This document shows, piece by piece, positions 1 through 64,000 of a stretch of DNA of 64,000 nucleotides. Within the stretch, counting starts at the first letter, position 1; every line of letters starts with the position of its first letter. The stretch covers positions 1 through 64,000 of the forward strand of contig NZ_JAJFAX010000010.1 of NCBI RefSeq assembly GCF_019710475.1, in the 5' to 3' direction. The notes under the pieces are model-generated. The model ran no database searches. It was not told where the DNA came from and worked only from the letters and a program-made list of their open reading frames with translations. Position numbers and translations under genes: made by a program. The DNA is from Glycomyces sp. TRM65418. Lineage in GTDB: Bacteria > Actinomycetota > Actinomycetes > Mycobacteriales > Micromonosporaceae.

Positions 1-406
1 GAACAACATTACTAGTCTCAACCCGCGCCGTCTAACTCGGGGCCTTTGACCCTAGTCACACGCAGTTGAGCCTTCGTGAAGTCTCAAGTGATTCCCGCGC
101 CTCGATCTCGGGCCGCGCCAACGCTTCTCAGAGCTTGTCGCGTGCCTCCGTGATCTCCGGACCGGCCTCGTTCTCCTCGGCTGTTCCGTTCCCCCGCGGG
201 CAGTTACAAATATACACACCCTGAACGGGGCCGAAACCAGGGGGGTCCCCTCCTGGTCGACGCTACGCCTGACCAGCGGAGACGCCACCTGGTCGCGGTA
301 AGGCGGCGCCCGGGCCGTCGCGCCCGGCGCCCGCCGCGGACGCTCATCTCGGTCCAGCTTCGGCTGTTAGCCTGCCAGCGAAGGAAGTCCGAGCAGAGGA
401 GAAGGC
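1..406. other. Gene-free left end
   Basis: No convincing gene is seen in this stretch. The short open frames on either strand have arginine-rich, low-complexity translations and no ribosome binding site. An AT-richer patch lies around 201-215. The last bases hold the AGGAGAAG ribosome binding site of the osmC-like gene, so its promoter probably lies in the right half. Part of a gene truncated by the window edge cannot be excluded. Confidence 0.5.
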
Positions 407-832
407 ATGTCAGTCACTCGCAAAGCAAGCACTCGCTGGACCGGCGATCTCCAGAGCGGCAACGGCGTCACCAGCTTCGTGTCCTCGGGGCTCGCGGACG
501 CTCCGGTGACCTGGGCGTCGCGCGCGAACGAGCCCGAAGGCAAGACCAGCCCTGAAGAGCTCATCGCGGCCGCGCACACCTCCTGCTTCTCCATGGCGTT
601 CTCCGCCGCGCTGGGGAAGGCCGGCTACACGCCGGAGGAGCTCGTCACCGAAGCCGCGGTCGATTTCAAGCCCGGCACCGGCATCACCGGCATCGCGCTG
701 ACCGTGCGCGCGGTGATCCCCGGGATCGAGACCGACGAGTTCAACGAGATCGCCAACGGCGCCAAGGAGAACTGCCCTGTCAGCCAGGCCCTCAAGGCCG
801 TCCCGATTTCGCTCGAGGCCACCCTGGGTTAG
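407..832 (+). CDS. OsmC/Ohr-family peroxiredoxin
   Basis: This 141-residue protein has the full length of the OsmC family of thiol peroxidases, which reduce organic hydroperoxides in the cytosol. The two family cysteines are visible: Cys60 in the HTSCF motif and Cys123 in ENCPVS. The TSPEEL stretch near residue 47 is the usual OsmC signature before the first cysteine. The start is supported by AGGAGAAG just upstream. It stands alone, followed by an AT-rich gap before the next gene. Family assignment is firm; OsmC versus OhrA subgroup, and the reducing partner (mycothiol or a lipoyl protein), cannot be told from sequence alone. Confidence 0.9.
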   Translation: MSVTRKASTRWTGDLQSGNGVTSFVSSGLADAPVTWASRANEPEGKTSPEELIAAAHTSCFSMAFSAALGKAGYTPEELVTEAAVDFKPGTGITGIALTVRAVIPGIETDEFNEIANGAKENCPVSQALKAVPISLEATLG

Positions 833-1039
833 GGTCGCCACCGACAGCTGAAAATTTCATATTCACGCACAGTGTGCGCGAAAGCATCGGGTGCACCATC
901 CGTGGCGGAAACGCCGCGGAGTCGAACGCGGGCGGTTTCGCTCGCGAGGCGGCAAGGTGCTCGTTGGTTTCGCGCACTTGTTTGTAGCCAGGCCTGCCTG
1001 CCCAGTTGCAAACCGATATCGCAAGAGGAGGGGGTTGCC

Positions 1040-2332
1040 CTGACTGCTCCTGAGAACACCGGTAGGCGCTTCCAGGCCTACACCATCCGCCACCTGGACG
1101 AACTGCTCAAGCGAGCCCCGATGACGGCGGAACAGCGTCTCCGGACGAAGGCCGTGGCCTCGGTCCTGCCGTTCCGGACGAACGCCTACGTCGTCGACGA
1201 GCTCATCGACTGGGACGATCCGTTCCAGGACCCCATGTTCCGGTTGGTCTTCCCTCAAGAGGACATGCTGCCGGCGGAGGACGTGGACCACATCGCCGGG
1301 CTGCTCCAGGCCGAGGCCTCCAAGCAGGAGGTCACCGCCGCGGCCAACGCGATCAGGTTCAAGATGAATCCGCATCCGGCCGGTCAGCTTCAGCTGAATA
1401 TCCCCAAGGCCGGGGAGGAGCCCATACCCGGCCTCCAGCACAAGTACCGCGAGACGGTCCTGTTCTTCCCGCAGCAGGGCCAGACCTGCCACGCCTACTG
1501 CACCTACTGCTTCCGCTGGGCGCAGTTCGTGGGCATCGCCGACCTGAAGATGGCCAACAACGACGTCGATCAGTTGACGGGCTATGTGCGGGACCACCCC
1601 GAAGTGAGCAGTGTGCTGCTGACCGGCGGCGACCCCATGATCATGGGCGAGCCGGTGCTGCGGCGGTACATCGACCCGCTGCTCGAGATGGACCACGTCG
1701 AGTCGATCCGGATCGGGTCGAAGGCGCTGGCGTACTGGCCGCAGCGGTTCGTGTCCGACCCCGACGCGGAGGACACGCTGCGGCTGTTCGAGCGCGTGGT
1801 GGACTCGGGCCGGAACCTCGCGTTCATGGCCCACTTCTCTCACCACAAGGAGCTGGACTCGGACATCGTCCAGGAGGCGGTGCGCCGGATCCGCTCGACG
1901 GGCGCGGTGATCCGCACGCAGGCGCCGTTGATCCGAACGATCAACGACGACGCGGACGAGTGGGCCGGGATGTGGAGGACCCAGCACAAGCTGGGGATGA
2001 TCCCGTACTACATGTTCATCGAGCGCGACACCGGCCCGCAGGACTACTTCTCGGTACCGCTGTGGCGGGCCTGGGAGGTCTTCCGCGACGCGTTCAGCCA
2101 GGTCTCGGGCCTGTGCCGGACCGTCCGGGGTCCCTCGATGTCCGCCACGCCGGGGAAGGTCTCGGTGGACGGGGTCGTGGACATCGGGGACGAGAAGGTG
2201 TTCGCCCTGCGGATGCTCCAGGCCCGCGACCCGCAGATCGTCGGGCGTCCGTTCTACGCGAAGTTCGACGAGAACGCGGTGTGGGTCGACGACCTGAAGC
2301 CGGCGTTCGCCGACAAGTTCCCCTGGGAGTGA
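1040..2332 (+). CDS. KamA-family radical SAM aminomutase, stand-alone copy
   Basis: The product is a radical SAM enzyme of the lysine/glutamate 2,3-aminomutase family (iron-sulfur cluster plus PLP). The cluster cysteines C150, C154 and C157 lie in TCHAYCTYC, and the glycine-rich LLTGGDPM motif follows. The frame is open back to a GTG at 872, but codons 872-1039 give a non-conserved arginine-rich stretch. Family similarity begins at about FQAYTIRHLDEL. The only strong ribosome binding site (GAGGAGG, 1025-1031) points to a CTG at 1040, giving 430 residues. A second, longer KamA lies in the lysine cluster near 44 kb, so this copy may use another substrate such as glutamate; that is inference. 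Confidence 0.82.
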   Translation: MTAPENTGRRFQAYTIRHLDELLKRAPMTAEQRLRTKAVASVLPFRTNAYVVDELIDWDDPFQDPMFRLVFPQEDMLPAEDVDHIAGLLQAEASKQEVTAAANAIRFKMNPHPAGQLQLNIPKAGEEPIPGLQHKYRETVLFFPQQGQTCHAYCTYCFRWAQFVGIADLKMANNDVDQLTGYVRDHPEVSSVLLTGGDPMIMGEPVLRRYIDPLLEMDHVESIRIGSKALAYWPQRFVSDPDAEDTLRLFERVVDSGRNLAFMAHFSHHKELDSDIVQEAVRRIRSTGAVIRTQAPLIRTINDDADEWAGMWRTQHKLGMIPYYMFIERDTGPQDYFSVPLWRAWEVFRDAFSQVSGLCRTVRGPSMSATPGKVSVDGVVDIGDEKVFALRMLQARDPQIVGRPFYAKFDENAVWVDDLKPAFADKFPWE

Positions 2333-2353
2333 CGCTTCGGCGTCGGTGAGATC

Positions 2354-2384
2354 GAGCCGGAGCGGCGCACCGCCGCTCCGGCTC
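2354..2384. terminator. Perfect hairpin between convergent genes
   Basis: Two 14-base arms (GAGCCGGAGCGGCG and its complement) enclose a 3-base loop. The hairpin lies between the stops of the radical SAM gene (plus) and the quinone reductase gene (minus), so it probably terminates both transcripts. There is no T tract, as is common in actinobacteria. Confidence 0.75.
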
Positions 2385-2392
2385 TCGGCGTT

Positions 2393-3142
2393 CTAGGCGA
2401 TGTGCAGGGCGAACCCGGTGGTGCCCTCGGCTTCGCGGCCGGGCAGGAGGCGCTTGTCGGCGCCGTAGTCGTCGTCCTGCCGGCGGTAGGCGATGGGCTC
2501 GGTCTCGGCCAGGGTCTCCAGGCGGCCGCGGAGGAGTTTCACCGCGTCGGCGTAGTCGGATTCGCCGAACGTGACCGCGCTCGTGATCACCGTGGGCGGC
2601 AGGACCTGCATCCCGGTGTAGAAGAGGACGCCGTGCTGGATCGGGAAGAGCAGGTCGTCGATGGCGCCGTTGACGCCGCGGTCGGACAGGTGCGCCTCGG
2701 CGGCGCCGGTGGTCACGACGACCATGGCGCGCTTGCCCGCGAGCACCCCGTCGCCGTAGCGGGGCCAGGACCGGGAGGTGCCGTAGCCGAAGCCGTTGGT
2801 GAACACGCGGTCCATCCAGCCCTTCATGATCGCGGGGACCGTGAACCACCACAGCGGGAACTGGAGGATGACGGCGTCGGCGGCGAGGAGCCGCTCCTGC
2901 TCGGCCTTGACGTCCTCGGTCAGCGAGCCCTTGTCCCAGGCCTCGCCGGCGGCGGCCATGAAGTGCTCGTTCTCGGTGGGGCCGAAGTCGTCGTAGTCGG
3001 CGACGGCCTTCCAGTTCATGGCGTAGAGGTCGGCGACGGTCACGGTGTGGCCGAGCCCTTCGAGGGTCTGGACGGTCTCGTCGCGGAGGGCCGCGTTGAG
3101 CGAGCGGGCGTGCGGGTGGGCGTAGACGATGTGCGTTCTCAT
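2393..3142 (-). CDS. Flavodoxin-fold NAD(P)H quinone oxidoreductase
   Basis: This roughly 249-residue protein belongs to the NQO1/MdaB/KefG flavodoxin-like family. The N-terminus IVYAHPHARSLN is the classic FMN/FAD phosphate-binding strand and loop. QFPLWWFTVPAIMKGWMDRVF is the family core, and the later GYGTS segment agrees. Such enzymes reduce quinones by two electrons in the cytosol. An in-frame ATG three codons upstream (3151) is an alternative start; neither has a strong ribosome binding site. It is divergent from the XRE regulator at 3274, a common regulator-target layout in actinomycetes, so that regulator probably controls it. Confidence 0.88.
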   Translation of the reverse strand: MRTHIVYAHPHARSLNAALRDETVQTLEGLGHTVTVADLYAMNWKAVADYDDFGPTENEHFMAAAGEAWDKGSLTEDVKAEQERLLAADAVILQFPLWWFTVPAIMKGWMDRVFTNGFGYGTSRSWPRYGDGVLAGKRAMVVVTTGAAEAHLSDRGVNGAIDDLLFPIQHGVLFYTGMQVLPPTVITSAVTFGESDYADAVKLLRGRLETLAETEPIAYRRQDDDYGADKRLLPGREAEGTTGFALHIA

Positions 3143-3207
3143 GGGAACCATGCTGCTGCGGTTCCAGCGGGGCTACCAGACGTCTGTTCGACCTGGGGTC
3201 GTTCGAC

Positions 3208-3228
3208 CCTAGGACTGACAGACCTAGG
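3208..3228. promoter_or_regulatory. Twin CCTAGG sites in divergent promoter region
   Basis: Two copies of the palindrome CCTAGG (3208-3213 and 3223-3228) lie 15 bp apart between the divergent quinone reductase and XRE regulator genes. Each is preceded by GACC or GA. TTCGACC is also repeated just upstream. They are candidate binding sites for the adjacent regulator; this is inference from position and symmetry. Confidence 0.35.
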
Positions 3229-3273
3229 CACCGGCGCTTCGCCGCGGCGATACTTGCCGCGGAGGTTTGAGTG

Positions 3274-4125
3274 ATGTCATCTGATGCGACGGGGATCCAC
3301 AAGCTCGAAGACGTGGTGGATCTGGGGAAGTTCCTGCAGGCGCGGCGCGCGCGGGTGAACCCGGCCGAGGTCGGACTGCCGGACAACGACCGGCGGCGCG
3401 TTCCTGGGCTGCGCCGGGAGGAGCTGGCGCTGCTGGCCGGGGTGAGCGTGGACTACTACACGCGCTTGGAGCAGGGGCGGGCGAAGCACCCGTCGGACCA
3501 GGTGCTGGACGCGGTGGCGCGGGCCCTGCGGTTGGACGAGACGACGCGTTCGCACCTGCACCGGTTGGCGGGGAACTCGCGGTTGAGCCCGTTGCACGCC
3601 AGCGCGGGGGTGCGGCCCTCGCTGCAGACGATGCTGGCGGCGATCGACGGCTTCCCGGCGCTGATCATGAACCACCGGCAGGACGTGCTGGCGTCGAATC
3701 GCTTGGCGCGCTTGCTGTACGGGGGCTTCGGGTGGGATCTCGAGGCGAATCCGAACTTCGTGCGGCTGCTGTTCGAGGAGGACTCGCAGCAGCACTTCCC
3801 CGATTGGGAGGCGGTCTGCTCGCACGAGACGGTGGCGCAGTTGCGGAAGATGGCGGCGCTGTTCCCCGAGGACAAGGAGATGACGGCGCTCATCGGCGAC
3901 CTCACGGTGGAGCACCGGTTCTTCGCGGAGCTGTGGGCGCAGGCCGAGGTCAAGGACTGCAACATCGGGTGGGTGCGGTTCGAGCACCCGATGGTCGGGC
4001 TCCTCCAGCTGTACAAGGACCAGTTCCGGGTGGCGGACGGTTCGGGTCAGATGCTGGTGACGTTGACGGCGGCGCCGGGCACGGACGACTACGACAAACT
4101 GGCGCTGCTGGGGGCGGACCGGTAG
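3274..4125 (+). CDS. XRE-family regulator with MmyB-like ligand domain
   Basis: The 283-residue protein has an N-terminal helix-turn-helix of about 80 residues, including RRVPGLRREELALLAGVSVDYYTRLE, the hallmark of the actinobacterial XRE/MmyB group. An MmyB-like PAS-type ligand domain follows at about residues 100-275 (FPALIMNHRQDVLASN, ending in a beta-rich LVTLTAAPGTDDYDKL). GGAGG at 3261-3265 serves either GTG 3271 or ATG 3274; ATG is preferred. Members of this group usually repress a neighbouring oxidoreductase or dehydrogenase gene, which fits the divergent quinone reductase. The ligand is unknown, although the MmyB domain is thought to bind a fatty acid. Confidence 0.9.
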   Translation: MSSDATGIHKLEDVVDLGKFLQARRARVNPAEVGLPDNDRRRVPGLRREELALLAGVSVDYYTRLEQGRAKHPSDQVLDAVARALRLDETTRSHLHRLAGNSRLSPLHASAGVRPSLQTMLAAIDGFPALIMNHRQDVLASNRLARLLYGGFGWDLEANPNFVRLLFEEDSQQHFPDWEAVCSHETVAQLRKMAALFPEDKEMTALIGDLTVEHRFFAELWAQAEVKDCNIGWVRFEHPMVGLLQLYKDQFRVADGSGQMLVTLTAAPGTDDYDKLALLGADR

Positions 4126-4137
4126 CCGGTCCGCCCC
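4111..4137. terminator. Hairpin carrying the stop codon in its loop
   Basis: Two 12-base perfect arms (GGGGCGGACCGG and complement) enclose the loop TAG, which is the stop codon of the XRE regulator. The next gene is convergent and ends at 4160, so the hairpin can serve both strands. Confidence 0.7.
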
Positions 4138-4159
4138 TGGCAGCGCGTCGGCTTCGAGG

Positions 4160-5029
4160 TCAGCGGATGCGGAGTTGCTCGACGACGCTGATCCAGTCGG
4201 CCGTGCCGCGTCCGGTGGCGGTGAGTTCGTCGAGGTGCTTCTTGACCGGTTCGAGGAAGTCGGCGCTGACGCCCTGTTCGCGGCTGGCGGTGATGAGCGA
4301 GGCCATGGCGGCCCGGGTGAAGTCGACGCTCTGGCCCGGGGCCGGGTCGTACTCGCCGCCGTCGACGACGGTGGCGAACTCCTCGGCCAGCGGGAGCACG
4401 GCGCCGAGCCAGGCGATGACGTCCTTGGCGGTCTGCTCGGCCGGGACGCCGACGGTGCGCATCATCGCCGTGGCCTGGAGCAGGCCGCCGAACATCTGGT
4501 ACATGGCGGTGAGGAGGGCCATGTCCTTGAGCGAGGCCAGGCCGGCGTCCGCGCCTTCGAACTCGGCGGCGCCGAAGGTCTCCAGCGCGGGCTTGGCGAT
4601 GGCGAAGGCGTTCTCGTCTCCGGCGTAGAGCAGTCGCGCGTGGGGCGTGCCGATCATCTCGGGCACGGCCATGATCGCGCCGTCGAGGTAGGTGATGCCG
4701 TGGTCGGCGGCCCAGGCGGCGGTGGCGCGGGACTCGTTCGGCGTGGTGGTGGTCAGGTTGACGACGACTTTGCCCTTGAGGTCGGCGGCGGCCGGTTCGA
4801 GGTGTTCGCGGACGCTGGCGTGGTCGAGCAGGACGACGATGACGACGTCGCTCGCCGCGGCGGCTTCGGCCACGGTGGCGGCGGCCTTGGATCCGGCTTC
4901 CACGTGCGGTCGCGCTTTGGCGGCGGTGCGGTTCCAGACGGTGGTGGTGAAGCCCTGGACGCGCAGGCGCTCGGCCATGGCCGAGCCCATGGCGCCGAGG
5001 CCGAGGATGCTGATGGTGCCCTTCGGCAT
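4160..5029 (-). CDS. NAD(P)-dependent reductase, imine-reductase-like, copy 1
   Basis: This 289-residue protein has the N-terminal Rossmann fold of the 6-phosphogluconate/beta-hydroxyacid dehydrogenase superfamily (ILGLGAMGSAMA, residues 6-17, then VWNRTAAKA). Its C-terminal helical domain resembles imine reductases (GLASLKDMALLTAMYQMF). It is the third gene of a tandem run of three related genes on the minus strand, 26 bases after copy 2. The ATG at 5029 is chosen because AGGAGACC precedes it; the frame is open further upstream but that stretch is antisense-like. Substrates may be cyclic imines or beta-hydroxyacids and are not predictable here. Confidence 0.88.
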   Translation of the reverse strand: MPKGTISILGLGAMGSAMAERLRVQGFTTTVWNRTAAKARPHVEAGSKAAATVAEAAAASDVVIVVLLDHASVREHLEPAAADLKGKVVVNLTTTTPNESRATAAWAADHGITYLDGAIMAVPEMIGTPHARLLYAGDENAFAIAKPALETFGAAEFEGADAGLASLKDMALLTAMYQMFGGLLQATAMMRTVGVPAEQTAKDVIAWLGAVLPLAEEFATVVDGGEYDPAPGQSVDFTRAAMASLITASREQGVSADFLEPVKKHLDELTATGRGTADWISVVEQLRIR

Positions 5030-5055
5030 GGTGGTCTCCTTCGGTGCGGGTGCGG

Positions 5056-5922
5056 TCAGCGGACGGCGAGTCGTTCGATGATGCGGATCCAGTCGCTGTC
5101 CCCGTGACCGGTGGCGGCGAGTTCTTCCAGGAACTTCTGGTGGGGTTCGAGGAAGTCGGCTCGGATGCCCTGTTCTCGGCTGGCGGTGATGAGGGAGGCG
5201 ATGCCGAAGCGGTCGAAGTCGACGCTCTGGCCGCCGGTGTCGTACGTGCCGCCGTCGACGACCGCGGCCAGCTCGCGGCCGTGGGGCAGCATGGCGCCGA
5301 GCCAGGCCTCGACTTCCTCGGCGGTCGCGGCCGCGGTGGCTCCGGTGGTGCGCATCATGGCGATGGCCTGGACGTAGCCGAGGAGCATGAGGTCCATGGC
5401 CGCGAGCAGGGCCATGTCCTTGAGTGAGGCGAGGCCGGTGTCGGTGCCCGCGAACTCGGCGGTGCCGAGGGCCTCCAGCGCGGGCCGGGCAGCGGTGTAG
5501 GCGTGCTCGTCGCCGGAGTAGAGCAGTCGCGCGCTCGGGTCGCCGATCATGGACGGGACGGCCATGACGGCGCCGTCGAGGTAGGCGATGCCGTGGTCGG
5601 CGGCCCAGGCCGCGGTCTCGCGGGCTTGGTTCGGCGTGGTGGTGGTCAGGTTGACGACGGTCTTGCCTTTGAGGTCGGCGGCGGCCGGCCCGAGTCGTTC
5701 GCCGACGCCGGCGTGGTCGAGCAGGACGACGATGACGACGTCGCTCGCCGCGGCGGCTTCGGCGACCGTGGCCGCGGCCGCCGATCCGGCTCGGACGTGC
5801 GGTTCGGTCTTGGCTGCGGTGCGGTTCCACACGGTGGTGGCGTGTCCGGTCTCGCGCAGGCGGGTCGCGACGGCGGATCCCATGGCGCCGAGGCCGAGGA
5901 CGGTTGCGGTGGGTGCGGGCAT
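5056..5922 (-). CDS. NAD(P)-dependent reductase, imine-reductase-like, copy 2
   Basis: The 288-residue protein is a close paralogue of its downstream neighbour. Long stretches are identical or nearly so, such as VWNRTAAK, EAAAASDVVIVVLLDHA and VVNLTTTTPN. It shares the VLGLGAMGSAVA dinucleotide-binding loop and the helical C-terminal domain that completes the active site across the dimer. The pair clearly arose by tandem duplication. The genes lie 10-26 bases apart in one probable operon with copy 3, which is more divergent. The physiological substrate is unknown. Confidence 0.88.
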   Translation of the reverse strand: MPAPTATVLGLGAMGSAVATRLRETGHATTVWNRTAAKTEPHVRAGSAAAATVAEAAAASDVVIVVLLDHAGVGERLGPAAADLKGKTVVNLTTTTPNQARETAAWAADHGIAYLDGAVMAVPSMIGDPSARLLYSGDEHAYTAARPALEALGTAEFAGTDTGLASLKDMALLAAMDLMLLGYVQAIAMMRTTGATAAATAEEVEAWLGAMLPHGRELAAVVDGGTYDTGGQSVDFDRFGIASLITASREQGIRADFLEPHQKFLEELAATGHGDSDWIRIIERLAVR

Positions 5923-5932
5923 GGTGTGCTTT

Positions 5933-6805
5933 CTAGGCGTCGGTGCCGCGGAGGAGCTGGTAGACGGGGACGGGGCGTCCCGCCCGCTCGCTCGCGTCGA
6001 TCGCGCGCTGGTAGAAGTCCTGGGCGGTCTCGGTGAGCGAGGCGTCGACGCCGACGTCGACGCTGGCTTCGATGACGTGCTGGGCTCCGGCGTGCATCAT
6101 CTTGAAGCTGTGGAGGTCGCCCCAGCCGCCGGCCTTGGCGGCTTCGGCGAACTCGCGCATGAAGTCGCGGTAGCTGTTGGGGTGGCTCGAGGCGTTCGCC
6201 ACGAATCGGTCGATGTCGGCGCCGGAGCGGTCGACGATGGCGAGCGCCTGCTCCCAGCCGATCAGGAAGGCGTGGAACAGCGCGAGCTCGGCCTGGTAGA
6301 AGACCTGTGCGAGGCCGTAGTCCTCGCCGAGGTACTCCTGGCGGCTCAGGGGCCGCAGGAGGTCCTTGTGGGCGTCGAAGAGATCCTGCGGTCCGCTGAA
6401 GTACAGGTAGGAGTCCGGGTGGGCGATGTCGTCGCCTTGGGACATGAAGCCGCCGACGAGGTACCGGGCGCCGTGGCCGAGGGCCCATTCGGCGCCCTTG
6501 CGGGTGTTCTCGGGCGAGTCGGAGGACAGGTTGGCGATGACCTTGCCCTTGAGGTGGTCCGTGGCCTGGCCGAGGACGTCGTACATGGCCTGGTAGTGGG
6601 TGAGGCTGACGACGGTGACCTCGTTGGCGTCGAGGGCTTCGGCGACCGTGGCGGCGCGCTTGGCGCCCAGTTCCACCATGGCGTCGGCCTTGGCGGCGGT
6701 GCGGTTCCACACGGTCACTTCGACTCCCGCGTCGAGGAAGGCCTTGACCATGGACCGCCCCATCGGGCCGAGGCCGATCACGGTGACGGAATTCTTAGCA
6801 GACAT
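5933..6805 (-). CDS. NAD(P)-dependent reductase, imine-reductase-like, copy 3
   Basis: This is the first gene of the three-gene operon and encodes 290 residues. It carries VIGLGPMGRSMV at residues 9-20 and VWNRTAAKA, but its catalytic-domain sequence differs from copies 1 and 2 (for example GLAQVFYQAELALFHAF in place of GLASLKDMALL). ATG 6805 is supported by AAGGGG upstream; an earlier in-frame start at 6892 would cross the promoter region shared with the divergent HxlR gene. Expression is probably controlled by that regulator, judged by the divergent layout only. Confidence 0.87.
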   Translation of the reverse strand: MSAKNSVTVIGLGPMGRSMVKAFLDAGVEVTVWNRTAAKADAMVELGAKRAATVAEALDANEVTVVSLTHYQAMYDVLGQATDHLKGKVIANLSSDSPENTRKGAEWALGHGARYLVGGFMSQGDDIAHPDSYLYFSGPQDLFDAHKDLLRPLSRQEYLGEDYGLAQVFYQAELALFHAFLIGWEQALAIVDRSGADIDRFVANASSHPNSYRDFMREFAEAAKAGGWGDLHSFKMMHAGAQHVIEASVDVGVDASLTETAQDFYQRAIDASERAGRPVPVYQLLRGTDA

Positions 6806-6945
6806 GTTGTGCCCCTTAGGAAGTGGTGTCTTCTTGGTTTCGCTGTCGGAGTCAATCGTCGGTCGTCGCGGGTAGACTCTGCAAGACCGCACTTCCAGGT
6901 GGGGTTACTTACCGATACGTTCGGAATATGGTCGGGAGGGGCGCG

Positions 6946-7299
6946 ATGGAGACGATGAGTGACGCAGATCAAACCTGCGGCATGTCGCTCGCGATCGACG
7001 TGGTGGGCGGCAAGTGGAAGATGCACCTGATGTGGGTGCTCGCCGAGGGACCCGTGCGGTTCGGGCAGATCCGGCGCAAGCTCGACGGCGTGAGCGAGAA
7101 GGTCCTGGCCGAGAACCTGCGGCAGCTGGAGGCGTACGGCGTGGTGCGCCGCGAGCTGTACGCGGAGGTGCCGCCGCGCGTGGAGTACTCGCTGACGCCG
7201 CTGGGCGAGACGCTGCACGAGGCGCTGGCGCCGCTCGAGGAATGGGGCGACAAGAACCGCGACGCGCTGGCGTCGCGGCCCGGTGCGGTCGTCGGTTAG
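6946..7299 (+). CDS. HxlR-family winged-helix regulator
   Basis: The 117-residue product matches HxlR proteins end to end: a conserved N-terminal Cys (Cys11 in DQTCGM), VVGGKWKMHLMWVL, RFGQIRRKLDGVSEKVLAENLRQLE, and a wing ending in VEYSLTPLGETL. These regulators act as dimers, often sensing electrophiles or oxidants through that Cys. GGGAGG at 6934-6939 selects ATG 6946; in-frame ATGs at 6928 and 6955 are alternatives. It is divergent from the three-reductase operon and converges with the DUF2087 gene, overlapping its stop by four bases. Confidence 0.92.
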   Translation: METMSDADQTCGMSLAIDVVGGKWKMHLMWVLAEGPVRFGQIRRKLDGVSEKVLAENLRQLEAYGVVRRELYAEVPPRVEYSLTPLGETLHEALAPLEEWGDKNRDALASRPGAVVG

Positions 7300-7835
7300 A
7301 TCGGCGGGGCCTCGCGGCGGCGGTACTCGCGCCCGCCCTCGGTGCGTTCGAGGAGGAGTTCGTCGATCATGTCGCGGCGCAGCTGGAGCGGGTCGTCGAA
7401 CTCGGCGGCGAGCGCCTCGGTGATCTCGGCCTCGGTGTAGACCCGGTCGAACGCGAAGAGCCGGCCGGCGAGGTCGCGCAGGAGCGCGACCCGGGTGCGG
7501 CGGTTCACGGGGCGGACGGTGATACGGCCGTTCGAGTAGAGGTGCGCGACTTCGGGGCCGGTGCCGGGCGGCGCGTCGGGACGCGAGGCGCGGGCGGCGG
7601 CCGCGGCGGCCTTGAACGCCTCGGGCGCGGCGCGGATCCTGCCGTCCTCCCGGATGACCAGACCCGACTCGAAGAGGCGCATGAGCGCCTTCTCGGCCCG
7701 CGGGTGGCGCTGCCGCAGCTCGGTGACGCTCGCGCCCGCGTCGGCGAGGACGATCTCGGCGAACACCCTGAGGCGTTCGGGATCGGCGAGGGCCTTGACG
7801 ATGGCGTGGCTCGGTTCGGTAGGTGGCGCGGTCAT
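7296..7835 (-). CDS. DUF2087-domain protein with ArsR-like N-terminus
   Basis: This 179-residue protein has an N-terminal winged-helix-like half (HAIVKALADPERLRVFAEIVL, an ArsR-type helix-turn-helix opening). Its C-terminal half resembles DUF2087 (LLRDLAGRLFAFDRVYTEAEI, then LRRDMIDELLLERTEGGREYRR). Proteins of this layout are presumed transcriptional regulators; ligand and targets are unknown. The ATG at 7835 starts at a natural N-terminus; another ATG lies six codons upstream. The gene is convergent with the HxlR gene and is followed on the same strand by no close partner. Confidence 0.8.
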   Translation of the reverse strand: MTAPPTEPSHAIVKALADPERLRVFAEIVLADAGASVTELRQRHPRAEKALMRLFESGLVIREDGRIRAAPEAFKAAAAAARASRPDAPPGTGPEVAHLYSNGRITVRPVNRRTRVALLRDLAGRLFAFDRVYTEAEITEALAAEFDDPLQLRRDMIDELLLERTEGGREYRRREAPPI

Positions 7836-7886
7836 CCGGTCAGACTGGCGCACGCGGCCCGTGCCGTCAACGGTTTTTGCGGGACG

Positions 7887-8555
7887 CTAGCCGAGGGTGC
7901 GCAGGTAGGCGAGGTCGACGCCGTCGAGGGTGTCGAGGCGCAGGACTTCGAGGTCCGCGGGGAGCTCGACTTCGCTGGGGATCGCGAGGGTGACCGCCCC
8001 CGCCGCGAGAGCGGAGCCCACTCCCGAGACCGAGTCCTCCAGGGCCACGCAGCGCTCGATGTCGACGCCGAGCTTCTCGGCGGCGGTGCGGTAGGGCTCG
8101 GGGTCGGGTTTGCGCTGGTCGACCTCATCGCCGCACACGGTGATGTCGAAGCGGTCGGGTCCCATCCGGCCGATGATGATCTCGGCCAGCTCGCGCGGGG
8201 TCGAGGTCACCAGTGCGGTGGGGACGCCGGCGGCGCGCGCCTCCAGGAGGAGCTCCTGCGCGCCGGGCTTCCAGTCGACGCCCTCCGCGAAGAGCTGCTT
8301 CATGCGCCGGCGCAGCCACATCACGCGCTCGGGGGCTTCGGTGAGCGGACGGCCGAGGCTCTCGAGGAGCATGGTGACCGAGTCGTCCTCGTTGGTGCCG
8401 ACCATGCGGGCGCGGACGGCCGGGTCCAGGGTGCCGCCGAGGAGTCGGGCGAGTTCCTCGATGCCGGTGTCCCAGACGCGCTCGCTGTCCACGAGGGTGC
8501 CGTCCATGTCGAAGAGCACGGCTTGCGGGAACACGGCATTCGGTAGGTCGTTCAC
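7887..8555 (-). CDS. HAD-superfamily phosphatase, beta-phosphoglucomutase-like
   Basis: The 222-residue protein has all HAD motifs in order: motif I DMDGTLVDSE near residue 16, motif II TSTPRE near 117, and motif III-IV KPDPEPYRTAAEKLG with VALEDSVSGVGSALAAG. A four-helix cap lies between motifs I and II, as in beta-phosphoglucomutase and the YniC/GPP-type sugar phosphatases. It should hydrolyse or isomerise small phosphorylated metabolites in the cytosol. It sits between the DUF2087 gene and thymidine kinase without obvious functional linkage. Confidence 0.9.
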   Translation of the reverse strand: MNDLPNAVFPQAVLFDMDGTLVDSERVWDTGIEELARLLGGTLDPAVRARMVGTNEDDSVTMLLESLGRPLTEAPERVMWLRRRMKQLFAEGVDWKPGAQELLLEARAAGVPTALVTSTPRELAEIIIGRMGPDRFDITVCGDEVDQRKPDPEPYRTAAEKLGVDIERCVALEDSVSGVGSALAAGAVTLAIPSEVELPADLEVLRLDTLDGVDLAYLRTLG

Positions 8556-8642
8556 GCTGCCAACAGTACGGGCGGCATCCGTGGAGGGCCGAGGCTCGCG
8601 GTCCGGCCGCGAGGCGGCTCACAGGGCCGTGCGGCGGTCGGC

Positions 8643-9200
8643 TCAGGCGAGGCCGGCGCGGTGGTGGCGGCGGCACAGGACCGTGTAGGAGTCCATGTCG
8701 CCGACTTCGACGACGTCGCCGGAGAAGACCATGACGCCCTCGCGCACGCGGGCGTTGTGCGTGCCGCGCTCGCCGCACCAGCAGTTGACGCGCACGGGCA
8801 GCTCCTCGACGCGGTCGGCGAGTTCGATGAGGCGCTGGGTGGCCGGGAAGAGGCGGCCGAGGAAGTCGGTCTTGAGCCCGAAGGCGTAGACGTCCAGCTG
8901 CAGGCCGTCGACGGCGTCGGCGAGGTGGTTGATCTGCTTCGGGGCTTCGAGGAACTGGACCTCGTCGACGATCACGTAGGGCGGTTTGATGGCCGCGAGG
9001 TCGTCGTAGATGTCGAACCCGGGCTTGACCTCGCGGGCCTCGTGGCTGAGGCCGATGCGGCTGGAGACGACGCCTTCGCCGCCGCGGTCCATCGAGGTGT
9101 AGACGACGCCCTCGCCGCCGAGGGAGTGGTGGTACTGGAGTGCGAGGGTGGACTTTCCGGCGTCCATGACACCGAGATAGGCGACGAGTTCGTGCGACAT
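8643..9200 (-). CDS. tdk: Thymidine kinase, type II
   Basis: The 185-residue enzyme phosphorylates thymidine to dTMP using ATP in the salvage pathway. The P-loop GVMDAGKST spans residues 10-18, the catalytic/Walker B motif VDEVQF holds Glu80, and the zinc ribbon of the lasso domain uses Cys140, Cys142, Cys176 and probably His179. Length and motif order match bacterial type II thymidine kinases. His179 replaces the fourth zinc cysteine of many homologues, a change also common in the family. It follows metH on the same strand but is separated from it by a hairpin. Confidence 0.95.
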   Translation of the reverse strand: MSHELVAYLGVMDAGKSTLALQYHHSLGGEGVVYTSMDRGGEGVVSSRIGLSHEAREVKPGFDIYDDLAAIKPPYVIVDEVQFLEAPKQINHLADAVDGLQLDVYAFGLKTDFLGRLFPATQRLIELADRVEELPVRVNCWCGERGTHNARVREGVMVFSGDVVEVGDMDSYTVLCRRHHRAGLA

Positions 9201-9254
9201 GCCTCCATCGTGCCGGGCCGCTCGAACGCGGGTCGAGGCGGTGGCGGGCGCGGT

Positions 9255-9279
9255 GCCCGACGCCCTAAGCGCGTCGGGC
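9255..9279. terminator. Hairpin downstream of metH
   Basis: Nine-base perfect arms (GCCCGACGC and complement) with a 7-base loop lie 12 bases past the metH stop on the minus strand. It probably ends the metH transcript before thymidine kinase. Confidence 0.6.
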
Positions 9280-9290
9280 CCCTGCGTCGC

Positions 9291-12200
9291 CTATTTCGCG
9301 TTGAAGTAGCTCGCCTCCGGGTGGTGGAGGACGATCGCGTCGGTGGACTGCTCCGGGTGGAGCTGGTCCCCCTCGGACAGTTCCACGCCGATGCGGTCGG
9401 CGCCGAGCAGGTCCACGAGGGTCGCCCGGTCGGCGAGCTCGGGGCAGGCCGGGTACCCGAAGGAGTAGCGGCAGCCGCGGAAGTCGACGTCGAGGATGCC
9501 CTTGAGGTCACCGGGGTCGGCGTCGCCGACGGTGCCGCCGCCGGGCAGGACCCATTCGCGGCGGATGCGGCGGTGCCAGTACTCGGCGAGGGACTCGGTG
9601 AGCTGCACGGTGAGGCCGTGGACCTCCAGGTAGTCGCGGTAGGCGTTGGCCTGGAACAGCTCGTTGGTGTACTCGGAGACCTTGGATCCCAAGGTGACCA
9701 GCTGCATGCCGAGCACGTCGAGCCGCTCGCCGTCCTTGGCGCGGAAGAAGTCCGACAGGCACAGGCGCCGGCCCTGCCGCTGGCGCGGGAAGGTGAAGCG
9801 CGCGCGCTCGGCGTGGCCGTTCTCGTCGAGGACGACGAGGGTGTTGCCCTCGGAGTAGGCCGGAAGGTACCCGTAGACGACCTTCGCCTCGATGACGTTG
9901 TCGGTGGCGAGCCGGTCGAGCCAGTAGCGCAGGCGCGGGCGGCCCTCGGTCTCCACCAGTTCCTCGTAGGAGGGGCCGTCGCCGCGCGTGGGCTTGAGGC
10001 CCCACTGGCCGAGGAACGTGGCGCGCTCGTCGAGCATCGCGGCGTACTCGGCCAGCGCGATGCCCTTGACGACGCGGGAGCCGTAGAAGGGCGGCACGGG
10101 GACGTCGACGTCGGTGGCGACGTCGGAGCGCACCGAGGTGTCGTCGAGGTCGGGCAGGGTCTCCTTGACGAGGGTGGCCTGCTTGGCGCGGCGTTCGCGG
10201 CGCTTGGCGATCTTCGCCTCGTGCTCGGCGTCGGTGAGCTCGACGCCGGTGCGGCGGGCGGTCATGACGCGGTCCATGAGCGCGAGGCCTTCGAAGGCGT
10301 CGCGGGCGTAGTGGACCTGGCCGCCCTCGAACATCTCGCGCAGGTCGTCTTCGACGTAGGCGCGGGTGAGGGCGGCGCCGCCGAGGAGGACGGGCCAGCG
10401 CCGGTGGAGGCTGCGGGCCATCATCTCGGCGAGGTTGTCCTTCATGATGACGGTGGACTTGACGAGCAGGCCGCTCATGCCGATGACATCGGCCCGGTGC
10501 TCTTCGGCCGCGTCGAGGATGGCGTTGATGGGCTGCTTGATGCCGAGGTTGACGACGGTGTAGCCGTTGTTGGACAGGATGATGTCGACGAGGTTCTTGC
10601 CGATGTCGTGGACGTCGCCGCGGACGGTGGCGAGCACGATGGTGCCCTTGTCGGTGGTGTCGGCCTTGTCCATGTGGGGTTCGAGGTGGGCGACGGCGAA
10701 CTTCATGGCCTCGGCGGACTGGAGGACGAACGGCAGCTGCATCTGGCCGGAGCCGAAGCGGTCGCCGACGACCTTCATGCCTTCGAGGAGGTGCTCGTTG
10801 ATGATCTCGAGCGGCGTCCTGCCTTCGGCGAGGGCGGCGTCGAGATCGGCGTCCATGCCGTTCTTGTCGCCGTCGACGATGCGCTGGGCGAGGCGTTCGC
10901 CGAGCGGGAGGGCGGCGAGGGCTTCGGCGCGGGCCTCCTTGGTGCCGGCGAGGCTGACGCCGTCGAAGATCTCGATGAGCTTCTGGAGCGGGTCGTAGTC
11001 CCCGCCGCGGCGGTCGTAGACCATGTCGAGGGCGACCTGCCGCTGCTCCTCGGGGATCGAGGCCATGGGCAGGATCTTCGAGGAGTGGACGATCGCGCTG
11101 GTGAGCCCGGCCTGGACGCATTCGTGGAGGAACACGGAGTTGAGGACCTGGCGGGCGGCCGGGTTGAGGCCGAAGGAGATGTTGGAGATGCCGAGCGTGA
11201 AGTTGACGCCGGGGTAGCGGCGTGCGATCTCGCGGATGGCCTCGATGGTCTCGAGCCCGTCGCGGCGGGTCTCCTCCTGGCCGGTGGAGATCGGGAAGGT
11301 GAGGGCGTCGACGAAGATGTCCTCGATCTTCATGCCGTAGGTGCCGGTGAGGTCGTCGATGAGGCGGGCGGCGACGCGGACCTTCCAGTCGCGGTCGCGG
11401 GCCTGGCCCTCCTCGTCGATGCAGAGGGCGACGACGCCCGCGCCGTGCTCGGCGGCGAGGGGCATGATCCGCCGATAGCGGGAGTTCGGGCCGTCGCCGT
11501 CCTCGAAGTTGACGGAGTTGATGATGCATTTGCCGCCGAGGGCGTCGAGGCCGGCTTCGATGACGTTCGGCTCGGTGGAGTCGAGCATGATCGGCAGCGT
11601 CGAGGCGGTGGCGAAGCGGGAGGCGAGGACGCGCATGTCCTCGGCGCCGTCGCGGCCGACGTAGTCGACGCAGAGGTCGAGGAGGTGGGAGCCGCCGCCC
11701 GCCTGCTCGCGGGCGATCTCGACGCAGCGGTCGTAGTCGGCGGCGAGCATGGCGTCGCGGAAGGCCTTGGAGCCGTTGGCGTTGGTGCGCTCGCCGACGT
11801 TGAGGATCGAGGCGTCCTGCAGGTACGGGACGTGGTGGTAGGAGGAGGAGACGCCCGGTTCGAGGATCGGGGTGCGCTCCTTGGGCTTGACCAGGTCCTC
11901 GGGGGCGCCGCCGAGGCGGGCGCGGACGGCGCGGATGTGGTCGGGGGTGGTGCCGCAGCAGCCGCCGACGAGGTTGACGCCGTAGTTCTTGACGAAGTCC
12001 TCGTGGGCGTCGGCCAGCTCGTCGGGGGTGAGCGGGTAGACCGCGCCGTTCGGGCCGAGCGTGGGGAGTCCGGCGTTGGGCATGACCGAGATCGGGACCG
12101 GCGAGTGGCGGGAGAGGTAGCGCAGGTGCTCGCTCATCTCGGCGGGGCCGGTGGCGCAGTTGAGGCCGATGAGGTCGATGCCGAGGGCGGCGAGGCTGGT

Positions 12201-12830
12201 GAGGGCCGCGCCGATCTCGCCGCCGACGAGCATGGTGCCGGTGGTCTCGACGGTGACCTGGGCGATGATCGGGACGTTCGTGCCGAGGTCGGCGTTGGCG
12301 CGCTTGGCGCCGATGACGGCGGCCTTGGCCTGGAGCAGGTCCTGGGCGGTCTCGACCAGGAGGGCGTCGGCGCCGCCTTCGATGAGGCCGGCGGAGCATT
12401 CCCGGTAGTGGTCGCGCAGGAGCGCGAACGGCGCGTGGCCGAGGGTGGGCAGGCGGGTGCCGCCGCCCATGGAGCCGAGGACGAACCGGGGCCACTCGGG
12501 GGTCGCGTACTCGTCGGCCTTCCGGCGGGCGAGGGTCGCGGCGGCGCGGGCGAGCTCGCGGGCGCGGTCGACGATGTCGTATTCGACGAGGCCGCCGTAG
12601 TTGGCGTTGAAGCTGTTGGTCTCGACGCAGTCGGCGCCCGCGGCGAGGTAGGCGTCGTGGATGCCGAGCACGATGTCGGGGCGGGTCAGGCAGAGGATGT
12701 CCGAGAGGCCTTCGTGCCCGTCGTAGTCCTCCATCGTCGGGTCGAAGGTCTGCAGCATGGTGCCCATGCCCCCGTCGGCGATGACGACGCGGCGGCTGAG
12801 GACATCGAGGAAAAGACTCTTCGCAGACAC
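9291..12830 (-). CDS. metH: Cobalamin-dependent methionine synthase
   Basis: The 1179-residue protein transfers a methyl group from methyltetrahydrofolate via cobalamin to homocysteine. All modules are present in order: the homocysteine domain (zinc motif GGCCGT near residue 300), the pterin-binding domain, the cobalamin cap, the B12-binding domain with the cobalt-ligand motif RGDVHDIGKN, and the C-terminal SAM-dependent reactivation domain with RGCRYSFGYPACPEL. The GTG at 12830 (Met-Ser-Ala-Lys) gives normal family length; the frame is open further upstream but that part runs across the promoter of the plus-strand gene. No cobalamin riboswitch was recognised in the short upstream region. Confidence 0.95.
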   Translation of the reverse strand: MSAKSLFLDVLSRRVVIADGGMGTMLQTFDPTMEDYDGHEGLSDILCLTRPDIVLGIHDAYLAAGADCVETNSFNANYGGLVEYDIVDRARELARAAATLARRKADEYATPEWPRFVLGSMGGGTRLPTLGHAPFALLRDHYRECSAGLIEGGADALLVETAQDLLQAKAAVIGAKRANADLGTNVPIIAQVTVETTGTMLVGGEIGAALTSLAALGIDLIGLNCATGPAEMSEHLRYLSRHSPVPISVMPNAGLPTLGPNGAVYPLTPDELADAHEDFVKNYGVNLVGGCCGTTPDHIRAVRARLGGAPEDLVKPKERTPILEPGVSSSYHHVPYLQDASILNVGERTNANGSKAFRDAMLAADYDRCVEIAREQAGGGSHLLDLCVDYVGRDGAEDMRVLASRFATASTLPIMLDSTEPNVIEAGLDALGGKCIINSVNFEDGDGPNSRYRRIMPLAAEHGAGVVALCIDEEGQARDRDWKVRVAARLIDDLTGTYGMKIEDIFVDALTFPISTGQEETRRDGLETIEAIREIARRYPGVNFTLGISNISFGLNPAARQVLNSVFLHECVQAGLTSAIVHSSKILPMASIPEEQRQVALDMVYDRRGGDYDPLQKLIEIFDGVSLAGTKEARAEALAALPLGERLAQRIVDGDKNGMDADLDAALAEGRTPLEIINEHLLEGMKVVGDRFGSGQMQLPFVLQSAEAMKFAVAHLEPHMDKADTTDKGTIVLATVRGDVHDIGKNLVDIILSNNGYTVVNLGIKQPINAILDAAEEHRADVIGMSGLLVKSTVIMKDNLAEMMARSLHRRWPVLLGGAALTRAYVEDDLREMFEGGQVHYARDAFEGLALMDRVMTARRTGVELTDAEHEAKIAKRRERRAKQATLVKETLPDLDDTSVRSDVATDVDVPVPPFYGSRVVKGIALAEYAAMLDERATFLGQWGLKPTRGDGPSYEELVETEGRPRLRYWLDRLATDNVIEAKVVYGYLPAYSEGNTLVVLDENGHAERARFTFPRQRQGRRLCLSDFFRAKDGERLDVLGMQLVTLGSKVSEYTNELFQANAYRDYLEVHGLTVQLTESLAEYWHRRIRREWVLPGGGTVGDADPGDLKGILDVDFRGCRYSFGYPACPELADRATLVDLLGADRIGVELSEGDQLHPEQSTDAIVLHHPEASYFNAK

Positions 12831-12932
12831 GGGGTCAAGGGTACTTGCGGGTGCCGCTGAGTGGGAAGGGCGTTTCACAGGATGGGCATCGTGTCGGGTG
12901 AAGATCACACCGGGACGAATAGGATGACGGGC

Positions 12933-13691
12933 ATGGAGTTCCTCGTACCTCTCGTGTTCTTCGCCATCGGCGTCTACGTCCTGTACTGGACCGTCCGATA
13001 CGCCGTTCGGCACGCGCTCGAAGACGCCGACGAGCGCCGGCGCGAACGCCGCGAGGCCGTGGGGCCGGCGACCCGTCGCGAGCCCGGAGGCGCCGACGAG
13101 GCTGAGGATCACCGTGGGGCCGACGGCCGGGACGGGCGCGGCACCGGGTCGTTACGCCCTCCCTCGAAGGGACGCCATGGACGGTCAATAGTGGACCGAA
13201 GTGGCCGATCCCGCGCGGCTCCGCGAGATCGTCGGCGACGTGATGCCCCGGGCCGGCGCGAGACGCTGCGGATCAACGGGCGCGCCCGCATCGTCTCGGA
13301 CGCGCCCTTCTTCGCGGACATGGTCGTCGAGGGCCACCGGCCGATCCTCGCGCTCGTGGTCGAGATCGACGCGAGCTACTTCCACTGCGGCAGGTCGGCC
13401 GTGCGGTCCGGCGTCCGGAGACGTGGAACCCCGACGCGCCGCCCTCCCACGCGCGGATGCTCAAGGAGACCCAGGTGGTCGAGCGAACCCTCGACGAGCT
13501 CGCCGAGTACTACGGCGAGCAGTACGAGAGGCAGCTCTGCTAACCGGCGCTACCCGCCGACGCCGGCCTCGGCCTTGAGCCGTTCGATCGACTCGTCGTC
13601 GCAGGTCGCCCAGAACTCCCCCACGACGTCCTCCAGCCGGTCCATCGACCCGGCGTCGAAGAGCTTGTCCTGGTACTTGGTGATGTCGTAG
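12933..13691 (+). CDS. Possible small membrane protein with unresolved 3' end
   Basis: The first 20 residues after ATG 12933 form one clear membrane helix (FLVPLVFFAIGVYVLYW), followed by a charged stretch (ALEDADERRRERRE). This looks like a genuine small single-pass protein, with AGGA eight bases upstream. The frame then stays open with no stop through the decayed PPOX-like gene and into the antisense of the phenylalanine hydroxylase gene, stopping only at 13691. The distal 180 or so codons are probably not real, and the original stop may have been lost. Function unknown. Confidence 0.3.
   Translation: MEFLVPLVFFAIGVYVLYWTVRYAVRHALEDADERRRERREAVGPATRREPGGADEAEDHRGADGRDGRGTGSLRPPSKGRHGRSIVDRSGRSRAAPRDRRRRDAPGRRETLRINGRARIVSDAPFFADMVVEGHRPILALVVEIDASYFHCGRSAVRSGVRRRGTPTRRPPTRGCSRRPRWSSEPSTSSPSTTASSTRGSSANRRYPPTPASALSRSIDSSSQVAQNSPTTSSSRSIDPASKSLSWYLVMS
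13201..13543 (+). pseudogene. Decayed pyridoxamine-phosphate-oxidase-like (PPOX) gene
   Basis: Pieces of one flavin-reductase/PPOX-like family (MSMEG_1061 type) appear in order but in three reading frames. DPARLREIVGDVMPR (frame starting at 13201) is the family N-terminus. ETLRINGRARIVSDAPFF through ILALVVEIDASYFHCG (about 13261-13405) is the core. RPETWNPDAPPSHARML through EYYGEQYE, with stop TAA 13541-13543, is the C-terminus. About 70 central residues expected between the first two pieces are missing, and a frameshift near 13410-13425 separates the last two. The gene therefore carries an internal deletion and a frameshift. Sequencing error could explain the frameshift but not the deletion. 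Confidence 0.75.
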
Positions 13692-14446
13692 TCGATCGTG
13701 CCCATCGTCACCAGGTCCAGCGGCAGGATCCGCATGCCCCGGAACTCGTCGATCTCCCCGTAGGAGGAGAGGATGCCCGCGCCGTAGGCCTTGAGGCCGT
13801 CCTTCTCGCTCATCACCCCGAATTCGAGGGTGAACCAGAAGACGCGGGAGACGAACTCGAGCGCGTCCTCGGAGTGGACGCGGCGGGCCGCCTCGCCGGC
13901 GACGCGGTAGAGCGCGGCGAAGCGCGGTGACGCGAGGGCGTTGGCGTGGCCGATGACCTCGTGGATGACGTCCGGCTCGGGCGTGTACAGCGGCACCGAG
14001 TGGTGGCGGATGTACTGGGTCGCGTGGAACTTCCCCTCGGCGAGCACCCCGTAGAACTCGCGCAGCGGCACCAGCCCGGCGGCGGGCAGGTAGCTGAACC
14101 CGGTGAGCGGCTCGAGGGCCTCGGAGACCTCGTGGAGCTGCGGGATGTGGTCGGCGGGGAGCTTGAGTCGCTCGGCGCCCTCCAGGTACTCGTGTGCGGC
14201 CAGGGCCTGGTGCTTCACGGCGAGTTCGGCGCTGACCAGCCGCCATATCTCGTGTTCGGTGTCGGTATAGGAAACGGTCGGCATGGGTAGGCCGGGTTTC
14301 CAATCCAATGCGAGGGCCGCGATGGCGTTGCGCCGTTCGCGGTACTCGGGGTCGGCGAAGCCCGGGTGGTTCTCACCCAGTTCCACGACGACCGTGCCGT
14401 CGGCGTCGGTGTTGACCGGCGCGAAGTACTGTCCTTCTTCGAACAT
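13550..14446 (-). CDS. phhA: Phenylalanine 4-monooxygenase (aromatic amino acid hydroxylase)
   Basis: The 298-residue enzyme hydroxylates phenylalanine to tyrosine with tetrahydropterin and oxygen at a mononuclear iron. The facial triad is visible: His162 and His167 in VIHEVIGHANA and Glu208 in FTLEFG, with the same 46-residue separation between first His and Glu as in the Chromobacterium enzyme. The protein lacks a regulatory ACT domain, as is normal for bacterial forms. It lies downstream of hypX on the same strand, 69 bases apart. No pterin carbinolamine dehydratase gene is nearby. Confidence 0.93.
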   Translation of the reverse strand: MFEEGQYFAPVNTDADGTVVVELGENHPGFADPEYRERRNAIAALALDWKPGLPMPTVSYTDTEHEIWRLVSAELAVKHQALAAHEYLEGAERLKLPADHIPQLHEVSEALEPLTGFSYLPAAGLVPLREFYGVLAEGKFHATQYIRHHSVPLYTPEPDVIHEVIGHANALASPRFAALYRVAGEAARRVHSEDALEFVSRVFWFTLEFGVMSEKDGLKAYGAGILSSYGEIDEFRGMRILPLDLVTMGTIDYDITKYQDKLFDAGSMDRLEDVVGEFWATCDDESIERLKAEAGVGG

Positions 14447-14515
14447 AAGGACAGTCCATCAGGTGGGAACGCGCCTGTCAACGCAGTCGCGAGACTGGCA
14501 AACCCTGTCCAGGCG

Positions 14516-16171
14516 CTAACGGAACCGGAGCTTCGCCGGGGTCTCGGTCGGGGCGGCCTTGCCGAGGAAGGCGCGGCGCTTGGCGTGGAAGCCGTGGCGG
14601 TCGTCGAACATGTCGCGGGCCATCTCGGCCAGCTCGATGGTCTGGTAGTACGACATCGGCTTGGCCTCGGCGCGGCGGCGGGCCTTCGCGGCGTACATGC
14701 GCCCGCGGGTGACCGGCTCGTTGTAGCCGACCGCCACGGCGCGCAGCCAGCGCTGGAACTCGTTCCAGTCGCGCGGGCCGACCGCGCCGATGAGGCCGAT
14801 CCGGGCCGCCTCGTCCGCCGAGATCGGGAGCTTGTCACCGAGGAGGCGGGCGGCGGTCGACGCGCCGACGCGGTCGGCGACCGACCAGGTGTGCAGCTCG
14901 GAGCCGTAGATGCCCATGTCGTAGTACGGGTTGAGGACGACGCCGTCGCGGGCGACGGTGACGTCGGCGCAGAGGCCGGTCATGACGCCGCCCGCGCCCG
15001 CGTTCGCCGAGAAGGCGGCGACGGTGAGCTGGTCGGCCTGGGCGATGGCGAGGCACAGCTCGTCGATCGCGTTGATGTTGGCCCACGCCTCGGCGGCGGG
15101 GTCGGGCGCGGCGTCGATGACGCCGAGGTGGATGCCGTTGGAGAAGGCGTGCTCGGTGCCGGTGACGACGAGGATGCGGGTGTCCTCGGCGAGGGCCTTC
15201 TCGACCGCCGCGGTGAGGCGGCGGCACTGCTCGGTGTGCATGGCGCCGTTGTAGGACCGGATGGTCAGGAAGCCGATGTCGCCGTCGCGGCGGTAGACGG
15301 ACTCGGCGAGCGCCTGGGGGGCGGCCCTGAAGGGCGCGGCCGACGCGTCGATGACCATGGCGGCCGGGAGCTTCGGGCCGCGCTTGCGCTCCAGGAGCGC
15401 GGCGTAACCGACCCAGAGGGTGCCGCGGCCGGTGGCGAAGGCGATGGACTCGCAGTCGCGGCCGACGATCGTGCCGGGCGAGGCGCCGGTGTCCTCGTCG
15501 GTGGGGACGGCGTCGAAGAGGCAGTAGGTGCGGCCCTCGAAGTCCACGGGCGCGCCGGGAGCGCCGTCGGCGGCGGCGATGCGGCGGGCGAGGTCGCGGG
15601 CCGGTGCGCGCCAGTCGAGCGCGAAGGCGGCGCGGCGCAGCAGCGGGAGCTCTCCGGTGCCGGGCACGGCGCGGGGGTGCTCCTCGGCGGGCACGGGGCG
15701 GGCCCCGGCGGCGACCTTGCGGACCACGGTCTCGACGCATTCCATGGCGGCGTCGGCTACGCGGCTGTTGTAGAGCGCGGACTTGGTGATGCCTTCGGGG
15801 ACCTCGAATGTGGACGTCGCCCAGATGGGGCCGGCGTCCATCTCCTCCACCGCCGAGAGCGCGGTGACGCCCCAGCGCGGCCCCTGCCCGAGCAGGGTGT
15901 GGTCGAGCGAGGAGGGGCCGCGGTCGCCGACGGGGCCGGGGTGGACGATCACGGTGGTCCAGCGACGCCAGACCTCCTCGGGCACCCGGTGCTTGAGGAA
16001 GGGGCACAGGATGAGGTCGGGGTCGATCCGCTCGACCTCGCGGATGAGCGACTCGGGCTCGGCGTGCGCGGGCGCGAGTTCGACGCCGACCTCGTGGCCC
16101 TGCTCCCGCAGGGTGCACCACACGCGCTGGGTGAGGCCGTTGAAAGCGGACGCCAGCAGCAGGATCTTCAA
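14516..16171 (-). CDS. hypX: HypX/HoxX hydrogenase-maturation protein (CO synthesis)
   Basis: The 551-residue protein fuses an N-terminal formyltransferase-like domain (about 1-270, with ILCPFLKHRVPE and VIVHPGPVGDRGPSSLDH) to an enoyl-CoA-hydratase/crotonase-like domain (about 290-551, with YNGAMHTEQCRRL, VVTGTEHAFSNGIHLG and SANAGAGGVMTGL). This is the architecture of HypX, which makes the active-site CO ligand of NiFe hydrogenase from formyl-tetrahydrofolate through formyl-CoA. The TTG at 16171 has TGGAG just upstream and gives family length; a longer frame reaches 16243. No hydrogenase or hypA-F gene lies within the window, so its partner enzyme is elsewhere or lost. Confidence 0.9.
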   Translation of the reverse strand: MKILLLASAFNGLTQRVWCTLREQGHEVGVELAPAHAEPESLIREVERIDPDLILCPFLKHRVPEEVWRRWTTVIVHPGPVGDRGPSSLDHTLLGQGPRWGVTALSAVEEMDAGPIWATSTFEVPEGITKSALYNSRVADAAMECVETVVRKVAAGARPVPAEEHPRAVPGTGELPLLRRAAFALDWRAPARDLARRIAAADGAPGAPVDFEGRTYCLFDAVPTDEDTGASPGTIVGRDCESIAFATGRGTLWVGYAALLERKRGPKLPAAMVIDASAAPFRAAPQALAESVYRRDGDIGFLTIRSYNGAMHTEQCRRLTAAVEKALAEDTRILVVTGTEHAFSNGIHLGVIDAAPDPAAEAWANINAIDELCLAIAQADQLTVAAFSANAGAGGVMTGLCADVTVARDGVVLNPYYDMGIYGSELHTWSVADRVGASTAARLLGDKLPISADEAARIGLIGAVGPRDWNEFQRWLRAVAVGYNEPVTRGRMYAAKARRRAEAKPMSYYQTIELAEMARDMFDDRHGFHAKRRAFLGKAAPTETPAKLRFR

Positions 16172-16253
16172 TTCGACTCCAGGAGGAATGGGGAGTCGGC
16201 CACGCTCAACTGTGAGCGTACCGATACTCGGCAATTCGCACAATCAGCGCGTG

Positions 16254-17486
16254 TCAGTGTATGCCGAGCAATCCTCGGACGGTGTCGCGGGCAAGGGCCG
16301 GCGCCGAGGGGTCCTCGCCCCCGGCCGCGAGGGTCTCGGCGGCCCAGGCGTCGACCGCGGCGAGCGCCCCGGCGGTGTCCAGGTCGTCGGCCAGGCGCTC
16401 GCGCACGGCGGTGAGCATCGACCCGGCCGGGACGGCGAGCTCGCGCGAGACGGCCTCGCGCCAGCGCCCCAGGCGCAGCTCGGCCTCGGCCAGCGCGGCG
16501 GCGCTCCACTGGCGGTCGGCGCGGTAGTGGTGGGCCAGGAGGGCCAGGCGCACGGCGGCGGGGTCGACCCCTTCGGCGCGGAGCTTGGAGACGAAGACGA
16601 GGTTCCCGAGGGACTTGGACATCTTCTCGCCGTCGAGGCCGATCATGCCGGTGTGGACGTAGCTGCGCGCGAAGGGCCTGACGCCGGTGAGGGATTCGGC
16701 GTGGGCCGCGGACATCTCGTGGTGGGGGTAGATGAGGTCGTTGCCGCCGCCTTGGACGTCGACGGTCTCGCCGAGGAAGTCGAGGGCGATGCAGGTGCAC
16801 TCGATGTGCCAGCCGGGGCGGCCGCGGCCCACGGGCGAGTCCCAGGAGGGCTCGCCGTCGCGGGGGGCGTTCCACAGGATCGGGTCGAGCGGGTCGCGCT
16901 TGCCTTCGCGGTCGGGGTCGCCGCCGCGTTCGCGGGCGTAGCGGAGCATGGTCTCGCGGTCGTAATTCGACTCGGAGCCGAAGGCCGGGTGGGACTCGAC
17001 GGCGTAGTAGACGTCGCCGGACTCGTGCCGGTAGGCCGCGCCGCGCTCGAGGAGGCCCGCGACGGCCCGGCCCACGGCGGGGATGGACTCGACCGCGCCG
17101 ACGAAGTGGCGGGGCGGGAGCACCCCGAGGGCCTCCATGTCCTCGCGGTAGAGGGCGGTCTCGCGCAGGCCGAGGACCTGCCAGTCGGTGCCGTCGCGCT
17201 CGGCGCGCTCGAACAGGGGCTCGTCGACATCGGTGACGTTCTGCGCATAGTGGACGTCGAGGCCCTGGTCGAGCCAGTAGCGGTGCACGAGGTCGAAGGT
17301 GATCATCGTGGCGGCGTGACCGAGGTGGGTGGCGTCGTAAGGGGTGATGCCGCACACGTACATCGAGGCGCGCTCGGCGCCGGGCTTGACCGTCTCGCGC
17401 AGGCCCGCCGAGGCGGTGTCGTGCAGGCGCAGGGCCGGGCCGTGGCCGGGCAGGGCGGGTACGTGCGGTGCGGTCCAGGAATCCAT
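16254..17486 (-). CDS. mshC: Mycothiol biosynthesis cysteine ligase
   Basis: This 410-residue protein joins L-cysteine to glucosaminyl-inositol with ATP in mycothiol synthesis. It is a paralogue of cysteinyl-tRNA synthetase: the HIGH-like motif appears as THLGHAA, zinc ligands include Cys in [19 protein letters not shown] and the HHE segment of [13 protein letters not shown], and the KMSKS loop is [12 protein letters not shown]. It lacks the anticodon-binding tail and is shorter than CysS. The N-terminal block [14 protein letters not shown] is typical of MshC. It lies 41 bases downstream of uppP, a frequent actinobacterial pairing, and strongly marks the host as an actinomycete. Confidence 0.95.
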
Positions 17487-17527
17487 GCCCGCGATCTTAT
17501 TGCGGACACCGGCCGACCGGCCAGCGC

Positions 17528-18358
17528 TCAGGCGCCTTCGGCGGAGCCGACCACCCCGGTGACGAGCAGCAGCAGGATGATCCCCCCGAACGCGAAGCGG
17601 TACCAGACGAACGGCATGAAGGTGTGGCTGGTGACGAACTTCATCAACCAGGCGACGGACGCGTAGGCGACCGCGGCCGAGACGACGATGCCGACGATGA
17701 GGGACCCCATCGGGACCGTGCCTCCGGCCAGCTCGTCGAGTTCGAGGAGCCCGGCGCCGGTGAGCGCGGGGATGCCGAGCAGGAACGAGAAGCGGGTGGC
17801 GCTCTCGCGGTCGAAGTCGCGCAGGAGCCCGGCGGTCATGGTCGCGCCCGAGCGGGAGACGCCCGGGAAGAGGGACAGGACCTGGACGGAGCCGACGAAG
17901 ATCGCGTCCTTCATGTTGGCGTGCTGCTCGGTGCGCTGCTGGGGGGCGACGCGCTCGGCGAACCACATGACGAAGGACCAGCCGATCGCGCCGACGGCGA
18001 CGACCCACAGGTTGAAGATGCGGTCGACGACGCCGGAGAGGACCAGGCCCGCGAGGACCACGGGGATCGTCCCGACGATGACGTACCAGCCGTAGCGGTA
18101 GTCGAGGCCGCGGCGGTCCTTGTGGAGCAGGCCGATGGAGAAGCCCTTGACGATCCGCCAGATGTCCTTGGTGAAGTACACGAGGATCGCGAGGATGGCG
18201 CCGCCCTGGATGACGGCGTTGAAGGCGATCACGGACCGGTCCGCGGGGTCGATGCCGAGCAGCTGGGCGAAGAGGACGAGGTGCCCGGTGGAGGAGATCG
18301 GGAGGAACTCGGTGAGGCCCTCCACGATCCCGAGTATCACGGCCTGCCAGATCTCCAT
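17528..18358 (-). CDS. uppP: Undecaprenyl-diphosphate phosphatase
   Basis: The 276-residue integral membrane enzyme dephosphorylates undecaprenyl pyrophosphate, recycling the lipid carrier for peptidoglycan synthesis and giving basal bacitracin tolerance. The active-site motifs are clear: [14 protein letters not shown] at residues 13-26 (Glu17) and [10 protein letters not shown] with the essential Arg. Seven to eight hydrophobic segments are visible. It heads the probable minus-strand run uppP-mshC-hypX-phhA. Confidence 0.95.
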
Positions 18359-18567
18359 CGGTCTCCTCTTCCGGTGCGCGCCATGCGGCTCTCGCGGCCC
18401 GTCTCACGGGCCCCGCAAGAGTCTAGGCGGCCCCGCAAAGGGGCGTCCTCTGCCGATCGGCCGAAGTTGCGGAGCCCGCCTCCGCCGTTCGACCGACGAG
18501 GCGGCGAGCGGCGCCCGCGAGAACGGGCCTCGCTTTCCGCGGGCCGCTGCAGGTAACTTGTGTGCTC

Positions 18568-19542
18568 ATGGAACGCCGACCACTTGGACGCAGCGGCATC
18601 GAAGTCTCCTCTTTGGGCCTGGGGACGATGACGTGGACCACCGATGAGGCCGGCCTTGAGGACGCCGCCGCCCAGTTGCAGACGTTCGTGGAGGCGGGCG
18701 GCACGCTCGTGGACACCGCGGACGTGTTCGGACAGGGCATGGCCGAGGCGGCGATCGGCCAGCTCATCGGCAAGGTGGTGTCGCGCTCGGAGCTGCACAT
18801 CGCCACGAAGGCCGGCGTGCGCACGGACGGGGCGCCGCGCAAGCGCGACACCTCGCGGGGGTGGCTGATGCGCTCGCTCGAAGGGTCGCTGCGCCGGCTC
18901 GGCACCGACTACGTCGACCTGTGGATCCTGCACGTGTACGACCCGGACACGCCGCTGGAGGAGACCATGTCGGTGCTCGACGCGGCGGTGTCGAGCGGGA
19001 AGGTCCGCTACGTGGGGCTGTCCAATCACACCGGTTGGCAGACCGCGCGGGCGTTCGCGTGGCAGTCGGCGTGGCCCGGACGGGCCCCGATCGTCGCGAG
19101 CCAGGTCGAGTACTCGCTGCTGCAGCGGGGCGTCGAACGGGAGGTGCTCCCGGCGTGCCTGGCGATGGAGATGGGCGTGCTGGCGTGGTCGCCGCTGGGC
19201 CGGGGCGTGCTGACGGGGAAGTACCGGTTCGGGCGCCCGGCCGACTCGCGGGCCTCGTCGGCACAGTGGTCGCGGTTCGCCGGGGTGTACCTGGACGAGC
19301 GCTCCGCGGGGATCGTGGAGGCGTGCGCGACGGCCGCCGAGGGGCTCGGTGTGAGCCCGCTCGAAGTGGCGCTCGCGTGGGTGCGGGACCAGCCGGGCGT
19401 GGCCTCGGCGATCGTGGGGGCGCGCAACGCGACGCAGCTGCGGGCCTCGCTGGCGGCCGAGCAGCTGTTCCTGCCGCCGGAGATCCGCCTGGCCCTCGAC
19501 GACGTCTCGGCGCCGACGGTGGGCTACCCGGAGAGCTACTGA
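18568..19542 (+). CDS. Aldo/keto reductase
   Basis: The 324-residue protein is a TIM-barrel NADPH-dependent oxidoreductase. It shows RPLGRSGIEVSSLGLGTMTW at the N-terminus, the catalytic Asp and Tyr-type region DTADVFGQG (the usual Tyr of DTAxxYG is Phe here), KAGVRTDG with the catalytic Lys, and the C-terminal ALAWVRDQPGVASAIVGARNATQL cofactor-binding block. The Tyr-to-Phe change at the expected catalytic position is notable and could lower activity; neighbours in the barrel may compensate. GTG 18562 is an alternative start. It converges with the VOC gene. Confidence 0.88.
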   Translation: MERRPLGRSGIEVSSLGLGTMTWTTDEAGLEDAAAQLQTFVEAGGTLVDTADVFGQGMAEAAIGQLIGKVVSRSELHIATKAGVRTDGAPRKRDTSRGWLMRSLEGSLRRLGTDYVDLWILHVYDPDTPLEETMSVLDAAVSSGKVRYVGLSNHTGWQTARAFAWQSAWPGRAPIVASQVEYSLLQRGVEREVLPACLAMEMGVLAWSPLGRGVLTGKYRFGRPADSRASSAQWSRFAGVYLDERSAGIVEACATAAEGLGVSPLEVALAWVRDQPGVASAIVGARNATQLRASLAAEQLFLPPEIRLALDDVSAPTVGYPESY

Positions 19543-19684
19543 CACGCGGTCCGGCCGGTGGCGGACCGGGCTTCGCGCATGATGGGCGTCGGCCTCGAGA
19601 GCGCCGAGCAGACCGCGTCGCGGCTGCGGGCCGCCGGCGCGCCCGAGGGCTCGTGCCCGCAGGCGCACCGGCGGCGTGCCGTGC

Positions 19685-20179
19685 TCAGCCTTCGGACATG
19701 GAGGCGATCCACTCGTCGATGCGGCGCTGGGCCTCCTCGTGCGAGACGTCCTCGACGCGGGTCATGATCGACCAGCGCCGCCCGAACGGGTCGGCGATCG
19801 ACGCGTATCGGTCGCTGGTGAGGAACACCGAGGGCTCCTCGCGGACCGTGGCCCCGGCTTCGACGGCCTTCGCGAAGACCGCGTCGCAGTCCTCGACGTA
19901 GAGGGAGGTGGAGCCGGTGATCCGCTCGGCGTTCGGCGCCTCCAGGCCCCACTGCGGGTTCGCGTCGCCGAGCTGCAGGACCGAGTCGCCGATCTTCAGG
20001 TCGCAGTGCACGACCGAGCCGTCCGGCCCGTCGTTGCGCATGAGGACCTTCGCTCCGAAGACGTGCTCGTAGAACTCGATGGCCTTGGCGGCCTCGTTGA
20101 CGACGATGAACGGCACGATCGAGTGGTAGCCGTCCGGAATCGGGTCGACCTTGGCGTCTGTTCTGGGTTCAGTGCTCAT
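19685..20179 (-). CDS. VOC-superfamily (PhnB-like) protein
   Basis: The 164-residue protein has the paired beta-alpha-beta-beta-beta modules of the vicinal-oxygen-chelate fold. YHSIVPFIVVNEAAKAIEFY opens the first module, HCDLKIGDSVLQLGDA ends it, and SLYVEDCDAVFAKAVEAGA with YASIADPFGRRWSIMT forms the second. Such PhnB/YwnH-like proteins are commonly annotated as glyoxalase or antibiotic-binding relatives; the ligand is unknown. A C-terminal helix (DVSHEEAQRRIDEWIASM) is typical of this subgroup. It is divergent from the AraC regulator 73 bases away. Confidence 0.85.
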   Translation of the reverse strand: MSTEPRTDAKVDPIPDGYHSIVPFIVVNEAAKAIEFYEHVFGAKVLMRNDGPDGSVVHCDLKIGDSVLQLGDANPQWGLEAPNAERITGSTSLYVEDCDAVFAKAVEAGATVREEPSVFLTSDRYASIADPFGRRWSIMTRVEDVSHEEAQRRIDEWIASMSEG

Positions 20180-20239
20180 GGGACGAGTCTCGCCGCCGGG
20201 GCCGGCGCGCGCTTGTAAAAAAGCGACGTACCCCGGCTC

Positions 20240-20253
20240 TACTATCGGAGCCG
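20240..20253 (+). promoter_or_regulatory. -10 element giving a leaderless AraC mRNA
   Basis: TACTAT at 20240-20245 is placed seven bases before the GTG at 20253, so transcription would begin at or next to the start codon. No well-placed ribosome binding site exists (GGAG is only two bases from the GTG). This suggests leaderless translation, which is common in actinobacteria. Confidence 0.4.
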
Positions 20254-21089
20254 TGAACGGACCCACGGCGAGCGGCAAGGGCCTCCTGCGACCCCAGGAG
20301 GCGGCACGGCACATCGACCTGCGGCGCTACCCCGAGACGGGGGCGCTCGGGGCGTACGTGGAGCGGTACTGGTCGGTCCGGTGGGACCTGCCGGAGGGCG
20401 CCGCGTACGAGTCGGTGGTGATCCCCCACCCGTGCGTGAACCTCAGCTTCATGCCGGTGATCGGCGCGGAACTGCACGGCCCGGGGCTCGCGGTCTCGCG
20501 GCACCCGCTCACCGGCGAGGGCCGCGTGTTCGGCGTGAAGTTCCGGCCCGGCGGATTCACGGCGTTCAGCGGCGTCGAGGCGGCGGCCCTCGCGGACTGG
20601 TCCGCGAGCGCGTCCACGGTGTTCGGGGCCGAGGCCGACGAGCTCAACGCGATCGTCATGAGCGGTGCGGACGCGCAGGCCATCGCCGTGGTGTCGCGGT
20701 TCCTCGCCGCACGGGCGCCCGAACGGCCCGATCCGCGGTACGGGCGGCTGCTGGCGGTGGTGCGGGCGATGCTGGAGGACCGGTCGATCACGCGGGTCGA
20801 CCAGGTCGCGGCCCGGTTCGCCATGTCCGCCAAGACGTTGCAGCGCCTGTTCCAGGACTACGTGGGGCTCGGGCCGAAGACGCTCATCCGCCGGTACCGG
20901 ATCCACGACGCGGCCGACCGGCTCGCCGAGGACCCGCATGCGGACCTGGCCCGGCTCGCGGCCGAACTCGGCTGGTCGGACCAGGCCCACTTCACGCACG
21001 ACTTCAAGGACCTCATCGGCTCGCCCCCGGCCGAGTACGCGGCACAATGCGCCTCGGCCGGGAGGGAACTGGTCATGGCCCACCGGTGA
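20253..21089 (+). CDS. AraC-family regulator with N-terminal DUF6597-like domain
   Basis: The 278-residue protein has an N-terminal cupin-like sensor half (YPETGALGAYVERYWSVRWDLP, then VIPHPCVNLSFMP and GVKFRPGGFTAFSG), typical of the actinobacterial DUF6597 AraC group. The C-terminal pair of helix-turn-helices contains FAMSAKTLQRLFQDYVGLGPKTLIRRYRI and LAAELGWSDQAHFTHDFKDLIG. The GTG at 20253 is chosen from the upstream -10 and family start. It is divergent from the VOC gene, a recurring arrangement in which the regulator controls the VOC or related protein. Its 3' end overlaps the convergent ABC-F gene by 17 bases. Confidence 0.88.
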   Translation: MNGPTASGKGLLRPQEAARHIDLRRYPETGALGAYVERYWSVRWDLPEGAAYESVVIPHPCVNLSFMPVIGAELHGPGLAVSRHPLTGEGRVFGVKFRPGGFTAFSGVEAAALADWSASASTVFGAEADELNAIVMSGADAQAIAVVSRFLAARAPERPDPRYGRLLAVVRAMLEDRSITRVDQVAARFAMSAKTLQRLFQDYVGLGPKTLIRRYRIHDAADRLAEDPHADLARLAAELGWSDQAHFTHDFKDLIGSPPAEYAAQCASAGRELVMAHR

Positions 21090-22722
21090 CGGCGAGCCGC
21101 CGGTCGCCGGTGACCCTGCCCGCGTCCATCTCGAGGCGGCGGCCCTTGAAGGCGGCGCGGAGCCGTCGGTCGTGGCTGACCAGGACCACTGTGCCCGTAT
21201 AGGCGGCCAGGGCCTCCTGGAGCTGTTCGGCGAGCATCGGCGAGAGGTGGTTGGTCGGCTCGTCCAGCAGGAGCACGTCGACCGGTCGCGAGACGAGCCG
21301 GGCCAGTTCGAGCCGCCGGCGCTGGCCCCACGAGAGCGCGGACACGGGTGTGCCGAACTGGTCGTGGGCGAACAACCCCAGGCGGTCGAGCGCCTCGGCG
21401 TGCTCTTCGAGGGTGCCGACGCGGCCTTCGGCGAAGGCCCGCAGGACCGACTGCCGGTCCGATCCGGGAGCGGCGAGCTGACGCAGGTGGCCCACGGTCC
21501 CGGTGCGGTCGACCGTGCCCTCGTCGGGCGCGAGCTCACCGGCGAGGACCCGCATGAGCGTGGTCTTGCCCGCGCCGTTCGGGCCCGTGATGAGGACCCG
21601 TTCGCCGTGGGCGACGGTGAGTTCGCCGACCTCGAGCCGGTCCCCCACGCGGACGCCCTTGAGCGCCAATGCGGGCGCTTGGGCGTCCACGTCGGTGGTC
21701 AGGAAGCCCGGTTCGAAGCGCATCGGCTCCGGCGGCGGCGCGACCGGGTGGGCGCGCAGCCGCTCCAGCTGCTGCTTGGCGACCTTGATGCGGCTGGCGG
21801 CGCCATGGCTGCGGTCCCGTTGCCGGAAGGCCCCGGTGGACATGTTCGCCAGCGGGCTCTTGCGCGGGATGGCGGCCATGCGGCCCGCGTTGTGCTCGAC
21901 GAGGGCCTGCTGCCGGGCCACCTCGGCGGACCAGGTCTCGTAGGCCTCCTGCGCCTGTGCGCGTTCGACTCCCTTCGCGGTCAGGTAGCCGGCGTAGCCG
22001 TTGCCGTAGCGGCGGGCGGTCCGGTCGGCCAGTTCGAGCATGGTGGTGGTGACGGCCTCCAGGAAGGCCCGGTCGTGGGTCACGGCGACCACCGTGCCGG
22101 GCCAGTCGCGCAGCTGCGCTTCGAGCCAGGTCACGGCGCTGTCGTCGAGGTCGTTGGACGGTTCGTCGAGCAGGAGCAGGGCCGGTCGCGACGCGAGCGT
22201 CGCGGCGAGCATCAGCCTGGAGCGCTCGCCGCCCGAAAGCGTCCCCAGGGGACGCGAGCGGTCGAGGCCCGGCAGGCCGAGGGCCGCGAGCGCCCGGTCG
22301 ACCCGCAGGTCCGCCTCCCAGCCCTCGCGGGCTTCGAAGCGGGCGAGCAGGTCGGCGTAGGCCTCGGCGGCGGCCGCCTCGCCGTCGGCGAGCGCCTGTT
22401 CGGTCTCGCGCATCGCGGCCTCGATCTCGCGGATCTCTTTGAGCGCGAGGTCGATCGCGTCGGCGACGGTCCGGTCGGCCGGCAGTTCGAGCTGCTGCGG
22501 CAGGTAGCCGACGCCGCCGGGGAAGGCGACGGTGAGCTCGCCGTTGTCGGGGGTCTCGACGGCGGCGAGGAGCCTGAGCAGCGTGGATTTGCCGGAGCCG
22601 TTGTCGCCGATGACGCCGAGCCTCTCCCCCGGTTTGACGGTGAAGGAGACCCGGTCGAGGACGAGGTGGTCGGCGTAGCGCTTGGTGACGTCTACAAGGG
22701 ATAGTTGGGCATGGCGGAGCAC
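21073..22722 (-). CDS. ABC-F ATPase, antibiotic-resistance/ribosome-protection type
   Basis: The 549-residue protein has two nucleotide-binding domains and no membrane segments. Walker A motifs are GDNGSGKST and GPNGAGKTT, signatures are LSGGERSRL and LSWGQRRRL, and the Walker B motifs LLLLDEPSNDLD and LLLDEPTNHLS keep their glutamates. The inter-domain linker (LVEHNAGRMAAIPRKSPLAN to KVAKQQLERL) resembles the long linkers of macrolide/lincosamide-type resistance ABC-F proteins, which displace drugs from the ribosomal exit tunnel. GTG 22722 is preceded by GGAGG. A short leader peptide upstream supports drug-inducible control. The exact drug class cannot be assigned. Confidence 0.88.
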   Translation of the reverse strand: MLRHAQLSLVDVTKRYADHLVLDRVSFTVKPGERLGVIGDNGSGKSTLLRLLAAVETPDNGELTVAFPGGVGYLPQQLELPADRTVADAIDLALKEIREIEAAMRETEQALADGEAAAAEAYADLLARFEAREGWEADLRVDRALAALGLPGLDRSRPLGTLSGGERSRLMLAATLASRPALLLLDEPSNDLDDSAVTWLEAQLRDWPGTVVAVTHDRAFLEAVTTTMLELADRTARRYGNGYAGYLTAKGVERAQAQEAYETWSAEVARQQALVEHNAGRMAAIPRKSPLANMSTGAFRQRDRSHGAASRIKVAKQQLERLRAHPVAPPPEPMRFEPGFLTTDVDAQAPALALKGVRVGDRLEVGELTVAHGERVLITGPNGAGKTTLMRVLAGELAPDEGTVDRTGTVGHLRQLAAPGSDRQSVLRAFAEGRVGTLEEHAEALDRLGLFAHDQFGTPVSALSWGQRRRLELARLVSRPVDVLLLDEPTNHLSPMLAEQLQEALAAYTGTVVLVSHDRRLRAAFKGRRLEMDAGRVTGDRRLAVTGGP

Positions 22723-22856
22723 GGTGCCTCCAGAAAGCAGTCGTTCGCGAAGGAAGGGAAGGACGGCGCGCAGAAGGAGAGCTCGGGGCTTCATGGATCG
22801 ATGCGCGCCTGGGCGGTCGCCGCGGAGCCTTGCTCAACGCGGTGACCTGGCTGCTT

Positions 22857-22877
22857 CTAGAGGAAGAAAATCAACAT
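22857..22877 (-). CDS. Leader peptide MLIFFL upstream of the ABC-F gene
   Basis: The minus strand reads ATG TTG ATT TTC TTC CTC TAG, encoding only MLIFFL. Its ATG begins eight bases after a perfect TATAAT, so the mRNA is probably leaderless and this is the first thing translated. The stop lies 134 bases before the ABC-F GTG. Bases around the stop (AGAAGCAG) can pair with CTGCTTTCT just before the ABC-F ribosome binding site GGAGG. This fits ribosome-stalling attenuation: stalling on the leader would free the downstream start. The pairing is by eye only. Confidence 0.6.
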   Translation of the reverse strand: MLIFFL

Positions 22878-22885
22878 CGCGGTCG

Positions 22886-22915
22886 ATTATAGCGGCGTTC
22901 GCGCCGGGATGTCCA
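22886..22915 (-). promoter_or_regulatory. Strong sigma-A type promoter for leader/ABC-F
   Basis: On the minus strand, TGGACA (22915-22910) and a consensus TATAAT (22891-22886) are separated by 18 bases. The predicted start site coincides with or is within a base or two of the ATG of the leader peptide at 22877. It lies in the 100-base gap after the M20 peptidase stop. Confidence 0.75.
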
Positions 22916-22978
22916 GACCGGACGCGGCCCCTGGCGCGGTGAACGCCGTCACCACACCAGGGCCCGTGGGCGTGCTCG

Positions 22979-24301
22979 TCAGGAGCGGGAGACGAACCGG
23001 TCCATGGCGTCCACGCCGAACTGGAGGGCCGAGATCGGGACGCGCTCGTCGATGCCGTGGAACAGGGCGGTGAAGTCGAGGTCCGCAGGGAGCTTGAGCG
23101 GCGCGAAGCCGAAGCAGCGGATGCCGAGGGTCGCGAACGCCTTCGCGTCGGTGCCGCCCGAAAGCATGTACGGGACGGTGCGGGCACCGGGGTCGCTCAG
23201 GCGGATGGCCTCGGCCATGGCGTCGACCAGCGGCCCGTCGAAGGAGGTCTCGTAGCCGGGCTGGCGGATCTCGTACTCGAAGTCGATCCCCGCTCCGGCG
23301 AGTTCGCGCAGGACGGCCTCGAGCTCGTCGTTGCGGCCCGGCAGCGAGCGGCAGTCGAGGACGGCCTCGGCGGTGGAGGGGATGACGTTGGTCTTGTATC
23401 CGGCGTTGAGGCGGGTCGGGTTGGCGGTGTTGCGCAGCGTCGCGCCGACGAGGCGGGCGACGGGGCCCAGCTTGGCGACCGTCTCGTCCGGGTTGTCCGG
23501 GTCGAACTCGACGCCGGTGAGCTCGGAGACCGACTCCAGGAACTGCCGGACGGTGGGGGTCATCTCGACGGGGAACTCGTGCCGGCCGATGTCGGCCACC
23601 GCGCGGGCGAGGCGGGTGACGGCGTTGTCGTCGTGGAGCATCGAGCCGTGGCCGGGACGGCCGCTGGCGCGCAGGCGCAGCCAGTCGAGGCCCTTCTCGG
23701 CGGTCTGGACCACGTAGACGCGCAGGTCGTTCTCCAGGGTCATGGAGAAGCCGCCGACCTCGCCGACCGCTTCGGTGACGCCTTCGAAGACCTCGGGGTG
23801 CTGCTCGACCATGAAGCGGGCGCCGTAGTCGGACCCGGCCTCCTCGTCGGCGGTGAAGAGCAGGACCAGGTCGCGCGGCGGGATCCTGCCCTGCCGCCGC
23901 CAGTCGCGGACGAGCGCGAGGAGCATCGCGTCGAAGTCCTTCATGTCGACCGCGCCGCGGCCGAAGAGGTAGCCGTCCTTGATCTCGCCGCCGAAGGGGT
24001 GGACGGACCATTCGCTCGCCTCGGCGGGGACGACGTCGAGGTGGCCGTGGAGCAGGAGGGCCCCGCGGGCGGGGTCGGCGCCGGGGTAGCGGCAGGCGAC
24101 GGAGGCGCGGCCGGGCGCGGACTCGTAGATCTCGGGGGCCAGGCCGACCTCGGCGAGCTTCTCCGCGACGTACTCGGCGGCGGCGCGCTCCCCTTTTGCG
24201 GTCGCGTTGTCGCCGGTGTTCGTGGTGTCGATGCGGATGAGGTCGCGGGCGATCTCGACGACCTCGTCGTGCGGGCGGGGCTCTTTCGCGGTTTCAGCCA
24301 T
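22979..24301 (-). CDS. M20-family metallopeptidase
   Basis: The 440-residue enzyme is a di-zinc hydrolase of the M20/M25/M40 family (ArgE/DapE/CPG2 relatives). Metal and catalytic motifs appear in order: LLLHGHLDVVP near residue 88, GRGAVDMKDFDAM with the bridging Asp, LLFTADEEAGSDYGA with catalytic Glu-Glu, and a late C-terminal His motif. A dimerisation lid domain lies between. The substrate is probably a dipeptide or N-acylated amino acid. It is on the same strand as the ABC-F gene but that gene has its own promoter. Confidence 0.9.
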   Translation of the reverse strand: MAETAKEPRPHDEVVEIARDLIRIDTTNTGDNATAKGERAAAEYVAEKLAEVGLAPEIYESAPGRASVACRYPGADPARGALLLHGHLDVVPAEASEWSVHPFGGEIKDGYLFGRGAVDMKDFDAMLLALVRDWRRQGRIPPRDLVLLFTADEEAGSDYGARFMVEQHPEVFEGVTEAVGEVGGFSMTLENDLRVYVVQTAEKGLDWLRLRASGRPGHGSMLHDDNAVTRLARAVADIGRHEFPVEMTPTVRQFLESVSELTGVEFDPDNPDETVAKLGPVARLVGATLRNTANPTRLNAGYKTNVIPSTAEAVLDCRSLPGRNDELEAVLRELAGAGIDFEYEIRQPGYETSFDGPLVDAMAEAIRLSDPGARTVPYMLSGGTDAKAFATLGIRCFGFAPLKLPADLDFTALFHGIDERVPISALQFGVDAMDRFVSRS

Positions 24302-24389
24302 CTCTGAGTTCTATCAAGCCGACGGATCGGCACGCACGGCGCTGTGGCGGCTGTCGCAGTGTTCACTGCCGCCGGCCCGGAGGGCGGGA

Positions 24390-24409
24390 CCCGGTCGAGC
24401 ACGACCGGG
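24390..24409. terminator. Hairpin after the GH2/ABC importer operon
   Basis: Eight-base arms (CCCGGTCG and complement) with a 4-base loop lie just past the GH2 stop on the minus strand, before the M20 peptidase gene. Confidence 0.5.
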
Positions 24410-24420
24410 CCCCGTCCGCG

Positions 24421-26487
24421 TCAGGCGAGGCCCGGGCGGGGCGCGCCTTCGAACTCGCCGGGGCGGGCGCCGCGGCGGTTCGAGGGCTCGACCTCGGCGG
24501 CGTCGAGGAAGGCGCGGGCGATCGTGCGGTGCTCGTTGTCGGCCAGCCAGATCAGCAGGCGGGCGGGCCCTGCCACGGGCGGGACGGTGAGGCTCGCCGC
24601 GGGCGAGAGCTGGAACGGCTCGGCCTTCACCGGCTCGCTGCTCGCGACCGGCGCGACCGCCGTGGCGGTCGGCGTGCCGGGCGCGGTCCACGCGGCGTGG
24701 ACGGTGCCGGACACCTCCGTATCGCCGTGGTGGGAGACGTGCACGTCGAACGTGAACGGCGCGTCCGGCGGCGTGATGTCGGCGCCCGCCGCGGCCGGGA
24801 CCAGGTCCAGGACGAGCACCGTGGGGGCGTTCACGTCGGCGGGCACGCATCCGCCCCAGTCCTTGGGGCGGCGGTCGATGTCGAGCAGGCCCGCGGCCTC
24901 GTGCTCCACGTCGGCGAACTCGGTGTACACGTACCCGGTGAAGCGGTCGTGGCGGCGCAGTTCCTGCGTCTCCCAGCGCAGGTGCCAGGCGCGTTCGAGG
25001 CTGGTGAAGCCCTCGCCGTATTCGCTGTTGACGATCGGCAGCCCGCGGCGGGGCACGTCGGGCGAGGCGTAGAACGACTTGTCGACGGTGAAGTCGGGGC
25101 CGAGGCGGACCGCGAAGGCGTCCTGCTCCCCCGAGGCCAGGCGGGCCACGGCGTCCTTCCACTTCCCCAGGTCCGGCTCGTAGTAGTGCCAGTCGACCAG
25201 GTCGGTGCGCACGTGCGACCAGCCGGAGTTCTCCACGATCGGCCGCGTGTCGTCGAGTTCGCGCAGCCGCTCGTAGGCGCGGACCGCGGCCTCGGCGCGG
25301 GCGGGGCTGCCGGGGATGTCCCAGTCCAGGCCCCACTCCTCGTTGTAGAGGCCCCAGATCACGATGCCCGGGTGGTTGCCGTCGCGTTCGACCATCGCCG
25401 GGAGCTGCGCCTCGAACGCGGCCGCCGCCTCCGGGGAGAAGCGGCTCGGGCAGGCCGGTTCGGCCCACACGAGCATGCCGGTGCGGTCGGCCTCGTGGAG
25501 CCACAGCGGTTCTTCGAACTTGAGGTGCTTGCGGACGAGGTTGTAGCCGAGGCCGCGGGCGAGGTCGAGGTCGCGCAGGAGCGACGCGGCGTCGGGTGCG
25601 GTCAGCCCGGTGTCGGGCCAGTACCCCTGGTCGAGCACGCCGCGCAGGTAGACGCGTTCGCCGTTGAGGTAGAGCGCCTCGCCGCGGGCTTCGAAGCGGC
25701 GCAGCCCCGTGGTGGCGACGACGCGGTCGTCGCCGGTGCGGACCTCGACCTCGTAGAGGTGCGGGTCGGCCGGGGACCACAGCTGCGGGTCGTCGAGGTC
25801 GATGCGGCCCTTCGCGACGCCGGTGTCGTCGGCGGTGAGCGTGACGGTCCGGCCCGCGACCGCGGCGGTGACGGTCCGGCCGGCGGGGGCGTCGCCGGCG
25901 AGTTCGACGCGGACGTCGACGCCGGTGAGGCTGTCGCCGCGCAGCGCGACCGAACGCGCGTAGGTGCGGCCGCGGGCCTCCAGCCACACGGTCTGCCAGA
26001 TCCCCGAGGTGGGGGTGAACGCGACGCCGTCGTAGTCGTCGCGCGGGATCGACCGCTGCTTGCCGTGCGGGATGGCGCGCTTGTCGGCCGGGGCGGTCAC
26101 GGCCACCTCGAGCAGGGCGCTCACGCCGGGGACGAGCGCGTCGGTCACGTCGATCTCGAAGGATTCGTAGCCGCCCGTGTGCTCGCCGACCACGGTGCCG
26201 TCGACGCTGACGACCGCGTGGTGGTGCACCGCCCCGAAGGAGAGCACGATCCGGGAGCCGGCCCATTGGGACGGCGCGCTCACCCGGCGCCGGTAGACGC
26301 CCCGCTCCAGCCAGGTGCGGTGCACGCCCGAGGCCGCGCTCTCCCAGGCGAACGGGACCGTGATCGGCCCCGCATAGCCGTCGGCCGCGAAGTCCCAGCG
26401 GCCGTTGAGGTTCAGCCAGCGCTCGGACCGGTCGCGGTCGGGCCTGGGGTATTCGGGGCGGGGGATCGGGAACGGGTCGGAGGTCAT
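24421..26487 (-). CDS. Glycoside hydrolase family 2 enzyme
   Basis: The 688-residue protein has the GH2 layout: a jelly-roll sugar-binding domain (residues about 10-175, ending in SGIWQTVWLE), an immunoglobulin-like domain, and a TIM barrel. The acid/base is Glu383 in GLYNEEWG and the nucleophile is Glu489 in NSEYGEG. No signal peptide is present, so it acts in the cytosol on imported oligosaccharides. GH2 includes beta-galactosidases, glucuronidases and mannosidases; the specificity cannot be read here. It is the last gene of the operon, 3 bases after the permease, so importer and hydrolase are co-expressed. Confidence 0.9.
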   Translation of the reverse strand: MTSDPFPIPRPEYPRPDRDRSERWLNLNGRWDFAADGYAGPITVPFAWESAASGVHRTWLERGVYRRRVSAPSQWAGSRIVLSFGAVHHHAVVSVDGTVVGEHTGGYESFEIDVTDALVPGVSALLEVAVTAPADKRAIPHGKQRSIPRDDYDGVAFTPTSGIWQTVWLEARGRTYARSVALRGDSLTGVDVRVELAGDAPAGRTVTAAVAGRTVTLTADDTGVAKGRIDLDDPQLWSPADPHLYEVEVRTGDDRVVATTGLRRFEARGEALYLNGERVYLRGVLDQGYWPDTGLTAPDAASLLRDLDLARGLGYNLVRKHLKFEEPLWLHEADRTGMLVWAEPACPSRFSPEAAAAFEAQLPAMVERDGNHPGIVIWGLYNEEWGLDWDIPGSPARAEAAVRAYERLRELDDTRPIVENSGWSHVRTDLVDWHYYEPDLGKWKDAVARLASGEQDAFAVRLGPDFTVDKSFYASPDVPRRGLPIVNSEYGEGFTSLERAWHLRWETQELRRHDRFTGYVYTEFADVEHEAAGLLDIDRRPKDWGGCVPADVNAPTVLVLDLVPAAAGADITPPDAPFTFDVHVSHHGDTEVSGTVHAAWTAPGTPTATAVAPVASSEPVKAEPFQLSPAASLTVPPVAGPARLLIWLADNEHRTIARAFLDAAEVEPSNRRGARPGEFEGAPRPGLA

Positions 26488-26490
26488 GCG

Positions 26491-27360
26491 TCAGCCCTTC
26501 ACGCTGCCGGCGAGGATGCCGTTGATGAAATGCCGCTGGAGCAGGATGAACAGCACCAGCAGCGGAATGAGTGCGACGGAGCTCGCCGCGAGGAGTTCGC
26601 CGGTGACCGTGGCGTAGTCGGCGCCGATCCGGTTGCCGGTGATGTTCTGGGCGAGGGTGGAGAGCACGACCTGGAGCGTGGCCATGCGCTCGGAGCTCGC
26701 GGCCACGACGGGCCAGACGAAGTCGTTGTAGATGTTCATGATGGTGAGGACGGCGAGACCGGCCAGTCCGGGGCGGATCACCGGCACGACGACGCGCCAG
26801 AAGATCCCGAACTCGCCGCAGCCGTCGACGCGGGCGGCGTCGAGCAGCTCGTCGGGGACGGCGCTGATGACCTGGCGCATCCAGAAGACGGCGAAGGCGT
26901 CGACCGCGCCGGGGAGGATGAGCGCCTGGTAGGTGTTGACCCAGCCGAGGGTCTTCATCTCCAGCAGCAGCGGGATGATCAGCACGATCGTCGGCAGCAT
27001 GAGGGTGATGAGGACGGCGCCGAAGGCGAGGTTCCGGCCCACGAAGCGGTACTTGGCGAACGCGAACGCGGCCAGGGGCGCGAAGAACATCGTGATGGCG
27101 CCCTTGAACAGGAGCACGATCGCGGTGTTGAGGAAGCCCTGTCCGATGGGGACGTCCTGGAACATGGCCGTGTAGTTGTCGAGTGTGAACCGGGTCGGGT
27201 CGAAGGTGAGCGGCGAGCGGATGATGTCGTTCGCCGGTTTGAACGCCGAGAGCAGCGCCCATGCGACGGGCGCGAGGAACGCGGCGAGCAGGAGCATGAG
27301 GAGGACGTGGGAGCCGATGCGCGGGCGTTCGCGGCGCACGGGGGCCTGGGTCGCGGTCAT
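26491..27360 (-). CDS. Carbohydrate ABC importer permease (MalG-like)
   Basis: The 289-residue membrane protein has six hydrophobic segments and the EAA loop (ELLDAARVDGCGEFGIFWRVVVPVIRPGLAG) that docks on the ATPase. The PTRFTLDNYTAMFQ opening is typical of the MalG-like half. It works with the MalF-like permease four bases upstream and the lipoprotein receptor. No ATPase gene is present in the operon, so the importer probably uses a shared MsiK-type ATPase encoded elsewhere, as in Streptomyces. Confidence 0.93.
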   Translation of the reverse strand: MTATQAPVRRERPRIGSHVLLMLLLAAFLAPVAWALLSAFKPANDIIRSPLTFDPTRFTLDNYTAMFQDVPIGQGFLNTAIVLLFKGAITMFFAPLAAFAFAKYRFVGRNLAFGAVLITLMLPTIVLIIPLLLEMKTLGWVNTYQALILPGAVDAFAVFWMRQVISAVPDELLDAARVDGCGEFGIFWRVVVPVIRPGLAGLAVLTIMNIYNDFVWPVVAASSERMATLQVVLSTLAQNITGNRIGADYATVTGELLAASSVALIPLLVLFILLQRHFINGILAGSVKG

Positions 27361-27364
27361 CTCG

Positions 27365-28300
27365 TCAGTCCTTCGCTCGCAGGAGTCGGACGAACCCGAG
27401 CGACAGGACCATCACGAGGACGACCAGGAGGAACGAGTTCGCGGCGCCGGTGCCGAGGTCGGCTCGGGTGATGTGGTTGTAGAGGTAGTAGCCGGCGGTG
27501 GTGGTGGAGTTGTACGGGCCGCCCTGGGTCACGACGAAGGGCTCGGCGAACATCTGGAAGACCGCGAGGGTCTGCAGCACGACGGCGAACATGATGGTGC
27601 GCCGCAGGAGCGGGACGGTGATGCTCCACAGTCGGCGGCCCCGGGACGCGCCGTCGATCTCGGCCGCCTCGTAGACGGCGCCGTCGATCGACTGGAGTCC
27701 CGACAGCAGGATGATGACGATGAAGCCGGTGGTCTTCCACAGGAACAGCAGCGCGAGCGTGGGTTTGGCCCACGCGCCGGTGGTGAGCCAGCCGACCTCG
27801 GGGACGCCGAAGACGCCGAGGAGGGCGTTGACCGCGCCGTACCGGCCGTCGAAGAGCACGACCCAGATCTGGGCGACGGCGACGAGCGGGGTCACGAACG
27901 GGACGATGAAGGCGACCCGGTAGAGGCCGCGGAGCTTCAGCTTCGCGTTGTTGAGCAGCACGGCCACGAGCACGCCGACGACCATCTGGATCGGCACGAT
28001 GAGGAGCCACAGCGCGGCGGAGTTGCCGAGGGAGTTCCAGAAGGCGCCGTTGGTGAGCAGGTAGGTGTAGTTGTCCCAGCCGACCCACTCCGCGGCGCCG
28101 GTGCCGCGCCAGTTCGTGAAGCTCAGACGGGCCGTGAAGAACAGCGGGTAGACGCCGAACGCGAAGAACACGGCGAGGAACGGCGCCACGAAGACATAGG
28201 GCGCGAGGCGGCGGCGCAGGCGCGTGCCGCCGTGGCGGCGCCGCCGGCGGGGTGCCGCCGGCGGCGGCGCCGCGGAGCGGGCGGCCGGGATCGTCGTCAT
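27365..28300 (-). CDS. Carbohydrate ABC importer permease (MalF-like)
   Basis: The 311-residue protein begins with an arginine/proline-rich cytosolic tail, followed by six membrane segments (APYVFVAPFLAVFFAFGVYPLFF is the first). The EAA loop is AVYEAAEIDGASRGRRLWSITVPLLRR. Its ATG overlaps the stop of the binding-protein gene by four bases, indicating translational coupling. It pairs with the MalG-like permease to form the membrane channel of a sugar importer. Confidence 0.93.
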   Translation of the reverse strand: MTTIPAARSAAPPPAAPRRRRRHGGTRLRRRLAPYVFVAPFLAVFFAFGVYPLFFTARLSFTNWRGTGAAEWVGWDNYTYLLTNGAFWNSLGNSAALWLLIVPIQMVVGVLVAVLLNNAKLKLRGLYRVAFIVPFVTPLVAVAQIWVVLFDGRYGAVNALLGVFGVPEVGWLTTGAWAKPTLALLFLWKTTGFIVIILLSGLQSIDGAVYEAAEIDGASRGRRLWSITVPLLRRTIMFAVVLQTLAVFQMFAEPFVVTQGGPYNSTTTAGYYLYNHITRADLGTGAANSFLLVVLVMVLSLGFVRLLRAKD

Positions 28301-29658
28301 TGGCGGTCGACCAGGTTCGTCTGGATCGCCTCGGTGGACTGGGTGAGCACCTCGTCGGGGGTGAGGTCGCCGTCGAGCATCCGCTGGAGGTCGTTGCCGA
28401 GGTAGTCGACGGCTCCGGCCCACCACGCGGGCGTGGGGGTGCCGCCGGGGATCTCGGCGCCGGCTTCGGTGGCGACGGCCCACAGGTCCTGGCCGCCGAG
28501 CGCCTCGATCGGTCCGAACAGCGGCTCGGCCGGGTCGGACGCGGGCAGGTAGCTCGGGATGGACGTGGTGAGGCCCTCGGGGTAGATCTCGCCAGGGCCC
28601 CAGACGGCGGTGTACCCGGCGGGATCGAACATCAGGAACTCGTAGAACAGCCAGGCGAGGTCGGCGTTGGCGCCGTCCTTGGGCAGGACGAACGAGGAGC
28701 CGCCCATCGCGCCGGAGCGGACGCCGCCGGCCTCCCACGCGGGCAGGGCCGTGGCGCGCCAGTCGCCCTTGGTCTCGGTGAGCAGCTGCTGCGGGGCGAA
28801 GCTGAACCAGATCGCCCACGGGTAGAAGACCTGGTTGCCGTTCTCGAGTTCGGCGATGTCGGTCGGCGTGAGGTACTCGGCGCGGGTGCCGAGGCCCTCG
28901 CGCCGCACGGTGTCGAGGAAGCCGAGGATCTGCGCGAACTCGGGGGTGTCGAGGCGCAGCCGCCCCTCGGCGTCGGCGATGGAGGTGCCGAGCTGGTTCG
29001 CGTACATCTCCAGTTGGAGCTGGCCGAGGAACGCGGACTGCTCCAGGTGGATCGGGCCGGATCCGGGCACGGCGGCCTGGTAGGCGCGGGCGGCGGCGAG
29101 CAGGTCCTCGTAGGTCTCGATCGCCGCGACGTCCACGCCCGCGGCATCGAGCGCGGTCGCGTTGTAGAACAGCAGGCCCGGGTCGAGGTCGAAGGGGACG
29201 CCGAAGATGCCGCCGTCGATGGTGTTGACGTCGAGTTTCTGCGGCGCGATGTCAGCGACGTAAGGGGCGAGCACGTCGCTGAGGTCCCACAGGTAGTCGG
29301 CGAGGCCGCCGATCTTGGCGTCGTCGAGGAACACGCCGTCGGGCACGTCGGTGCCGGTGATGAGGGTGTTCTGGAGCTTCGCGTCGATGTCGACGGCGAC
29401 GTGGTGGACCTTGATGCCCGGGTAGGCGGCGTTGAAGTCGGCGATGACGCCCTCGAAGACCTCGAAGAGGTCCCCCGAGCGGTCCCAGATCGTGATCTCG
29501 CCTTCGGGTCGGTCGCCGCCGGGCGCCTTGAGGAGGCGGGACTCGTCGGTGTCCTCGCCCGAGGTGATGTCGGGGCCGCACGCCGCGAGGGCGGGGGCCG
29601 CGGCGGCGAGGCCTGCGGTCGCGAGCAGGGCGCGTCGTCGGAGGTGGTGGCGTTGCAT
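28297..29658 (-). CDS. Extracellular sugar-binding lipoprotein (family 1)
   Basis: The 453-residue protein has a signal peptide of about 25 residues ending in a lipobox-like AALAACG (written in the protein as ALAACGPD). Arginines near the N-terminus (RRR) may also suit Tat export. The mature part shows the solute-binding family 1 fold (ITIWDRSGDLFEVFEGVIADFNAAYPGIKV, later TAVWGPGEIYPEG). It delivers sugar to the two permeases. ATG 29658 is preferred because GGGAGT precedes it. It is the first gene of the operon and lies directly behind two LacI-type operators. Confidence 0.92.
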   Translation of the reverse strand: MQRHHLRRRALLATAGLAAAAPALAACGPDITSGEDTDESRLLKAPGGDRPEGEITIWDRSGDLFEVFEGVIADFNAAYPGIKVHHVAVDIDAKLQNTLITGTDVPDGVFLDDAKIGGLADYLWDLSDVLAPYVADIAPQKLDVNTIDGGIFGVPFDLDPGLLFYNATALDAAGVDVAAIETYEDLLAAARAYQAAVPGSGPIHLEQSAFLGQLQLEMYANQLGTSIADAEGRLRLDTPEFAQILGFLDTVRREGLGTRAEYLTPTDIAELENGNQVFYPWAIWFSFAPQQLLTETKGDWRATALPAWEAGGVRSGAMGGSSFVLPKDGANADLAWLFYEFLMFDPAGYTAVWGPGEIYPEGLTTSIPSYLPASDPAEPLFGPIEALGGQDLWAVATEAGAEIPGGTPTPAWWAGAVDYLGNDLQRMLDGDLTPDEVLTQSTEAIQTNLVDRQ

Positions 29659-29674
29659 GGGCACTCCCTTGTGA

Positions 29675-29692
29675 TTTGCCAACGTGTGCAAA
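29675..29692. promoter_or_regulatory. LacI-type operator 1
   Basis: TTTGCCAACGTGTGCAAA is an 18-base imperfect palindrome centred on ACGT. It lies 17 bases upstream of the binding-protein ATG, where a bound repressor would block transcription of the importer-GH2 operon. Confidence 0.75.
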
Positions 29693-29704
29693 ATCTAGCA
29701 TCCC

Positions 29705-29721
29705 TTTGCCGACGTTGCAAA
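29705..29721. promoter_or_regulatory. LacI-type operator 2
   Basis: TTTGCCGACGTTGCAAA repeats the same motif in the divergent promoter region, 16 bases before the LacI gene ATG, suggesting autoregulation as well as control of the importer operon. Confidence 0.75.
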
Positions 29722-29736
29722 CGGTAGGATGCTCTC

Positions 29737-30753
29737 ATGCCGGCAACACTCCGCGACGTCGCCGAACTGGCGCAGGTCTCCGTCCGCACCGTCTCCAACG
29801 TGGTGAGCGGTTACGAGCATGTCAGCGAGCGCATGCGACAGAAGGTCCTCCGGGCCATCGAAGAGCTCGACTACCGCGCCAACCCCGTGGCGCGCACCCT
29901 CCGCACCGGACGCACGGGCATGCTCGCGCTCGTCGTCCCCGAGATCGCCGTCCCCTACTTCTCCGAACTCGCCAGGGACGTCATCGACGCCGCCGCCGCG
30001 TTCGGCTACCGCGTCATGATCGACCAGACCGGGAACGACCACGAGCGGGAGCGGCAGCTCCTGCGCGGCGACGACCGCACGATGCTCTTCGACGGCATCC
30101 TGTTCAGCCCCTTGGTGACCAAGGCCGAACTGCTCGAGATGCGCGGAGCCACCACCATGCCGATGGTGCTGCTGGGCGAGCACGAGTTCGACGGCCGCTA
30201 CGACCACGTCGCGATCGACAACGTGCAGGCCGCCCGCGACGCCGTCGCGCACCTGATCGCGATCGGACGCACCCGGATCGCCGCGATCGGCACCCAGCCG
30301 GACGAGGAGTACGCGACCCCCCTCCAGCGCACCGCCGGATACGAAGCGGCCCTTGCCGAAGCGGATTTGGAGAGTCCGCCGGGGTTCACCGTCCCCGCGG
30401 CCCGCTACAGCCGCACCGACGGCTACGAGGCCGCCGCCGCGCTCATGTCGCGCTCGCCGCGCCCCGATGCGATCTTCTGCTTCTCGGACCTGCTCGCCAT
30501 GGGCGCCATGCGCGCGGTCTTCGACGCCGGGCTCCGCGTGCCCGACGACGTCGCCGTCATCGGCGTCGACGACATCGAGGAGGGGCACTTCTCGCGTCCG
30601 TCGCTGAGCACCGTCTCGCTCGACACCCCGTTCATCGCCCGCGAAGCCGTGCGCCGCCTGACCGCGCGGATCGAGGATCCCGAGGTCGCGGCCGAAGAGG
30701 TCATCGCCGAACACCGTCTCGTCGTACGCGAGAGCACCGCCGGAGGCGAGTGA
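29737..30753 (+). CDS. LacI-family transcriptional repressor
   Basis: The 338-residue protein starts with the LacI helix-turn-helix and hinge (LRDVAELAQVSVRTVSNVVSGYEHVSERMRQKVLRAIEELDYRANPVARTLRTGRT, about residues 4-60), then the periplasmic-binding-protein-like sugar sensor ending in PDDVAVIGVDDIEEGHFSRPSLSTV. It most probably represses both flanking units, since four copies of one operator surround it. The inducer would be a sugar released by the secreted enzyme next door or the imported oligosaccharide. Confidence 0.94.
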   Translation: MPATLRDVAELAQVSVRTVSNVVSGYEHVSERMRQKVLRAIEELDYRANPVARTLRTGRTGMLALVVPEIAVPYFSELARDVIDAAAAFGYRVMIDQTGNDHERERQLLRGDDRTMLFDGILFSPLVTKAELLEMRGATTMPMVLLGEHEFDGRYDHVAIDNVQAARDAVAHLIAIGRTRIAAIGTQPDEEYATPLQRTAGYEAALAEADLESPPGFTVPAARYSRTDGYEAAAALMSRSPRPDAIFCFSDLLAMGAMRAVFDAGLRVPDDVAVIGVDDIEEGHFSRPSLSTVSLDTPFIAREAVRRLTARIEDPEVAAEEVIAEHRLVVRESTAGGE

Positions 30754-30783
30754 GACCGGCGGACGCGGCCGGAAAAATCAAGC

Positions 30784-30800
30784 CTTGCAACGTAGGCAAA
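30784..30800. promoter_or_regulatory. LacI-type operator 3
   Basis: CTTGCAACGTAGGCAAA is a third copy of the ACGT-centred motif, 31 bases after the LacI stop and upstream of the secreted sialidase-fold gene. Confidence 0.7.
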
Positions 30801-30814
30801 TTCCTGGCATGGTG

Positions 30815-30831
30815 TTTGCAACGTCTGCAAA
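30815..30831. promoter_or_regulatory. LacI-type operator 4
   Basis: TTTGCAACGTCTGCAAA is the fourth copy, 31 bases after copy 3 and 34 bases before the ATG at 30866. Equal spacing of the two copies (three helical turns) would let dimers bind the same face. Confidence 0.75.
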
Positions 30832-30865
30832 GCCGCAGGCGTCGCATCCACAGGAGGCAACCCCC

Positions 30866-32533
30866 ATGACGGTGACAAGACAATGGACCGCGCGAGCGCG
30901 GCGCTGGGCGGCGCTGCTGGCGGCCGCGGTCCTGGTCGCGGCCGGCGCGCAGGCGCTCGTCGCGACCCCCGCCGCGGCCGCGTACCCGGGCACGGTGCTC
31001 TACTCCCCCGACCTCGGGGCCTTTCCCGACGGGACCGCCGGCTACCCGCGCGCCATCGGCCTGCAGCACGACGGCTCGGCCGCCGAGACGATGCTCGTGA
31101 CCTTCGCCAAGGGCGGCCACAACGCCCCCACCACCCTCCCGATCTACCGCAGCACGAACGGCGGCCAGAACTGGAGCCAGATCAGCACCCTCGCCTCGAA
31201 CACCCCCGGCTGGGATCTCGAGGCGCCCACGCTCTTCGAAGTCCCGCGGAACATCACCGGACTGAACGCCGGCGACCTGCTCGCCGCCGGCACCGCCTGG
31301 GACGTCGGGAACTACACCGCGCAGAAGGTCGAGGTCTTCAAGAGCACCGACGGTGGCTTCACCTGGTCGTATCTGTCGAACTGCACCCAGACCTCGGGGC
31401 AGCCGAACACCTGGGGACACGGCATCTGGGAGCCGACGTTCCTGGTGGCGGACAACGGGACCCTCGCGTGCTTCATCTCCGACGAGCGGCCCTCGAACAG
31501 TGCCGCCAACAACCAGAAGATCGGCCACTACACCTCCACGAACGGCGGCGTGACCTGGAGCGCGAACATCCAGGACGACGTCGTCTTCCCCGCCGACAAC
31601 CTGCTGCGCCCCGGCATGCAGACCTTCGCGGAGCTCCCCGACGGGCGCTTCGCGATGGGCTATGAGCTCTGCCGCGACGCCACGAACGCCGACCACGCGT
31701 GCGAGGTCTACATCAAGTACAGCCAGGACGGCTTGAACTGGGGCGCGGCGGGCGACCGCGGCACGCTCGTGACGACCTCGGACGGCCGGGAGCTGCTGCA
31801 CACGCCTTACATCTCGTGGACGCCCGCAGGTGGGCCCAACGGGACGCTGCTCGTCTCCGGCCAGCGCGTGGTCTCAGGCCCCACCGGGAACAAGACCGTG
31901 CTCGCCGAGTCCGGGACGGTGCTGTTCGCGAACCGGAACCTCGGGGCGGGCGACTGGTTCGAGGCGACCGCGCCGGTCACGGTGAACCCCACGGGCGGCT
32001 ACGCCCCCGGCGTGCCCTCCTGCCCGGGCTACTCGACGCCGGCGATCCCGCGCGAGAACGGCACGAGCTTCCTGTACCTGGCCGCGACCTGGTTGGGGCA
32101 GGGCAACCAGTGCGAGGTGCGGTTCGGCATCGGCACGGTCCCCGGTGCGACCGGAGCGGTCGTGAACCCGCAGACCGGCAAGTGCCTCGACGTGGACACG
32201 AACACGTCCGCGAACGGGAACCGGGCGCAGATCTGGTCGTGCGGAACGGCCTCAGGCCAGGACTGGTCGCGGTATGCGGACGGCTCGATCCGCGCCTTCG
32301 GCAAGTGCCTGGACGTGGACGCGCAGGGCACGGCGAACGGCACGAAGGTGCAGTTGTGGGAGTGCAACGGCTCCGGGGCCCAGCGGTGGACGCCCCAGTC
32401 GAACGGCTCGCTGCTGAACCCGCAGTCGGGCCGCTGCCTCGACATCTCGGCGGGCGGCACCGCGGAGGGCACCAAGCTGCAGATCTACGACTGCAACGGC
32501 CAGTGGACGCAGGTCTGGAACCTGCCGTCCTGA
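30866..32533 (+). CDS. Secreted sialidase-fold glycosidase with C-terminal CBM13
   Basis: The 555-residue protein starts with a signal peptide of about 38 residues ending in ATPAAAA. A six-bladed propeller follows, with Asp-box repeats (STNGGQNWS, STDGGFTWS, STNGGVTWS, SQDGLNWG). The last 125 residues form a ricin-B-type CBM13 with three repeats each marked by CLD and QIW/QLW/QIY. The catalytic family may be GH93 (exo-arabinanase) or another sialidase-fold family; this is not resolved. CAGGAGG at 30851-30857 selects ATG 30866. It lies behind two LacI operators and probably supplies oligosaccharides to the neighbouring importer. Confidence 0.82.
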   Translation: MTVTRQWTARARRWAALLAAAVLVAAGAQALVATPAAAAYPGTVLYSPDLGAFPDGTAGYPRAIGLQHDGSAAETMLVTFAKGGHNAPTTLPIYRSTNGGQNWSQISTLASNTPGWDLEAPTLFEVPRNITGLNAGDLLAAGTAWDVGNYTAQKVEVFKSTDGGFTWSYLSNCTQTSGQPNTWGHGIWEPTFLVADNGTLACFISDERPSNSAANNQKIGHYTSTNGGVTWSANIQDDVVFPADNLLRPGMQTFAELPDGRFAMGYELCRDATNADHACEVYIKYSQDGLNWGAAGDRGTLVTTSDGRELLHTPYISWTPAGGPNGTLLVSGQRVVSGPTGNKTVLAESGTVLFANRNLGAGDWFEATAPVTVNPTGGYAPGVPSCPGYSTPAIPRENGTSFLYLAATWLGQGNQCEVRFGIGTVPGATGAVVNPQTGKCLDVDTNTSANGNRAQIWSCGTASGQDWSRYADGSIRAFGKCLDVDAQGTANGTKVQLWECNGSGAQRWTPQSNGSLLNPQSGRCLDISAGGTAEGTKLQIYDCNGQWTQVWNLPS

Positions 32534-32730
32534 CGCCGGTCCCGTTGTAGCGGACCCTCGCGGCCGCGGGCGCTTCGGCGCCTGCGGCCGCTTCGCGAAC
32601 CGCGATTCGCTGGGGCTCGGTCTCCACCGGCCGGACGGCGCGACTCGCCGCCCAGGCGTCGGCGCTGAAAATTCGTGCGCATAACTCGTCGGCGATATAT
32701 AACTTCATCGACCGGTCTCAAGGGCATGAA

Positions 32731-32761
32731 ATCGGGCCGTGGCATGAGCGCACGGCCCGAT
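32731..32761. terminator. Convergent hairpin
   Basis: Eleven-base arms (ATCGGGCCGTG and complement) with a 9-base loop lie between the stops of the convergent sialidase-fold and GH64 genes. On the minus strand it is followed by a short TTT. The rest of the 32534-32782 gap holds an AT-rich patch (GATATATAAC, near 32693) and no gene. Confidence 0.65.
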
Positions 32762-32782
32762 CTGGCTTCGGGGAGCGCTCTC

Positions 32783-34003
32783 TCACGTAACCGTGAGCGT
32801 CCACCTGCGCGGGTTGCCGTCGAAGGCGACACCGGACTGGTCGGGGACGCCGTCGGGCGTCACGTCGTCGTACGGGAAGGCGTACCCGATCGGCGAGTTC
32901 GCGTGGACCGCGCGGGCGTAGTGGTTGGTCACCGGGTCGGCGTAGAAGTCGTCGACGGCGGGGCCGTTCGGCTGGTCGGCGTGGCTGTGGACCGTGCTGC
33001 GGTTGAACGCCGCCGCGAGCCGCGCCAGGGCGCCCTTCTTCGCCTCGGTGTCCGAGGGGATGTTCGCGAAGGGTCCGTGGTTGCAGGTGAAGACGTCCCA
33101 GGACCCGGGCTTGGCGAACGTGGAGCCGTCGTCGAAGACGAGCGTGTCGCCGTTGACGCGGCCGGTGAGCACCCCGCGCCCGCCCTGGAGGTCGATGCGC
33201 AGGTCGGTGTGGCGGTAGGTCTCCCACACCCGGTCGGCGTAGCCCTCCCAGTAGCCGGCGAACGGCATGTCCGGCCGTCCCACATGAGGGGCCATGATGT
33301 TCTGCGGGGACATGACGCGCAGGATGCCGGCGTCGCCGTGCATCACCAGGTCGTTCCACGGGTAGCCGTCCCGCGCCGCCTGGGCTTCGAGGTCGGCCGC
33401 GATGGCCTCGACCGCGCCGTGCGGCAGCGGGGCCACCGAGTGGTCGCCGTTCCCTTGGAGCCGCATCCCGATCGGGAGGGCGGTGACGAGGTCGACGTAG
33501 CTGACGTTGGCGAACAGCTGCACGTCGTTGAAGGTGAACTCGCAGAACGAGACGATCTTGCCGAAGTTGGCGTCGGCCCGGTTGTGCAGCGCGGGCTCGA
33601 CCAGCGAAGGACCGGGGTTGACGAAGAACTCGAGCTTCGACTCGCGGACGAAGTAGACGCGGCCGCCGTACATGCGCGGCAGGGTCACCACCACCGGAGC
33701 GGCGCCGGGGGCGCCGAGCGGGATCGCGGCGTCGACCGGGAGCGGGGTGTTCGGCCCGCCGGGTTCCTCGAGGTAGTACGGGCCCTGACCGGCGCGCAGG
33801 AGCATCATGCGGTCGGTGCCGAACTCGCGCCCGGTGACGTAGGCGCTGACGTTGGCGGTGTCGGTGTCGTTGACGAGCGCGAGCTCGCAAGTGGTCGGTG
33901 CGGCCGAGGCGGCGGGGACGTCGAACGAGCGCCACCAAGGCGAACTCGCGGCGACCGCGCCCGCGGCGGCGGTGAGGGAGAGCATCGCTCTTCGCGAAAC
34001 CAT
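32783..34003 (-). CDS. Secreted GH64 beta-1,3-glucanase
   Basis: The 406-residue protein begins with a Tat-like signal (MVSRRAMLSLTAAAGAVAAS, cleavage near ASAAP). The mature part matches GH64 laminaripentaose-producing beta-1,3-glucanases, which have a barrel and thaumatin-like domain: ALVNDTDTANVSAYVTG, FFVNPGPSLVEPAL, FCEFTFNDVQLFANVSYVD, and TFAKPGSWDVFTCNHG. GGAG precedes ATG 34003. It would degrade fungal or plant beta-1,3-glucan outside the cell. It carries no carbohydrate-binding module. Confidence 0.9.
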   Translation of the reverse strand: MVSRRAMLSLTAAAGAVAASSPWWRSFDVPAASAAPTTCELALVNDTDTANVSAYVTGREFGTDRMMLLRAGQGPYYLEEPGGPNTPLPVDAAIPLGAPGAAPVVVTLPRMYGGRVYFVRESKLEFFVNPGPSLVEPALHNRADANFGKIVSFCEFTFNDVQLFANVSYVDLVTALPIGMRLQGNGDHSVAPLPHGAVEAIAADLEAQAARDGYPWNDLVMHGDAGILRVMSPQNIMAPHVGRPDMPFAGYWEGYADRVWETYRHTDLRIDLQGGRGVLTGRVNGDTLVFDDGSTFAKPGSWDVFTCNHGPFANIPSDTEAKKGALARLAAAFNRSTVHSHADQPNGPAVDDFYADPVTNHYARAVHANSPIGYAFPYDDVTPDGVPDQSGVAFDGNPRRWTLTVT

Positions 34004-34133
34004 GGATAACCTCCAAATGGTGCGAGATTGAGGAATGCGGCTGAGATTAGCATGGTTTCTTAAAAGATTAAAGGGGCGATTTCGTACATAAGCGCTCACC
34101 GTATGCATCGAGGCTGAAATCGTCCACATAGGG

Positions 34134-34171
34134 CCGCCGGGGGCGGTGGCGGCCGCCACCGCCCCCGGCGG
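34134..34171. terminator. 38-base perfect palindrome
   Basis: Two 19-base arms meet without a loop between the GH64 start region and the antiporter stop. Its position 17 bases after the antiporter stop on the minus strand suits a terminator. Confidence 0.55.
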
Positions 34172-34188
34172 ATCCGTGGAGCAGGCGC

Positions 34189-35379
34189 TCAGAGGCCCGC
34201 GTCGGCGAGTCGCCTCGCGCGGTTCTTCCTGCGGCGCTTGGCGACGATCGGGCCGGCCAGACGCGGCGCGAGCGGGCCGATCGCGGCCAGGATGAGCACG
34301 TACGCGGCCGAGACGGTGCCGAGCGCCGGATCGAGGCCCGCCGTGACGCCGAGTCCGGCGATGACGATCGAGAACTCGCCGCGCGGCAGCAGCACGAGCC
34401 CGGCGCGGAGCTTGCCGGTGAACGCCGAGCCGCCGCGCCCGGCCGCCCACCAGCCGGTGGCGAACTTCGTCGCGATCGTGCAGACCGCCAGCGCGACCGC
34501 GACCGGCAACACCGGCGGCAGCGCGGTCGGGTCGGTCTCGAGTCCGAAGTTGACGAAGAAGATCGCCGCGAACAGGTTCTTCAGCGGCTCCAAGGTCTCC
34601 TCGGCCTGCCGCGAGACCTCGCCGGAGAGGGCGATGCCGACGAAGAACGCGCCCACCGCGGCCGAGACGTGGACCTGCTCGGCGAGCCCGGCCACGATGA
34701 GGACGATGCCCATGACCTTGAGCATGAGGATCTCGTTGCTCGGCGAGGTGAGGAACCGCGAGAGCAGTCCGCCGAGCCGGGACGCGACCACGAAGGCGAT
34801 GGCCACGGCCAGCAGCGCGATCCCGAGGCCGACGGCGGCCTGCGAGAACGCGAGACCGGCCAGGAGGGTGGTGACGATCGGCAGGTAGAGGGCCATGACG
34901 AGGTCCTCGGCGACCAGGAGGGCGAGCACCGTGGGGGTCTCGCGGTTGCCGAGCCAGCCGAGGTCGGTGAGGACCTTCGCGATGATGCCCGAGGAGGAGA
35001 TGTAGGTGACGCCGCCGAAGACGACGGCGGCCACGGGCCCCCAACCGAGCAGGAGCGCGCAGACCACGCCGGGGGTGGCGTTGAGGACGAGGTCGACCAC
35101 CGCGCCGAGCCAGGAGGTCCGCATGGTGCCTATGAGTTCGCGCGGCGTGTACTCCAGGCCGAGGGTGAACAGGAGGAGCACGACCCCGACTTGGGCGCCG
35201 ACTTCGATGAAGCCGGTGATCGCCTGCAACTCGTAGACGCCTCCGTGGCCGAAGGCGAGGCCGGCGAGGAGGTAAAGCGGGATGGCGGAGAGGCCGAACC
35301 GTACGGCGGCGGCTCCGAGCAGACCGAGGGCTCCGATGAGGAGGCCGAGTTCAAGGAGGAGCTCGACGGTCTCGTGCAT
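34189..35379 (-). CDS. khtU: KhtU/CPA2-type K+(cation)/proton antiporter
   Basis: The 396-residue membrane protein has about 12 hydrophobic segments and belongs to the CPA2 family. Typical stretches are GLEYTPRELIG, GGVTYISSSGIIAKVLTDLGW, LVAEDLVMALYLP and GLVLLPRGEFSIVIAGLG. It lacks a C-terminal TrkA-N domain; that role falls to the separately encoded KhtT-like subunit. Its ATG shares one base with the khtT stop (TAATG), showing tight coupling. It probably exports potassium in exchange for protons under alkaline or high-K stress. Confidence 0.88.
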   Translation of the reverse strand: MHETVELLLELGLLIGALGLLGAAAVRFGLSAIPLYLLAGLAFGHGGVYELQAITGFIEVGAQVGVVLLLFTLGLEYTPRELIGTMRTSWLGAVVDLVLNATPGVVCALLLGWGPVAAVVFGGVTYISSSGIIAKVLTDLGWLGNRETPTVLALLVAEDLVMALYLPIVTTLLAGLAFSQAAVGLGIALLAVAIAFVVASRLGGLLSRFLTSPSNEILMLKVMGIVLIVAGLAEQVHVSAAVGAFFVGIALSGEVSRQAEETLEPLKNLFAAIFFVNFGLETDPTALPPVLPVAVALAVCTIATKFATGWWAAGRGGSAFTGKLRAGLVLLPRGEFSIVIAGLGVTAGLDPALGTVSAAYVLILAAIGPLAPRLAGPIVAKRRRKNRARRLADAGL

Positions 35380-35864
35380 TATTCGCGACCGCGCAGGATC
35401 CGGTCGACCGCGTCGACGGCCTCCTGCGTCCCGATCGTCACGAGGCGGTCGCCGACGTGGAGGGTCGCGGAGGGGGCGGGACCGGTCTCGACGCCGTCGG
35501 GACGGACGATCGCGACGATGGAGGCGCCGGTGCGGGTCCGGGCGCGGGTGTCGCCGAGGGGCCGCTCGGCGTACGGGCTGGTGGCGTCCACGAGGATCTG
35601 GCGCGAGACGAGGTTGTCGATCTCGTGGTGGAGTCGGTTGAGCTTCTCGACGATGCGGGCGCCGCCGAGGAGTTCGCCGATCGCGGCGGACTCGTCGGCG
35701 GAGAAGACGATGCAGTCGAGCATCGAGTCGGGATCGTCGGGGTCGTAGATGATGAAGTCGCGGCGGCCCTCGCGATGGGCGACGATCCCGAGCCGTACAT
35801 GGCGTTTGGTCTCGAATTCGAACCGCACGCCGATTCCGGGCAGCTCGGTGCGCTCCACGTCCAC
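35379..35864 (-). CDS. khtT: KhtT-like antiporter regulatory subunit (TrkA-C domain)
   Basis: The 161-residue cytosolic protein has an N-terminal beta-rich domain (ELPGIGVRFEFETKRHVRLGIVAHREGRRDFIIYD) and a C-terminal TrkA-C/RCK-C domain (GASIVAIVRPDGVETGPAPSATLHVGDRLVTIGTQEAVDAVDRIL). In Bacillus the KhtT subunit gates KhtU in response to nucleotide and pH. Here it lies directly upstream of khtU with a one-base overlap. Confidence 0.88.
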   Translation of the reverse strand: MDVERTELPGIGVRFEFETKRHVRLGIVAHREGRRDFIIYDPDDPDSMLDCIVFSADESAAIGELLGGARIVEKLNRLHHEIDNLVSRQILVDATSPYAERPLGDTRARTRTGASIVAIVRPDGVETGPAPSATLHVGDRLVTIGTQEAVDAVDRILRGRE

Positions 35865-35870
35865 TGTCGA

Positions 35871-36074
35871 TCACTCCTTAGGTGTGGGATACGCACCGAA
35901 CCGTACATCACGGTCCGACCGGTCGGCCGCGACCGGTTCGAGGGCGCCGCGGACGGCGCCGCAGGCCCGCTCGGGCACGCGGATCCGCTCGTCGGCGGCG
36001 TACCGGCCGCGCACGTCGGCGTCGGGGAGCGGGCCGGGCCGGGTGCAGTGGGCGAGGACTTCGTCGGCGCTCAT
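35871..36074 (-). CDS. Small hypothetical protein upstream of khtTU
   Basis: This 67-residue frame has ATG 36074 with AAGGGAACG upstream and stops six bases before khtT, so it looks like the first gene of the operon. The protein (MSADEVLAHCTRPGPLPDAD at the start) has no membrane segment and no domain I recognise. It is charged with one or two cysteines. It may instead be part of a long leader. Confidence 0.4.
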   Translation of the reverse strand: MSADEVLAHCTRPGPLPDADVRGRYAADERIRVPERACGAVRGALEPVAADRSDRDVRFGAYPTPKE

Positions 36075-36175
36075 GGCGTTCCCTTCGGAGCGGAGGGTTC
36101 GAAGCCTACGGAGATCCGGGCCGGCCTCTCCAACATGAATCGCGCGAATGTACGGGTCGCGATCTGCGTGGAGGC

Positions 36176-36206
36176 GAGGCCCCGGCCGCTGAGCGGCCGG
36201 GGCCTC
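36176..36206. terminator. Hairpin after the PAP2 gene
   Basis: Fourteen-base arms (GAGGCCCCGGCCGC and complement) with loop TGA lie seven bases past the PAP2 stop on the minus strand. Confidence 0.7.
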
Positions 36207-36212
36207 GGCGGT

Positions 36213-38186
36213 CTAGGCGGCGTCGATGCGGACCTTGACGCGCTTCTTCTCGTATTCGACCGTGACGGTGTGGCCGGGCAGGTCGAGCACGACCTCGGCG
36301 AAGGTGCCGGTGACCTGCTTGGCCTTGATGACGGTGAGCGGCATGCCCGCGGCGGGCGGGCGCTGCGGGTCGAGGGCGATCCGCAGGACCGCGGCCGGTC
36401 CGAGGGCGACCTCCTTGGAGACGTCCAGGGCGGGGTCGTCGCCGTCGCCGAGCCGCACTCGGAGCGTCGCGTTCGACTGGGCGTAGGCGCGGAGTTCGAG
36501 CTGGGCGGTGTCGACCGCGAGGGTCCCGCCGGTGACGGTGACGCCGCCTTTGCCGAGGGCGTTCGGGGAGGCCGCGCCCAGGGTCCCGTCCTGGAGGGCG
36601 ACGCCGCCGGAGAACGCGTTGTCGCCGGCGAGCGTGAGGGCCCCGGCGCCGGACTTGGTGAGCTTGCCAGGGCCGCCGATGTCCCCCCGCCAGGTGTCGG
36701 CGGCGCTGAAGCCGCCTTGGGCGGCGTCCATGACGACGTGGACGTCGTCGTCGAAGCGGCCGTAGCCGTCCGCGGCGGCGAAGAGGTCGAGGCGGCCCCA
36801 CTGCTCGGGCCCGTCCAGGATCGGGTATCCGGCCTTCAGGGCCGTGGTGCGCAGGACCTCGCGGCGCTGCTCGGCGTCCAGGTAGGGCAGGCGGGTCTCC
36901 AGGAGGACCTCGGCTCCCTTGGGGACGGTGAGCGGGGCGTCGGAGCCGGACCGCTTCAGGAAGTAGGTGAGGCGTTCGCGGTAGCGGGCGCGGTTGACCT
37001 CGCGGTCGGCGTACTGGTCGGTGTCGGGGCCCTCGCGGTGCGCGTAGGCGTGCAGCTCGTCGGCCGAGACGCCGGCGGCGGCCGTGAAGTACGCGAGCGC
37101 CTGGGCGCGGGCCTCGGCCTTGAGGTCGGCGTTCGCGGGGTCGTGGAGGGCGGCGGCGGCCAGGGCGGTGCCGAGGATGCGGCCGCCGATGACGTCGACC
37201 GCCGAGTGCATGCCGGCGGTGATGCGCGAGTGCGCGACGTCGGCGGCCCGGGCGAGCTGCTCCTGGAAGCGTTCGGGCACGGCGTAGGCCAGCGCGATGG
37301 CGGCCATCCAGGCGGCATTGGTGTGCCCGGAGGGGAAGCCGCCGTCTTCGGCGGGGTTCGTGGATCGCTGGCGCAGGAGCTGCGGGGCGACGACGACGTC
37401 CGAGTCGTAGGCGGGGACGCCGAGGACGGGGATGCCGCCGGACTCGGCGACCTCGCTGTCCTCGTTCATCCGGTAGGGGCGCGGGTACTGGTAGGCGAAC
37501 TTGCTGGGGTTCGAGGAGGCGAACGGGCCGCGCACGGTGTTGACGAGCTGCGCGACCCTGCCGAGCTCGGAGTCCGCGGCGCCGGCCCCCGTGGCCGAGC
37601 CGGCCGGGGCTCCGGCGGGGACCGAGTCGCTGATCTTGCCGTCGGGGATGCCGTCGGGGGCGCTGGTGATAGCGGTGACGGCCTTCGCGCCGGCCTTGTA
37701 GGCGGCTTCGAGGGGGCCGAGGCCGCCGATGGCGCTGTAGCTCTGGTGCTGGCGGTCGAAGATGAAGGACTGCTTGGCGACCGCGTCGGGGCGGTTCCCG
37801 GTGATCTCGGCGCTGTAGGCCATGTTGGCTTCGAGGACGTCGTCGTCGACGACGGTGCCGTTGTCCCAGTCGGGGCCGGTCTGCCAGAGGGCCTCGAAGC
37901 CGCTGAGGATGCGGACGGCGGCGTTGGTCTCGGCGGTCTGGTTCTCGATGACGTTGGTGGTGTAGGCGTCCACGAAGGCGGGGCCGTCGTACTGGGCGTA
38001 CTGGGCGGTGCTCTGGACCGTGGCACTCGCGAGACCGCCCACTGAGTCCACTGTAGAGTGGAGCGCGCTAGTCGACTGGGAGGCGGCGGCGGGTTCGGCG
38101 ACGGCCGCCGCCGCCATGCCGGCGGCGATGGCGGCCGAACCGGTGAGGAGGCGGCGTCGATCAAGCGTGTGCGGTGCTTCGGTCAT
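36213..38186 (-). CDS. Tat-exported PAP2 phosphatase with autotransporter-type repeat
   Basis: The 657-residue protein starts with a Tat signal (DRRRLLTGSAAIAAGMAAAA). The PAP2/vanadium-haloperoxidase core has GGFPSGHTNAAW near residue 283 and AHSRITAGMHSAVDVIGG near 325, the phosphate-binding and His-nucleophile motifs. After the PAP2 domain, residues about 500-535 (GALTLAGDNAFSGGVALQ) match the passenger-associated repeat common in Gram-negative autotransporters, followed by a beta-rich tail. GC-rich neighbours on both sides are unrelated. It is probably a secreted or surface acid phosphatase; the repeat domain may aid folding or surface display. Confidence 0.82.
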   Translation of the reverse strand: MTEAPHTLDRRRLLTGSAAIAAGMAAAAVAEPAAASQSTSALHSTVDSVGGLASATVQSTAQYAQYDGPAFVDAYTTNVIENQTAETNAAVRILSGFEALWQTGPDWDNGTVVDDDVLEANMAYSAEITGNRPDAVAKQSFIFDRQHQSYSAIGGLGPLEAAYKAGAKAVTAITSAPDGIPDGKISDSVPAGAPAGSATGAGAADSELGRVAQLVNTVRGPFASSNPSKFAYQYPRPYRMNEDSEVAESGGIPVLGVPAYDSDVVVAPQLLRQRSTNPAEDGGFPSGHTNAAWMAAIALAYAVPERFQEQLARAADVAHSRITAGMHSAVDVIGGRILGTALAAAALHDPANADLKAEARAQALAYFTAAAGVSADELHAYAHREGPDTDQYADREVNRARYRERLTYFLKRSGSDAPLTVPKGAEVLLETRLPYLDAEQRREVLRTTALKAGYPILDGPEQWGRLDLFAAADGYGRFDDDVHVVMDAAQGGFSAADTWRGDIGGPGKLTKSGAGALTLAGDNAFSGGVALQDGTLGAASPNALGKGGVTVTGGTLAVDTAQLELRAYAQSNATLRVRLGDGDDPALDVSKEVALGPAAVLRIALDPQRPPAAGMPLTVIKAKQVTGTFAEVVLDLPGHTVTVEYEKKRVKVRIDAA

Positions 38187-38608
38187 GGGTGGTTCGCTTT
38201 CCCGTCGGGGAGGGCGGGCCGCGGAGGCCCGGGGCAGGTGGTCCATGGGTGCGGTAACACTGTCACGACAGGCGATGAACGGGTCCTTGCGGGCCGATGT
38301 CGCGGGTCTGCACGTCGGCTGACGCTTGCACGACGGGGCCCGAGGGGCCGGGGCTTGCGGTCGCCGCGGGGTTCGGCGAGGCCCGCGCCGATGGCCTCGA
38401 CGTCGAGGGCGACCGCGTCCGCCGCTGCCAGACCGGTCGCGTGCGCGGCGTCGAACCTCTTGTCCCCCATGCGCAGGCGGGTCTGGACGGCCCGGTGGGC
38501 CGCCCCAGAGGCCACCGAGTCGCGCACGATGGCCTTTCGTCGGCGCGCAGCGCTGCGGAGGGGTCCGCACCTTGAGACGCGAGGGGAGACCCGGCCGGCC
38601 GGCGGATC
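38187..38608. other. Gap between PAP2 and the lysine cluster
   Basis: This 420-base stretch has no complete gene. On the minus strand, part of it resembles a decayed regulator (see the separate entry). A promoter for the PAP2 gene should lie at its left end. Confidence 0.5.
38360..38527 (-). pseudogene. Possible relic of a LuxR/ATPase-type regulator
   Basis: The translated stretch GDKRFDAAHATGLAAADAVAL resembles the helical motif F-AA-A-G-AL---EAVALAL found near the end of the ATPase/TPR part of actinobacterial LuxR-type regulators. No helix-turn-helix or start is left. The match is short and made by eye, so it may be chance. Confidence 0.22.
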
Positions 38609-39943
38609 TCACCGCGATGTCGACCAGGCGCCGAGCAGTCCTTCGGCGGCGTGCCGGTACCCGTTCGCGGCCAGGAGCCCTGCCGGCGCGAGGCGGTAGT
38701 CGGCGTCGACTGCGAAGCGGGCGTCCTTCGGGGGCCGGACGCCGCCGGAGGTGTCCGCGCCGACGGCCTCGCGGAGCCACGCGGCGGCGGCGGGATCGCG
38801 GCGGAGCACGCCGCCGGAGCCGATGACGAGGCCGACCGCGGCGAGGTCCTTGCCGCCGCGCAGGGGCTCGGTCGGACCGCCGATCTGCTCGCCGCGGGCG
38901 TGGCGGCGCACCGCGATGCGGGCGGCCAGCGCGCTCAGTTCGGCGTCGGGCCCGGGGTCGTCGGCGCGGAACGCCGGGTTCGCCGTGCGGAGGCCCGCGG
39001 CCTCCTCGAGCGCGGCGCTCGTGGGGAGGTCCTCGTCGTCGGCGGCTTCGGCGATGCCTACGGCGGTGTGGCGGACCCCGAGGTCGCCTTCGACGGTCCT
39101 TGAGCGCCAAGCGGTTCCGGCGACTTCGGCGCGGGGGCCCTCGCGTTCGGCGTCCGGGGTGAGGACGGAGTAGACGTCGGTGGTCGCGCCGCCGACGTCG
39201 ACGACGAGCAGGTCGTCGGCGATCCGGTCGGCGAGGAGCTCCACCCCGGTGAGCACCGCGTCGGGGGTGGCGGCCTTGACCATGCGGGTGAAGTCGGCGC
39301 TCGCGGAGAGGTGCTTCCCGGCGATGACGTGGCGGAGGAAGACCTCGCGGAGGGCGGTGCGGGCGGGGACGGGATTGAGGGCGCCGATGCGCGGCAGGAC
39401 GTTCGCGACCCCGGTGACCGCGATGCCCGCGGCGTCGAGGTCGGCGGCGGCCGCCGCGAAGGCGTCGGCGTTGCCGGCGTAGACGACCGGGGTGCGGATC
39501 CCGGAGGCGGCGAGGGCGGCGGCGTGGTCGCGGACGGCCGTGTCGTCGCCGCCGTCGGTGCCGCCGGCCAGGAGGATCACGTCGGGCCGCGCATCGGCGA
39601 GCGCGGCGAAGTCGGCGTCGGCGAGGCGCCCGGCGCGCACGTCGACGACGCGGGCCCCGGCGCTGAGTCCGGCCCGGTAGGCGGCGCGGGCGGTGACCAG
39701 GGGCTCGTTGCCGATGACGGCGAGGCGCAGGCCGCCGCCCGCGGACGAGCACACGAGCGTGTCGACGACGTTGGCGGCCTTGGGAACCGCCGCTTCGGCG
39801 GCGGCGCGGAGGCCCTCCATGACGTCGGTGGCGAGGGTCGTCGGATGCGAGGCCGTGCCGAGGAGGTCGCCGGTGTCCGCGTCGACGGCGGCGGCCTTGG
39901 TGTAGGTCGAGCCGACGTCGACGCAGACGACGGCGTTCGTCAT
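38609..39943 (-). CDS. kamB: Lysine 5,6-aminomutase reactivase (MutL/KamB-like)
   Basis: The 444-residue protein is an ASKHA-type ATPase resembling MutL, the partner of glutamate mutase. The phosphate loop CVDVGSTYTKAAAVD lies at residues 8-22 and a second glycine-rich loop VVDVGGATTDVYSV near 240. In clostridial lysine fermentation the homologous KamB sits with kamDE and is thought to reactivate the B12 enzyme; that is the likely role here because kamE and kamD are adjacent and no glutamate mutase genes are present. It is the last gene of the operon, 10 bases after kal. Confidence 0.85.
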   Translation of the reverse strand: MTNAVVCVDVGSTYTKAAAVDADTGDLLGTASHPTTLATDVMEGLRAAAEAAVPKAANVVDTLVCSSAGGGLRLAVIGNEPLVTARAAYRAGLSAGARVVDVRAGRLADADFAALADARPDVILLAGGTDGGDDTAVRDHAAALAASGIRTPVVYAGNADAFAAAAADLDAAGIAVTGVANVLPRIGALNPVPARTALREVFLRHVIAGKHLSASADFTRMVKAATPDAVLTGVELLADRIADDLLVVDVGGATTDVYSVLTPDAEREGPRAEVAGTAWRSRTVEGDLGVRHTAVGIAEAADDEDLPTSAALEEAAGLRTANPAFRADDPGPDAELSALAARIAVRRHARGEQIGGPTEPLRGGKDLAAVGLVIGSGGVLRRDPAAAAWLREAVGADTSGGVRPPKDARFAVDADYRLAPAGLLAANGYRHAAEGLLGAWSTSR

Positions 39944-39953
39944 GGCGGGGTCC

Positions 39954-40349
39954 TCACGGCGCCGTCCTCGGGGGAACGACCACGGTGCCCGTGGCGGTGG
40001 TGGCGACGATCGGCGGGTCGAGGAGGACCGCGGCCGAGTCGCCGCGTTCGGGGTCGGCGCGGCAGACGACGGCGAGGGTGAACTCGACGGTGCGGCTGCG
40101 GGCGCCGGTCCGGACGATCACGCCGGTGGCCTCGACGACGTCGCCGGCCTTGACGGGCGCCTTGAACTGGACGTCCGTGTAGGACGCGAAGAGGCCTTCG
40201 TCGCCGTCGGTGCGGATGCACAGCTCGGTGGCGACGTCGCCGAAGAGGCCGAGGCCGTAGGCGCCGTCCACGAGGTCGCCGCCGTAGTGGGCGTGGCTGT
40301 AGGGGAGGTAGCGGCGGTGGGTCACGGTCGTGCCGTTGTGGTCGGTCAT
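39954..40349 (-). CDS. kal: 3-aminobutyryl-CoA ammonia-lyase (Kal-like hotdog protein)
   Basis: The 131-residue protein has the single hotdog-fold layout of Kal (LPYSHAHYGGDLVDGAYGLGLFGDVATELCIRTDGDEGLF then APVKAGDVVEATGVIVRTG). Kal removes ammonia from L-3-aminobutyryl-CoA to give crotonyl-CoA in lysine fermentation. Assignment rests on fold plus context: its ATG overlaps the kamE stop by four bases and the other pathway genes are adjacent. It could otherwise be a thioesterase-like protein. Confidence 0.85.
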   Translation of the reverse strand: MTDHNGTTVTHRRYLPYSHAHYGGDLVDGAYGLGLFGDVATELCIRTDGDEGLFASYTDVQFKAPVKAGDVVEATGVIVRTGARSRTVEFTLAVVCRADPERGDSAAVLLDPPIVATTATGTVVVPPRTAP

Positions 40350-41098
40350 GCTGCCGGCTCCGCTTCTCTGCTGGTGACGAGGCGATGGACGAGGTAGGAG
40401 GCGACGTCGGACGGGGTGGTGCCGCGGGTGAAGATCCGGTCGACGCCCAGTTCGGCGGCGGCGTGCTCGTCGAAGCGGGGTCCGCCGACGACGAGCAGCG
40501 GGCGCTTCCCCGGCGGCAGGGCCTCGCGGAACGCGGCGGCCATCTCGCGGGTGTTGTGCAGGTGCGCGTCCTTCTGGGTGACGACCTGGCTCACGAGGAC
40601 GGCGTCGGCCTCCTCGTCCACGGCGCGGTTGACGAGGTCGGGGACGGCGACCTGCGCGCCGAGGTTCACCACGCGCAGTTCGCGGTAGTACTCCAGGCCC
40701 TTCTCCCCCGCGACGCCCTTGATGTTGAGGATCGCGTCGATGCCGACGGTGTGCGCGTCGGTGCCGATGCAGGCGCCGACGACGCAGAGCTTGCGGCCGA
40801 GCCGCTCGCGGATGGCGTCGTTGACTTCTTTGGGGCTCAGCTGGGGGTAGTCGCGTTCGACCACTTTGACGTCGTCGAGGTTGACGAGGTGCGTGGACGC
40901 GCCGTAGACCACGAAGAACGTGTAGCCCTCGCCGATGGCCTTGGCATGGACGAGCATCGCCCCGTCCAGGCCCATCTTGGCGGCGAGCTGGAGGGCCGCG
41001 CCCTCGGCGCGCTTGTCGTGCGGGACGGGCAGGGTGAAGGACAGCTGCACCATGCCGTCGCCGGTGGTGTCCCCGTAGGGCCTGACGATGCGGCTCAT
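40346..41098 (-). CDS. kamE: Lysine 5,6-aminomutase, B12-binding beta subunit
   Basis: The 250-residue subunit carries the cobalt-ligand motif DAHTVG with His116, and Lys127 eleven residues later in LNIKG. That matches His133 and the PLP-binding Lys144 of the clostridial enzyme in spacing. It forms a complex with KamD that moves the amino group of beta-lysine (or D-lysine) from carbon 6 to carbon 5. ATG 41098 overlaps the kamD stop by four bases. Confidence 0.93.
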   Translation of the reverse strand: MSRIVRPYGDTTGDGMVQLSFTLPVPHDKRAEGAALQLAAKMGLDGAMLVHAKAIGEGYTFFVVYGASTHLVNLDDVKVVERDYPQLSPKEVNDAIRERLGRKLCVVGACIGTDAHTVGIDAILNIKGVAGEKGLEYYRELRVVNLGAQVAVPDLVNRAVDEEADAVLVSQVVTQKDAHLHNTREMAAAFREALPPGKRPLLVVGGPRFDEHAAAELGVDRIFTRGTTPSDVASYLVHRLVTSREAEPAA

Positions 41099-42687
41099 CG
41101 GGCGGCCTCCTCGCGGGCGGGGGCCGCCGCGGCGTCCCGGTCGAGGATCGCGGCCGCGGGATTCCAGTAGTCCTCGGCGCGCTTCGCGACGCCGTCGAGG
41201 CCCCGGCCGCCGTCGGCGGGGCGCTTCATGATGCCGAAGGTGCCGTCGGCGATGGCGTCCAGCAGTCCGTCGTCCACGATCGTCCCGAGGAGGTCCACGG
41301 CCTCGCCGAGCACCTCGCCGGCGCGCTTGGCGATGAAGCCGTCCGCGGGCGGATGGAAGTCCTCGGCGAGCCCGGCGCAGGCGTTCAGGACGTAGCGCAC
41401 GTTCTGGAGGGCGATGTCGCGATCGGAGAGCCAGGGCGTGACGACCGCTTCGGTCATCATGCCCACCAGCAGGATCGACTGGCCGGTCATGACCCCGGCG
41501 AGGTTGAAGAACCCGTCGAGGAGGTTGCCGCGGAAGACGTCGCCGGTCATGTGCCTGGTGGGCGGCATCCACTTCAGCGGCGCGTCCGGGAACAGCTGGC
41601 GGGCCAGCAGGGCGTGCGCGAGCTCCATGCGGAAGGACTCGGGCAGGTCGGGGTTGATCTCGAAGGCGTGGCCGAGGCCGAGGAGCCGATCGGGAAGCCC
41701 GGCCTCGTGCGCGAAGTGCTCGTTGAGCAGCTGCGAGACGGTGACCGTGTGGGCCGCCTCGACGGCGTCGGCGGTGGTCAGGTAGTTGTCCTCGCCCGTG
41801 TTGATGATGATCCCGGCGCGGGCGTGGACCTGGCGTGAGAAGCGCTGGTCCACGAAGGTGCGGATGGGGTTGATGTCGCGGAACAGGATGCCGTACATCG
41901 AGTCGTTGAGCATCATGTCGAGCCGGTGCATTCCCGCCAGTGCGGCGATCTCGGGCATGCACAGCCCGGAGGCGTAGTTGGTGAGGCGGATGTAGCGGCC
42001 GACCTCGCGGGAGGTCTCGTCCAGGGCGGCGCGCATGAGCCGGAAGTTCTCGCCGGTGGCGTAGGTCCCGGCGAAGCCCTCGCGGGTGGCGCCTTCGGGG
42101 ACGTAGTCCAGGAGGGACTGCCCGGTCGAGCGGATGACGGCGATGACGTCGGCGCCCGCGCGGGCGGCGGCCTGGGCCTGCGGGATGTCCTCGTAGATGT
42201 CGCCGGTGGCGACGATGAGGTAGATCCAGGGGCGCTGGGGCGGGTCGCCGATCTCGGCGACGAGGGCGTCCCGGCGGCGGCGCGAGCGGTCGATGCGGTC
42301 GAAGCCGTGGGACACGGCGGCGGTCGCGCGCTCGCGGGCGGCTTCGGCCGCAGCGCCTTTCGGGAATGCGAAGCGGACGCCGCCCGCGGCGGCGGCGTGC
42401 GCGAGGCGGGTGAGGTCGGGGTGGTCGGCGAGGGCGTGGAAGACGGGGAGGGCGATGCCGTGTTCGATGCCGACCTGTTCGGCGACGGCGTCGGCGAGGC
42501 GGTTGACCCAGGGGATGCCGTCGGGGTCGGCGCCGGTCAGGCCGGCGAGGCGGAGGGTGGCGCGTTCGACGGAGACGGTGGTGTGGCTGCGGGCCAGGTC
42601 GACCACGGGCTGGGCGGCGCGGGCGGCGAGGCGGCGGGCGCGGTCGACGAGGGCGGGGTCGAGGGGCAGGAGCGGTGTCGCGGTCAT
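41095..42687 (-). CDS. kamD: Lysine 5,6-aminomutase, alpha subunit
   Basis: The 530-residue protein is the large TIM-barrel subunit, close to the clostridial length of about 516. Characteristic segments include RPWIYLIVATGDIYEDIPQAQAAARAGADVIAVIRSTGQSLLDYVPEGAT, NYASGLCMPEIAALAGMHRLDMMLNDSMYGILFRDINP and INTGEDNYLTT. It binds adenosylcobalamin and PLP with KamE. One base separates its ATG from the kdd stop. Confidence 0.95.
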   Translation of the reverse strand: MTATPLLPLDPALVDRARRLAARAAQPVVDLARSHTTVSVERATLRLAGLTGADPDGIPWVNRLADAVAEQVGIEHGIALPVFHALADHPDLTRLAHAAAAGGVRFAFPKGAAAEAARERATAAVSHGFDRIDRSRRRRDALVAEIGDPPQRPWIYLIVATGDIYEDIPQAQAAARAGADVIAVIRSTGQSLLDYVPEGATREGFAGTYATGENFRLMRAALDETSREVGRYIRLTNYASGLCMPEIAALAGMHRLDMMLNDSMYGILFRDINPIRTFVDQRFSRQVHARAGIIINTGEDNYLTTADAVEAAHTVTVSQLLNEHFAHEAGLPDRLLGLGHAFEINPDLPESFRMELAHALLARQLFPDAPLKWMPPTRHMTGDVFRGNLLDGFFNLAGVMTGQSILLVGMMTEAVVTPWLSDRDIALQNVRYVLNACAGLAEDFHPPADGFIAKRAGEVLGEAVDLLGTIVDDGLLDAIADGTFGIMKRPADGGRGLDGVAKRAEDYWNPAAAILDRDAAAAPAREEAAR

Positions 42688-42688
42688 G

Positions 42689-43750
42689 TCAGCGCCCCTC
42701 GGTCTCGACGTGGCCGACGCGCGCGGTGAACAGCTCCCGCAGACGCGGGTCGGCCCGCATGAGCTGGAGGGCGTACTCGGCGTGGCCGGGGACGTAGCCG
42801 TTGCCGATGAGCATCTCGACGTCGGCGGCCAGGCCTTCGGCGCCGAGGGCGGCGGCCGTGAAGGAGGTGGCCATCGAGAAGAAGACGACGGTGCCGCCGG
42901 CGGCGGTCGCGAGGATCGCGCCGTGTTCGCAGCCGGGCACGTCGACGCAGACGACGGTGACGTCGGCGCCGCGGCCGCGGAGGGCTCCGGTGACCTGTCC
43001 GGCGACGTCGATCGGCTCGGTGGCGTCGGCGACGACGATCGTGTCGGCGGTGCCGAGGCGTCGGATCTGGGCGGCCTCGATCTCGTCGCGGACGACGGCG
43101 ACGACCTCGGCGGCGTGGGCGTCGCGGGCGGCGGCGAGGGAGAGCGACCCGGACTTCCCGGCGGCGCCGAAGACGGCGACGGTGGTGGAGGCGTGGGCGC
43201 GGCGCGCGACGATGCGGCGGACGAGGGCGGGCGCGCCGCACACGTCGAGGACGGCGAGCGCGAGGTGCTCGGGCAGGTCCTCGGGGAGGGGGGCGGCGAT
43301 GGAGCGGCCGAAGAGGATCGCGTGCCCGGCGGCGGGGACCTGCTCGCTCAGGCCGTCCCAGCGGGCGAGCCCGTCGCTGATGTGCAGCGGGGTGAGGGTG
43401 AGGGAGACGAGGGTGGCGATCTTCTGGCCGGGTTCGAGGCCGAGCGGGGAGCGTTCGCCGACGGCGTCGACGGTGCCGATGAGCATGCCGCCGGAGCCGG
43501 TGGCGGGGTTGTGCATCTTGCCGCGGCGCTCGATGATGCCGAGGACTTCGGCCCGGATCCGTTCGCCGTCGCCGCCGTGCGCGGTATGGAGCTGCCGGTA
43601 GGAGGCCGCGTCGAGGTTGAGGCGCTCGACGCTGATGCGGGCCTCGTCGTCGGCGATGGCGGGGTCGGGGTCGAGCCGGTCGGCCGCTTGTGGCAGCGCT
43701 CCGGCGGGGCTGACGACTCGGTGCGATCCGACGGGTGAGCCTGTCGACAT
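42689..43750 (-). CDS. kdd: L-erythro-3,5-diaminohexanoate dehydrogenase
   Basis: The 353-residue protein oxidises 3,5-diaminohexanoate to 3-keto-5-aminohexanoate with NAD. It has an alcohol-dehydrogenase-like layout with an N-terminal substrate domain (KMHNPATGSGGMLIGTVDAVG) and a Rossmann fold (TVAVFGAAGKSGSLSLAAARD near residue 185). C-terminal segments such as FFSMATSFTAAALGAEG and GYVPGHAEYALQLM are typical of Kdd. AAGGGCGG precedes ATG 43750. It is the first gene of the minus-strand lysine operon, divergent from kamA. Confidence 0.93.
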   Translation of the reverse strand: MSTGSPVGSHRVVSPAGALPQAADRLDPDPAIADDEARISVERLNLDAASYRQLHTAHGGDGERIRAEVLGIIERRGKMHNPATGSGGMLIGTVDAVGERSPLGLEPGQKIATLVSLTLTPLHISDGLARWDGLSEQVPAAGHAILFGRSIAAPLPEDLPEHLALAVLDVCGAPALVRRIVARRAHASTTVAVFGAAGKSGSLSLAAARDAHAAEVVAVVRDEIEAAQIRRLGTADTIVVADATEPIDVAGQVTGALRGRGADVTVVCVDVPGCEHGAILATAAGGTVVFFSMATSFTAAALGAEGLAADVEMLIGNGYVPGHAEYALQLMRADPRLRELFTARVGHVETEGR

Positions 43751-43767
43751 CGTTGCCGCCCTTCTTG

Positions 43768-43782
43768 ATAACGGGATGTTAT
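43768..43782. promoter_or_regulatory. Inverted repeat 1 in the kdd/kamA divergent promoter
   Basis: ATAACGGGATGTTAT is a perfect 5-base inverted repeat (ATAAC/GTTAT) with a 5-base spacer, 18 bases upstream of the kdd ATG. It is a candidate operator for a lysine-responsive regulator. Confidence 0.55.
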
Positions 43783-43815
43783 GGAGTCTCAATATGCGGG
43801 ACCTAGCGCACAACT

Positions 43816-43830
43816 GTAACGGAAGGTTAT
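43816..43830. promoter_or_regulatory. Inverted repeat 2 in the kdd/kamA divergent promoter
   Basis: GTAACGGAAGGTTAT repeats the motif of the first site with one arm mismatch, exactly 48 bases away. Two equal dyads between divergent operons suggest shared control of both. Confidence 0.55.
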
Positions 43831-43903
43831 CCTCGTCACAAGGCGGATATCCTCCGTCTGCGACGTTTCTCCGGGCCCACATCCCGGACGTGGAGGTGAG
43901 AAG

Positions 43904-45448
43904 GTGTCGAATCGACCATCGGGAGAAGCAGCGCCGAATGACGACTCGCAGTCGTCGCCGGGCGCGCCCGTCATGATCGAGCAGCCTTACCAGTACCGGC
44001 GTCGCCAGCTGGTGGAACCCGACTGGACCCGGTTCCCCGGATGGGCCGACGTGACCGAGGCCGACTGGGCTTCGGCGCAGTGGCAGCGCGCGCACTGCGT
44101 CAAGAACGTGAAGCAACTTCGGGACGTGGTGGGCGACCGCCTCCACGAGTCGTTCTACGAGGACCTCGCCGCGGACATGGAGCGGTCCGCGACGATGTCG
44201 ATGCTCCTGCCGCCGCAGATGCTCAACACGATGGCGCCCGAGATCGAGGAGACCGGCGCGGGCTCCTGGACGGACGCGTTCTACGCCGACCCCGTGCGCC
44301 GCTACATGCTGCCGGTGGCCTCCGATCGGCGCACCGACTGGCCCTCGCACCCGTTCGCGGCCCGCGACTCCCTGCACGAGCACGACATGTGGGCGGTGGA
44401 GGGCCTCACCCACCGGTATCCGACGAAGGTGCTCGCCGAGCTGCTCTCGACCTGCCCGCAGTACTGCGGGCACTGCACCCGCATGGACCTCGTGGGCAAC
44501 TCGACGCCCACAGTGGACAAGCGGCGGCTCGCCCTCAAGCCCGTCGACCGGCAGACCGCGATCCTCGACTACCTCCAGGCCCACCCGGGCGTGCGCGACG
44601 TGGTCGTCTCCGGCGGCGACGTGGCGAACCTGCCGTGGAAGCAGCTGGAGCGGTTCCTCGAACGGCTGCTGGACGTCCCGACCATCCGCGACATCCGCCT
44701 CGCCACCAAGGCGCTCATGGGGCTGCCGCAGCACTGGCTGCAGGACGAGATCGTCGAAGGCATGGCCCGCGTCGCCAAGCGCGCCGCCGGCCAGGGGGTC
44801 AACCTGGCGATCCACACGCACGTCAACCACGTCAACTCGGTGACCCCGGCCGTCGCGCGAGCGGCGGCCGCGATGCTCGACGCCGGCGTGCGCGACGTGC
44901 GCAACCAGGGCGTGCTCATGAGGGGCGTCAACGACACCCAGGCCGACCTGCTCGACCTGTGCTTCGCGCTGCAGGGCGAGGCGAACATCCTGCCGTACTA
45001 CTTCTACATGTGCGACATGATCCCCAACGCCGAGCACTGGCGCACCTCGGTCGCGCAGGCGCAGGAGCTGCAGACGGCGATCATGGGCTACCTGCCGGGG
45101 TACGCGACGCCGCGGATCATCTGCGACGTGCCGATGGTCGGCAAGCGCTGGGTGCACCAGCTCTCCGAGTACGACCGGGAGCTCGGCATCTCGTACTGGA
45201 CCAAGAACTACCGGACCAGCATCGAGGCCGACGACCCGGACGCGCTCACCCGGCGCTACCCGTTCTACGACCCGATCGACACGCTGCCCAAGGCGGGCCG
45301 CGAGTGGTGGGCGAACATGCCCTTGCCCGCCGCCCCCGGCCACCCCGACCGGAATGGGCACTCGACTGATTCCCAGGTGCGGGCGCGGGAGGCGGGCGAC
45401 GCGGCAGCGGCGCGGTCGCGCGCGGCCTCGGCGGCGGAGGTCCTTTGA
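43904..45448 (+). CDS. kamA: Lysine 2,3-aminomutase
   Basis: The 514-residue radical SAM enzyme converts L-lysine to beta-lysine. Cluster cysteines C184, C188 and C191 lie in CPQYCGHC; VVVSGGDVANLP and IRLATKALMGLP follow, and the lysine-binding region includes the late MCDMIPNAEHWRTSVAQAQELQ segment. It is longer than clostridial KamA (416) owing to N- and C-terminal extensions. GTG 43904 has GGAGG eight bases upstream. Its stop overlaps the TTG start of kce by four bases. A second KamA-like gene is at 1040. Confidence 0.92.
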   Translation: MSNRPSGEAAPNDDSQSSPGAPVMIEQPYQYRRRQLVEPDWTRFPGWADVTEADWASAQWQRAHCVKNVKQLRDVVGDRLHESFYEDLAADMERSATMSMLLPPQMLNTMAPEIEETGAGSWTDAFYADPVRRYMLPVASDRRTDWPSHPFAARDSLHEHDMWAVEGLTHRYPTKVLAELLSTCPQYCGHCTRMDLVGNSTPTVDKRRLALKPVDRQTAILDYLQAHPGVRDVVVSGGDVANLPWKQLERFLERLLDVPTIRDIRLATKALMGLPQHWLQDEIVEGMARVAKRAAGQGVNLAIHTHVNHVNSVTPAVARAAAAMLDAGVRDVRNQGVLMRGVNDTQADLLDLCFALQGEANILPYYFYMCDMIPNAEHWRTSVAQAQELQTAIMGYLPGYATPRIICDVPMVGKRWVHQLSEYDRELGISYWTKNYRTSIEADDPDALTRRYPFYDPIDTLPKAGREWWANMPLPAAPGHPDRNGHSTDSQVRAREAGDAAAARSRAASAAEVL

Positions 45449-46284
45449 ACGGCACACTCATCACCGTGGCCCCCACGGGGGCCGAGGTGGACAAGCGCGA
45501 GGTCCCGGCACTGCCGGTGACACTCGAGGAACTGGTCGACACCGCCGTGCGGTGCGAGCGGGCGGGGGCCTCGGTCGTCCACGTGCACTTGCGGGACGAC
45601 GAGGCGAAGCCGACGCTGGATCCGGTGCGGCTGCGGGACGCCGTTGCGGCCCTTCGGGACGCGACGGACCTGATCGTCCAGCTCTCGACCGGCGGTGCGG
45701 TGACGGACCCGGAGGAGGCCCGTCTCGCGGTGCTCGACGCGGAGCCGGACATGGCCTCGTGCACCATGGGCACGGTGAACTTCGGCGACGGGGTGTTCAT
45801 GAACCGCTGGGAGTTCATCGTCGAGCTCCACGGGCGGATGCGGGAACTGGCGGTCGTCCCGGAGTACGAGCTGTTCGACCTGGGCCACCTCGCTTCGCTG
45901 GAACGCCTGCTGGACGAGCGCGGACTGCCGTTCGGCGAGCACGTGCACGTCGACTTCGTGCTGGGAGTGCCCGGGGGCGCGGCCGGAGACGCGGCCACGG
46001 TGACCGCCTTCGCGGAGGGGGTCCGCCGGTACCTCCCGGAGGGGACCACCTTCTCCGCCACGGGCATCGGCAGGACCACGCTGCCGGTCATGTTCGCCTC
46101 GCTGGCGCACGGCGGGCATCTGCGAGTGGGCATGGAGGACACGGTGTCCTTCGCGAGGCGCCGACCGGTGACGGGCAACGACCAACTCGTGGAGCGAGCG
46201 GCCCAGGCCGCGGCACTGGCACAACGACCCGCGATCACCACGGCCGAGGCGAGAAGGCTCCTGAACATCCGCGACGCCGACTGA
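45445..46284 (+). CDS. kce: 3-keto-5-aminohexanoate cleavage enzyme
   Basis: The 279-residue TIM-barrel enzyme (DUF849/BKACE family) cleaves 3-keto-5-aminohexanoate with acetyl-CoA to acetoacetate and 3-aminobutyryl-CoA. The zinc ligands His46 and His48 in VVHVHLRD and the active-site Glu14 sit at the same residue numbers as in the characterised Kce. The late GHLRVGMEDTV motif supplies the third metal ligand. TTG 45445 overlaps the kamA stop, so the two are co-translated. A hairpin follows downstream. Confidence 0.93.
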   Translation: MNGTLITVAPTGAEVDKREVPALPVTLEELVDTAVRCERAGASVVHVHLRDDEAKPTLDPVRLRDAVAALRDATDLIVQLSTGGAVTDPEEARLAVLDAEPDMASCTMGTVNFGDGVFMNRWEFIVELHGRMRELAVVPEYELFDLGHLASLERLLDERGLPFGEHVHVDFVLGVPGGAAGDAATVTAFAEGVRRYLPEGTTFSATGIGRTTLPVMFASLAHGGHLRVGMEDTVSFARRRPVTGNDQLVERAAQAAALAQRPAITTAEARRLLNIRDAD

Positions 46285-46335
46285 ACGGGAGCGGCAGCCC
46301 GCGAGTGGTCGATCGGCCGAGGTCGGGGCCATGAT

Positions 46336-46393
46336 GCTTCCGCACCGCGCGGACCGCGCTCGTGCACGAGCGCGGTCCGCGCGGTGCGGAAGC
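46336..46393. repeat. 58-base perfect palindrome (probable terminator)
   Basis: Two 29-base arms, perfectly complementary with no loop, begin GCTTCCGCACCGCG and meet at CGTGCACG. It lies 52 bases after kce and before the Crp/Fnr gene. It probably insulates the lysine operon from the defence-like locus. A second palindrome sharing the core GCGCGGACCGC closes that locus at 52012. Confidence 0.8.
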
Positions 46394-46430
46394 CGCTGGC
46401 GAGGCCAGGGATCGACGCTCACTCTTTCGG

Positions 46431-46446
46431 TGTCGTCAATGCGACA
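46431..46446. promoter_or_regulatory. CRP-geometry dyad upstream of the Crp/Fnr gene
   Basis: TGTCGTCAATGCGACA has 5-base arms (TGTCG/CGACA) with a 6-base spacer, the geometry of CRP/CooA sites. It ends 33 bases before the ATG at 46480 and suggests autoregulation. Confidence 0.5.
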
Positions 46447-46479
46447 GTCAGCGCTGCCGATTCTCGCTAAGAAGAGCGT

Positions 46480-47154
46480 ATGCCTCCCGTCCCCCCTCCT
46501 CACCGAACCCGTGGGTTCCTCGCCCTCACCACTCCTGAACAGTGGCGCGACCTCCTGCAGCACGGCAAGCGGCGTCCCGTCGAACGCGGCACGCGGCTGC
46601 TCGACCAAGGCGGCCCCAGCCGGCTCGTCTACGCGCTCGAGCATGGACGGGCCCGCGTCGTCTACACCGAGCACAATGGCGATGAGGTCCTCGTAGCCGT
46701 CCGCGGACCCGGAGACCTCGTGGGCGAATACGCGCAACGGGACCGCAGCAAGCACATGGCCTCGGTGTGGACCCTCGAGCAATGCGTCGTGACCGTGTTC
46801 ACCGCGGACGGTTTCGAAGGCGGCATCCGGCGCCACGATCTCGGCGAACCCCTGCAGCGCTACATGCTCGGCAAGGCCCGTCAGGTGGGCAAGCGGGTAT
46901 GGCGCGTCGCGCACCTCCGTGTGGAGCAGCGCATGGCGAAGCTCTTCCTCGAGATCATCGAAGCCGGTGTCGACGCCGAAGTGCACACGGTGCCGTTGTC
47001 CCAGAATCAGATCGCCGCCTCCCTCGGCGTCTCACTGAGTTCCGTGGCGCACCTGCTCGGCGCGTGGCGGCGAATCGGACTGGTCGAGACCCGGGCGTTC
47101 GAAATCGAGGTTCTCGACCTGCCGGCGCTGACCCGCAGGGCCGCAACGCGTTGA
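46480..47154 (+). CDS. Crp/Fnr-family regulator
   Basis: The 224-residue protein has an N-terminal cyclic-nucleotide-binding-like beta roll (RGTRLLDQGGPSRLVYALEHGRARVVYTEHNGDEVLVAVRGPGDLVGEYA), a long dimer helix (VGKRVWRVAHLRVEQRMAKLFLEIIEAG) and a C-terminal winged helix (VPLSQNQIAASLGVSLSSVAHLLGAWRRIGLVE). The phosphate-binding cassette is not a clean match to E. coli CRP, so ligand binding is uncertain. It is followed by a cyclase gene, so it may sense that cyclase's product or simply control the operon. Two CRP-type dyads flank it. Confidence 0.88.
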   Translation: MPPVPPPHRTRGFLALTTPEQWRDLLQHGKRRPVERGTRLLDQGGPSRLVYALEHGRARVVYTEHNGDEVLVAVRGPGDLVGEYAQRDRSKHMASVWTLEQCVVTVFTADGFEGGIRRHDLGEPLQRYMLGKARQVGKRVWRVAHLRVEQRMAKLFLEIIEAGVDAEVHTVPLSQNQIAASLGVSLSSVAHLLGAWRRIGLVETRAFEIEVLDLPALTRRAATR

Positions 47155-47176
47155 ACGTGTCGAGTACCACTGCCGA

Positions 47177-47194
47177 TCGTGCAATGTTGCACGA
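47177..47194. promoter_or_regulatory. CRP-type dyad upstream of the cyclase gene
   Basis: TCGTGCAATGTTGCACGA has perfect 8-base arms around a 2-base centre and contains GTG-N8-CAC, the spacing of canonical CRP sites. It lies 69 bases before the cyclase ATG and 22 bases after the Crp/Fnr stop. Confidence 0.6.
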
Positions 47195-47263
47195 CGACCG
47201 CTCATGAAAACCCCGAGGATCAGGAGGAATCACACCTGCCATACGGCATCACCGAGGAGTTCC

Positions 47264-48259
47264 ATGCACGACGTTCCCCATCAGACGCAACCCGAACCGC
47301 ACGACCTCACGATCCTCGCCCTCGACATCCGTCGCTTCAGCGATTTCACCGAAACCGAGCGCACTCGGATCGCCACCGAGTTCCGCGACTGCGTCGAGGC
47401 GTCCTTCGCCGGCGACCTTGCACCGGTCTGGAACGGACGGGTCTTCGAGCAGGACGGCGGCGACGGCATCGTCGTCGGTTTCCCCCGCAAGCACCTGCGC
47501 GACATCGTCGACGCGGTGCCTGCCGCACTCCAGCAGGAACTGCGCAAGCTCCACCAGCGGACCGGGCTCAACGTCCGGATGCGCATGGGCATCGGCGCCG
47601 GTCCGATCCAGTACACGCCGGACACGCGTGTCAGCACGGCACCGAACCAGCCGATCATCGACGCCTGCCGCATCGCCGACTCCGAGCCGGCCCGGCTGCT
47701 CTTGGAGAACTCCGACAAGGACGCCACCTTCCTGGCCGTGGCGGTCACGGCGACGGTCATGACCGAGACGATCGGCCCGGACCCGCGAGGGCTCAGGGCC
47801 TCCGAGTTCGTGGAGGTACGGGTGGACACCAAGAAGAAGCAGTACCAAGCCACCGCCTTCCTGCACGTCCCCTCCCCTTCCGGCGCGCTGCTGCGATACG
47901 GACTCCTGAATCTCCACGGCAGTCCCCTCTCGACCGATGACTCGGCATCCCCGCTGGAGGAGCTGATCAAGCACGCGAAGCAGACCTGGCCGGCCGCACA
48001 GGGCACCGCCGAAGTGGCGGCCGCCCGGATCGGCAGCGTCGACATCGACAAGGAGTCGGTGCGGACCGGCGATGTCGGCGAACGCGCCGTCGTCGCCGGT
48101 GCGAACAGCCGAGTCCACAACGACAGCCGCGATCAGCGCAGCTACGTCGGGCGCGACAGCGTCGTCAGCCACGGCGGCAATGCCCGGGTCACGAACGTCG
48201 GCCGCGACGAGGATCGCATCCGCCCCTTCTGGCTCGACGAGGAAGATGACCGCACATGA
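47264..48259 (+). CDS. Class III nucleotidyl cyclase with tandem C-terminal motif (PycC-like)
   Basis: The 331-residue protein has a single class III cyclase domain (residues 15-215). Both metal aspartates are present: Asp21 in ALDIRRFS and Asp67 in DGGDGIVVGF; MRMGIGAGPIQY and NQPIIDACRIAD fit the later strands. The C-terminal 75 residues are low-complexity and carry two copies of a motif, GDVGERAVVAGANSRV and YVGRDSVVSHGGNARV. GAGGAG at 47254-47259 selects ATG 47264. With a PycTM-like gene in the same cluster, a cUMP/cCMP-making Pycsar cyclase is likely; an adenylate cyclase is the alternative. Its end overlaps the next gene by four bases. Confidence 0.8.
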   Translation: MHDVPHQTQPEPHDLTILALDIRRFSDFTETERTRIATEFRDCVEASFAGDLAPVWNGRVFEQDGGDGIVVGFPRKHLRDIVDAVPAALQQELRKLHQRTGLNVRMRMGIGAGPIQYTPDTRVSTAPNQPIIDACRIADSEPARLLLENSDKDATFLAVAVTATVMTETIGPDPRGLRASEFVEVRVDTKKKQYQATAFLHVPSPSGALLRYGLLNLHGSPLSTDDSASPLEELIKHAKQTWPAAQGTAEVAAARIGSVDIDKESVRTGDVGERAVVAGANSRVHNDSRDQRSYVGRDSVVSHGGNARVTNVGRDEDRIRPFWLDEEDDRT

Positions 48260-48405
48260 CGGATATCCCTCAAGACCCGGTGACCGAGACGCCCCCAGAA
48301 GGCGCCATCGACACCGAGCTCTCGCCCGAGACCGCGGCGGCGCCCCCGCAATCGAGCGGGACCGCGGCTTCCGGTGATCAGATCGGGCGCGACAGCGTCG
48401 TCAGC
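48147..48405 (+). repeat. 23-base exact repeat encoding the shared motif in two genes
   Basis: A 23-base sequence starting TCGGGCGCGACAGCG occurs at 48147-48169 (end of the cyclase gene) and again at 48383-48405 (start of the next gene). The surrounding codons continue to match at the protein level. Both copies encode GRDSVVS in frame, so the repeat reflects one shared protein motif rather than a mobile element. Confidence 0.85.
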
Positions 48406-50307
48406 AACGGCGGGGACGCGAAGGTCGAGAACATCACCAACAACTTCTACCGCAGCAGGATCGCCCTCGCTCGGTACGCCGCCGAGCACGGCACGGTCGA
48501 CCGCGACCTCAAGGGCATCGTCGATCCGCCTGACGGCCGCGAGCACCTGAGAGCCCTCGGCGCCACTCGGGTCCTGGTCCTCACCGGGCCGTCCCACTCG
48601 GGGCTGCCCACCGCCGCGAGCTGCCGCTGGGTGCAGTTCGCGAAAGGCGCGGGCGATCTCCCACTCCGAGTGCTCCACCCCGACAACCGCGACGACCTCC
48701 AGACCCTGGTGGACCAGAGCGAGCCGGGCACGGTGCAGCTTCTCGACTCCTCGAGCGACAGCGAACTCGGCCGGGACATCGTCGAGCTGCTCCCCCGCTT
48801 CCAGGCGGCGATGCGCGACCGGGGCAGCTACCTCGTCATCGCCGTCGGGGACCAATGCCACTCCCGAGCGATCGCCTCGCTGCCGGGATCCGTGTTCGCC
48901 CTCGGCAAGCCGGATCAGCGGCTGGTCCTCGCCACCTACCTCCGCAAGGACATCGCCATCGCGCCGCTGCTCGCCAACGAGCGTTTCAAGGCGATGCTCG
49001 CCGAATGCTGGCCTCCGCGGGTCGAGAAGCTCGCGGCGATCATCAACGACGCCGGCCCGGACGCCGATGTCGACGAACTCGTCGACGGCCTCGACGCGTT
49101 CGTCGAAGACTGGTCGGGCGAGCTGGAACTGCTCGTCGAGGCATTCGAGCCCGACACGCGCGCTTTGCTGGTCGCCGCCGCCGCGATGGAAGGCGCCTCG
49201 GCCGGGGCCGTCGCCTTGGCCGCCGACTGGTTCATGGACATCGTCGGGTTCGAAGGACCTCATCGGGACATGCTGCGCATGCGCCTCCTCGCTCAGCGGT
49301 TCGAACCGCTCAAGGAGGTGTTCCGGATCGAAGGAGCAGGCACGGCGTTCACCGAGAGCGGCTACGGGGAAGCGGTGCTGCCGGTGCTGTGGGAGCAGTT
49401 CCCCTCCTGGAGGGAGCCCATGCGCGAATGGTTCGACCGGCTCCTGCTCCCCTCGTCCTATCTGGATGACGAGCCGACCGCGCGGCTGCTGCTGCGGCTG
49501 CTCGAACTCGCGTCGCATCTGGGCGATGCGACCTTGGTCCTCGAGAGGGCCTCGAAGCTGCTCTCCGGCCGGTCCACGAACTACCGGCAGGGCCTGACCA
49601 CGGACCTGCTGATCGCGGCCGCGACCGATCCCTCCATCGGGAGGCAGACGCGCTACCAGCTCTGGCGCTGGGCGAAGAACTGGGACGACGGCTCGGAAGC
49701 ACTGCAGCGCACCGTGGTCGCGACCTGCGCCAGCACGGAGTACACCGAGCGCTACCCGGACAACGCGATGCGTCGGCTGAAGCACCTGGTGAAATCGCGC
49801 GACCACAAAGTGCACCGGCAGGCGCTCGAGGCCGTCGTCGACCTCGGCGCGTCCATGCCGACGCGCTCGATGTTCCTGCACATGTCGGAGTGGTTCTCCG
49901 GTGACCGCGGGAACCGGCTCCGCCTTGCCGCGCCCGACATGGCGGTGCGGCTCCTCGGCAGCGACAGCGTCATCGCCCGGATCCGCGACCGTCCCGGAGC
50001 CCTGGAGGGCGCTCGGGAGTTCGCGGTTCGATTCCTGCAGCGACTGTTCGCCTCCGCCTCGTCCGACCAGGTGCGGTCCGTGGTCACCGCGTGGCTCGCG
50101 CTCGCAGACAAGCTCGACTACCCGGACCGGGAGCATGCGGTCGCCATGCTGTCAGCGGCCGCCGCTGAGGACATCCTCGCCATCGGCCAACTCGCACAAG
50201 CGGTGAGCCACGGCGTCTGGGTCGACCGACCCGACGCCGACCGACGCCGACCCATGCTCGAGCGCCTTCGCGCCGACCTCTCTCGAATGGAAGTGCCCCT
50301 GTCGTGA
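48256..50307 (+). CDS. P-loop-like helical-repeat protein with N-terminal homotypic motif
   Basis: The 683-residue protein has a disordered N-terminus, then QIGRDSVVSNGGDAKVENIT (residues about 42-61), matching the cyclase C-terminus. A nucleotide-binding-like region follows: VLVLTGPSHSGLPTAAS near residue 108 resembles a Walker A loop in which the Lys is replaced by Leu, so ATP binding is doubtful. The remainder is helical with HEAT/TPR-like segments (ARLLLRLLELASHLGD, RLKHLVKSRDHKVHRQALEAVVDLG). I do not recognise a named family; the layout resembles STAND/NLR-like sensors. It overlaps both neighbours by four bases. Confidence 0.75.
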   Translation: MTDIPQDPVTETPPEGAIDTELSPETAAAPPQSSGTAASGDQIGRDSVVSNGGDAKVENITNNFYRSRIALARYAAEHGTVDRDLKGIVDPPDGREHLRALGATRVLVLTGPSHSGLPTAASCRWVQFAKGAGDLPLRVLHPDNRDDLQTLVDQSEPGTVQLLDSSSDSELGRDIVELLPRFQAAMRDRGSYLVIAVGDQCHSRAIASLPGSVFALGKPDQRLVLATYLRKDIAIAPLLANERFKAMLAECWPPRVEKLAAIINDAGPDADVDELVDGLDAFVEDWSGELELLVEAFEPDTRALLVAAAAMEGASAGAVALAADWFMDIVGFEGPHRDMLRMRLLAQRFEPLKEVFRIEGAGTAFTESGYGEAVLPVLWEQFPSWREPMREWFDRLLLPSSYLDDEPTARLLLRLLELASHLGDATLVLERASKLLSGRSTNYRQGLTTDLLIAAATDPSIGRQTRYQLWRWAKNWDDGSEALQRTVVATCASTEYTERYPDNAMRRLKHLVKSRDHKVHRQALEAVVDLGASMPTRSMFLHMSEWFSGDRGNRLRLAAPDMAVRLLGSDSVIARIRDRPGALEGAREFAVRFLQRLFASASSDQVRSVVTAWLALADKLDYPDREHAVAMLSAAAAEDILAIGQLAQAVSHGVWVDRPDADRRRPMLERLRADLSRMEVPLS

Positions 50308-51254
50308 CCGGATTCTTCGTCATCCTCATCCTCGCGGCCGTCATCGTCGGCGCTTGGAAGATCTACGCGTCCCAGAAGTCCCCGGCCGCCGCGTATGCGC
50401 CGGCCGCCCCGGCCTTCGTCCCGCCGACACCGCTGTACGAGGTCGCGACGGTACGGCTCGATCTGCCCAGCGTGGTGCCGGCATTCCGCTTCAACTGCGA
50501 GTTCAGTGTCAGGTACCGCACCGACAACGCCGTTTCCTCCGGCCCCGACCCGCTGACAGCGGTGAAGTCGGCGATCCAAGCGGAGGCGCGGACGATCACC
50601 GCCGCATACGCATTGGACGGCGACATGGGCCTCCTCGAGTACGAGTTGGACGTGGCCTTCCAGGCGGGAATGACCGACGGGGGCAGGCCGGTCGATTTCA
50701 GCGCCCAGTGCCTCGCGATCGCCTGCGACTCCGCGGAGCAGAAGCTGGTGAAGGAGGTGTCGCTCCGCAAGTTCAGGCTGGAGGTCGAGAACCACCTCGA
50801 AGAGGCGTACCGGACCCGCATCCGGCAGTTGGACGAGTTCTTCTCCGAGCCTCGCAGCGCGGCGCTCTGGTGGTTCGCTCAGAACCCCGACAAGATCGAC
50901 CAGCTCCCCAACAAGATCAAGCTGATGTACAAGGTCGACCGGAGCCTGCACCACGAAGGGGCCGAAGGCGGCGTCTCCTGGTTCGACCCCGAGCATCCTG
51001 ACGGGCTGCAGGCCGCCGACCTGAGCGACTTCCTGGCCACCTCGGATCTGTCGTCGCGTGCCGCTGTCGGCACGCTGCTCGGCAACACGTACGAGCGGTT
51101 CGGCCGGGCGGATCTGGCTCAGCGGGCCAGGATGCTCGCCGAGGCTCCGGAGCCCGAACCCGAACGGGATCCCGAGCCCGAGCCCGAATCTCAGCCCGCG
51201 CCCGACACCTGGCCGGTGGCCGACGCGGAAGGTTCCGAGCCTGAACGGGAGTGA
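50304..51254 (+). CDS. Membrane-anchored protein of unknown function
   Basis: The 316-residue protein begins with one membrane helix (FFVILILAAVIVGAWKIY), then a Pro/Ala-rich linker. A cytosolic alpha/beta domain follows, with VRLDLPSVVPAFRFNCEFSVRY and AVKSAIQAEARTITAAY, faintly like an SPFH/stomatin domain. A helical stretch and an acidic Pro-Glu-rich tail (PEPEPERDPEPEPE) end it. GTG 50304 overlaps the previous stop (GTGA). The family is not recognised. Its place between the P-loop protein and the PycTM-like gene suggests a scaffold or membrane adaptor for that system, which is inference. Confidence 0.75.
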   Translation: MTGFFVILILAAVIVGAWKIYASQKSPAAAYAPAAPAFVPPTPLYEVATVRLDLPSVVPAFRFNCEFSVRYRTDNAVSSGPDPLTAVKSAIQAEARTITAAYALDGDMGLLEYELDVAFQAGMTDGGRPVDFSAQCLAIACDSAEQKLVKEVSLRKFRLEVENHLEEAYRTRIRQLDEFFSEPRSAALWWFAQNPDKIDQLPNKIKLMYKVDRSLHHEGAEGGVSWFDPEHPDGLQAADLSDFLATSDLSSRAAVGTLLGNTYERFGRADLAQRARMLAEAPEPEPERDPEPEPESQPAPDTWPVADAEGSEPERE

Positions 51255-51389
51255 CCTGTAGACCGGTTGCGGCGCAAAGACGATGACGTCGGTCGTCACC
51301 TCCGGTCTCCCGATCTTGCAGGCCCGCGTCGACGGTGTTCACGCCGTCGATGCGGGCACCGCTCCGTTCCCGATCGCGCGGAGGTTGAT

Positions 51390-51941
51390 GTGACCGACTC
51401 AGATGCCGAGCACGGCTCGACGGCGGTGCCGCCGGAGCCCGACCAGGCTTGGAAGATACTGCTGCTGGTCAACGACTGGGTGCGCCATGCCGAGACCAAA
51501 CTCGCCGCCACGCTCGCGGCGGCCGGCATCAGCGGCGGCGTGCTGTTCAATCTGGTGACCGATCAGCACGAGACCAGCCTCGCGTTCAATCTCGCCGCGG
51601 TCATTTGCTGCACCGCGGTCATCCTCGCCGGCGTCTCCGCGATCGTCGGCCTGTATCCCGTGCTCGCCGTCCGCCGTCGGGGCCCTGACGACACCGCCAG
51701 CCTGATCTACTTTCACGACATCGAACACCGGTATCGGAACGACTACCCCGCTTTCCGGACGGCGCTTCACACTCTCACGACCGATGCGGATCTGCTCACA
51801 GATCACCTGAGCCGGCAGATCCACGCCAACGCCGCAGTCGCCGATCGCAAGTTCCGATGGGCGAACCTCGCCATCCGTACGCTGCTCATCGACCTGCTGG
51901 CGCTCGGCGCCCTGACATTGATCATCGCCTTGGGCCTTTGA
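51390..51941 (+). CDS. PycTM-like membrane effector (Pycsar effector, DUF5706-type)
   Basis: The 183-residue protein has two membrane helices (about 38-56 and 66-94), a cytosolic helical segment, and a third helix at 160-181. The pattern WVRHAETKLAATLAAAG, IYFHDIEHRYRNDYPAF, and LSRQIHANAAVADRKFRWANLAIRTLLIDLL is that of Pycsar transmembrane effectors, which respond to cUMP or cCMP and damage the membrane. GGAGG at 51380-51384 selects GTG 51390. It is 135 bases after the previous gene and has no close downstream partner; a palindrome follows. Confidence 0.78.
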   Translation: MTDSDAEHGSTAVPPEPDQAWKILLLVNDWVRHAETKLAATLAAAGISGGVLFNLVTDQHETSLAFNLAAVICCTAVILAGVSAIVGLYPVLAVRRRGPDDTASLIYFHDIEHRYRNDYPAFRTALHTLTTDADLLTDHLSRQIHANAAVADRKFRWANLAIRTLLIDLLALGALTLIIALGL

Positions 51942-52011
51942 ACAGGCCCTGTCGAACCTGTGGCCGGTGATCCGGTCGCGGCCCGCTCGGGAAGGCGATC
52001 GGGCGGACGCA

Positions 52012-52049
52012 GGAAGCGGTCCGCGCCGGATCCGGCGCGGACCGCTTCC
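52012..52049. repeat. 38-base perfect palindrome (probable terminator)
   Basis: Two 19-base arms meet at GGATCC without a loop, between the PycTM-like stop and the convergent small membrane gene. It shares the GCGCGGACCGC core with the 58-base palindrome at 46336, so the two bracket the Crp-cyclase-effector cluster. Confidence 0.75.
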
Positions 52050-52090
52050 GGTCGTTTCCGGAAGCTAGGTCGTGGCGGGCAAGGCTGCGG

Positions 52091-52396
52091 TCAGTCGCGC
52101 CAGCGGCGGCGGCCGACCCCCGAGAGGATTCCGCCGATCGCCAGGTAGATCAGGGCCGCGATGCCGTAGTTGACGACGGCGCGGACCTTCGGGTCCTCGA
52201 TCTGCGTGAACATGTCCTTGAACAGCCACGCGAACCAGTTGGCGCAGTCCGCGATGAAGTTCACCAGCGGGTTGCCCGGGTTGGCCTCGAGCAGGATGAA
52301 CGCGAGGTGCAGCAGGATGATCAGGGCGATCAGTCCGAAGACCGCCGAGATGATGTGCACGATGACGGGGTTGTGACGGGTGGCGACGTAAGGCAT
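52091..52396 (-). CDS. Small two-to-three-helix membrane protein
   Basis: The 101-residue protein has a first hydrophobic helix (VIVHIISAVFGLIALIILLHLAFILL), an amphipathic middle (CANWFAWLFKDMF), and a last helix (YGIAALIYLAIGGILSGV) before an Arg-rich end. Homologues of this size are common in actinomycetes but uncharacterised. ATG 52396 fits with a weak upstream GGA. It is convergent with the PycTM-like gene and divergent from the ABC exporter. Confidence 0.75.
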   Translation of the reverse strand: MPYVATRHNPVIVHIISAVFGLIALIILLHLAFILLEANPGNPLVNFIADCANWFAWLFKDMFTQIEDPKVRAVVNYGIAALIYLAIGGILSGVGRRRWRD

Positions 52397-52544
52397 GACG
52401 ATTCCATTCGCTTCGATTATCTGTCGCGCTTGGACAGCGGAGTATCCCGTTGAGGTGCGGCGCAAACAAGTTGCGTCGAAGCGTCGGATAGACGACCGTT
52501 TATGCGCTTTCCGGAATACCGGTCGGCCGGTAAGCTTGGATCCC

Positions 52545-54221
52545 ATGCCTTCCCGACCTCGGCCGCTCCGACCGAAGCGGCCGATCACCCCGCTGCGGCT
52601 CCTCGTCGGCCTCGCCCGGCCCCACAAGGGCCGCATCGCGCTCGGCGCGCTCTTCTACCTCCTCGCCGGCTCGGCATCGATGGCGCAACTGTGGATGATC
52701 GGCCGGATCGTGGACGAGGGCTTCATCGCCCGCGACGGTTCCGGCCTCGTGTTCTGGTTGTCGCTCACCGCACTCGCCGTGATCGCGCAGCCCGTCTTCT
52801 GGTCGCTGGGCTTCCGGCAGTTCGTCGGCGCCGAGGCGGCCGGCCAGCGCGCGATCGTGCGGCGCCTCACCGACCACCTCAACGCCGCCGGAACCGGCGT
52901 GCGCGGACGCGTCCCGGCCGGCGAGCTGGTGAACCTGCCCAGTGAGGACACTCGCAGGGCCGCCCGCTCGATCGCCGACGTCGGGTTCTTCTTCAACAAC
53001 TTCGCGATGTTCACCGTCGGCTCGGCGCTGGTGTGGTCGATCCACCCGCTGTTGGGCGTCGTGATCATCGCGGGGAGCGCCGTCACCTCGGTCGTCACCG
53101 GCCCGCTGCTGGGCCGCCTGCAGCGCCGCCAGTCCGACTACCGGGAGATGATCGGCGACCTGACCGCGCACGCGGCCGACATCGTCGGCGGGCTGCGGGT
53201 CCTGCGCGGCATCGGCGGGGACGTCCTGTTCGCCGAGCGGTACCGGGAGCGCTCGTCGGCCCTGCGGGACAAGGGGTACCGCGTCGCCAACTCGAGTTCG
53301 TGGATCCACGCGATGCGGCACTCGATGCCGATCGTGTTCGTCGCCGCGATCACCTGGACCGGTGCCATCCTGGCCGCCGACGGCGCGATCACCATCGGCG
53401 GGCTCGCCTCGGCGTTCAGCTTCGCGACGGTGTTCATCGCCGTCTCGGGCAACTTCATCGGGCTCGCGCACTTCCTGGTGGCCGCCTGGGTGGCCGCCGG
53501 GCGCATCGCCGGGTTCCTGCACGTCGGCCCCGACGTGGACGACAGCGGGACGGTGCGCGGTGGCGGCGGCGAACTCCGCGATCCCGAATCGGGCCTGACC
53601 GTCCCGGTCGGCGGCCTCACCGCGGTGGTCACCGCGGAGACCGCTCCGGCGCTGGAGGCGTGCGAGCGGCTGGCCCGCTACCGCGATTCCGAGGCGGTCT
53701 GGGGGGCGAGGCCGCTGGAGGCGTACGCGCTCGCGGAGGTGCGCGAGCGGATCATGCTCCTGACCGACGAGGACTACCTGTTCGCGGGCACGCTCGCCGA
53801 GACCCTGCGGGCCGACCGGAACCGGGCGCTCGCGGCGATCGAGACCGCCTGCGCCGCCGACGTGTACAGCGGCCTCGGCGGTTCCCTGGACGGCCGGGTC
53901 GCCGAGGGCGGGCAGAACCTCTCGGGCGGTCAACGCCAGCGCCTGCGCCTGGCTCGCGCGATCGCGGCCGAACCGGAGATCCTGCTGGCGGTGGAGCCGA
54001 CCTCGGCCGTGGACGCGCACACCGAGTCACTGGTGGCCCGGCGGGTGGCCGCGGCCCGCGCCGGTAAATCCACAGTGGTCGTCGCCGCTTCGCCGATGTG
54101 GCTGGCCCGGGCCGACCGGGTGGTGTGGATGGTCGAGGGCAAGGTCCACGCCGTCGGGTCCCACGCCGAGCTGCTGGACGACCCGGCCTATCGCCGTCTC
54201 GCCTCGCACCGGGCCGACTGA
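52545..54221 (+). CDS. ABC exporter half with degenerate ATPase site
   Basis: The 558-residue protein has six membrane helices in an ABC type-1 fold, then a nucleotide-binding domain. The Walker A loop is lost (GLTAVVTAETAPALEA in its place). Walker B reads LLAVEPTSAVD with Asp replaced by Val, the Q-loop has Asp (LLTDEDYLF), and the H-loop reads VVVAASPMW without His. The signature LSGGQRQRLRLARA is intact. This half therefore lends its signature to the partner's ATP site and is otherwise inactive. ATG 52545 starts the typical N-terminus. Its stop overlaps an ATG of the partner frame. Confidence 0.9.
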   Translation: MPSRPRPLRPKRPITPLRLLVGLARPHKGRIALGALFYLLAGSASMAQLWMIGRIVDEGFIARDGSGLVFWLSLTALAVIAQPVFWSLGFRQFVGAEAAGQRAIVRRLTDHLNAAGTGVRGRVPAGELVNLPSEDTRRAARSIADVGFFFNNFAMFTVGSALVWSIHPLLGVVIIAGSAVTSVVTGPLLGRLQRRQSDYREMIGDLTAHAADIVGGLRVLRGIGGDVLFAERYRERSSALRDKGYRVANSSSWIHAMRHSMPIVFVAAITWTGAILAADGAITIGGLASAFSFATVFIAVSGNFIGLAHFLVAAWVAAGRIAGFLHVGPDVDDSGTVRGGGGELRDPESGLTVPVGGLTAVVTAETAPALEACERLARYRDSEAVWGARPLEAYALAEVRERIMLLTDEDYLFAGTLAETLRADRNRALAAIETACAADVYSGLGGSLDGRVAEGGQNLSGGQRQRLRLARAIAAEPEILLAVEPTSAVDAHTESLVARRVAAARAGKSTVVVAASPMWLARADRVVWMVEGKVHAVGSHAELLDDPAYRRLASHRAD

Positions 54222-54247
54222 TGACCGCTTCGACCGAAGGAGACCGC

Positions 54248-55990
54248 ATGGGCGCCGACGTCGCGACCGCCGCGCGCCTGCCGATCGCCGACGCTCGCCA
54301 GGTGCGGCGGGCCTTCATGCGGCTGCTCGCCGCCGACCGGGGCCGGGCGATCCAGGTCCTCGTCCTCTACACGCTCGCGGCCGGATGCACCGTCGCGGTC
54401 CCGATGCTCCTGGGCCGGGTCGTCGACGGGATCGGCGCGGGTTGGAGCATCGAACGCATCAACCTGGTGTGCGGCCTCATCGTCGCGGCCGTGGCCGTGC
54501 AGTTCGTGCTCAGCCGCCTGGGACGGCGCGCGGGCTACCGCTTCGGCGAGCGCGCCGCCGCGCGGCTGCGCGAGGGCGTCGTCACGAAAGTGCTCGGGCT
54601 GCCGCTCGGCCGGGTCGAGCAGGCCGGACGGGGCGACCTCGGCACCCGGACCGCCGCCGACGTGAACACCGTCGCGGATCTGCTGCGGGACAACGGACCG
54701 ACGGTGGCGACCGCGCTCATCGAGGTGGTGGTGCTGTACGTCGCCACGTTCCTCATCGATCCACTGCTGGGCCTGTGCGCCCTGGTGACGGTGCCGCCGC
54801 TGCTGCTGGCGGCCCGCCGGTACCTGCGCCGGGCGAGCGGGGCGTTCCTGGCGCAGCGCGCGGCCATGAGCGAGGCCGCCGAGACCCTGTCGGCATCGGG
54901 CGCGGGAGCCCGGACGGTGGCGGCGCTCCGACTCCAGCAGGAGCGGCGCGAGGCCGGCCACGCCCGCGCCGAGACCATGTACCGGCGGTTCATGCGGGTG
55001 CTGCGCTTGCAGATCGAGTTCTTCCTGGTGCTGTTGTGGCTCAACCGGTTCCAGTTGGTCATCGTGGTCGCCGCCGCCGGGCTCTGGTACTTCCAGGGCG
55101 GGCTGAGCCTGGGCACGGCGGTCGCGGCGATCACCGTGACCGTCCGGATCGCCAACCCGACCAACGCGGTCATGGTGCAGCTCAACGAATTCCAGCAAGG
55201 CGCGGCCTCCCTCGCGCGCATCGAGGGCGTGAACCTCATCCACGTGGAGCCGCGGACGGCGGTGCCGGAGGGGAACGACCTGCGCCTGGACGCGGTGACG
55301 TTCGGCTACGGCGACGGCCCCGACGTGCTGCACGGGCTGAGCCTCCACCCGCGCCCGGGCGAGCGGCTGGTCGTCGTGGGCCCCTCCGGGGCCGGGAAGT
55401 CGACGATCGCGCGGCTGCTCGCGGGGATCGACCGGCCGCGCACCGGGACGGCCACGCTGGGCGGCGTCCCGGTGGGCGACATCGCGGTCGAGGAGCTGCG
55501 CCGCCGGGTCGTCCTGGTGACCCAGGAGCATTACGTGTTCACCGCGACCCTGCGCGAGAACCTCGTGCTCGCCGCACCGGACGCGGACGACGACCGGCTC
55601 GTCGAGGGCCTGCGGCGCGTCGACGCCGGATGGGCCGTCGCGGCCGGGCTCGACACGATGCTCGGCCCGGAGCACCGGCCGCTGAGCACCGCCGAGGCGC
55701 AGCAGATCGCGCTCGCCCGCGTCGTCATCGCCGACCCCGCGATCGTGATCCTCGACGAGGCCACGGCCGGGATCGACCCGGCCAGCGCGGGCAATGTGGA
55801 GGCGGCCCTGGCGGCGGCCCTCGCGGGCCGCACGGTCATCGCGATCGCCCACCAGTTGCAGGCGGCCCGCTCGGCCGACCGGATCGCGGTGGTCGAGCGC
55901 GGGCGGATCGTCGAGGACGGCACGCACGAGGAGCTGCTGGCGGCGGGCGGCGTGTACGGGGGGCTTTGGCATGCGTGGCAGGGCGACTGA
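54248..55990 (+). CDS. ABC exporter half with the catalytic ATPase site
   Basis: The 580-residue protein has six membrane helices and a nucleotide-binding domain with a canonical Walker A (GPSGAGKST), Q-loop (LVTQEHYVF), Walker B with catalytic Glu (VILDEATAGID) and H-loop His (IAIAHQLQ). Its signature is degenerate (LSTAEAQQIALA). It complements the other half exactly, so the two form a heterodimer with one working site. AAGGAGA at 54237-54243 selects ATG 54248; an ATG overlapping the upstream stop at 54221 is possible. Substrate unknown, probably a drug or lipid. Confidence 0.92.
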   Translation: MGADVATAARLPIADARQVRRAFMRLLAADRGRAIQVLVLYTLAAGCTVAVPMLLGRVVDGIGAGWSIERINLVCGLIVAAVAVQFVLSRLGRRAGYRFGERAAARLREGVVTKVLGLPLGRVEQAGRGDLGTRTAADVNTVADLLRDNGPTVATALIEVVVLYVATFLIDPLLGLCALVTVPPLLLAARRYLRRASGAFLAQRAAMSEAAETLSASGAGARTVAALRLQQERREAGHARAETMYRRFMRVLRLQIEFFLVLLWLNRFQLVIVVAAAGLWYFQGGLSLGTAVAAITVTVRIANPTNAVMVQLNEFQQGAASLARIEGVNLIHVEPRTAVPEGNDLRLDAVTFGYGDGPDVLHGLSLHPRPGERLVVVGPSGAGKSTIARLLAGIDRPRTGTATLGGVPVGDIAVEELRRRVVLVTQEHYVFTATLRENLVLAAPDADDDRLVEGLRRVDAGWAVAAGLDTMLGPEHRPLSTAEAQQIALARVVIADPAIVILDEATAGIDPASAGNVEAALAAALAGRTVIAIAHQLQAARSADRIAVVERGRIVEDGTHEELLAAGGVYGGLWHAWQGD

Positions 55991-56031
55991 TTCGGGTTGC
56001 CCGGCGCCCTCCGGGCGGTTATGGTCCGATC

Positions 56032-56658
56032 ATGGCGAGAACCCCCGTGACCGGAACCGACGTCGAACGGGCCGTGGCCCTCACCGCGGAGACGTTGCGC
56101 ACGGCTCCGGCCGAGGCGTGGAACGCGCAGGCCGGGCCGATGGACTGCGACTGCTGGGAGGCCTTGGACCATCTGAACAACGGCCTGTTCTCCTATGCGC
56201 TGCGGCTGGCCCCGCCGGTGCCGTATGTCGAGGGCCGGCCGACGATCCTGTGGCACCGCCCCGGAGCGCATCCGTTCCCGATCACCACCGACCGGGAGGC
56301 GGGCCCGGAGGCCCGGATCGAGGCGCTGCTCATGATGGGCGGCCTGGTCGCCGCCGTGGTCGACACCCGGCCCCCCGCCGCGCGGGCCTGGCACATCTGG
56401 GGCGTCGGCGACCCCGAGGGCTTCGCGGCGATGGGGGTGGTCGAGACGCTCGCGCACGCCTTCGACCTCGCGCAAGGGCTCGGGGTGCCGTTCGAGCCGC
56501 CCGCGGACCTGGTGGCCCCGGCGCTGGCGCGCCTGTTCCCGGAGGCGCCGACCGACACCGACCCGTGGCGAACCCTGCTGTGGGCGACGGGCAGAGGCGG
56601 GCTCGAAGGGCACGAGCGGCGGGGCCCGGACTGGGCCTGGCACTCGGCGCCGCTCTAG
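56032..56658 (+). CDS. DinB/maleylpyruvate-isomerase-like protein
   Basis: The 208-residue protein has the N-terminal four-helix bundle of the mycothiol-dependent maleylpyruvate isomerase family (AEAWNAQAGPMDCDCWEALDHLNNGLFSYALRL), with a possible metal His in EALDHL and another in ETLAHAFDLAQGLG. Members use mycothiol as a cofactor, which fits the mshC gene nearby. Substrate unknown. It lies 41 bases after the exporter. Confidence 0.78.
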   Translation: MARTPVTGTDVERAVALTAETLRTAPAEAWNAQAGPMDCDCWEALDHLNNGLFSYALRLAPPVPYVEGRPTILWHRPGAHPFPITTDREAGPEARIEALLMMGGLVAAVVDTRPPAARAWHIWGVGDPEGFAAMGVVETLAHAFDLAQGLGVPFEPPADLVAPALARLFPEAPTDTDPWRTLLWATGRGGLEGHERRGPDWAWHSAPL

Positions 56659-56703
56659 GCGCCTCCGTCGCACCTGCACCGCCGGCGGTAAGGAGCATTT
56701 CTG

Positions 56704-57501
56704 GTGGATGAAGACCACGGCGTCGTCGTCGTGACCGGCGGCGGACAGGGCGTGGGCCGAGCGATCGCCGAACGCCTGCTCGCCGACGGCGCACGGGTGG
56801 TGGTCGTCGAGCTCTGCGAGGGGGCCGCCTCCTGGACGGGCCCGGCCCTCGAGTCGGACCGGGCCCGCGTCGTCGTGGGCGACGCGGGCCGTGACGAGGT
56901 CGCGGCCCGGGCTGCGGGGGCGGCCGCGGAGCTCGGGACGCTCACCGGCTGGGTCAACAACGCGGCGGTCTTCCGCGACGCGTGGCTGCACGAGGCCGGC
57001 GGCGAGGCGGTCGCCGACCTGATCGGGGCGAACCTGCGGCCGTGCCTGACCGGTTCGGCCGCCGCCGTCAGGTCGTTCCGCGCCTCGGGCACCGCGGGCG
57101 CGATCGTCAACGTCTCGTCGCATCAGGCGCGGCGCGCCGTCAGCGGGGCGCTGCCCTATGCCACCGCGAAGGCGGCCGTCGAAGGGCTCACCAGGGCGCT
57201 CGCGGTCGACTACGGCCCGTGGGGCGTCCGCGTCAACGCGGTCGCCCTCGGGTCGATCCGCACCGAGCGCATGGACGCCCTGCTGGCCGAGGGCGCCGAA
57301 GCCGATCGCACGGCCTTCGCCCGCACCATGCGCGGCCTGCATCCGCTGGGCAGAGCGGGCCGCGCCGAGGAGGCGGCCGACGTCGTGGCCTACCTCCTGT
57401 CGGATCAGGCGTCCTTCGTGTCCGGCGCGGTGGTCCCGGTCGACGGGGGCCGTGCCGCGCAGGGCCCGGATCCGGAGGCGCGCCGCCTCGAACCGGGGTG
57501 A
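56704..57501 (+). CDS. Short-chain dehydrogenase/reductase
   Basis: The 265-residue enzyme has TGGGQGVGRAIAERL near residue 12 (cofactor loop), WVNNAAVF (NNA motif), catalytic Ser in NVSS, and YATAKAAVEGL, which supplies the Tyr-x3-Lys pair. The C-terminal LSDQASFVSGAVVPVDGG is classical SDR. The cofactor is probably NAD (Glu/acidic after beta-2: VVVVELCE). GTG 56704 starts it; AAGGAG lies 10 bases upstream. Substrate not predictable. Confidence 0.92.
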   Translation: MDEDHGVVVVTGGGQGVGRAIAERLLADGARVVVVELCEGAASWTGPALESDRARVVVGDAGRDEVAARAAGAAAELGTLTGWVNNAAVFRDAWLHEAGGEAVADLIGANLRPCLTGSAAAVRSFRASGTAGAIVNVSSHQARRAVSGALPYATAKAAVEGLTRALAVDYGPWGVRVNAVALGSIRTERMDALLAEGAEADRTAFARTMRGLHPLGRAGRAEEAADVVAYLLSDQASFVSGAVVPVDGGRAAQGPDPEARRLEPG

Positions 57502-57505
57502 CCGC

Positions 57506-58708
57506 TCAGGCCGCGCGTTCGGGCTCGGCGACCCAGCCGGCGATGAGGACGAGCCCGGAGGGCCGGTGCCGGGCGAGGTAGGCGAAGGGCCGGTCGAACC
57601 GGACCGAGGCTTTCACGTGGCGGTGCTGGGGCTTGGAGAAGGAGGCGGCACGGGTCATCGCGAGCGCGGTGACGGCGGCGGCCTCGAAACCGGTGGCGCT
57701 GAAGACCGCCGTGGCCGACTGCTTCGCCTGGCTCACGAAGACCGGTTCGGCCGCGAGGCGGTCGAACTGGGCCCGGTCCGGGTCGGAGGCGAGGAGCAGG
57801 CCGAGCTGCCGGGCGCTCTCGGACAGGTCCAGGTCGGACTCGAGGTGGAAGCGCACCGTCTCGACGTCGATCTCGGGGCCGGTCTGTCGTCGCGTCCCCA
57901 TGTATTCGACGACTTCGACGCCGACGGCCCGCTCCCCTACGGCCAGGTCGGTCGCCGAGCGGCCCCAGGCGGGATCGCTCGCGGCGCCGAGCAGCAGGTC
58001 CGTGACGCGATGCGGGGTGAGATCCTCGCGTCCGAGCGCCAGGAGCACGTCGATGTCGCCGTCGCCTGGAACCGTGAGGACCGACGCGTCGTCGGTGACG
58101 CGCAGCAGATCGTCGTGAAGCGTGGCGGTGAGCGCGTGGCACCGGCCGAGGCGGGACCAGGTTCCCGGCATGAGGGCGGGGCGTTCCTGGAACGGCGTGG
58201 CCCAGGTCGTGCGGACCGAGAGGGCGCTGGCCAGCACGAGGTCGATCCGCTGCGAGAAGTCGAGGGGCATCCGCTCGATGAGGCCCTGGGTGCTGCGCGA
58301 GACCCATGCGTCGAGGGCGGCCTTGTCGGCGGGCGCGTCGCCGGTGAGCGAACCGATCGCGTCGACGGGAAGGCCCTCGACCCACTCGGGGTCGAGGGTG
58401 ATGCGGGATCCGGCCCAGACGCCGAAGGCGAGGCGGAGCGCCGGGGAGGCCTCCACCGCGCGGAGGAGGGCCTCGGGGATCGCGGCGGCCCGCTCGGGGG
58501 TCAGCCGCGCGGCGGTCAGCAGTTCGTTCCGGGTCGCGCCGATCGCGCCGGTGGCGAGGACGCCCAGGAGCGGCCAGATGCCGAGTCCGGAAGCGGCCGC
58601 GGGGATCTCCGAGCGGTGCTCGAACCAGCGCCGAGTGAGTTCGTTCGCGGCCGCGACCTCATCGGCCGTCAGCGCCTGCTGCAGTGCCTTCGTCTCATCG
58701 GTGCTCAT
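57506..58708 (-). CDS. Cytosolic serpin-family protein with altered hinge
   Basis: The 400-residue protein shows serpin landmarks: LVLASALSVRTTWATPF (the usual NAIYFKGxW region), VSQAKQSATAVFSATGFEAAAVTA (strand 5A hinge) and FDRPFAYLARHRPSGLVLIAGWVAEP (C-terminal shutter region). The hinge keeps Gly and the Ala-rich P12-P10 run but has Phe at the P14 position, where inhibitory serpins usually have Thr or Ser. No signal peptide is seen. It may be a non-inhibitory or weakened serpin; the target protease is unknown. ATG 58717 is an alternative start. Confidence 0.78.
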   Translation of the reverse strand: MSTDETKALQQALTADEVAAANELTRRWFEHRSEIPAAASGLGIWPLLGVLATGAIGATRNELLTAARLTPERAAAIPEALLRAVEASPALRLAFGVWAGSRITLDPEWVEGLPVDAIGSLTGDAPADKAALDAWVSRSTQGLIERMPLDFSQRIDLVLASALSVRTTWATPFQERPALMPGTWSRLGRCHALTATLHDDLLRVTDDASVLTVPGDGDIDVLLALGREDLTPHRVTDLLLGAASDPAWGRSATDLAVGERAVGVEVVEYMGTRRQTGPEIDVETVRFHLESDLDLSESARQLGLLLASDPDRAQFDRLAAEPVFVSQAKQSATAVFSATGFEAAAVTALAMTRAASFSKPQHRHVKASVRFDRPFAYLARHRPSGLVLIAGWVAEPERAA

Positions 58709-58901
58709 CCCCCGCATGCTAGCGCGCGGCGGCGGGGGCGCGGGGTCCACGGCTTGCAGCGGTCGCGGGCGAGGGCGGCCCACTGGGGGAACCGGAAGCC
58801 GTGCCGACCTGAAGCGGACGGCGGCCGCGGGCCGGGCGGACCGGGCCGCCGGGATCCGCCGTTCGCCCGGCGCTTCAGCTCGTGCGCGACCTGAGCGTCG
58901 G

Positions 58902-59837
58902 TCAGCGCACGCGGACGGCCCCGGGCTGGACCTCGATCGAGAAGCCCGTCGTCTCGCCGAGGTCTTCGCCGTCGATCTCCAGGACGCGCGGCTCCGACAG
59001 CGCGACCCTCAGGTGGCGCGCCCTCGCGTGCGCGGCCGTGTCGGCGCTCTGCGCGCTGCCCTCGCGTCGCAGGAGCCGCCGGATGCCGTTGTCCCACACG
59101 AACGACCGGAGCGTGTCGAGCCATTCGCCGATGCTGTCCGCGCTCAACAGGAGCAGATCGAGTTCGCCGTCGGAGAGGTCCGCGTCGGGCAGGAGCGAGA
59201 TGCCGCCCTGGAGGGTCCCGCAGTTGCCGACCAGGAGGGTGTGTCCGGCGGTCCGTTCGGTCGCCTCGCCGTCGATGCCGAGGTCGATCTCCACGATCTC
59301 GCTCGTGTCGAACGCGCGCCCGAGCGACTCCACATAGGCGAGCCATCCGACCTTGCTCTTGAGGTCCTCGTCGGTCTCGACGATCATGTGCGCGTCGATG
59401 CCGAAGCCCGCCATGACGGCGAACGCATGGCGCTGGGGCACGCCGTCGATGTCCGCCCGGACCCAGCCGAGGTCGATCGGGCGCGGCTCGCCTTCGAACG
59501 CGCGGGCGAAGGCGCCGCCGAGGTTCCCGATCGGCACGCCGAGGTTGCGGGCGAGGAGGTTGCCGGTGCCGAGCGGGACGATCGCGAGGTCGGTCGTGCC
59601 CTCGTCCTCCGCGAGCCGCTCGGCGACGGCGCGCACGGTCCCGTCGCCGCCCACCGCGACGACCACCTCGGCGCCCGCGGCCAGCGCCACGCCCGTGGCC
59701 CCCTGGCCGGGGTCGTCCACGGTCGTCTCGTACCACGAGAGCGCCGCGTCTGAGACGTCCTCGGGAAGCGCCTGTTCGAGGTCCTCCCGCGAGGTCTTCG
59801 ACGGATTCCACACGATCGCGATCCGGTCGTCGACCAT
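58902..59837 (-). CDS. Diacylglycerol/lipid kinase family protein
   Basis: The 311-residue protein matches the DAGK catalytic fold: IVWNPSKTS at the N-terminus, VVAVGGDGTVRAVAERL (nucleotide loop), IVPLGTGNLLARNLGVP, and a C-terminal beta-sandwich with LSDGELDLLLL and LEIDGEDLGE. It phosphorylates a lipid such as diacylglycerol or a related alcohol at the membrane. GTG 59840 is an alternative start; AAGGGAAC lies upstream. Confidence 0.9.
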   Translation of the reverse strand: MVDDRIAIVWNPSKTSREDLEQALPEDVSDAALSWYETTVDDPGQGATGVALAAGAEVVVAVGGDGTVRAVAERLAEDEGTTDLAIVPLGTGNLLARNLGVPIGNLGGAFARAFEGEPRPIDLGWVRADIDGVPQRHAFAVMAGFGIDAHMIVETDEDLKSKVGWLAYVESLGRAFDTSEIVEIDLGIDGEATERTAGHTLLVGNCGTLQGGISLLPDADLSDGELDLLLLSADSIGEWLDTLRSFVWDNGIRRLLRREGSAQSADTAAHARARHLRVALSEPRVLEIDGEDLGETTGFSIEVQPGAVRVR

Positions 59838-60023
59838 CACGTTCCCTTCTTCCCGTGCCGTCCTGCGACCGCCTTCGGTTCCGTGGTCGCGGGAGGTCTG
59901 CCGTCACCTGCGGTGACGCCCGCAGCGCCACTGTGCACAGGCGGCCGTTGCGCTCACCCTACTCGACGCCCGGGCGGCTCGGGTCGGTCACTGCGCATAC
60001 CCCGGCTCCGGGAGGCGCGGGCC

Positions 60024-60051
60024 GGGCCGCGCTAATTCGGTTGCGCGGCCC
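60024..60051. promoter_or_regulatory. Hairpin in the leader region of the ribosomal-protection gene
   Basis: Nine-base arms (GGGCCGCGC and complement) with a 10-base loop lie 72 bases before the leader ORF. It could be an attenuator or end an antisense transcript. The rest of 59838-60122 shows no gene. Confidence 0.4.
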
Positions 60052-60122
60052 GAATGGAGGGCTTAGCCTCGGGCGCATCGTCGGATGTCGACGTGCCAGT
60101 CCTCGTCTCGAAGGAGATCGCC

Positions 60123-60230
60123 ATGCGCCAAGCCTCGGAGTGCTTCATCCGATTCCAGCCGATCTCACTCTCGAGGACTTGCAATGTCGTATCTCAACCT
60201 GGGGATTCTCGCCCATGTCGACGCCGGTAA
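60123..60230 (+). CDS. Leader ORF overlapping the ribosomal-protection gene start
   Basis: ATG 60123 has a strong ribosome binding site (AAGGAG, six bases away) and opens a 35-codon frame (MRQASECFIRFQPISLSRTC...) in a different frame from the resistance gene. It runs 47 bases past the resistance ATG at 60184 and stops at TAA 60228-60230. The resistance gene's own GAGGA lies inside it. Ribosomes on the leader would thus interfere with, or be coupled to, initiation of the resistance gene. The peptide itself has no recognised family. Confidence 0.5.
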   Translation: MRQASECFIRFQPISLSRTCNVVSQPGDSRPCRRR

Positions 60231-62106
60231 GACCAGCCTGACCGAGCGTCTGCTCTTCGACGCGGGCATCATCGACCGCGTCGGCAGCGTCGACTCCGGG
60301 AGCACGCAGACCGACTCCATGGACCTGGAGCGCCGCCGCGGGATCACCATCCAGTCGGCGGTGGTCGCGTTCCAGCTCGACGGCCTCACCGTCAACCTCA
60401 TCGACACGCCCGGGCACACCGACTTCATCGCCGAGGTGGAGCGGGCGCTGCGGGTGCTCGACGGTGCGGTCCTGGTGGTCTCCGCCGTGGAGGGCGTCCA
60501 GGCCCAGACGCGCGTGCTGTTCCGCACCTTGGAGCGGCTCGGGGTGCCGACACTCCTCTTCGTCAACAAAGTGGACCGGCGCGGCGCCCGCGAGGCGGAC
60601 CTCTTGGAGGACATGGCCTCCCTGCTCAGCCCGCGGCTGCTGCCGATGAGCACGGTGCGCGACATCGGCTCGCGCGAGGCCGCGGTGCGGCCGTTCGGCT
60701 TCGGCGAGCGGGCGTTCCGGGAACAGGCGGTCGAGATGCTCACCGAGGGCTCCGACGAGTTCCTCGCCGCGTACCTGGAGGACCCCGACTCGCTCGACTG
60801 CGAGGCCGAGCTGGCCGCGCAGGTGCGTTCGGGCGCGGCGCACCCGGTCTACTTCGGGTCCGCCGTCACCGGCGCGGGCGTGGCGGCCCTGACCGAGGGC
60901 ATCCGCCGATACCTGCCGGTGCCGCGACGCGACGCCGAGGGCGAGCCGGTCGGGACGGTGTTCAAGGTGGAGCACGGCCAGGCGGGCCAGAAGGTGGCGT
61001 ACATCCGCCTGCACCGCGGCCGGATCGCGCCGCGCGAGCAGCTCACGTCGTTCCGCCGCACCGACGGCGCCGTGGAGTCGTTCGACGGCAAGGTGACCGC
61101 GGTCGAGGTCTTCGCGACCGGCACGACCACGGCGCCCGCCGTCGCGGAACCGGGCAGCATCGCGAAGGTCAAGGGCCTCACGGAGGTCCGCATCGGCGAC
61201 GCGATCGGCTCGGAGGAGGCGCTGGCGGGCGGCGGGTTCTTCACGCCGCCGACGCTGGAGACGGTGGTGCGTCCGGCGCAGCCGCGCGACCGCATCCGGC
61301 TCAACCGGGCGCTGCTGAGCCTGGCCGAACGGGACCCGCTGGTGGACCCGCATCTGGACGAGCTGTCCGAGGAGATGGCGGTGCGGCTCTACGGCGAGGT
61401 GCAGAAGGAGGTCGTGGCCTCGCTCCTCGCCGAGGAGTTCGGCATCGAGGTCGAGTTCGAGGAGACGCGGGCGATCCACGTCGAGCGGCCGATCCGGGAG
61501 GCGGCCGCACTGCACGAGATGGGGCCGTGGCAGCAGACCCCGCACCTCGCGACGGTGGGTCTCAGGCTGGAGCCGGGCGAGCCGGGCTCGGGTCTGCGGT
61601 ACGAGCTGGAGGTCGAGCGCGGCTCGCTGACGCGGGCGCTGCGCAACGCGGTCGAGGAGACCGTCCACAGGGTCCTGAAGCGGGGCCTGTACGGCTGGGC
61701 GGTGACCGACTGCCGCGTCGCGCTGACCGCGACCGGCTACATCGGCAAGGCGAGCACGGCGAACGACTTCCGGGAGGTCACCGCGTTCCTGCTGGACGGG
61801 ATGCTCAAGGAGTCGGGGCCCGCGGTCTGCGAGCCCGTCAACCGCTTCGACGTGGAGTTCCCGGCCGGGACGGGCAACGCCGTCTTGAAGGCGCTCGGCG
61901 AGGGACGGGCGGACATCAAGGGCCAGTTCTCGACCGAGACCACCGGCTACGTCTCGGGGTTCATGCCGACCGAGGCGGTCCACGGTTTCGAGCGCCGGCT
62001 GCCGGGTCTCACGGAGGGCCTGGCGATCTTCACGACCGAGTTCGCCGAGTACCGCCCGGTCTACGGCACCCCGCCTCGGCGCGGTTCGGCAGAGGAGCAG
62101 CGATGA
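60184..62106 (+). CDS. Ribosomal-protection tetracycline-resistance GTPase (Tet/Otr type)
   Basis: The 640-residue protein is an EF-G-like GTPase. GTP motifs are AHVDAGKTS (residues 10-18), RRRGITIQ, DTPGHTDF and NKVD. The length and domain order match Tet(M)/OtrA rather than EF-G (about 700), and the late GQFSTETTGYVSGFMPTEAV fits that group. It dislodges tetracycline from the ribosome. GAGGA at 60172-60176 serves ATG 60184. Its stop overlaps the next ATG. Tet-class naming needs a comparison I cannot make. Confidence 0.9.
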   Translation: MSYLNLGILAHVDAGKTSLTERLLFDAGIIDRVGSVDSGSTQTDSMDLERRRGITIQSAVVAFQLDGLTVNLIDTPGHTDFIAEVERALRVLDGAVLVVSAVEGVQAQTRVLFRTLERLGVPTLLFVNKVDRRGAREADLLEDMASLLSPRLLPMSTVRDIGSREAAVRPFGFGERAFREQAVEMLTEGSDEFLAAYLEDPDSLDCEAELAAQVRSGAAHPVYFGSAVTGAGVAALTEGIRRYLPVPRRDAEGEPVGTVFKVEHGQAGQKVAYIRLHRGRIAPREQLTSFRRTDGAVESFDGKVTAVEVFATGTTTAPAVAEPGSIAKVKGLTEVRIGDAIGSEEALAGGGFFTPPTLETVVRPAQPRDRIRLNRALLSLAERDPLVDPHLDELSEEMAVRLYGEVQKEVVASLLAEEFGIEVEFEETRAIHVERPIREAAALHEMGPWQQTPHLATVGLRLEPGEPGSGLRYELEVERGSLTRALRNAVEETVHRVLKRGLYGWAVTDCRVALTATGYIGKASTANDFREVTAFLLDGMLKESGPAVCEPVNRFDVEFPAGTGNAVLKALGEGRADIKGQFSTETTGYVSGFMPTEAVHGFERRLPGLTEGLAIFTTEFAEYRPVYGTPPRRGSAEEQR

Positions 62107-62861
62107 CGTTGCAGGTCAACCGCATCAACGGCCGGTGGGAGGCGCGGGAGGCGGGGGCGCTCGCCGGGCGCGCGGACTGCTGGGTGCGGCCCGACGGGAA
62201 GCGCTTCGCGCACTTCGGATCGGACGATGCGGCGGTGATCGCGGCGCTCGGCGCGGCGATCACCGCCGAGCACGGCCGGCCGCTGCACACGACCGCCGAC
62301 GCCGACGACCGCGCCTCGCTGCTGCGGTTCGGCGAGGCCGGTTTCGTGGGCGAGCGGTACGAGCACCGGTGGACGCTGCCGGTGGACGTCGCTGCCGACT
62401 GGGACGACGAGGCGCTCGCGCCGTTCGAGGTCGGTTCGCCGGAGACGTTCGGCCCCGAGCAGGTGCAGCGGCTCGACGAACGGTTGCGGGCCGACGTCCC
62501 GGGCCTGCGGGGCTGGCGGTGGACGGCCGAGGCGTGGGCGGCCGAGCACGGCACGCCCGCCTATGACCCGGCCCTGTACCCGGTGGTCTGGGATCCGATG
62601 GAGCGGCGGTTCGCCGCGATGGCGCGGGTCTGGTCCGATCCGGACGGCCCTCGACTGGGCCTGGTGGCCGTGGCCCGGCCGTACCGGCGGCGCGGGCTCG
62701 CGGCGGCGCTCATGGCGCGGGTCTTCCGGGAGCTGCGCGAGCGGGAGCGCACCGAGGTGGCGGCCGAGTGCGACGCGGCGAACGCGGCCTCCTGCGCGCT
62801 CATGGCGAAAGCGGGAGGAACGGTCGTGGGCGGTGAGATCGAGCTGATCCTGTGGAACTGA
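62103..62861 (+). CDS. GNAT-family N-acetyltransferase
   Basis: The 252-residue protein has an unusual N-terminal half and a C-terminal GNAT core: LGLVAVARPYRRRGLAAALMARVFREL is the acetyl-CoA pyrophosphate loop, followed by VAAECDAANAASCALMAKAG. The ATG overlaps the ribosomal-protection stop (ATGA), so the two are co-translated. A drug- or protein-modifying role is possible from context, but no substrate can be named. Confidence 0.85.
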   Translation: MTLQVNRINGRWEAREAGALAGRADCWVRPDGKRFAHFGSDDAAVIAALGAAITAEHGRPLHTTADADDRASLLRFGEAGFVGERYEHRWTLPVDVAADWDDEALAPFEVGSPETFGPEQVQRLDERLRADVPGLRGWRWTAEAWAAEHGTPAYDPALYPVVWDPMERRFAAMARVWSDPDGPRLGLVAVARPYRRRGLAAALMARVFRELRERERTEVAAECDAANAASCALMAKAGGTVVGGEIELILWN

Positions 62862-63029
62862 GTGCCGGAGCGGCCAGGCGGGGTCCGGCTGCACGAGGCG
62901 CGGGAGCGCCACTGAGCGGCGTGCGAGGCTCGACGCCGCGCGCCGGGGCGGCCGGGGTCGAGGGCGGGGCCGACCGAGGCGGGGCGAGCGCTCGGAGCCG
63001 GTCCGATGCGGCGAACCCGGGACGGACGA

Positions 63030-63986
63030 TCATCGCGTCGACGCCGGAGCGCGGGTGAACGCGGCGCGGTAGGCGCTCGGGGTCAGCCCGAGGTGCCTGG
63101 CCATGTGCTGTCGGAGGGACTCCGCGGTGCCGAAACCGCTGCGGCGGGCGACCTGGTCGACGCTGAGATCGGTCGCTTCGAGCAGTTCGCGGGCCCGGTG
63201 CAGGCGTTGCTGCAGGAGCCACTGGAACGGGGTCGTGCCCGTCTCCGCGATGAAGCGGCGCGCGAGCGTCCGCACGCTCACGTTCGCCTCGCGGGCCAGG
63301 TCGTCCAGGGAGATCGCCCGGTCGAGCCGGCCGAGCGCCCACACGCGCGCCTCGGCGAGCGACGATCCGGTCACCGGCGGCAGCGGCGTCTCCACGAACT
63401 GCGCCTGGCCGCCTTGGCGAACCGGTGTGACGACGGCGGCGCGGGCGGCCGCGTTCGCCGCCGCCGCACCGTAGTCGCATCGGACCAGGTGCAGGCACAG
63501 GTCGATCCCGGCGGCCGAGCCCGCACCCGTGAGGATCGCCCCGTCGTCGACGAACAGCACGTTCGGGTCGACCGACACCGACGGATGCGCTTCGCGCAGT
63601 TCCTCGGCGAGCGCCCAATGGGTGGTGGCGGGGCGACCGTCGAGGAGCCCGGCCTGGGCGAGGATGAACGCGCCGCTGCAGATGGAGGCGATGCGCCTGC
63701 CGGCGGCGGCCGCCTGCCGCAGCGCCTCCAGTGTCGCCGCGTCGGCGTCGTGGCGGCGTCCGCTGGAGGGGACGATCACGGTGTCGGCCGTTTCCAGCGC
63801 CTCCAGGCCGTCGGCGATCACCAGGTCGAAGCCGCCCGAGGAGGCGATGACGCCCGGTTCGGCGGTGCAGACGGTCACTCGGTATCCGGGCCGGCCCTCG
63901 ACCTGGACGTCTTCGAACAACGTGGACGGCATCGACAGGTCGAAGGGTTTGACCGGGGGGACGGCCAGGACGGCGACATCGCGCAT
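63030..63986 (-). CDS. GlxA-family AraC regulator with DJ-1/PfpI domain
   Basis: The 318-residue protein has an N-terminal DJ-1/PfpI-like domain (ASICSGAFILAQAGLLDGRPATTHWALAEEL, with the nucleophile-elbow Cys in ICSGAF) and a C-terminal AraC DNA-binding domain (ISLDDLAREANVSVRTLARRFIAETGTTPFQWLLQQRL, then VDQVARRSGFGTAESLRQHMARHLGLTPSAYRAAF). Such GlxA-type proteins regulate neighbouring genes in response to metabolites or stress. The target lies beyond the window edge. Confidence 0.92.
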   Translation of the reverse strand: MRDVAVLAVPPVKPFDLSMPSTLFEDVQVEGRPGYRVTVCTAEPGVIASSGGFDLVIADGLEALETADTVIVPSSGRRHDADAATLEALRQAAAAGRRIASICSGAFILAQAGLLDGRPATTHWALAEELREAHPSVSVDPNVLFVDDGAILTGAGSAAGIDLCLHLVRCDYGAAAANAAARAAVVTPVRQGGQAQFVETPLPPVTGSSLAEARVWALGRLDRAISLDDLAREANVSVRTLARRFIAETGTTPFQWLLQQRLHRARELLEATDLSVDQVARRSGFGTAESLRQHMARHLGLTPSAYRAAFTRAPASTR

Positions 63987-64000
63987 GGCGGGATCCTTTG

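What the first reader, a model, noticed from the sequence alone, without database searches (positions are those of the whole stretch)
48080..48440. Homotypic amyloid-like motif shared by the cyclase C-terminus and the next protein's N-terminus
The cyclase ends with two tandem motif copies (GERAVVAGANSRV and GRDSVVSHGGNARV), and the following protein starts with GRDSVVSNGGDAKV. A 23-base exact DNA repeat underlies the two closest copies. Paired Gly/Asn/Val-rich motifs at facing protein ends are the signature of amyloid-type adaptor motifs (BASS/RHIM-like) that couple a sensor to an effector. Coupling a nucleotidyl cyclase in this way would be a new wiring of second-messenger immunity.
Basis: partly seen in the sequence, partly recalled or inferred. 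Interest (0 to 1): 0.78.

Follow-up and report, generated by a model that had tools for sequence, protein, structure and literature searches.

The report
Receptor–cyclase pair with matching tails
A soil bacterium carries an immune-receptor-like protein and a neighbouring signal-making enzyme whose loose tails carry the same short motif; relatives keep the tails matched while the motif changes, which suggests that the receptor switches the enzyme on by direct like-with-like assembly.

Summary
A class III nucleotide cyclase's tail (47264-48259) and the next protein's head (48256-50307) share a motif over a 23-base exact repeat. The next protein is a STAND/NLR-like receptor by fold, with a degenerate P-loop.
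In 36 non-redundant loci partners score 2115 against 1170±57 permuted (0 of 20,000); 16 cyclase-selected loci replicate this. Codon use argues against recent copying. In 13 loci the same receptor family faces a TIR protein with such a motif.
New here: a Crp-type regulator lies upstream in 40 of 40 cyclase loci and was found in 0 of 14 others. A palindrome lies between regulator and cyclase (44 of 60 loci; 1.7 expected) and is nearly unique in the 12 genomes searched.
Best reading: the receptor motif templates the cyclase tail, the cyclase oligomerises and fires, and its product is read by a Crp devoted to this operon. This resembles BASS amyloid signalling with a cyclase as effector. Amyloid formation, product and immune role are untested; ten of 54 pairs match weakly. 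Among Glycomyces genomes, PycTM is adjacent only in this window.

The parts
46480..47154 (+). Crp/Fnr-family regulator (P0004): cNMP-binding domain + HTH_Crp_2
   Evidence: Pfam PF00027 8.9e-14, PF13545 9.6e-12; homologue upstream of 40 of 40 cyclase loci (39, L099)
47177..47194 (.). Perfect palindrome TCGTGCAATGTTGCACGA, candidate operator of the Crp protein
   Evidence: The only occurrence in the whole genome with up to 2 mismatches; palindromes of a related but different consensus in the same gap of 44 of 60 loci
47264..48259 (+). Class III nucleotide cyclase (P0001); catalytic core about residues 10-205, tail 242-331 modelled with low confidence (probably disordered)
   Evidence: AlphaFold core pLDDT mostly about 90, tail under 50; Foldseek CyaC 3.0e-7, uridylate cyclase 8jsz 2.3e-5; VIA Z 17.0
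48077..48115 (+). Cyclase-tail motif, copy 1 (GERAVVAGANSRV), weak
   Evidence: aligned region in relatives
48149..48190 (+). Cyclase-tail motif, copy 2 (GRDSVVSHGGNARV)
48256..50307 (+). STAND/NLR-like receptor (P0002): motif, NTPase fold (about 94-285), alpha-helical repeats
   Evidence: AlphaFold mean pLDDT 78; Foldseek top hits 6mfv STAND 5.7e-4, NOD2 6.3e-4; VIA NRC3 resistosome Z 11.5, tied with AAA+ proteins; relative L094 nSTAND3 9e-7
48385..48426 (+). Receptor-head motif (GRDSVVSNGGDAKV)
50304..51254 (+). P0003 (X), conserved downstream gene; hydrophobic N-terminal segment in the window; function unknown
   Evidence: 52 of 54 loci by a lenient iterated search; no Pfam family
51387..51941 (+). 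PycTM, Pycsar 2TM effector (GTG start chosen by me after a GGAGG), 133 nt after P0003
   Evidence: Pfam PF18967 1.2e-13, PADLOC PycTM 3.6e-27; among 10 Glycomyces genomes with the cyclase it is adjacent only in the window

Best explanation
A receptor-operated second-messenger switch. P0002, an NLR-like STAND protein, is the sensor. On activation it clusters and exposes its N-terminal motif. That motif nucleates, by homotypic (most likely beta/amyloid-type) templating, the probably disordered C-terminal tail of the cyclase. Gathering cyclase monomers on the assembly forms the two-chain active sites that class III cyclases need, and a cyclic nucleotide is made. The nucleotide is read by the dedicated Crp-type protein encoded upstream, which binds a palindrome directly in front of the cyclase and so acts back on this operon. 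Shown here by sequence: genes, folds, motif pairing and its co-variation, effector exchange with TIR, Crp linkage, a conserved palindrome. Inferred: that Crp binds the palindrome, activation order, amyloid state, nucleotide identity, sign of the feedback, immune role.
For: Partner-specific motif matching in 54 loci and in 36 non-redundant ones, also inside each of four groups (51 of the 54 loci) when all their loci are used; replication in 16 of 20 loci chosen by cyclase alone. Partial Mantel r 0.37 after removing receptor and cyclase core similarity, 0 of 5000, 32 loci. Receptor heads match their cyclase tails (mean 64.5) and not X (28.6, 29.2) or Crp (26.9). Codon identity near that expected from codon usage (360 against 316 in 40 pairs) argues against recent copying. 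Both motif regions are modelled at pLDDT under 50, as disordered regions are. TIR effectors carry the same kind of motif in front of the same receptor family, 13 loci, with motif types shared across effector types. Crp upstream in 40 of 40 cyclase loci, found in 0 of 14 others, and present in the fetched stretch in 19 of 20 of the second set. Operator. Metal Asp21 and Asp67 invariant in 26 of 26 cyclases.
Against: No direct evidence of amyloid: no fibril data, no predictor run, no PDB sequence match. Ten of 54 pairs score under 40 (L019, L024, L026, L029, L098, L100, L101, L103, L113, L115), near the level of permuted pairs, and the own partner is the best in its row in only 21 of 54 (16 of 36 de-duplicated). 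In the smallest de-duplicated groups the test loses power (Glycomyces 6 loci: 418 of 20,000; clade B 3 loci: 3318 of 20,000). One cyclase locus (L212) has no STAND hit next door. The Walker A lysine is missing in 28 of 28 aligned receptors, though L110 keeps it, so a nucleotide-driven NLR cycle is doubtful. The window's Crp has His-Met where 31 of 39 rows have the Arg of the phosphate-binding cassette, so it may not bind an ordinary cNMP. The window's palindrome differs from the common consensus by 4 positions. The window pair has more shared codons than expected (11 against 6.3), so a little recent exchange there is possible. The low pLDDT of the tails may partly reflect shallow alignments (11 and 12 rows).
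Confidence: 0.62

Rival explanations
1. The motifs are a homotypic but non-amyloid adaptor (short beta-strand exchange, beta-solenoid stacking or a small folded pair, as with effector-associated domains). Coupling is the same; the polymer is not amyloid.
For: All pairing evidence is equally predicted; EAD-type homotypic coupling of cNMP cyclases to STAND or VMAP proteins is described (passages).
Against: Both regions are modelled at pLDDT under 50; short Gly/Asn/Val-rich motif at facing ends, varied between loci, as described for BASS (passages).
Confidence: 0.25
2. The similarity is a by-product of DNA exchange (repeat expansion or gene conversion) across the gene junction, without a coupling function.
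For: 23-nt exact repeat in the window; codon identity above expectation in the window (11 against 6.3) and in L022 (21 against 15.1).
Against: Over 40 well-scoring pairs codon identity is near expectation, 360 against 316; motif types persist across effector exchange; pairing holds in loci with different motifs.
Confidence: 0.07
3. A Pycsar defence operon in which the cyclase acts on PycTM and the receptor and Crp are accessories.
For: PycTM 133 nt downstream of P0003; fold similarity to uridylate cyclase 8jsz; the Crp protein's cNMP-binding domain has a weak PADLOC PycTIR match, 2.4e-5.
Against: No PADLOC PycC match for the cyclase; in the 9 other Glycomyces genomes with the cyclase, PycTM was not found or lies elsewhere, whereas Crp and X accompany the cyclase-receptor pair in nearly all relatives examined.
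Confidence: 0.2
4. A developmental or stress switch of multicellular actinomycetes, not anti-phage immunity: receptor, cyclase and Crp form a bistable gene switch.
For: Crp site found at its own operon and nowhere else in 10 of 12 genomes; PADLOC has no match to P0001-P0003 at E up to 1 and only weak ones (0.001-0.004) to two relatives' receptors.
Against: Patchy presence (10 of 22 Glycomyces genomes) and exchange with TIR effectors look like defence.
Confidence: 0.25

Closest known systems
BASS (bacterial amyloid signalling sequences) NLR-Bell/TIR/CHAT pairs (Dyrka et al. 2020, known to me only through passages of PMC7889193, PMC8086366 and PMC12261475)
   Same: Adjacent or overlapping genes; motif at the receptor N-terminus and effector C-terminus; within-pair similarity, between-family diversity; mainly filamentous actinobacteria and cyanobacteria; TIR effectors also occur; effector-side repetition as in HET-s r1/r2 and BASS4.
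   Different: Effector is a class III cyclase with a linked Crp regulator and palindrome; the word 'cyclase' does not occur in the main text of the three papers. Amyloid state not tested; BASS1-10 profiles not available.
Effector-associated-domain and Death-like systems with cNMP cyclases (Kaur et al. 2020, 2021; PMC7159879, PMC8195603; passages)
   Same: Homotypic domain shared by a STAND or VMAP core protein and an adjacent effector protein; cNMP cyclase and TIR among the effectors.
   Different: There the adaptor is a domain; here it is a short motif in a probably disordered tail.
Pycsar (PycC + PycTM/PycTIR)
   Same: Class III cyclase fold; a PycTM gene lies downstream in the window.
   Different: The conserved neighbours are Crp, a STAND-like receptor and X. 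PycTM is not linked to the cyclase in the other Glycomyces genomes. PADLOC's PycC model does not match P0001.
HET-s/NWD2 fungal prion signalling
   Same: Effector tail with two pseudo-repeats, receptor head with one (passage of PMC8086366).
   Different: Bacterial, enzyme effector, no sequence relation tested; second copy weak in the window.

Membership tests
BASS amyloid signalling pair | Adjacent genes with a receptor-like and an effector protein | tested here: met
   4-nt overlap; adjacent in the 54 loci and in 16 of 20 of the second set
BASS amyloid signalling pair | Homotypic short motif, receptor N-terminus / effector C-terminus, matched within pairs | tested here: met
   ten of 54 pairs weak
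BASS amyloid signalling pair | Match to a BASS1-10 profile | not testable with these tools
   Profiles not held; Pfam found nothing in P0001 or P0002
BASS amyloid signalling pair | Fibril or prion formation and seeding | not testable with these tools
   Needs peptides
BASS amyloid signalling pair | Bell effector domain | tested here: inconclusive
   Not in the window (cyclase). Small proteins upstream of relatives L030, L031, L035, L110 look Bell-like to me (recalled); no library model matched with a good E-value
Class III nucleotide cyclase | Fold and two metal-binding Asp | tested here: met
   D21 and D67 invariant in 26 of 26 (that these are the metal Asp is recalled family knowledge)
STAND/NLR receptor | NTPase fold plus C-terminal helical repeats | tested here: met
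STAND/NLR receptor | Walker A lysine | tested here: not met
   Leu, Arg, Gln or other in 28 of 28 aligned receptors, read by eye; the P-loop is degenerate, so I call it STAND-like. L110, outside the 28, keeps Lys
Pycsar | PycC-family cyclase | tested here: not met
   No PADLOC PycC match to P0001; fold similarity to 8jsz only
Pycsar | Linked PycTM or PycTIR effector | tested here: inconclusive
   Present in the window, not linked in the 9 other Glycomyces genomes with the cyclase
Pycsar | cCMP/cUMP synthesis | not testable with these tools
   Needs assay
Effector-associated domains | Recognised EAD domain in both proteins | tested here: inconclusive
   No Pfam or NCBIfam match to P0001 or P0002; whether the libraries hold all EADs was not checked

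The most novel reading that the evidence does not exclude
A prion-like nucleotide-cyclase switch with two locks. An NLR-like receptor templates polymerisation of a cyclase through lineage-specific, insulated motifs. The messenger made is read by a Crp whose only target is the operon itself, so protein templating and a private transcriptional loop reinforce (or brake) each other. It would be a widespread, unnamed class of actinomycete immune or developmental circuit in which cyclase and TIR are interchangeable outputs.
Probability: 0.35. Interest if true: 0.87.

Novelty: new variant of a known kind. Interest (0 to 1): 0.73.

Why it matters
How Pycsar-type and other class III cyclases are switched on by infection is open; a 2024 structural paper says that oligomerisation as an activation step needs study (PMC11224242, passages). 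Here a receptor with a matching tail motif offers a direct, testable activator. It would extend amyloid-type immune signalling from killing proteins and TIR or CHAT effectors to second-messenger enzymes. The many different motif pairs form a natural set for testing insulation between prion-like pathways, and a Crp with a nearly single-site genome gives a clean reporter.

Tried and rejected
Rejected: a chance match; recent gene conversion as the general cause; PycTM as the conserved output. No match for P0001 among 72,556 plasmid records and one distant match for P0002, on a Streptomyces plasmid at 27%. PDB sequence searches with P0001, P0002 and the motif gave nothing useful. No sigma-70-type promoter found in 46280-52100. 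Generic amyloid predictors were not run: PMC8086366 (passages) reports that several of them perform poorly on these motifs. A first version of the pairing test with a gap penalty of 9 gave the same result, 3361 against 1926±73, 0 of 20,000.

Literature: ten searches, all used. 'Amyloid signaling motif' + 'cyclase' + 'bacteria' gave 0 papers; cyclase + amyloid + NACHT + Actinobacteria + effector gave one, PMC8195603. The library holds open-licence papers only. Dyrka et al. 2020 itself was not seen. Of six papers I saw search listings and passages, no whole text: PMC12261475, PMC8086366, PMC7889193, PMC8195603, PMC7159879, PMC11224242.

Rows left out: L030-L035 (six weak STAND hits) are not in the 54-locus test; L030, L031, L034 and L035 have small upstream proteins with motif-like ends, L032 and L033 nothing clear. 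L027-L029 are in the 54 but in none of the four groups. The second set is 20 of the best-scoring places; G163 (same order) and a second G839 place with stops were passed over. The tree drops 6 near-copies, L185 and the 4 second-set loci without a STAND HMM hit, and labels L030, L031, L034, L035 and L110 'Bell' by eye. One search uses 32 of 40 cyclase loci. One search uses 39 of 40 for the Crp alignment (not L099). The 12 genomes were chosen because their loci had exact TGTCCA-type sites. Of the 60 loci, L188 had no gap sequence.
Full report
What is there. The window lies in a 5.09 Mb genome in 37 contigs. The finding sits in a run of same-strand genes: a Crp/Fnr regulator (46480-47154), the cyclase P0001 (47264-48259), P0002 (48256-50307), P0003 (50304-51254) and a PycTM gene (51387-51941). 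Cyclase, P0002 and P0003 overlap their neighbours in that trio by 4 nt. Searches give sequence, ORFs and families. Pfam, NCBIfam and PADLOC have no match to P0001 and P0002 at E up to 1.

Folds. With an 11-row alignment the cyclase core (about residues 10-205) is modelled mostly at pLDDT about 90 and the tail 242-331 under 50. Foldseek finds class III cyclases (CyaC 3.0e-7, Cya2, Ma1120, and uridylate cyclase 8jsz at 2.3e-5); VIA Z is 17.0, 2.4 A over 157 residues, for Ma1120 5d0h. Asp21 and Asp67 are invariant in 26 of 26 aligned homologues. P0002 has nearly all of residues 1-80 under pLDDT 50, then an NTPase fold and helical repeats (12 rows). Its best matches are a STAND protein (6mfv, 5.7e-4) and NOD2 (6.3e-4), and NRC3 with VIA Z 11.5, 4.0 A over 190 residues, tied with many AAA+ proteins. 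A relative, L094, matches nSTAND3 at 9e-7. The Walker A lysine is absent in 28 of 28 aligned receptors (by eye); L110, not among them, keeps it.

Homologues. P0002 matched 17 of 150 genomes of the family. With the 12-row receptor alignment 67 of 397 genomes of the order matched, and with the 11-row cyclase alignment 86 of 397; each tally includes the own genome. I studied 54 loci: the window, 11 from the family search (L019-L029), two Kutzneria loci from the cyclase scan (L045, L046) and the 40 fetched around the best receptor hits outside the genus (L077-L116). In 40 of 54 the gene before the receptor is this cyclase. In 13 it matches TIR_2, 11 of them above Pfam's cut-off. In L110 it is a small protein without a family. 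A later set of 20 loci (L177-L196) was chosen by cyclase alone from other orders of the class (61 of 394 genomes at E up to 1e-20). In 16 of 20 the next gene is a receptor by HMM. L184, L188 and L191 have a 667-726 aa next gene with a matching motif (scores 73, 57, 103) but no HMM hit, and L186 has neither.

Pairing test. For each locus I aligned the last 130 residues of the upstream protein with the receptor head before the P-loop (local BLOSUM62, gaps 11/1). Own partners sum to 3245 against 1764±70 for permuted partners in 54 loci, and 2115 against 1170±57 in 36 loci with receptor cores under 50% identical; 0 of 20,000 permutations reach either. Shuffled heads give 1023±31 in those 36. Within groups, using all loci: Glycomyces 9 loci 597 against 397, 1 of 20,000; clade B 11 loci 649 against 487, 0; other cyclase 17 loci 1129 against 562, 0; non-cyclase 14 loci 722 against 499, 0. 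De-duplicated groups: 6 loci 418 of 20,000; 3 loci 3318 of 20,000; 13 loci 0; 11 loci 0. Second set, 16 loci: 1198 against 736±61, 0 of 20,000. A partial Mantel test on 32 cyclase loci, controlling for receptor-core and cyclase-core similarity, gives r 0.37, 0 of 5000. The own partner is the single best match in 21 of 54 rows, 16 of 36 de-duplicated and 8 of 16 in the second set; relatives that share motif types explain part of this. Ten of 54 pairs score under 40 and are listed under evidence against.

Examples. L022: GNVFSGDVTTGEGGTVNAFGGDQHNN against GNVFHGEVSTGEGGTVNAFGGDQHNN. L108: RQGGTGDINGNGNITLTGAQGTVHIGD against RQGGTGDINGDNNVNLTGSHGRVWRGD. L045: SVRIGNVDNNSGVVVGTNS against TVEIGDVDRNQGVVIGSNT. 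L025 and L024 are sister loci, yet the L025 receptor matches the first tail motif (GPVSGPGAMGVVNAGTVNQ / GDVSGPGATGALNADTVNQ) rather than the last. So the motif types differ widely while most partners stay matched.

Not a copying artefact. In the 40 pairs scoring 45 or more, 634 aligned residues are identical and 360 of them share the codon, against 316 expected from codon usage. The window (11 against 6.3) and L022 (21 against 15.1) are above expectation, so some exchange may occur there. The receptor head resembles the cyclase tail and not the other operon proteins: means 64.5 against 28.6 and 29.2 (X) and 26.9 (Crp), 32 loci.

Modularity. The receptor tree (67 rows, quick method) needs 4 changes of effector type, and well-supported branches force at least 2 for the cyclase label; the 13 TIR loci lie with 15 cyclase loci inside one supported clade. 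Motif types are shared across effector types: the L107 TIR tail scores 76 against the receptor head of cyclase locus L114, and the L097 TIR tail 91 against L111, while the cross-type mean is 30 and the own-pair mean 60. Adjacent genes that keep a private match while the enzyme is exchanged is what an adaptor predicts.

The regulator and its operator. A Crp homologue lies directly upstream in 40 of 40 cyclase loci (39 by phmmer; L099 by tblastn). In the 14 non-cyclase loci neither search found one, although 4 of them gave no upstream candidate to phmmer, and the tblastn itself missed three loci that phmmer finds (L109, L115, L116). In the second set a Crp hit lies in the fetched stretch in 19 of 20; the L188 contig ends about 180 nt beyond the cyclase. 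In the gap between Crp and cyclase, TGTCCRNNNNYGGACA occurs with at most 2 mismatches in 44 of 60 loci (28 exact; L188 had no gap sequence), against a mean of 1.7 and a maximum of 5 over 200 draws of random stretches of the same loci. The pattern was read from some of the same loci, but the control used the same pattern. In 12 genomes with an exact site, searched whole, TGTCCANNNNTGGACA occurs in front of the cyclase in 12 of 12 and nowhere else in 10 of 12. The window has a variant, TCGTGCAATGTTGCACGA at 47177-47194, four mismatches from that consensus and found nowhere else in its genome with up to 2 mismatches. The recognition helix varies with it: the 25 aligned loci with exact TGTCC sites have Arg-Ser in the helix, while the window, L024 and L025, with altered sites, have Leu-Ser at that place (by eye). 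In the cyclic-nucleotide cassette Gly-Glu is kept in 35 of 39 Crp rows (Gly-Asp in four) and Arg in 31 of 39, but the window and seven other Glycomyces loci have His (counted by eye; the role of these residues is recalled). So the regulator looks private to this operon, and what it binds in Glycomyces is uncertain.

PycTM. The PycTM gene 133 nt downstream is a good family match, and the genome has three copies. Of 22 Glycomyces genomes, 10 hold the cyclase and 11 a PycTM. In the other 9 cyclase genomes PycTM was not found or lies elsewhere. It may be a local addition; it is not part of the conserved core.

Mechanism. Class III cyclases build their active sites between two chains (established knowledge), and PMC11224242 notes that cyclases isolated as monomers can dimerise to become active and asks whether this activates PycC (passages). 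A receptor that gathers tails would therefore switch the enzyme on. That the gathering is amyloid is the likeliest of the homotypic options, by analogy with BASS (PMC7889193, PMC8086366, PMC12261475: passages), but it was not tested. Cyclase effectors coupled to STAND or VMAP proteins by homotypic domains are in print (PMC7159879, PMC8195603: passages), so the general wiring is not new. A cyclase on such a short motif with its own Crp loop was not found in my ten searches.

Verdict. Observation confirmed; coupling by homotypic motifs well supported by co-variation; amyloid nature and immunity open. New variant of a known kind.

Noticed in passing
47177-47194: Perfect palindrome between Crp and cyclase, unique in the genome with up to 2 mismatches; TGTCC/GGACA palindromes in the same gap in 44 of 60 loci.
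   Followed up: yes
51387-51941: PycTM (Pycsar 2TM effector) downstream of the operon; two further PycTM copies elsewhere in the genome; not linked to the cyclase in the other Glycomyces genomes.
   Followed up: partly
50304-51254: P0003 family (X) accompanies the receptor in both cyclase and TIR loci (52 of 54 by a lenient search); in many loci it starts with one or two hydrophobic segments; no known domain.
   Followed up: partly
L212 (unnamed Glycomyces genome G869): A cyclase with Crp and a motif-like tail but no STAND hit next door; the same genome has a second, complete locus (L213) with yet another matched motif (RDKHQYEA / RDKHQYQA).
   Followed up: partly
L030, L031, L034, L035, L110: Relatives of the receptor preceded by small proteins ending in motifs such as VIQVGRDNSGEIN; they look like Bell-type BASS effectors, but no model was available.
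   Followed up: partly
receptor Walker A, e.g. 48571-48618: P-loop lysine replaced by Leu (Glycomyces), Arg (many others), Gln or other in 28 of 28 aligned receptors; whether these STAND-like proteins bind or hydrolyse nucleotide is open.
   Followed up: no
4160-5922: Tandem dehydrogenase-like paralogues with near-identical stretches (offset 893 nt), the only other direct exact 23-mer repeats in the window.
   Followed up: no
41095-46284: Lysine-breakdown-type genes (D-lysine 5,6-aminomutase alpha subunit, beta-keto acid cleavage enzyme) directly left of the operon; two ABC transporter proteins to the right (52395-55990).
   Followed up: no
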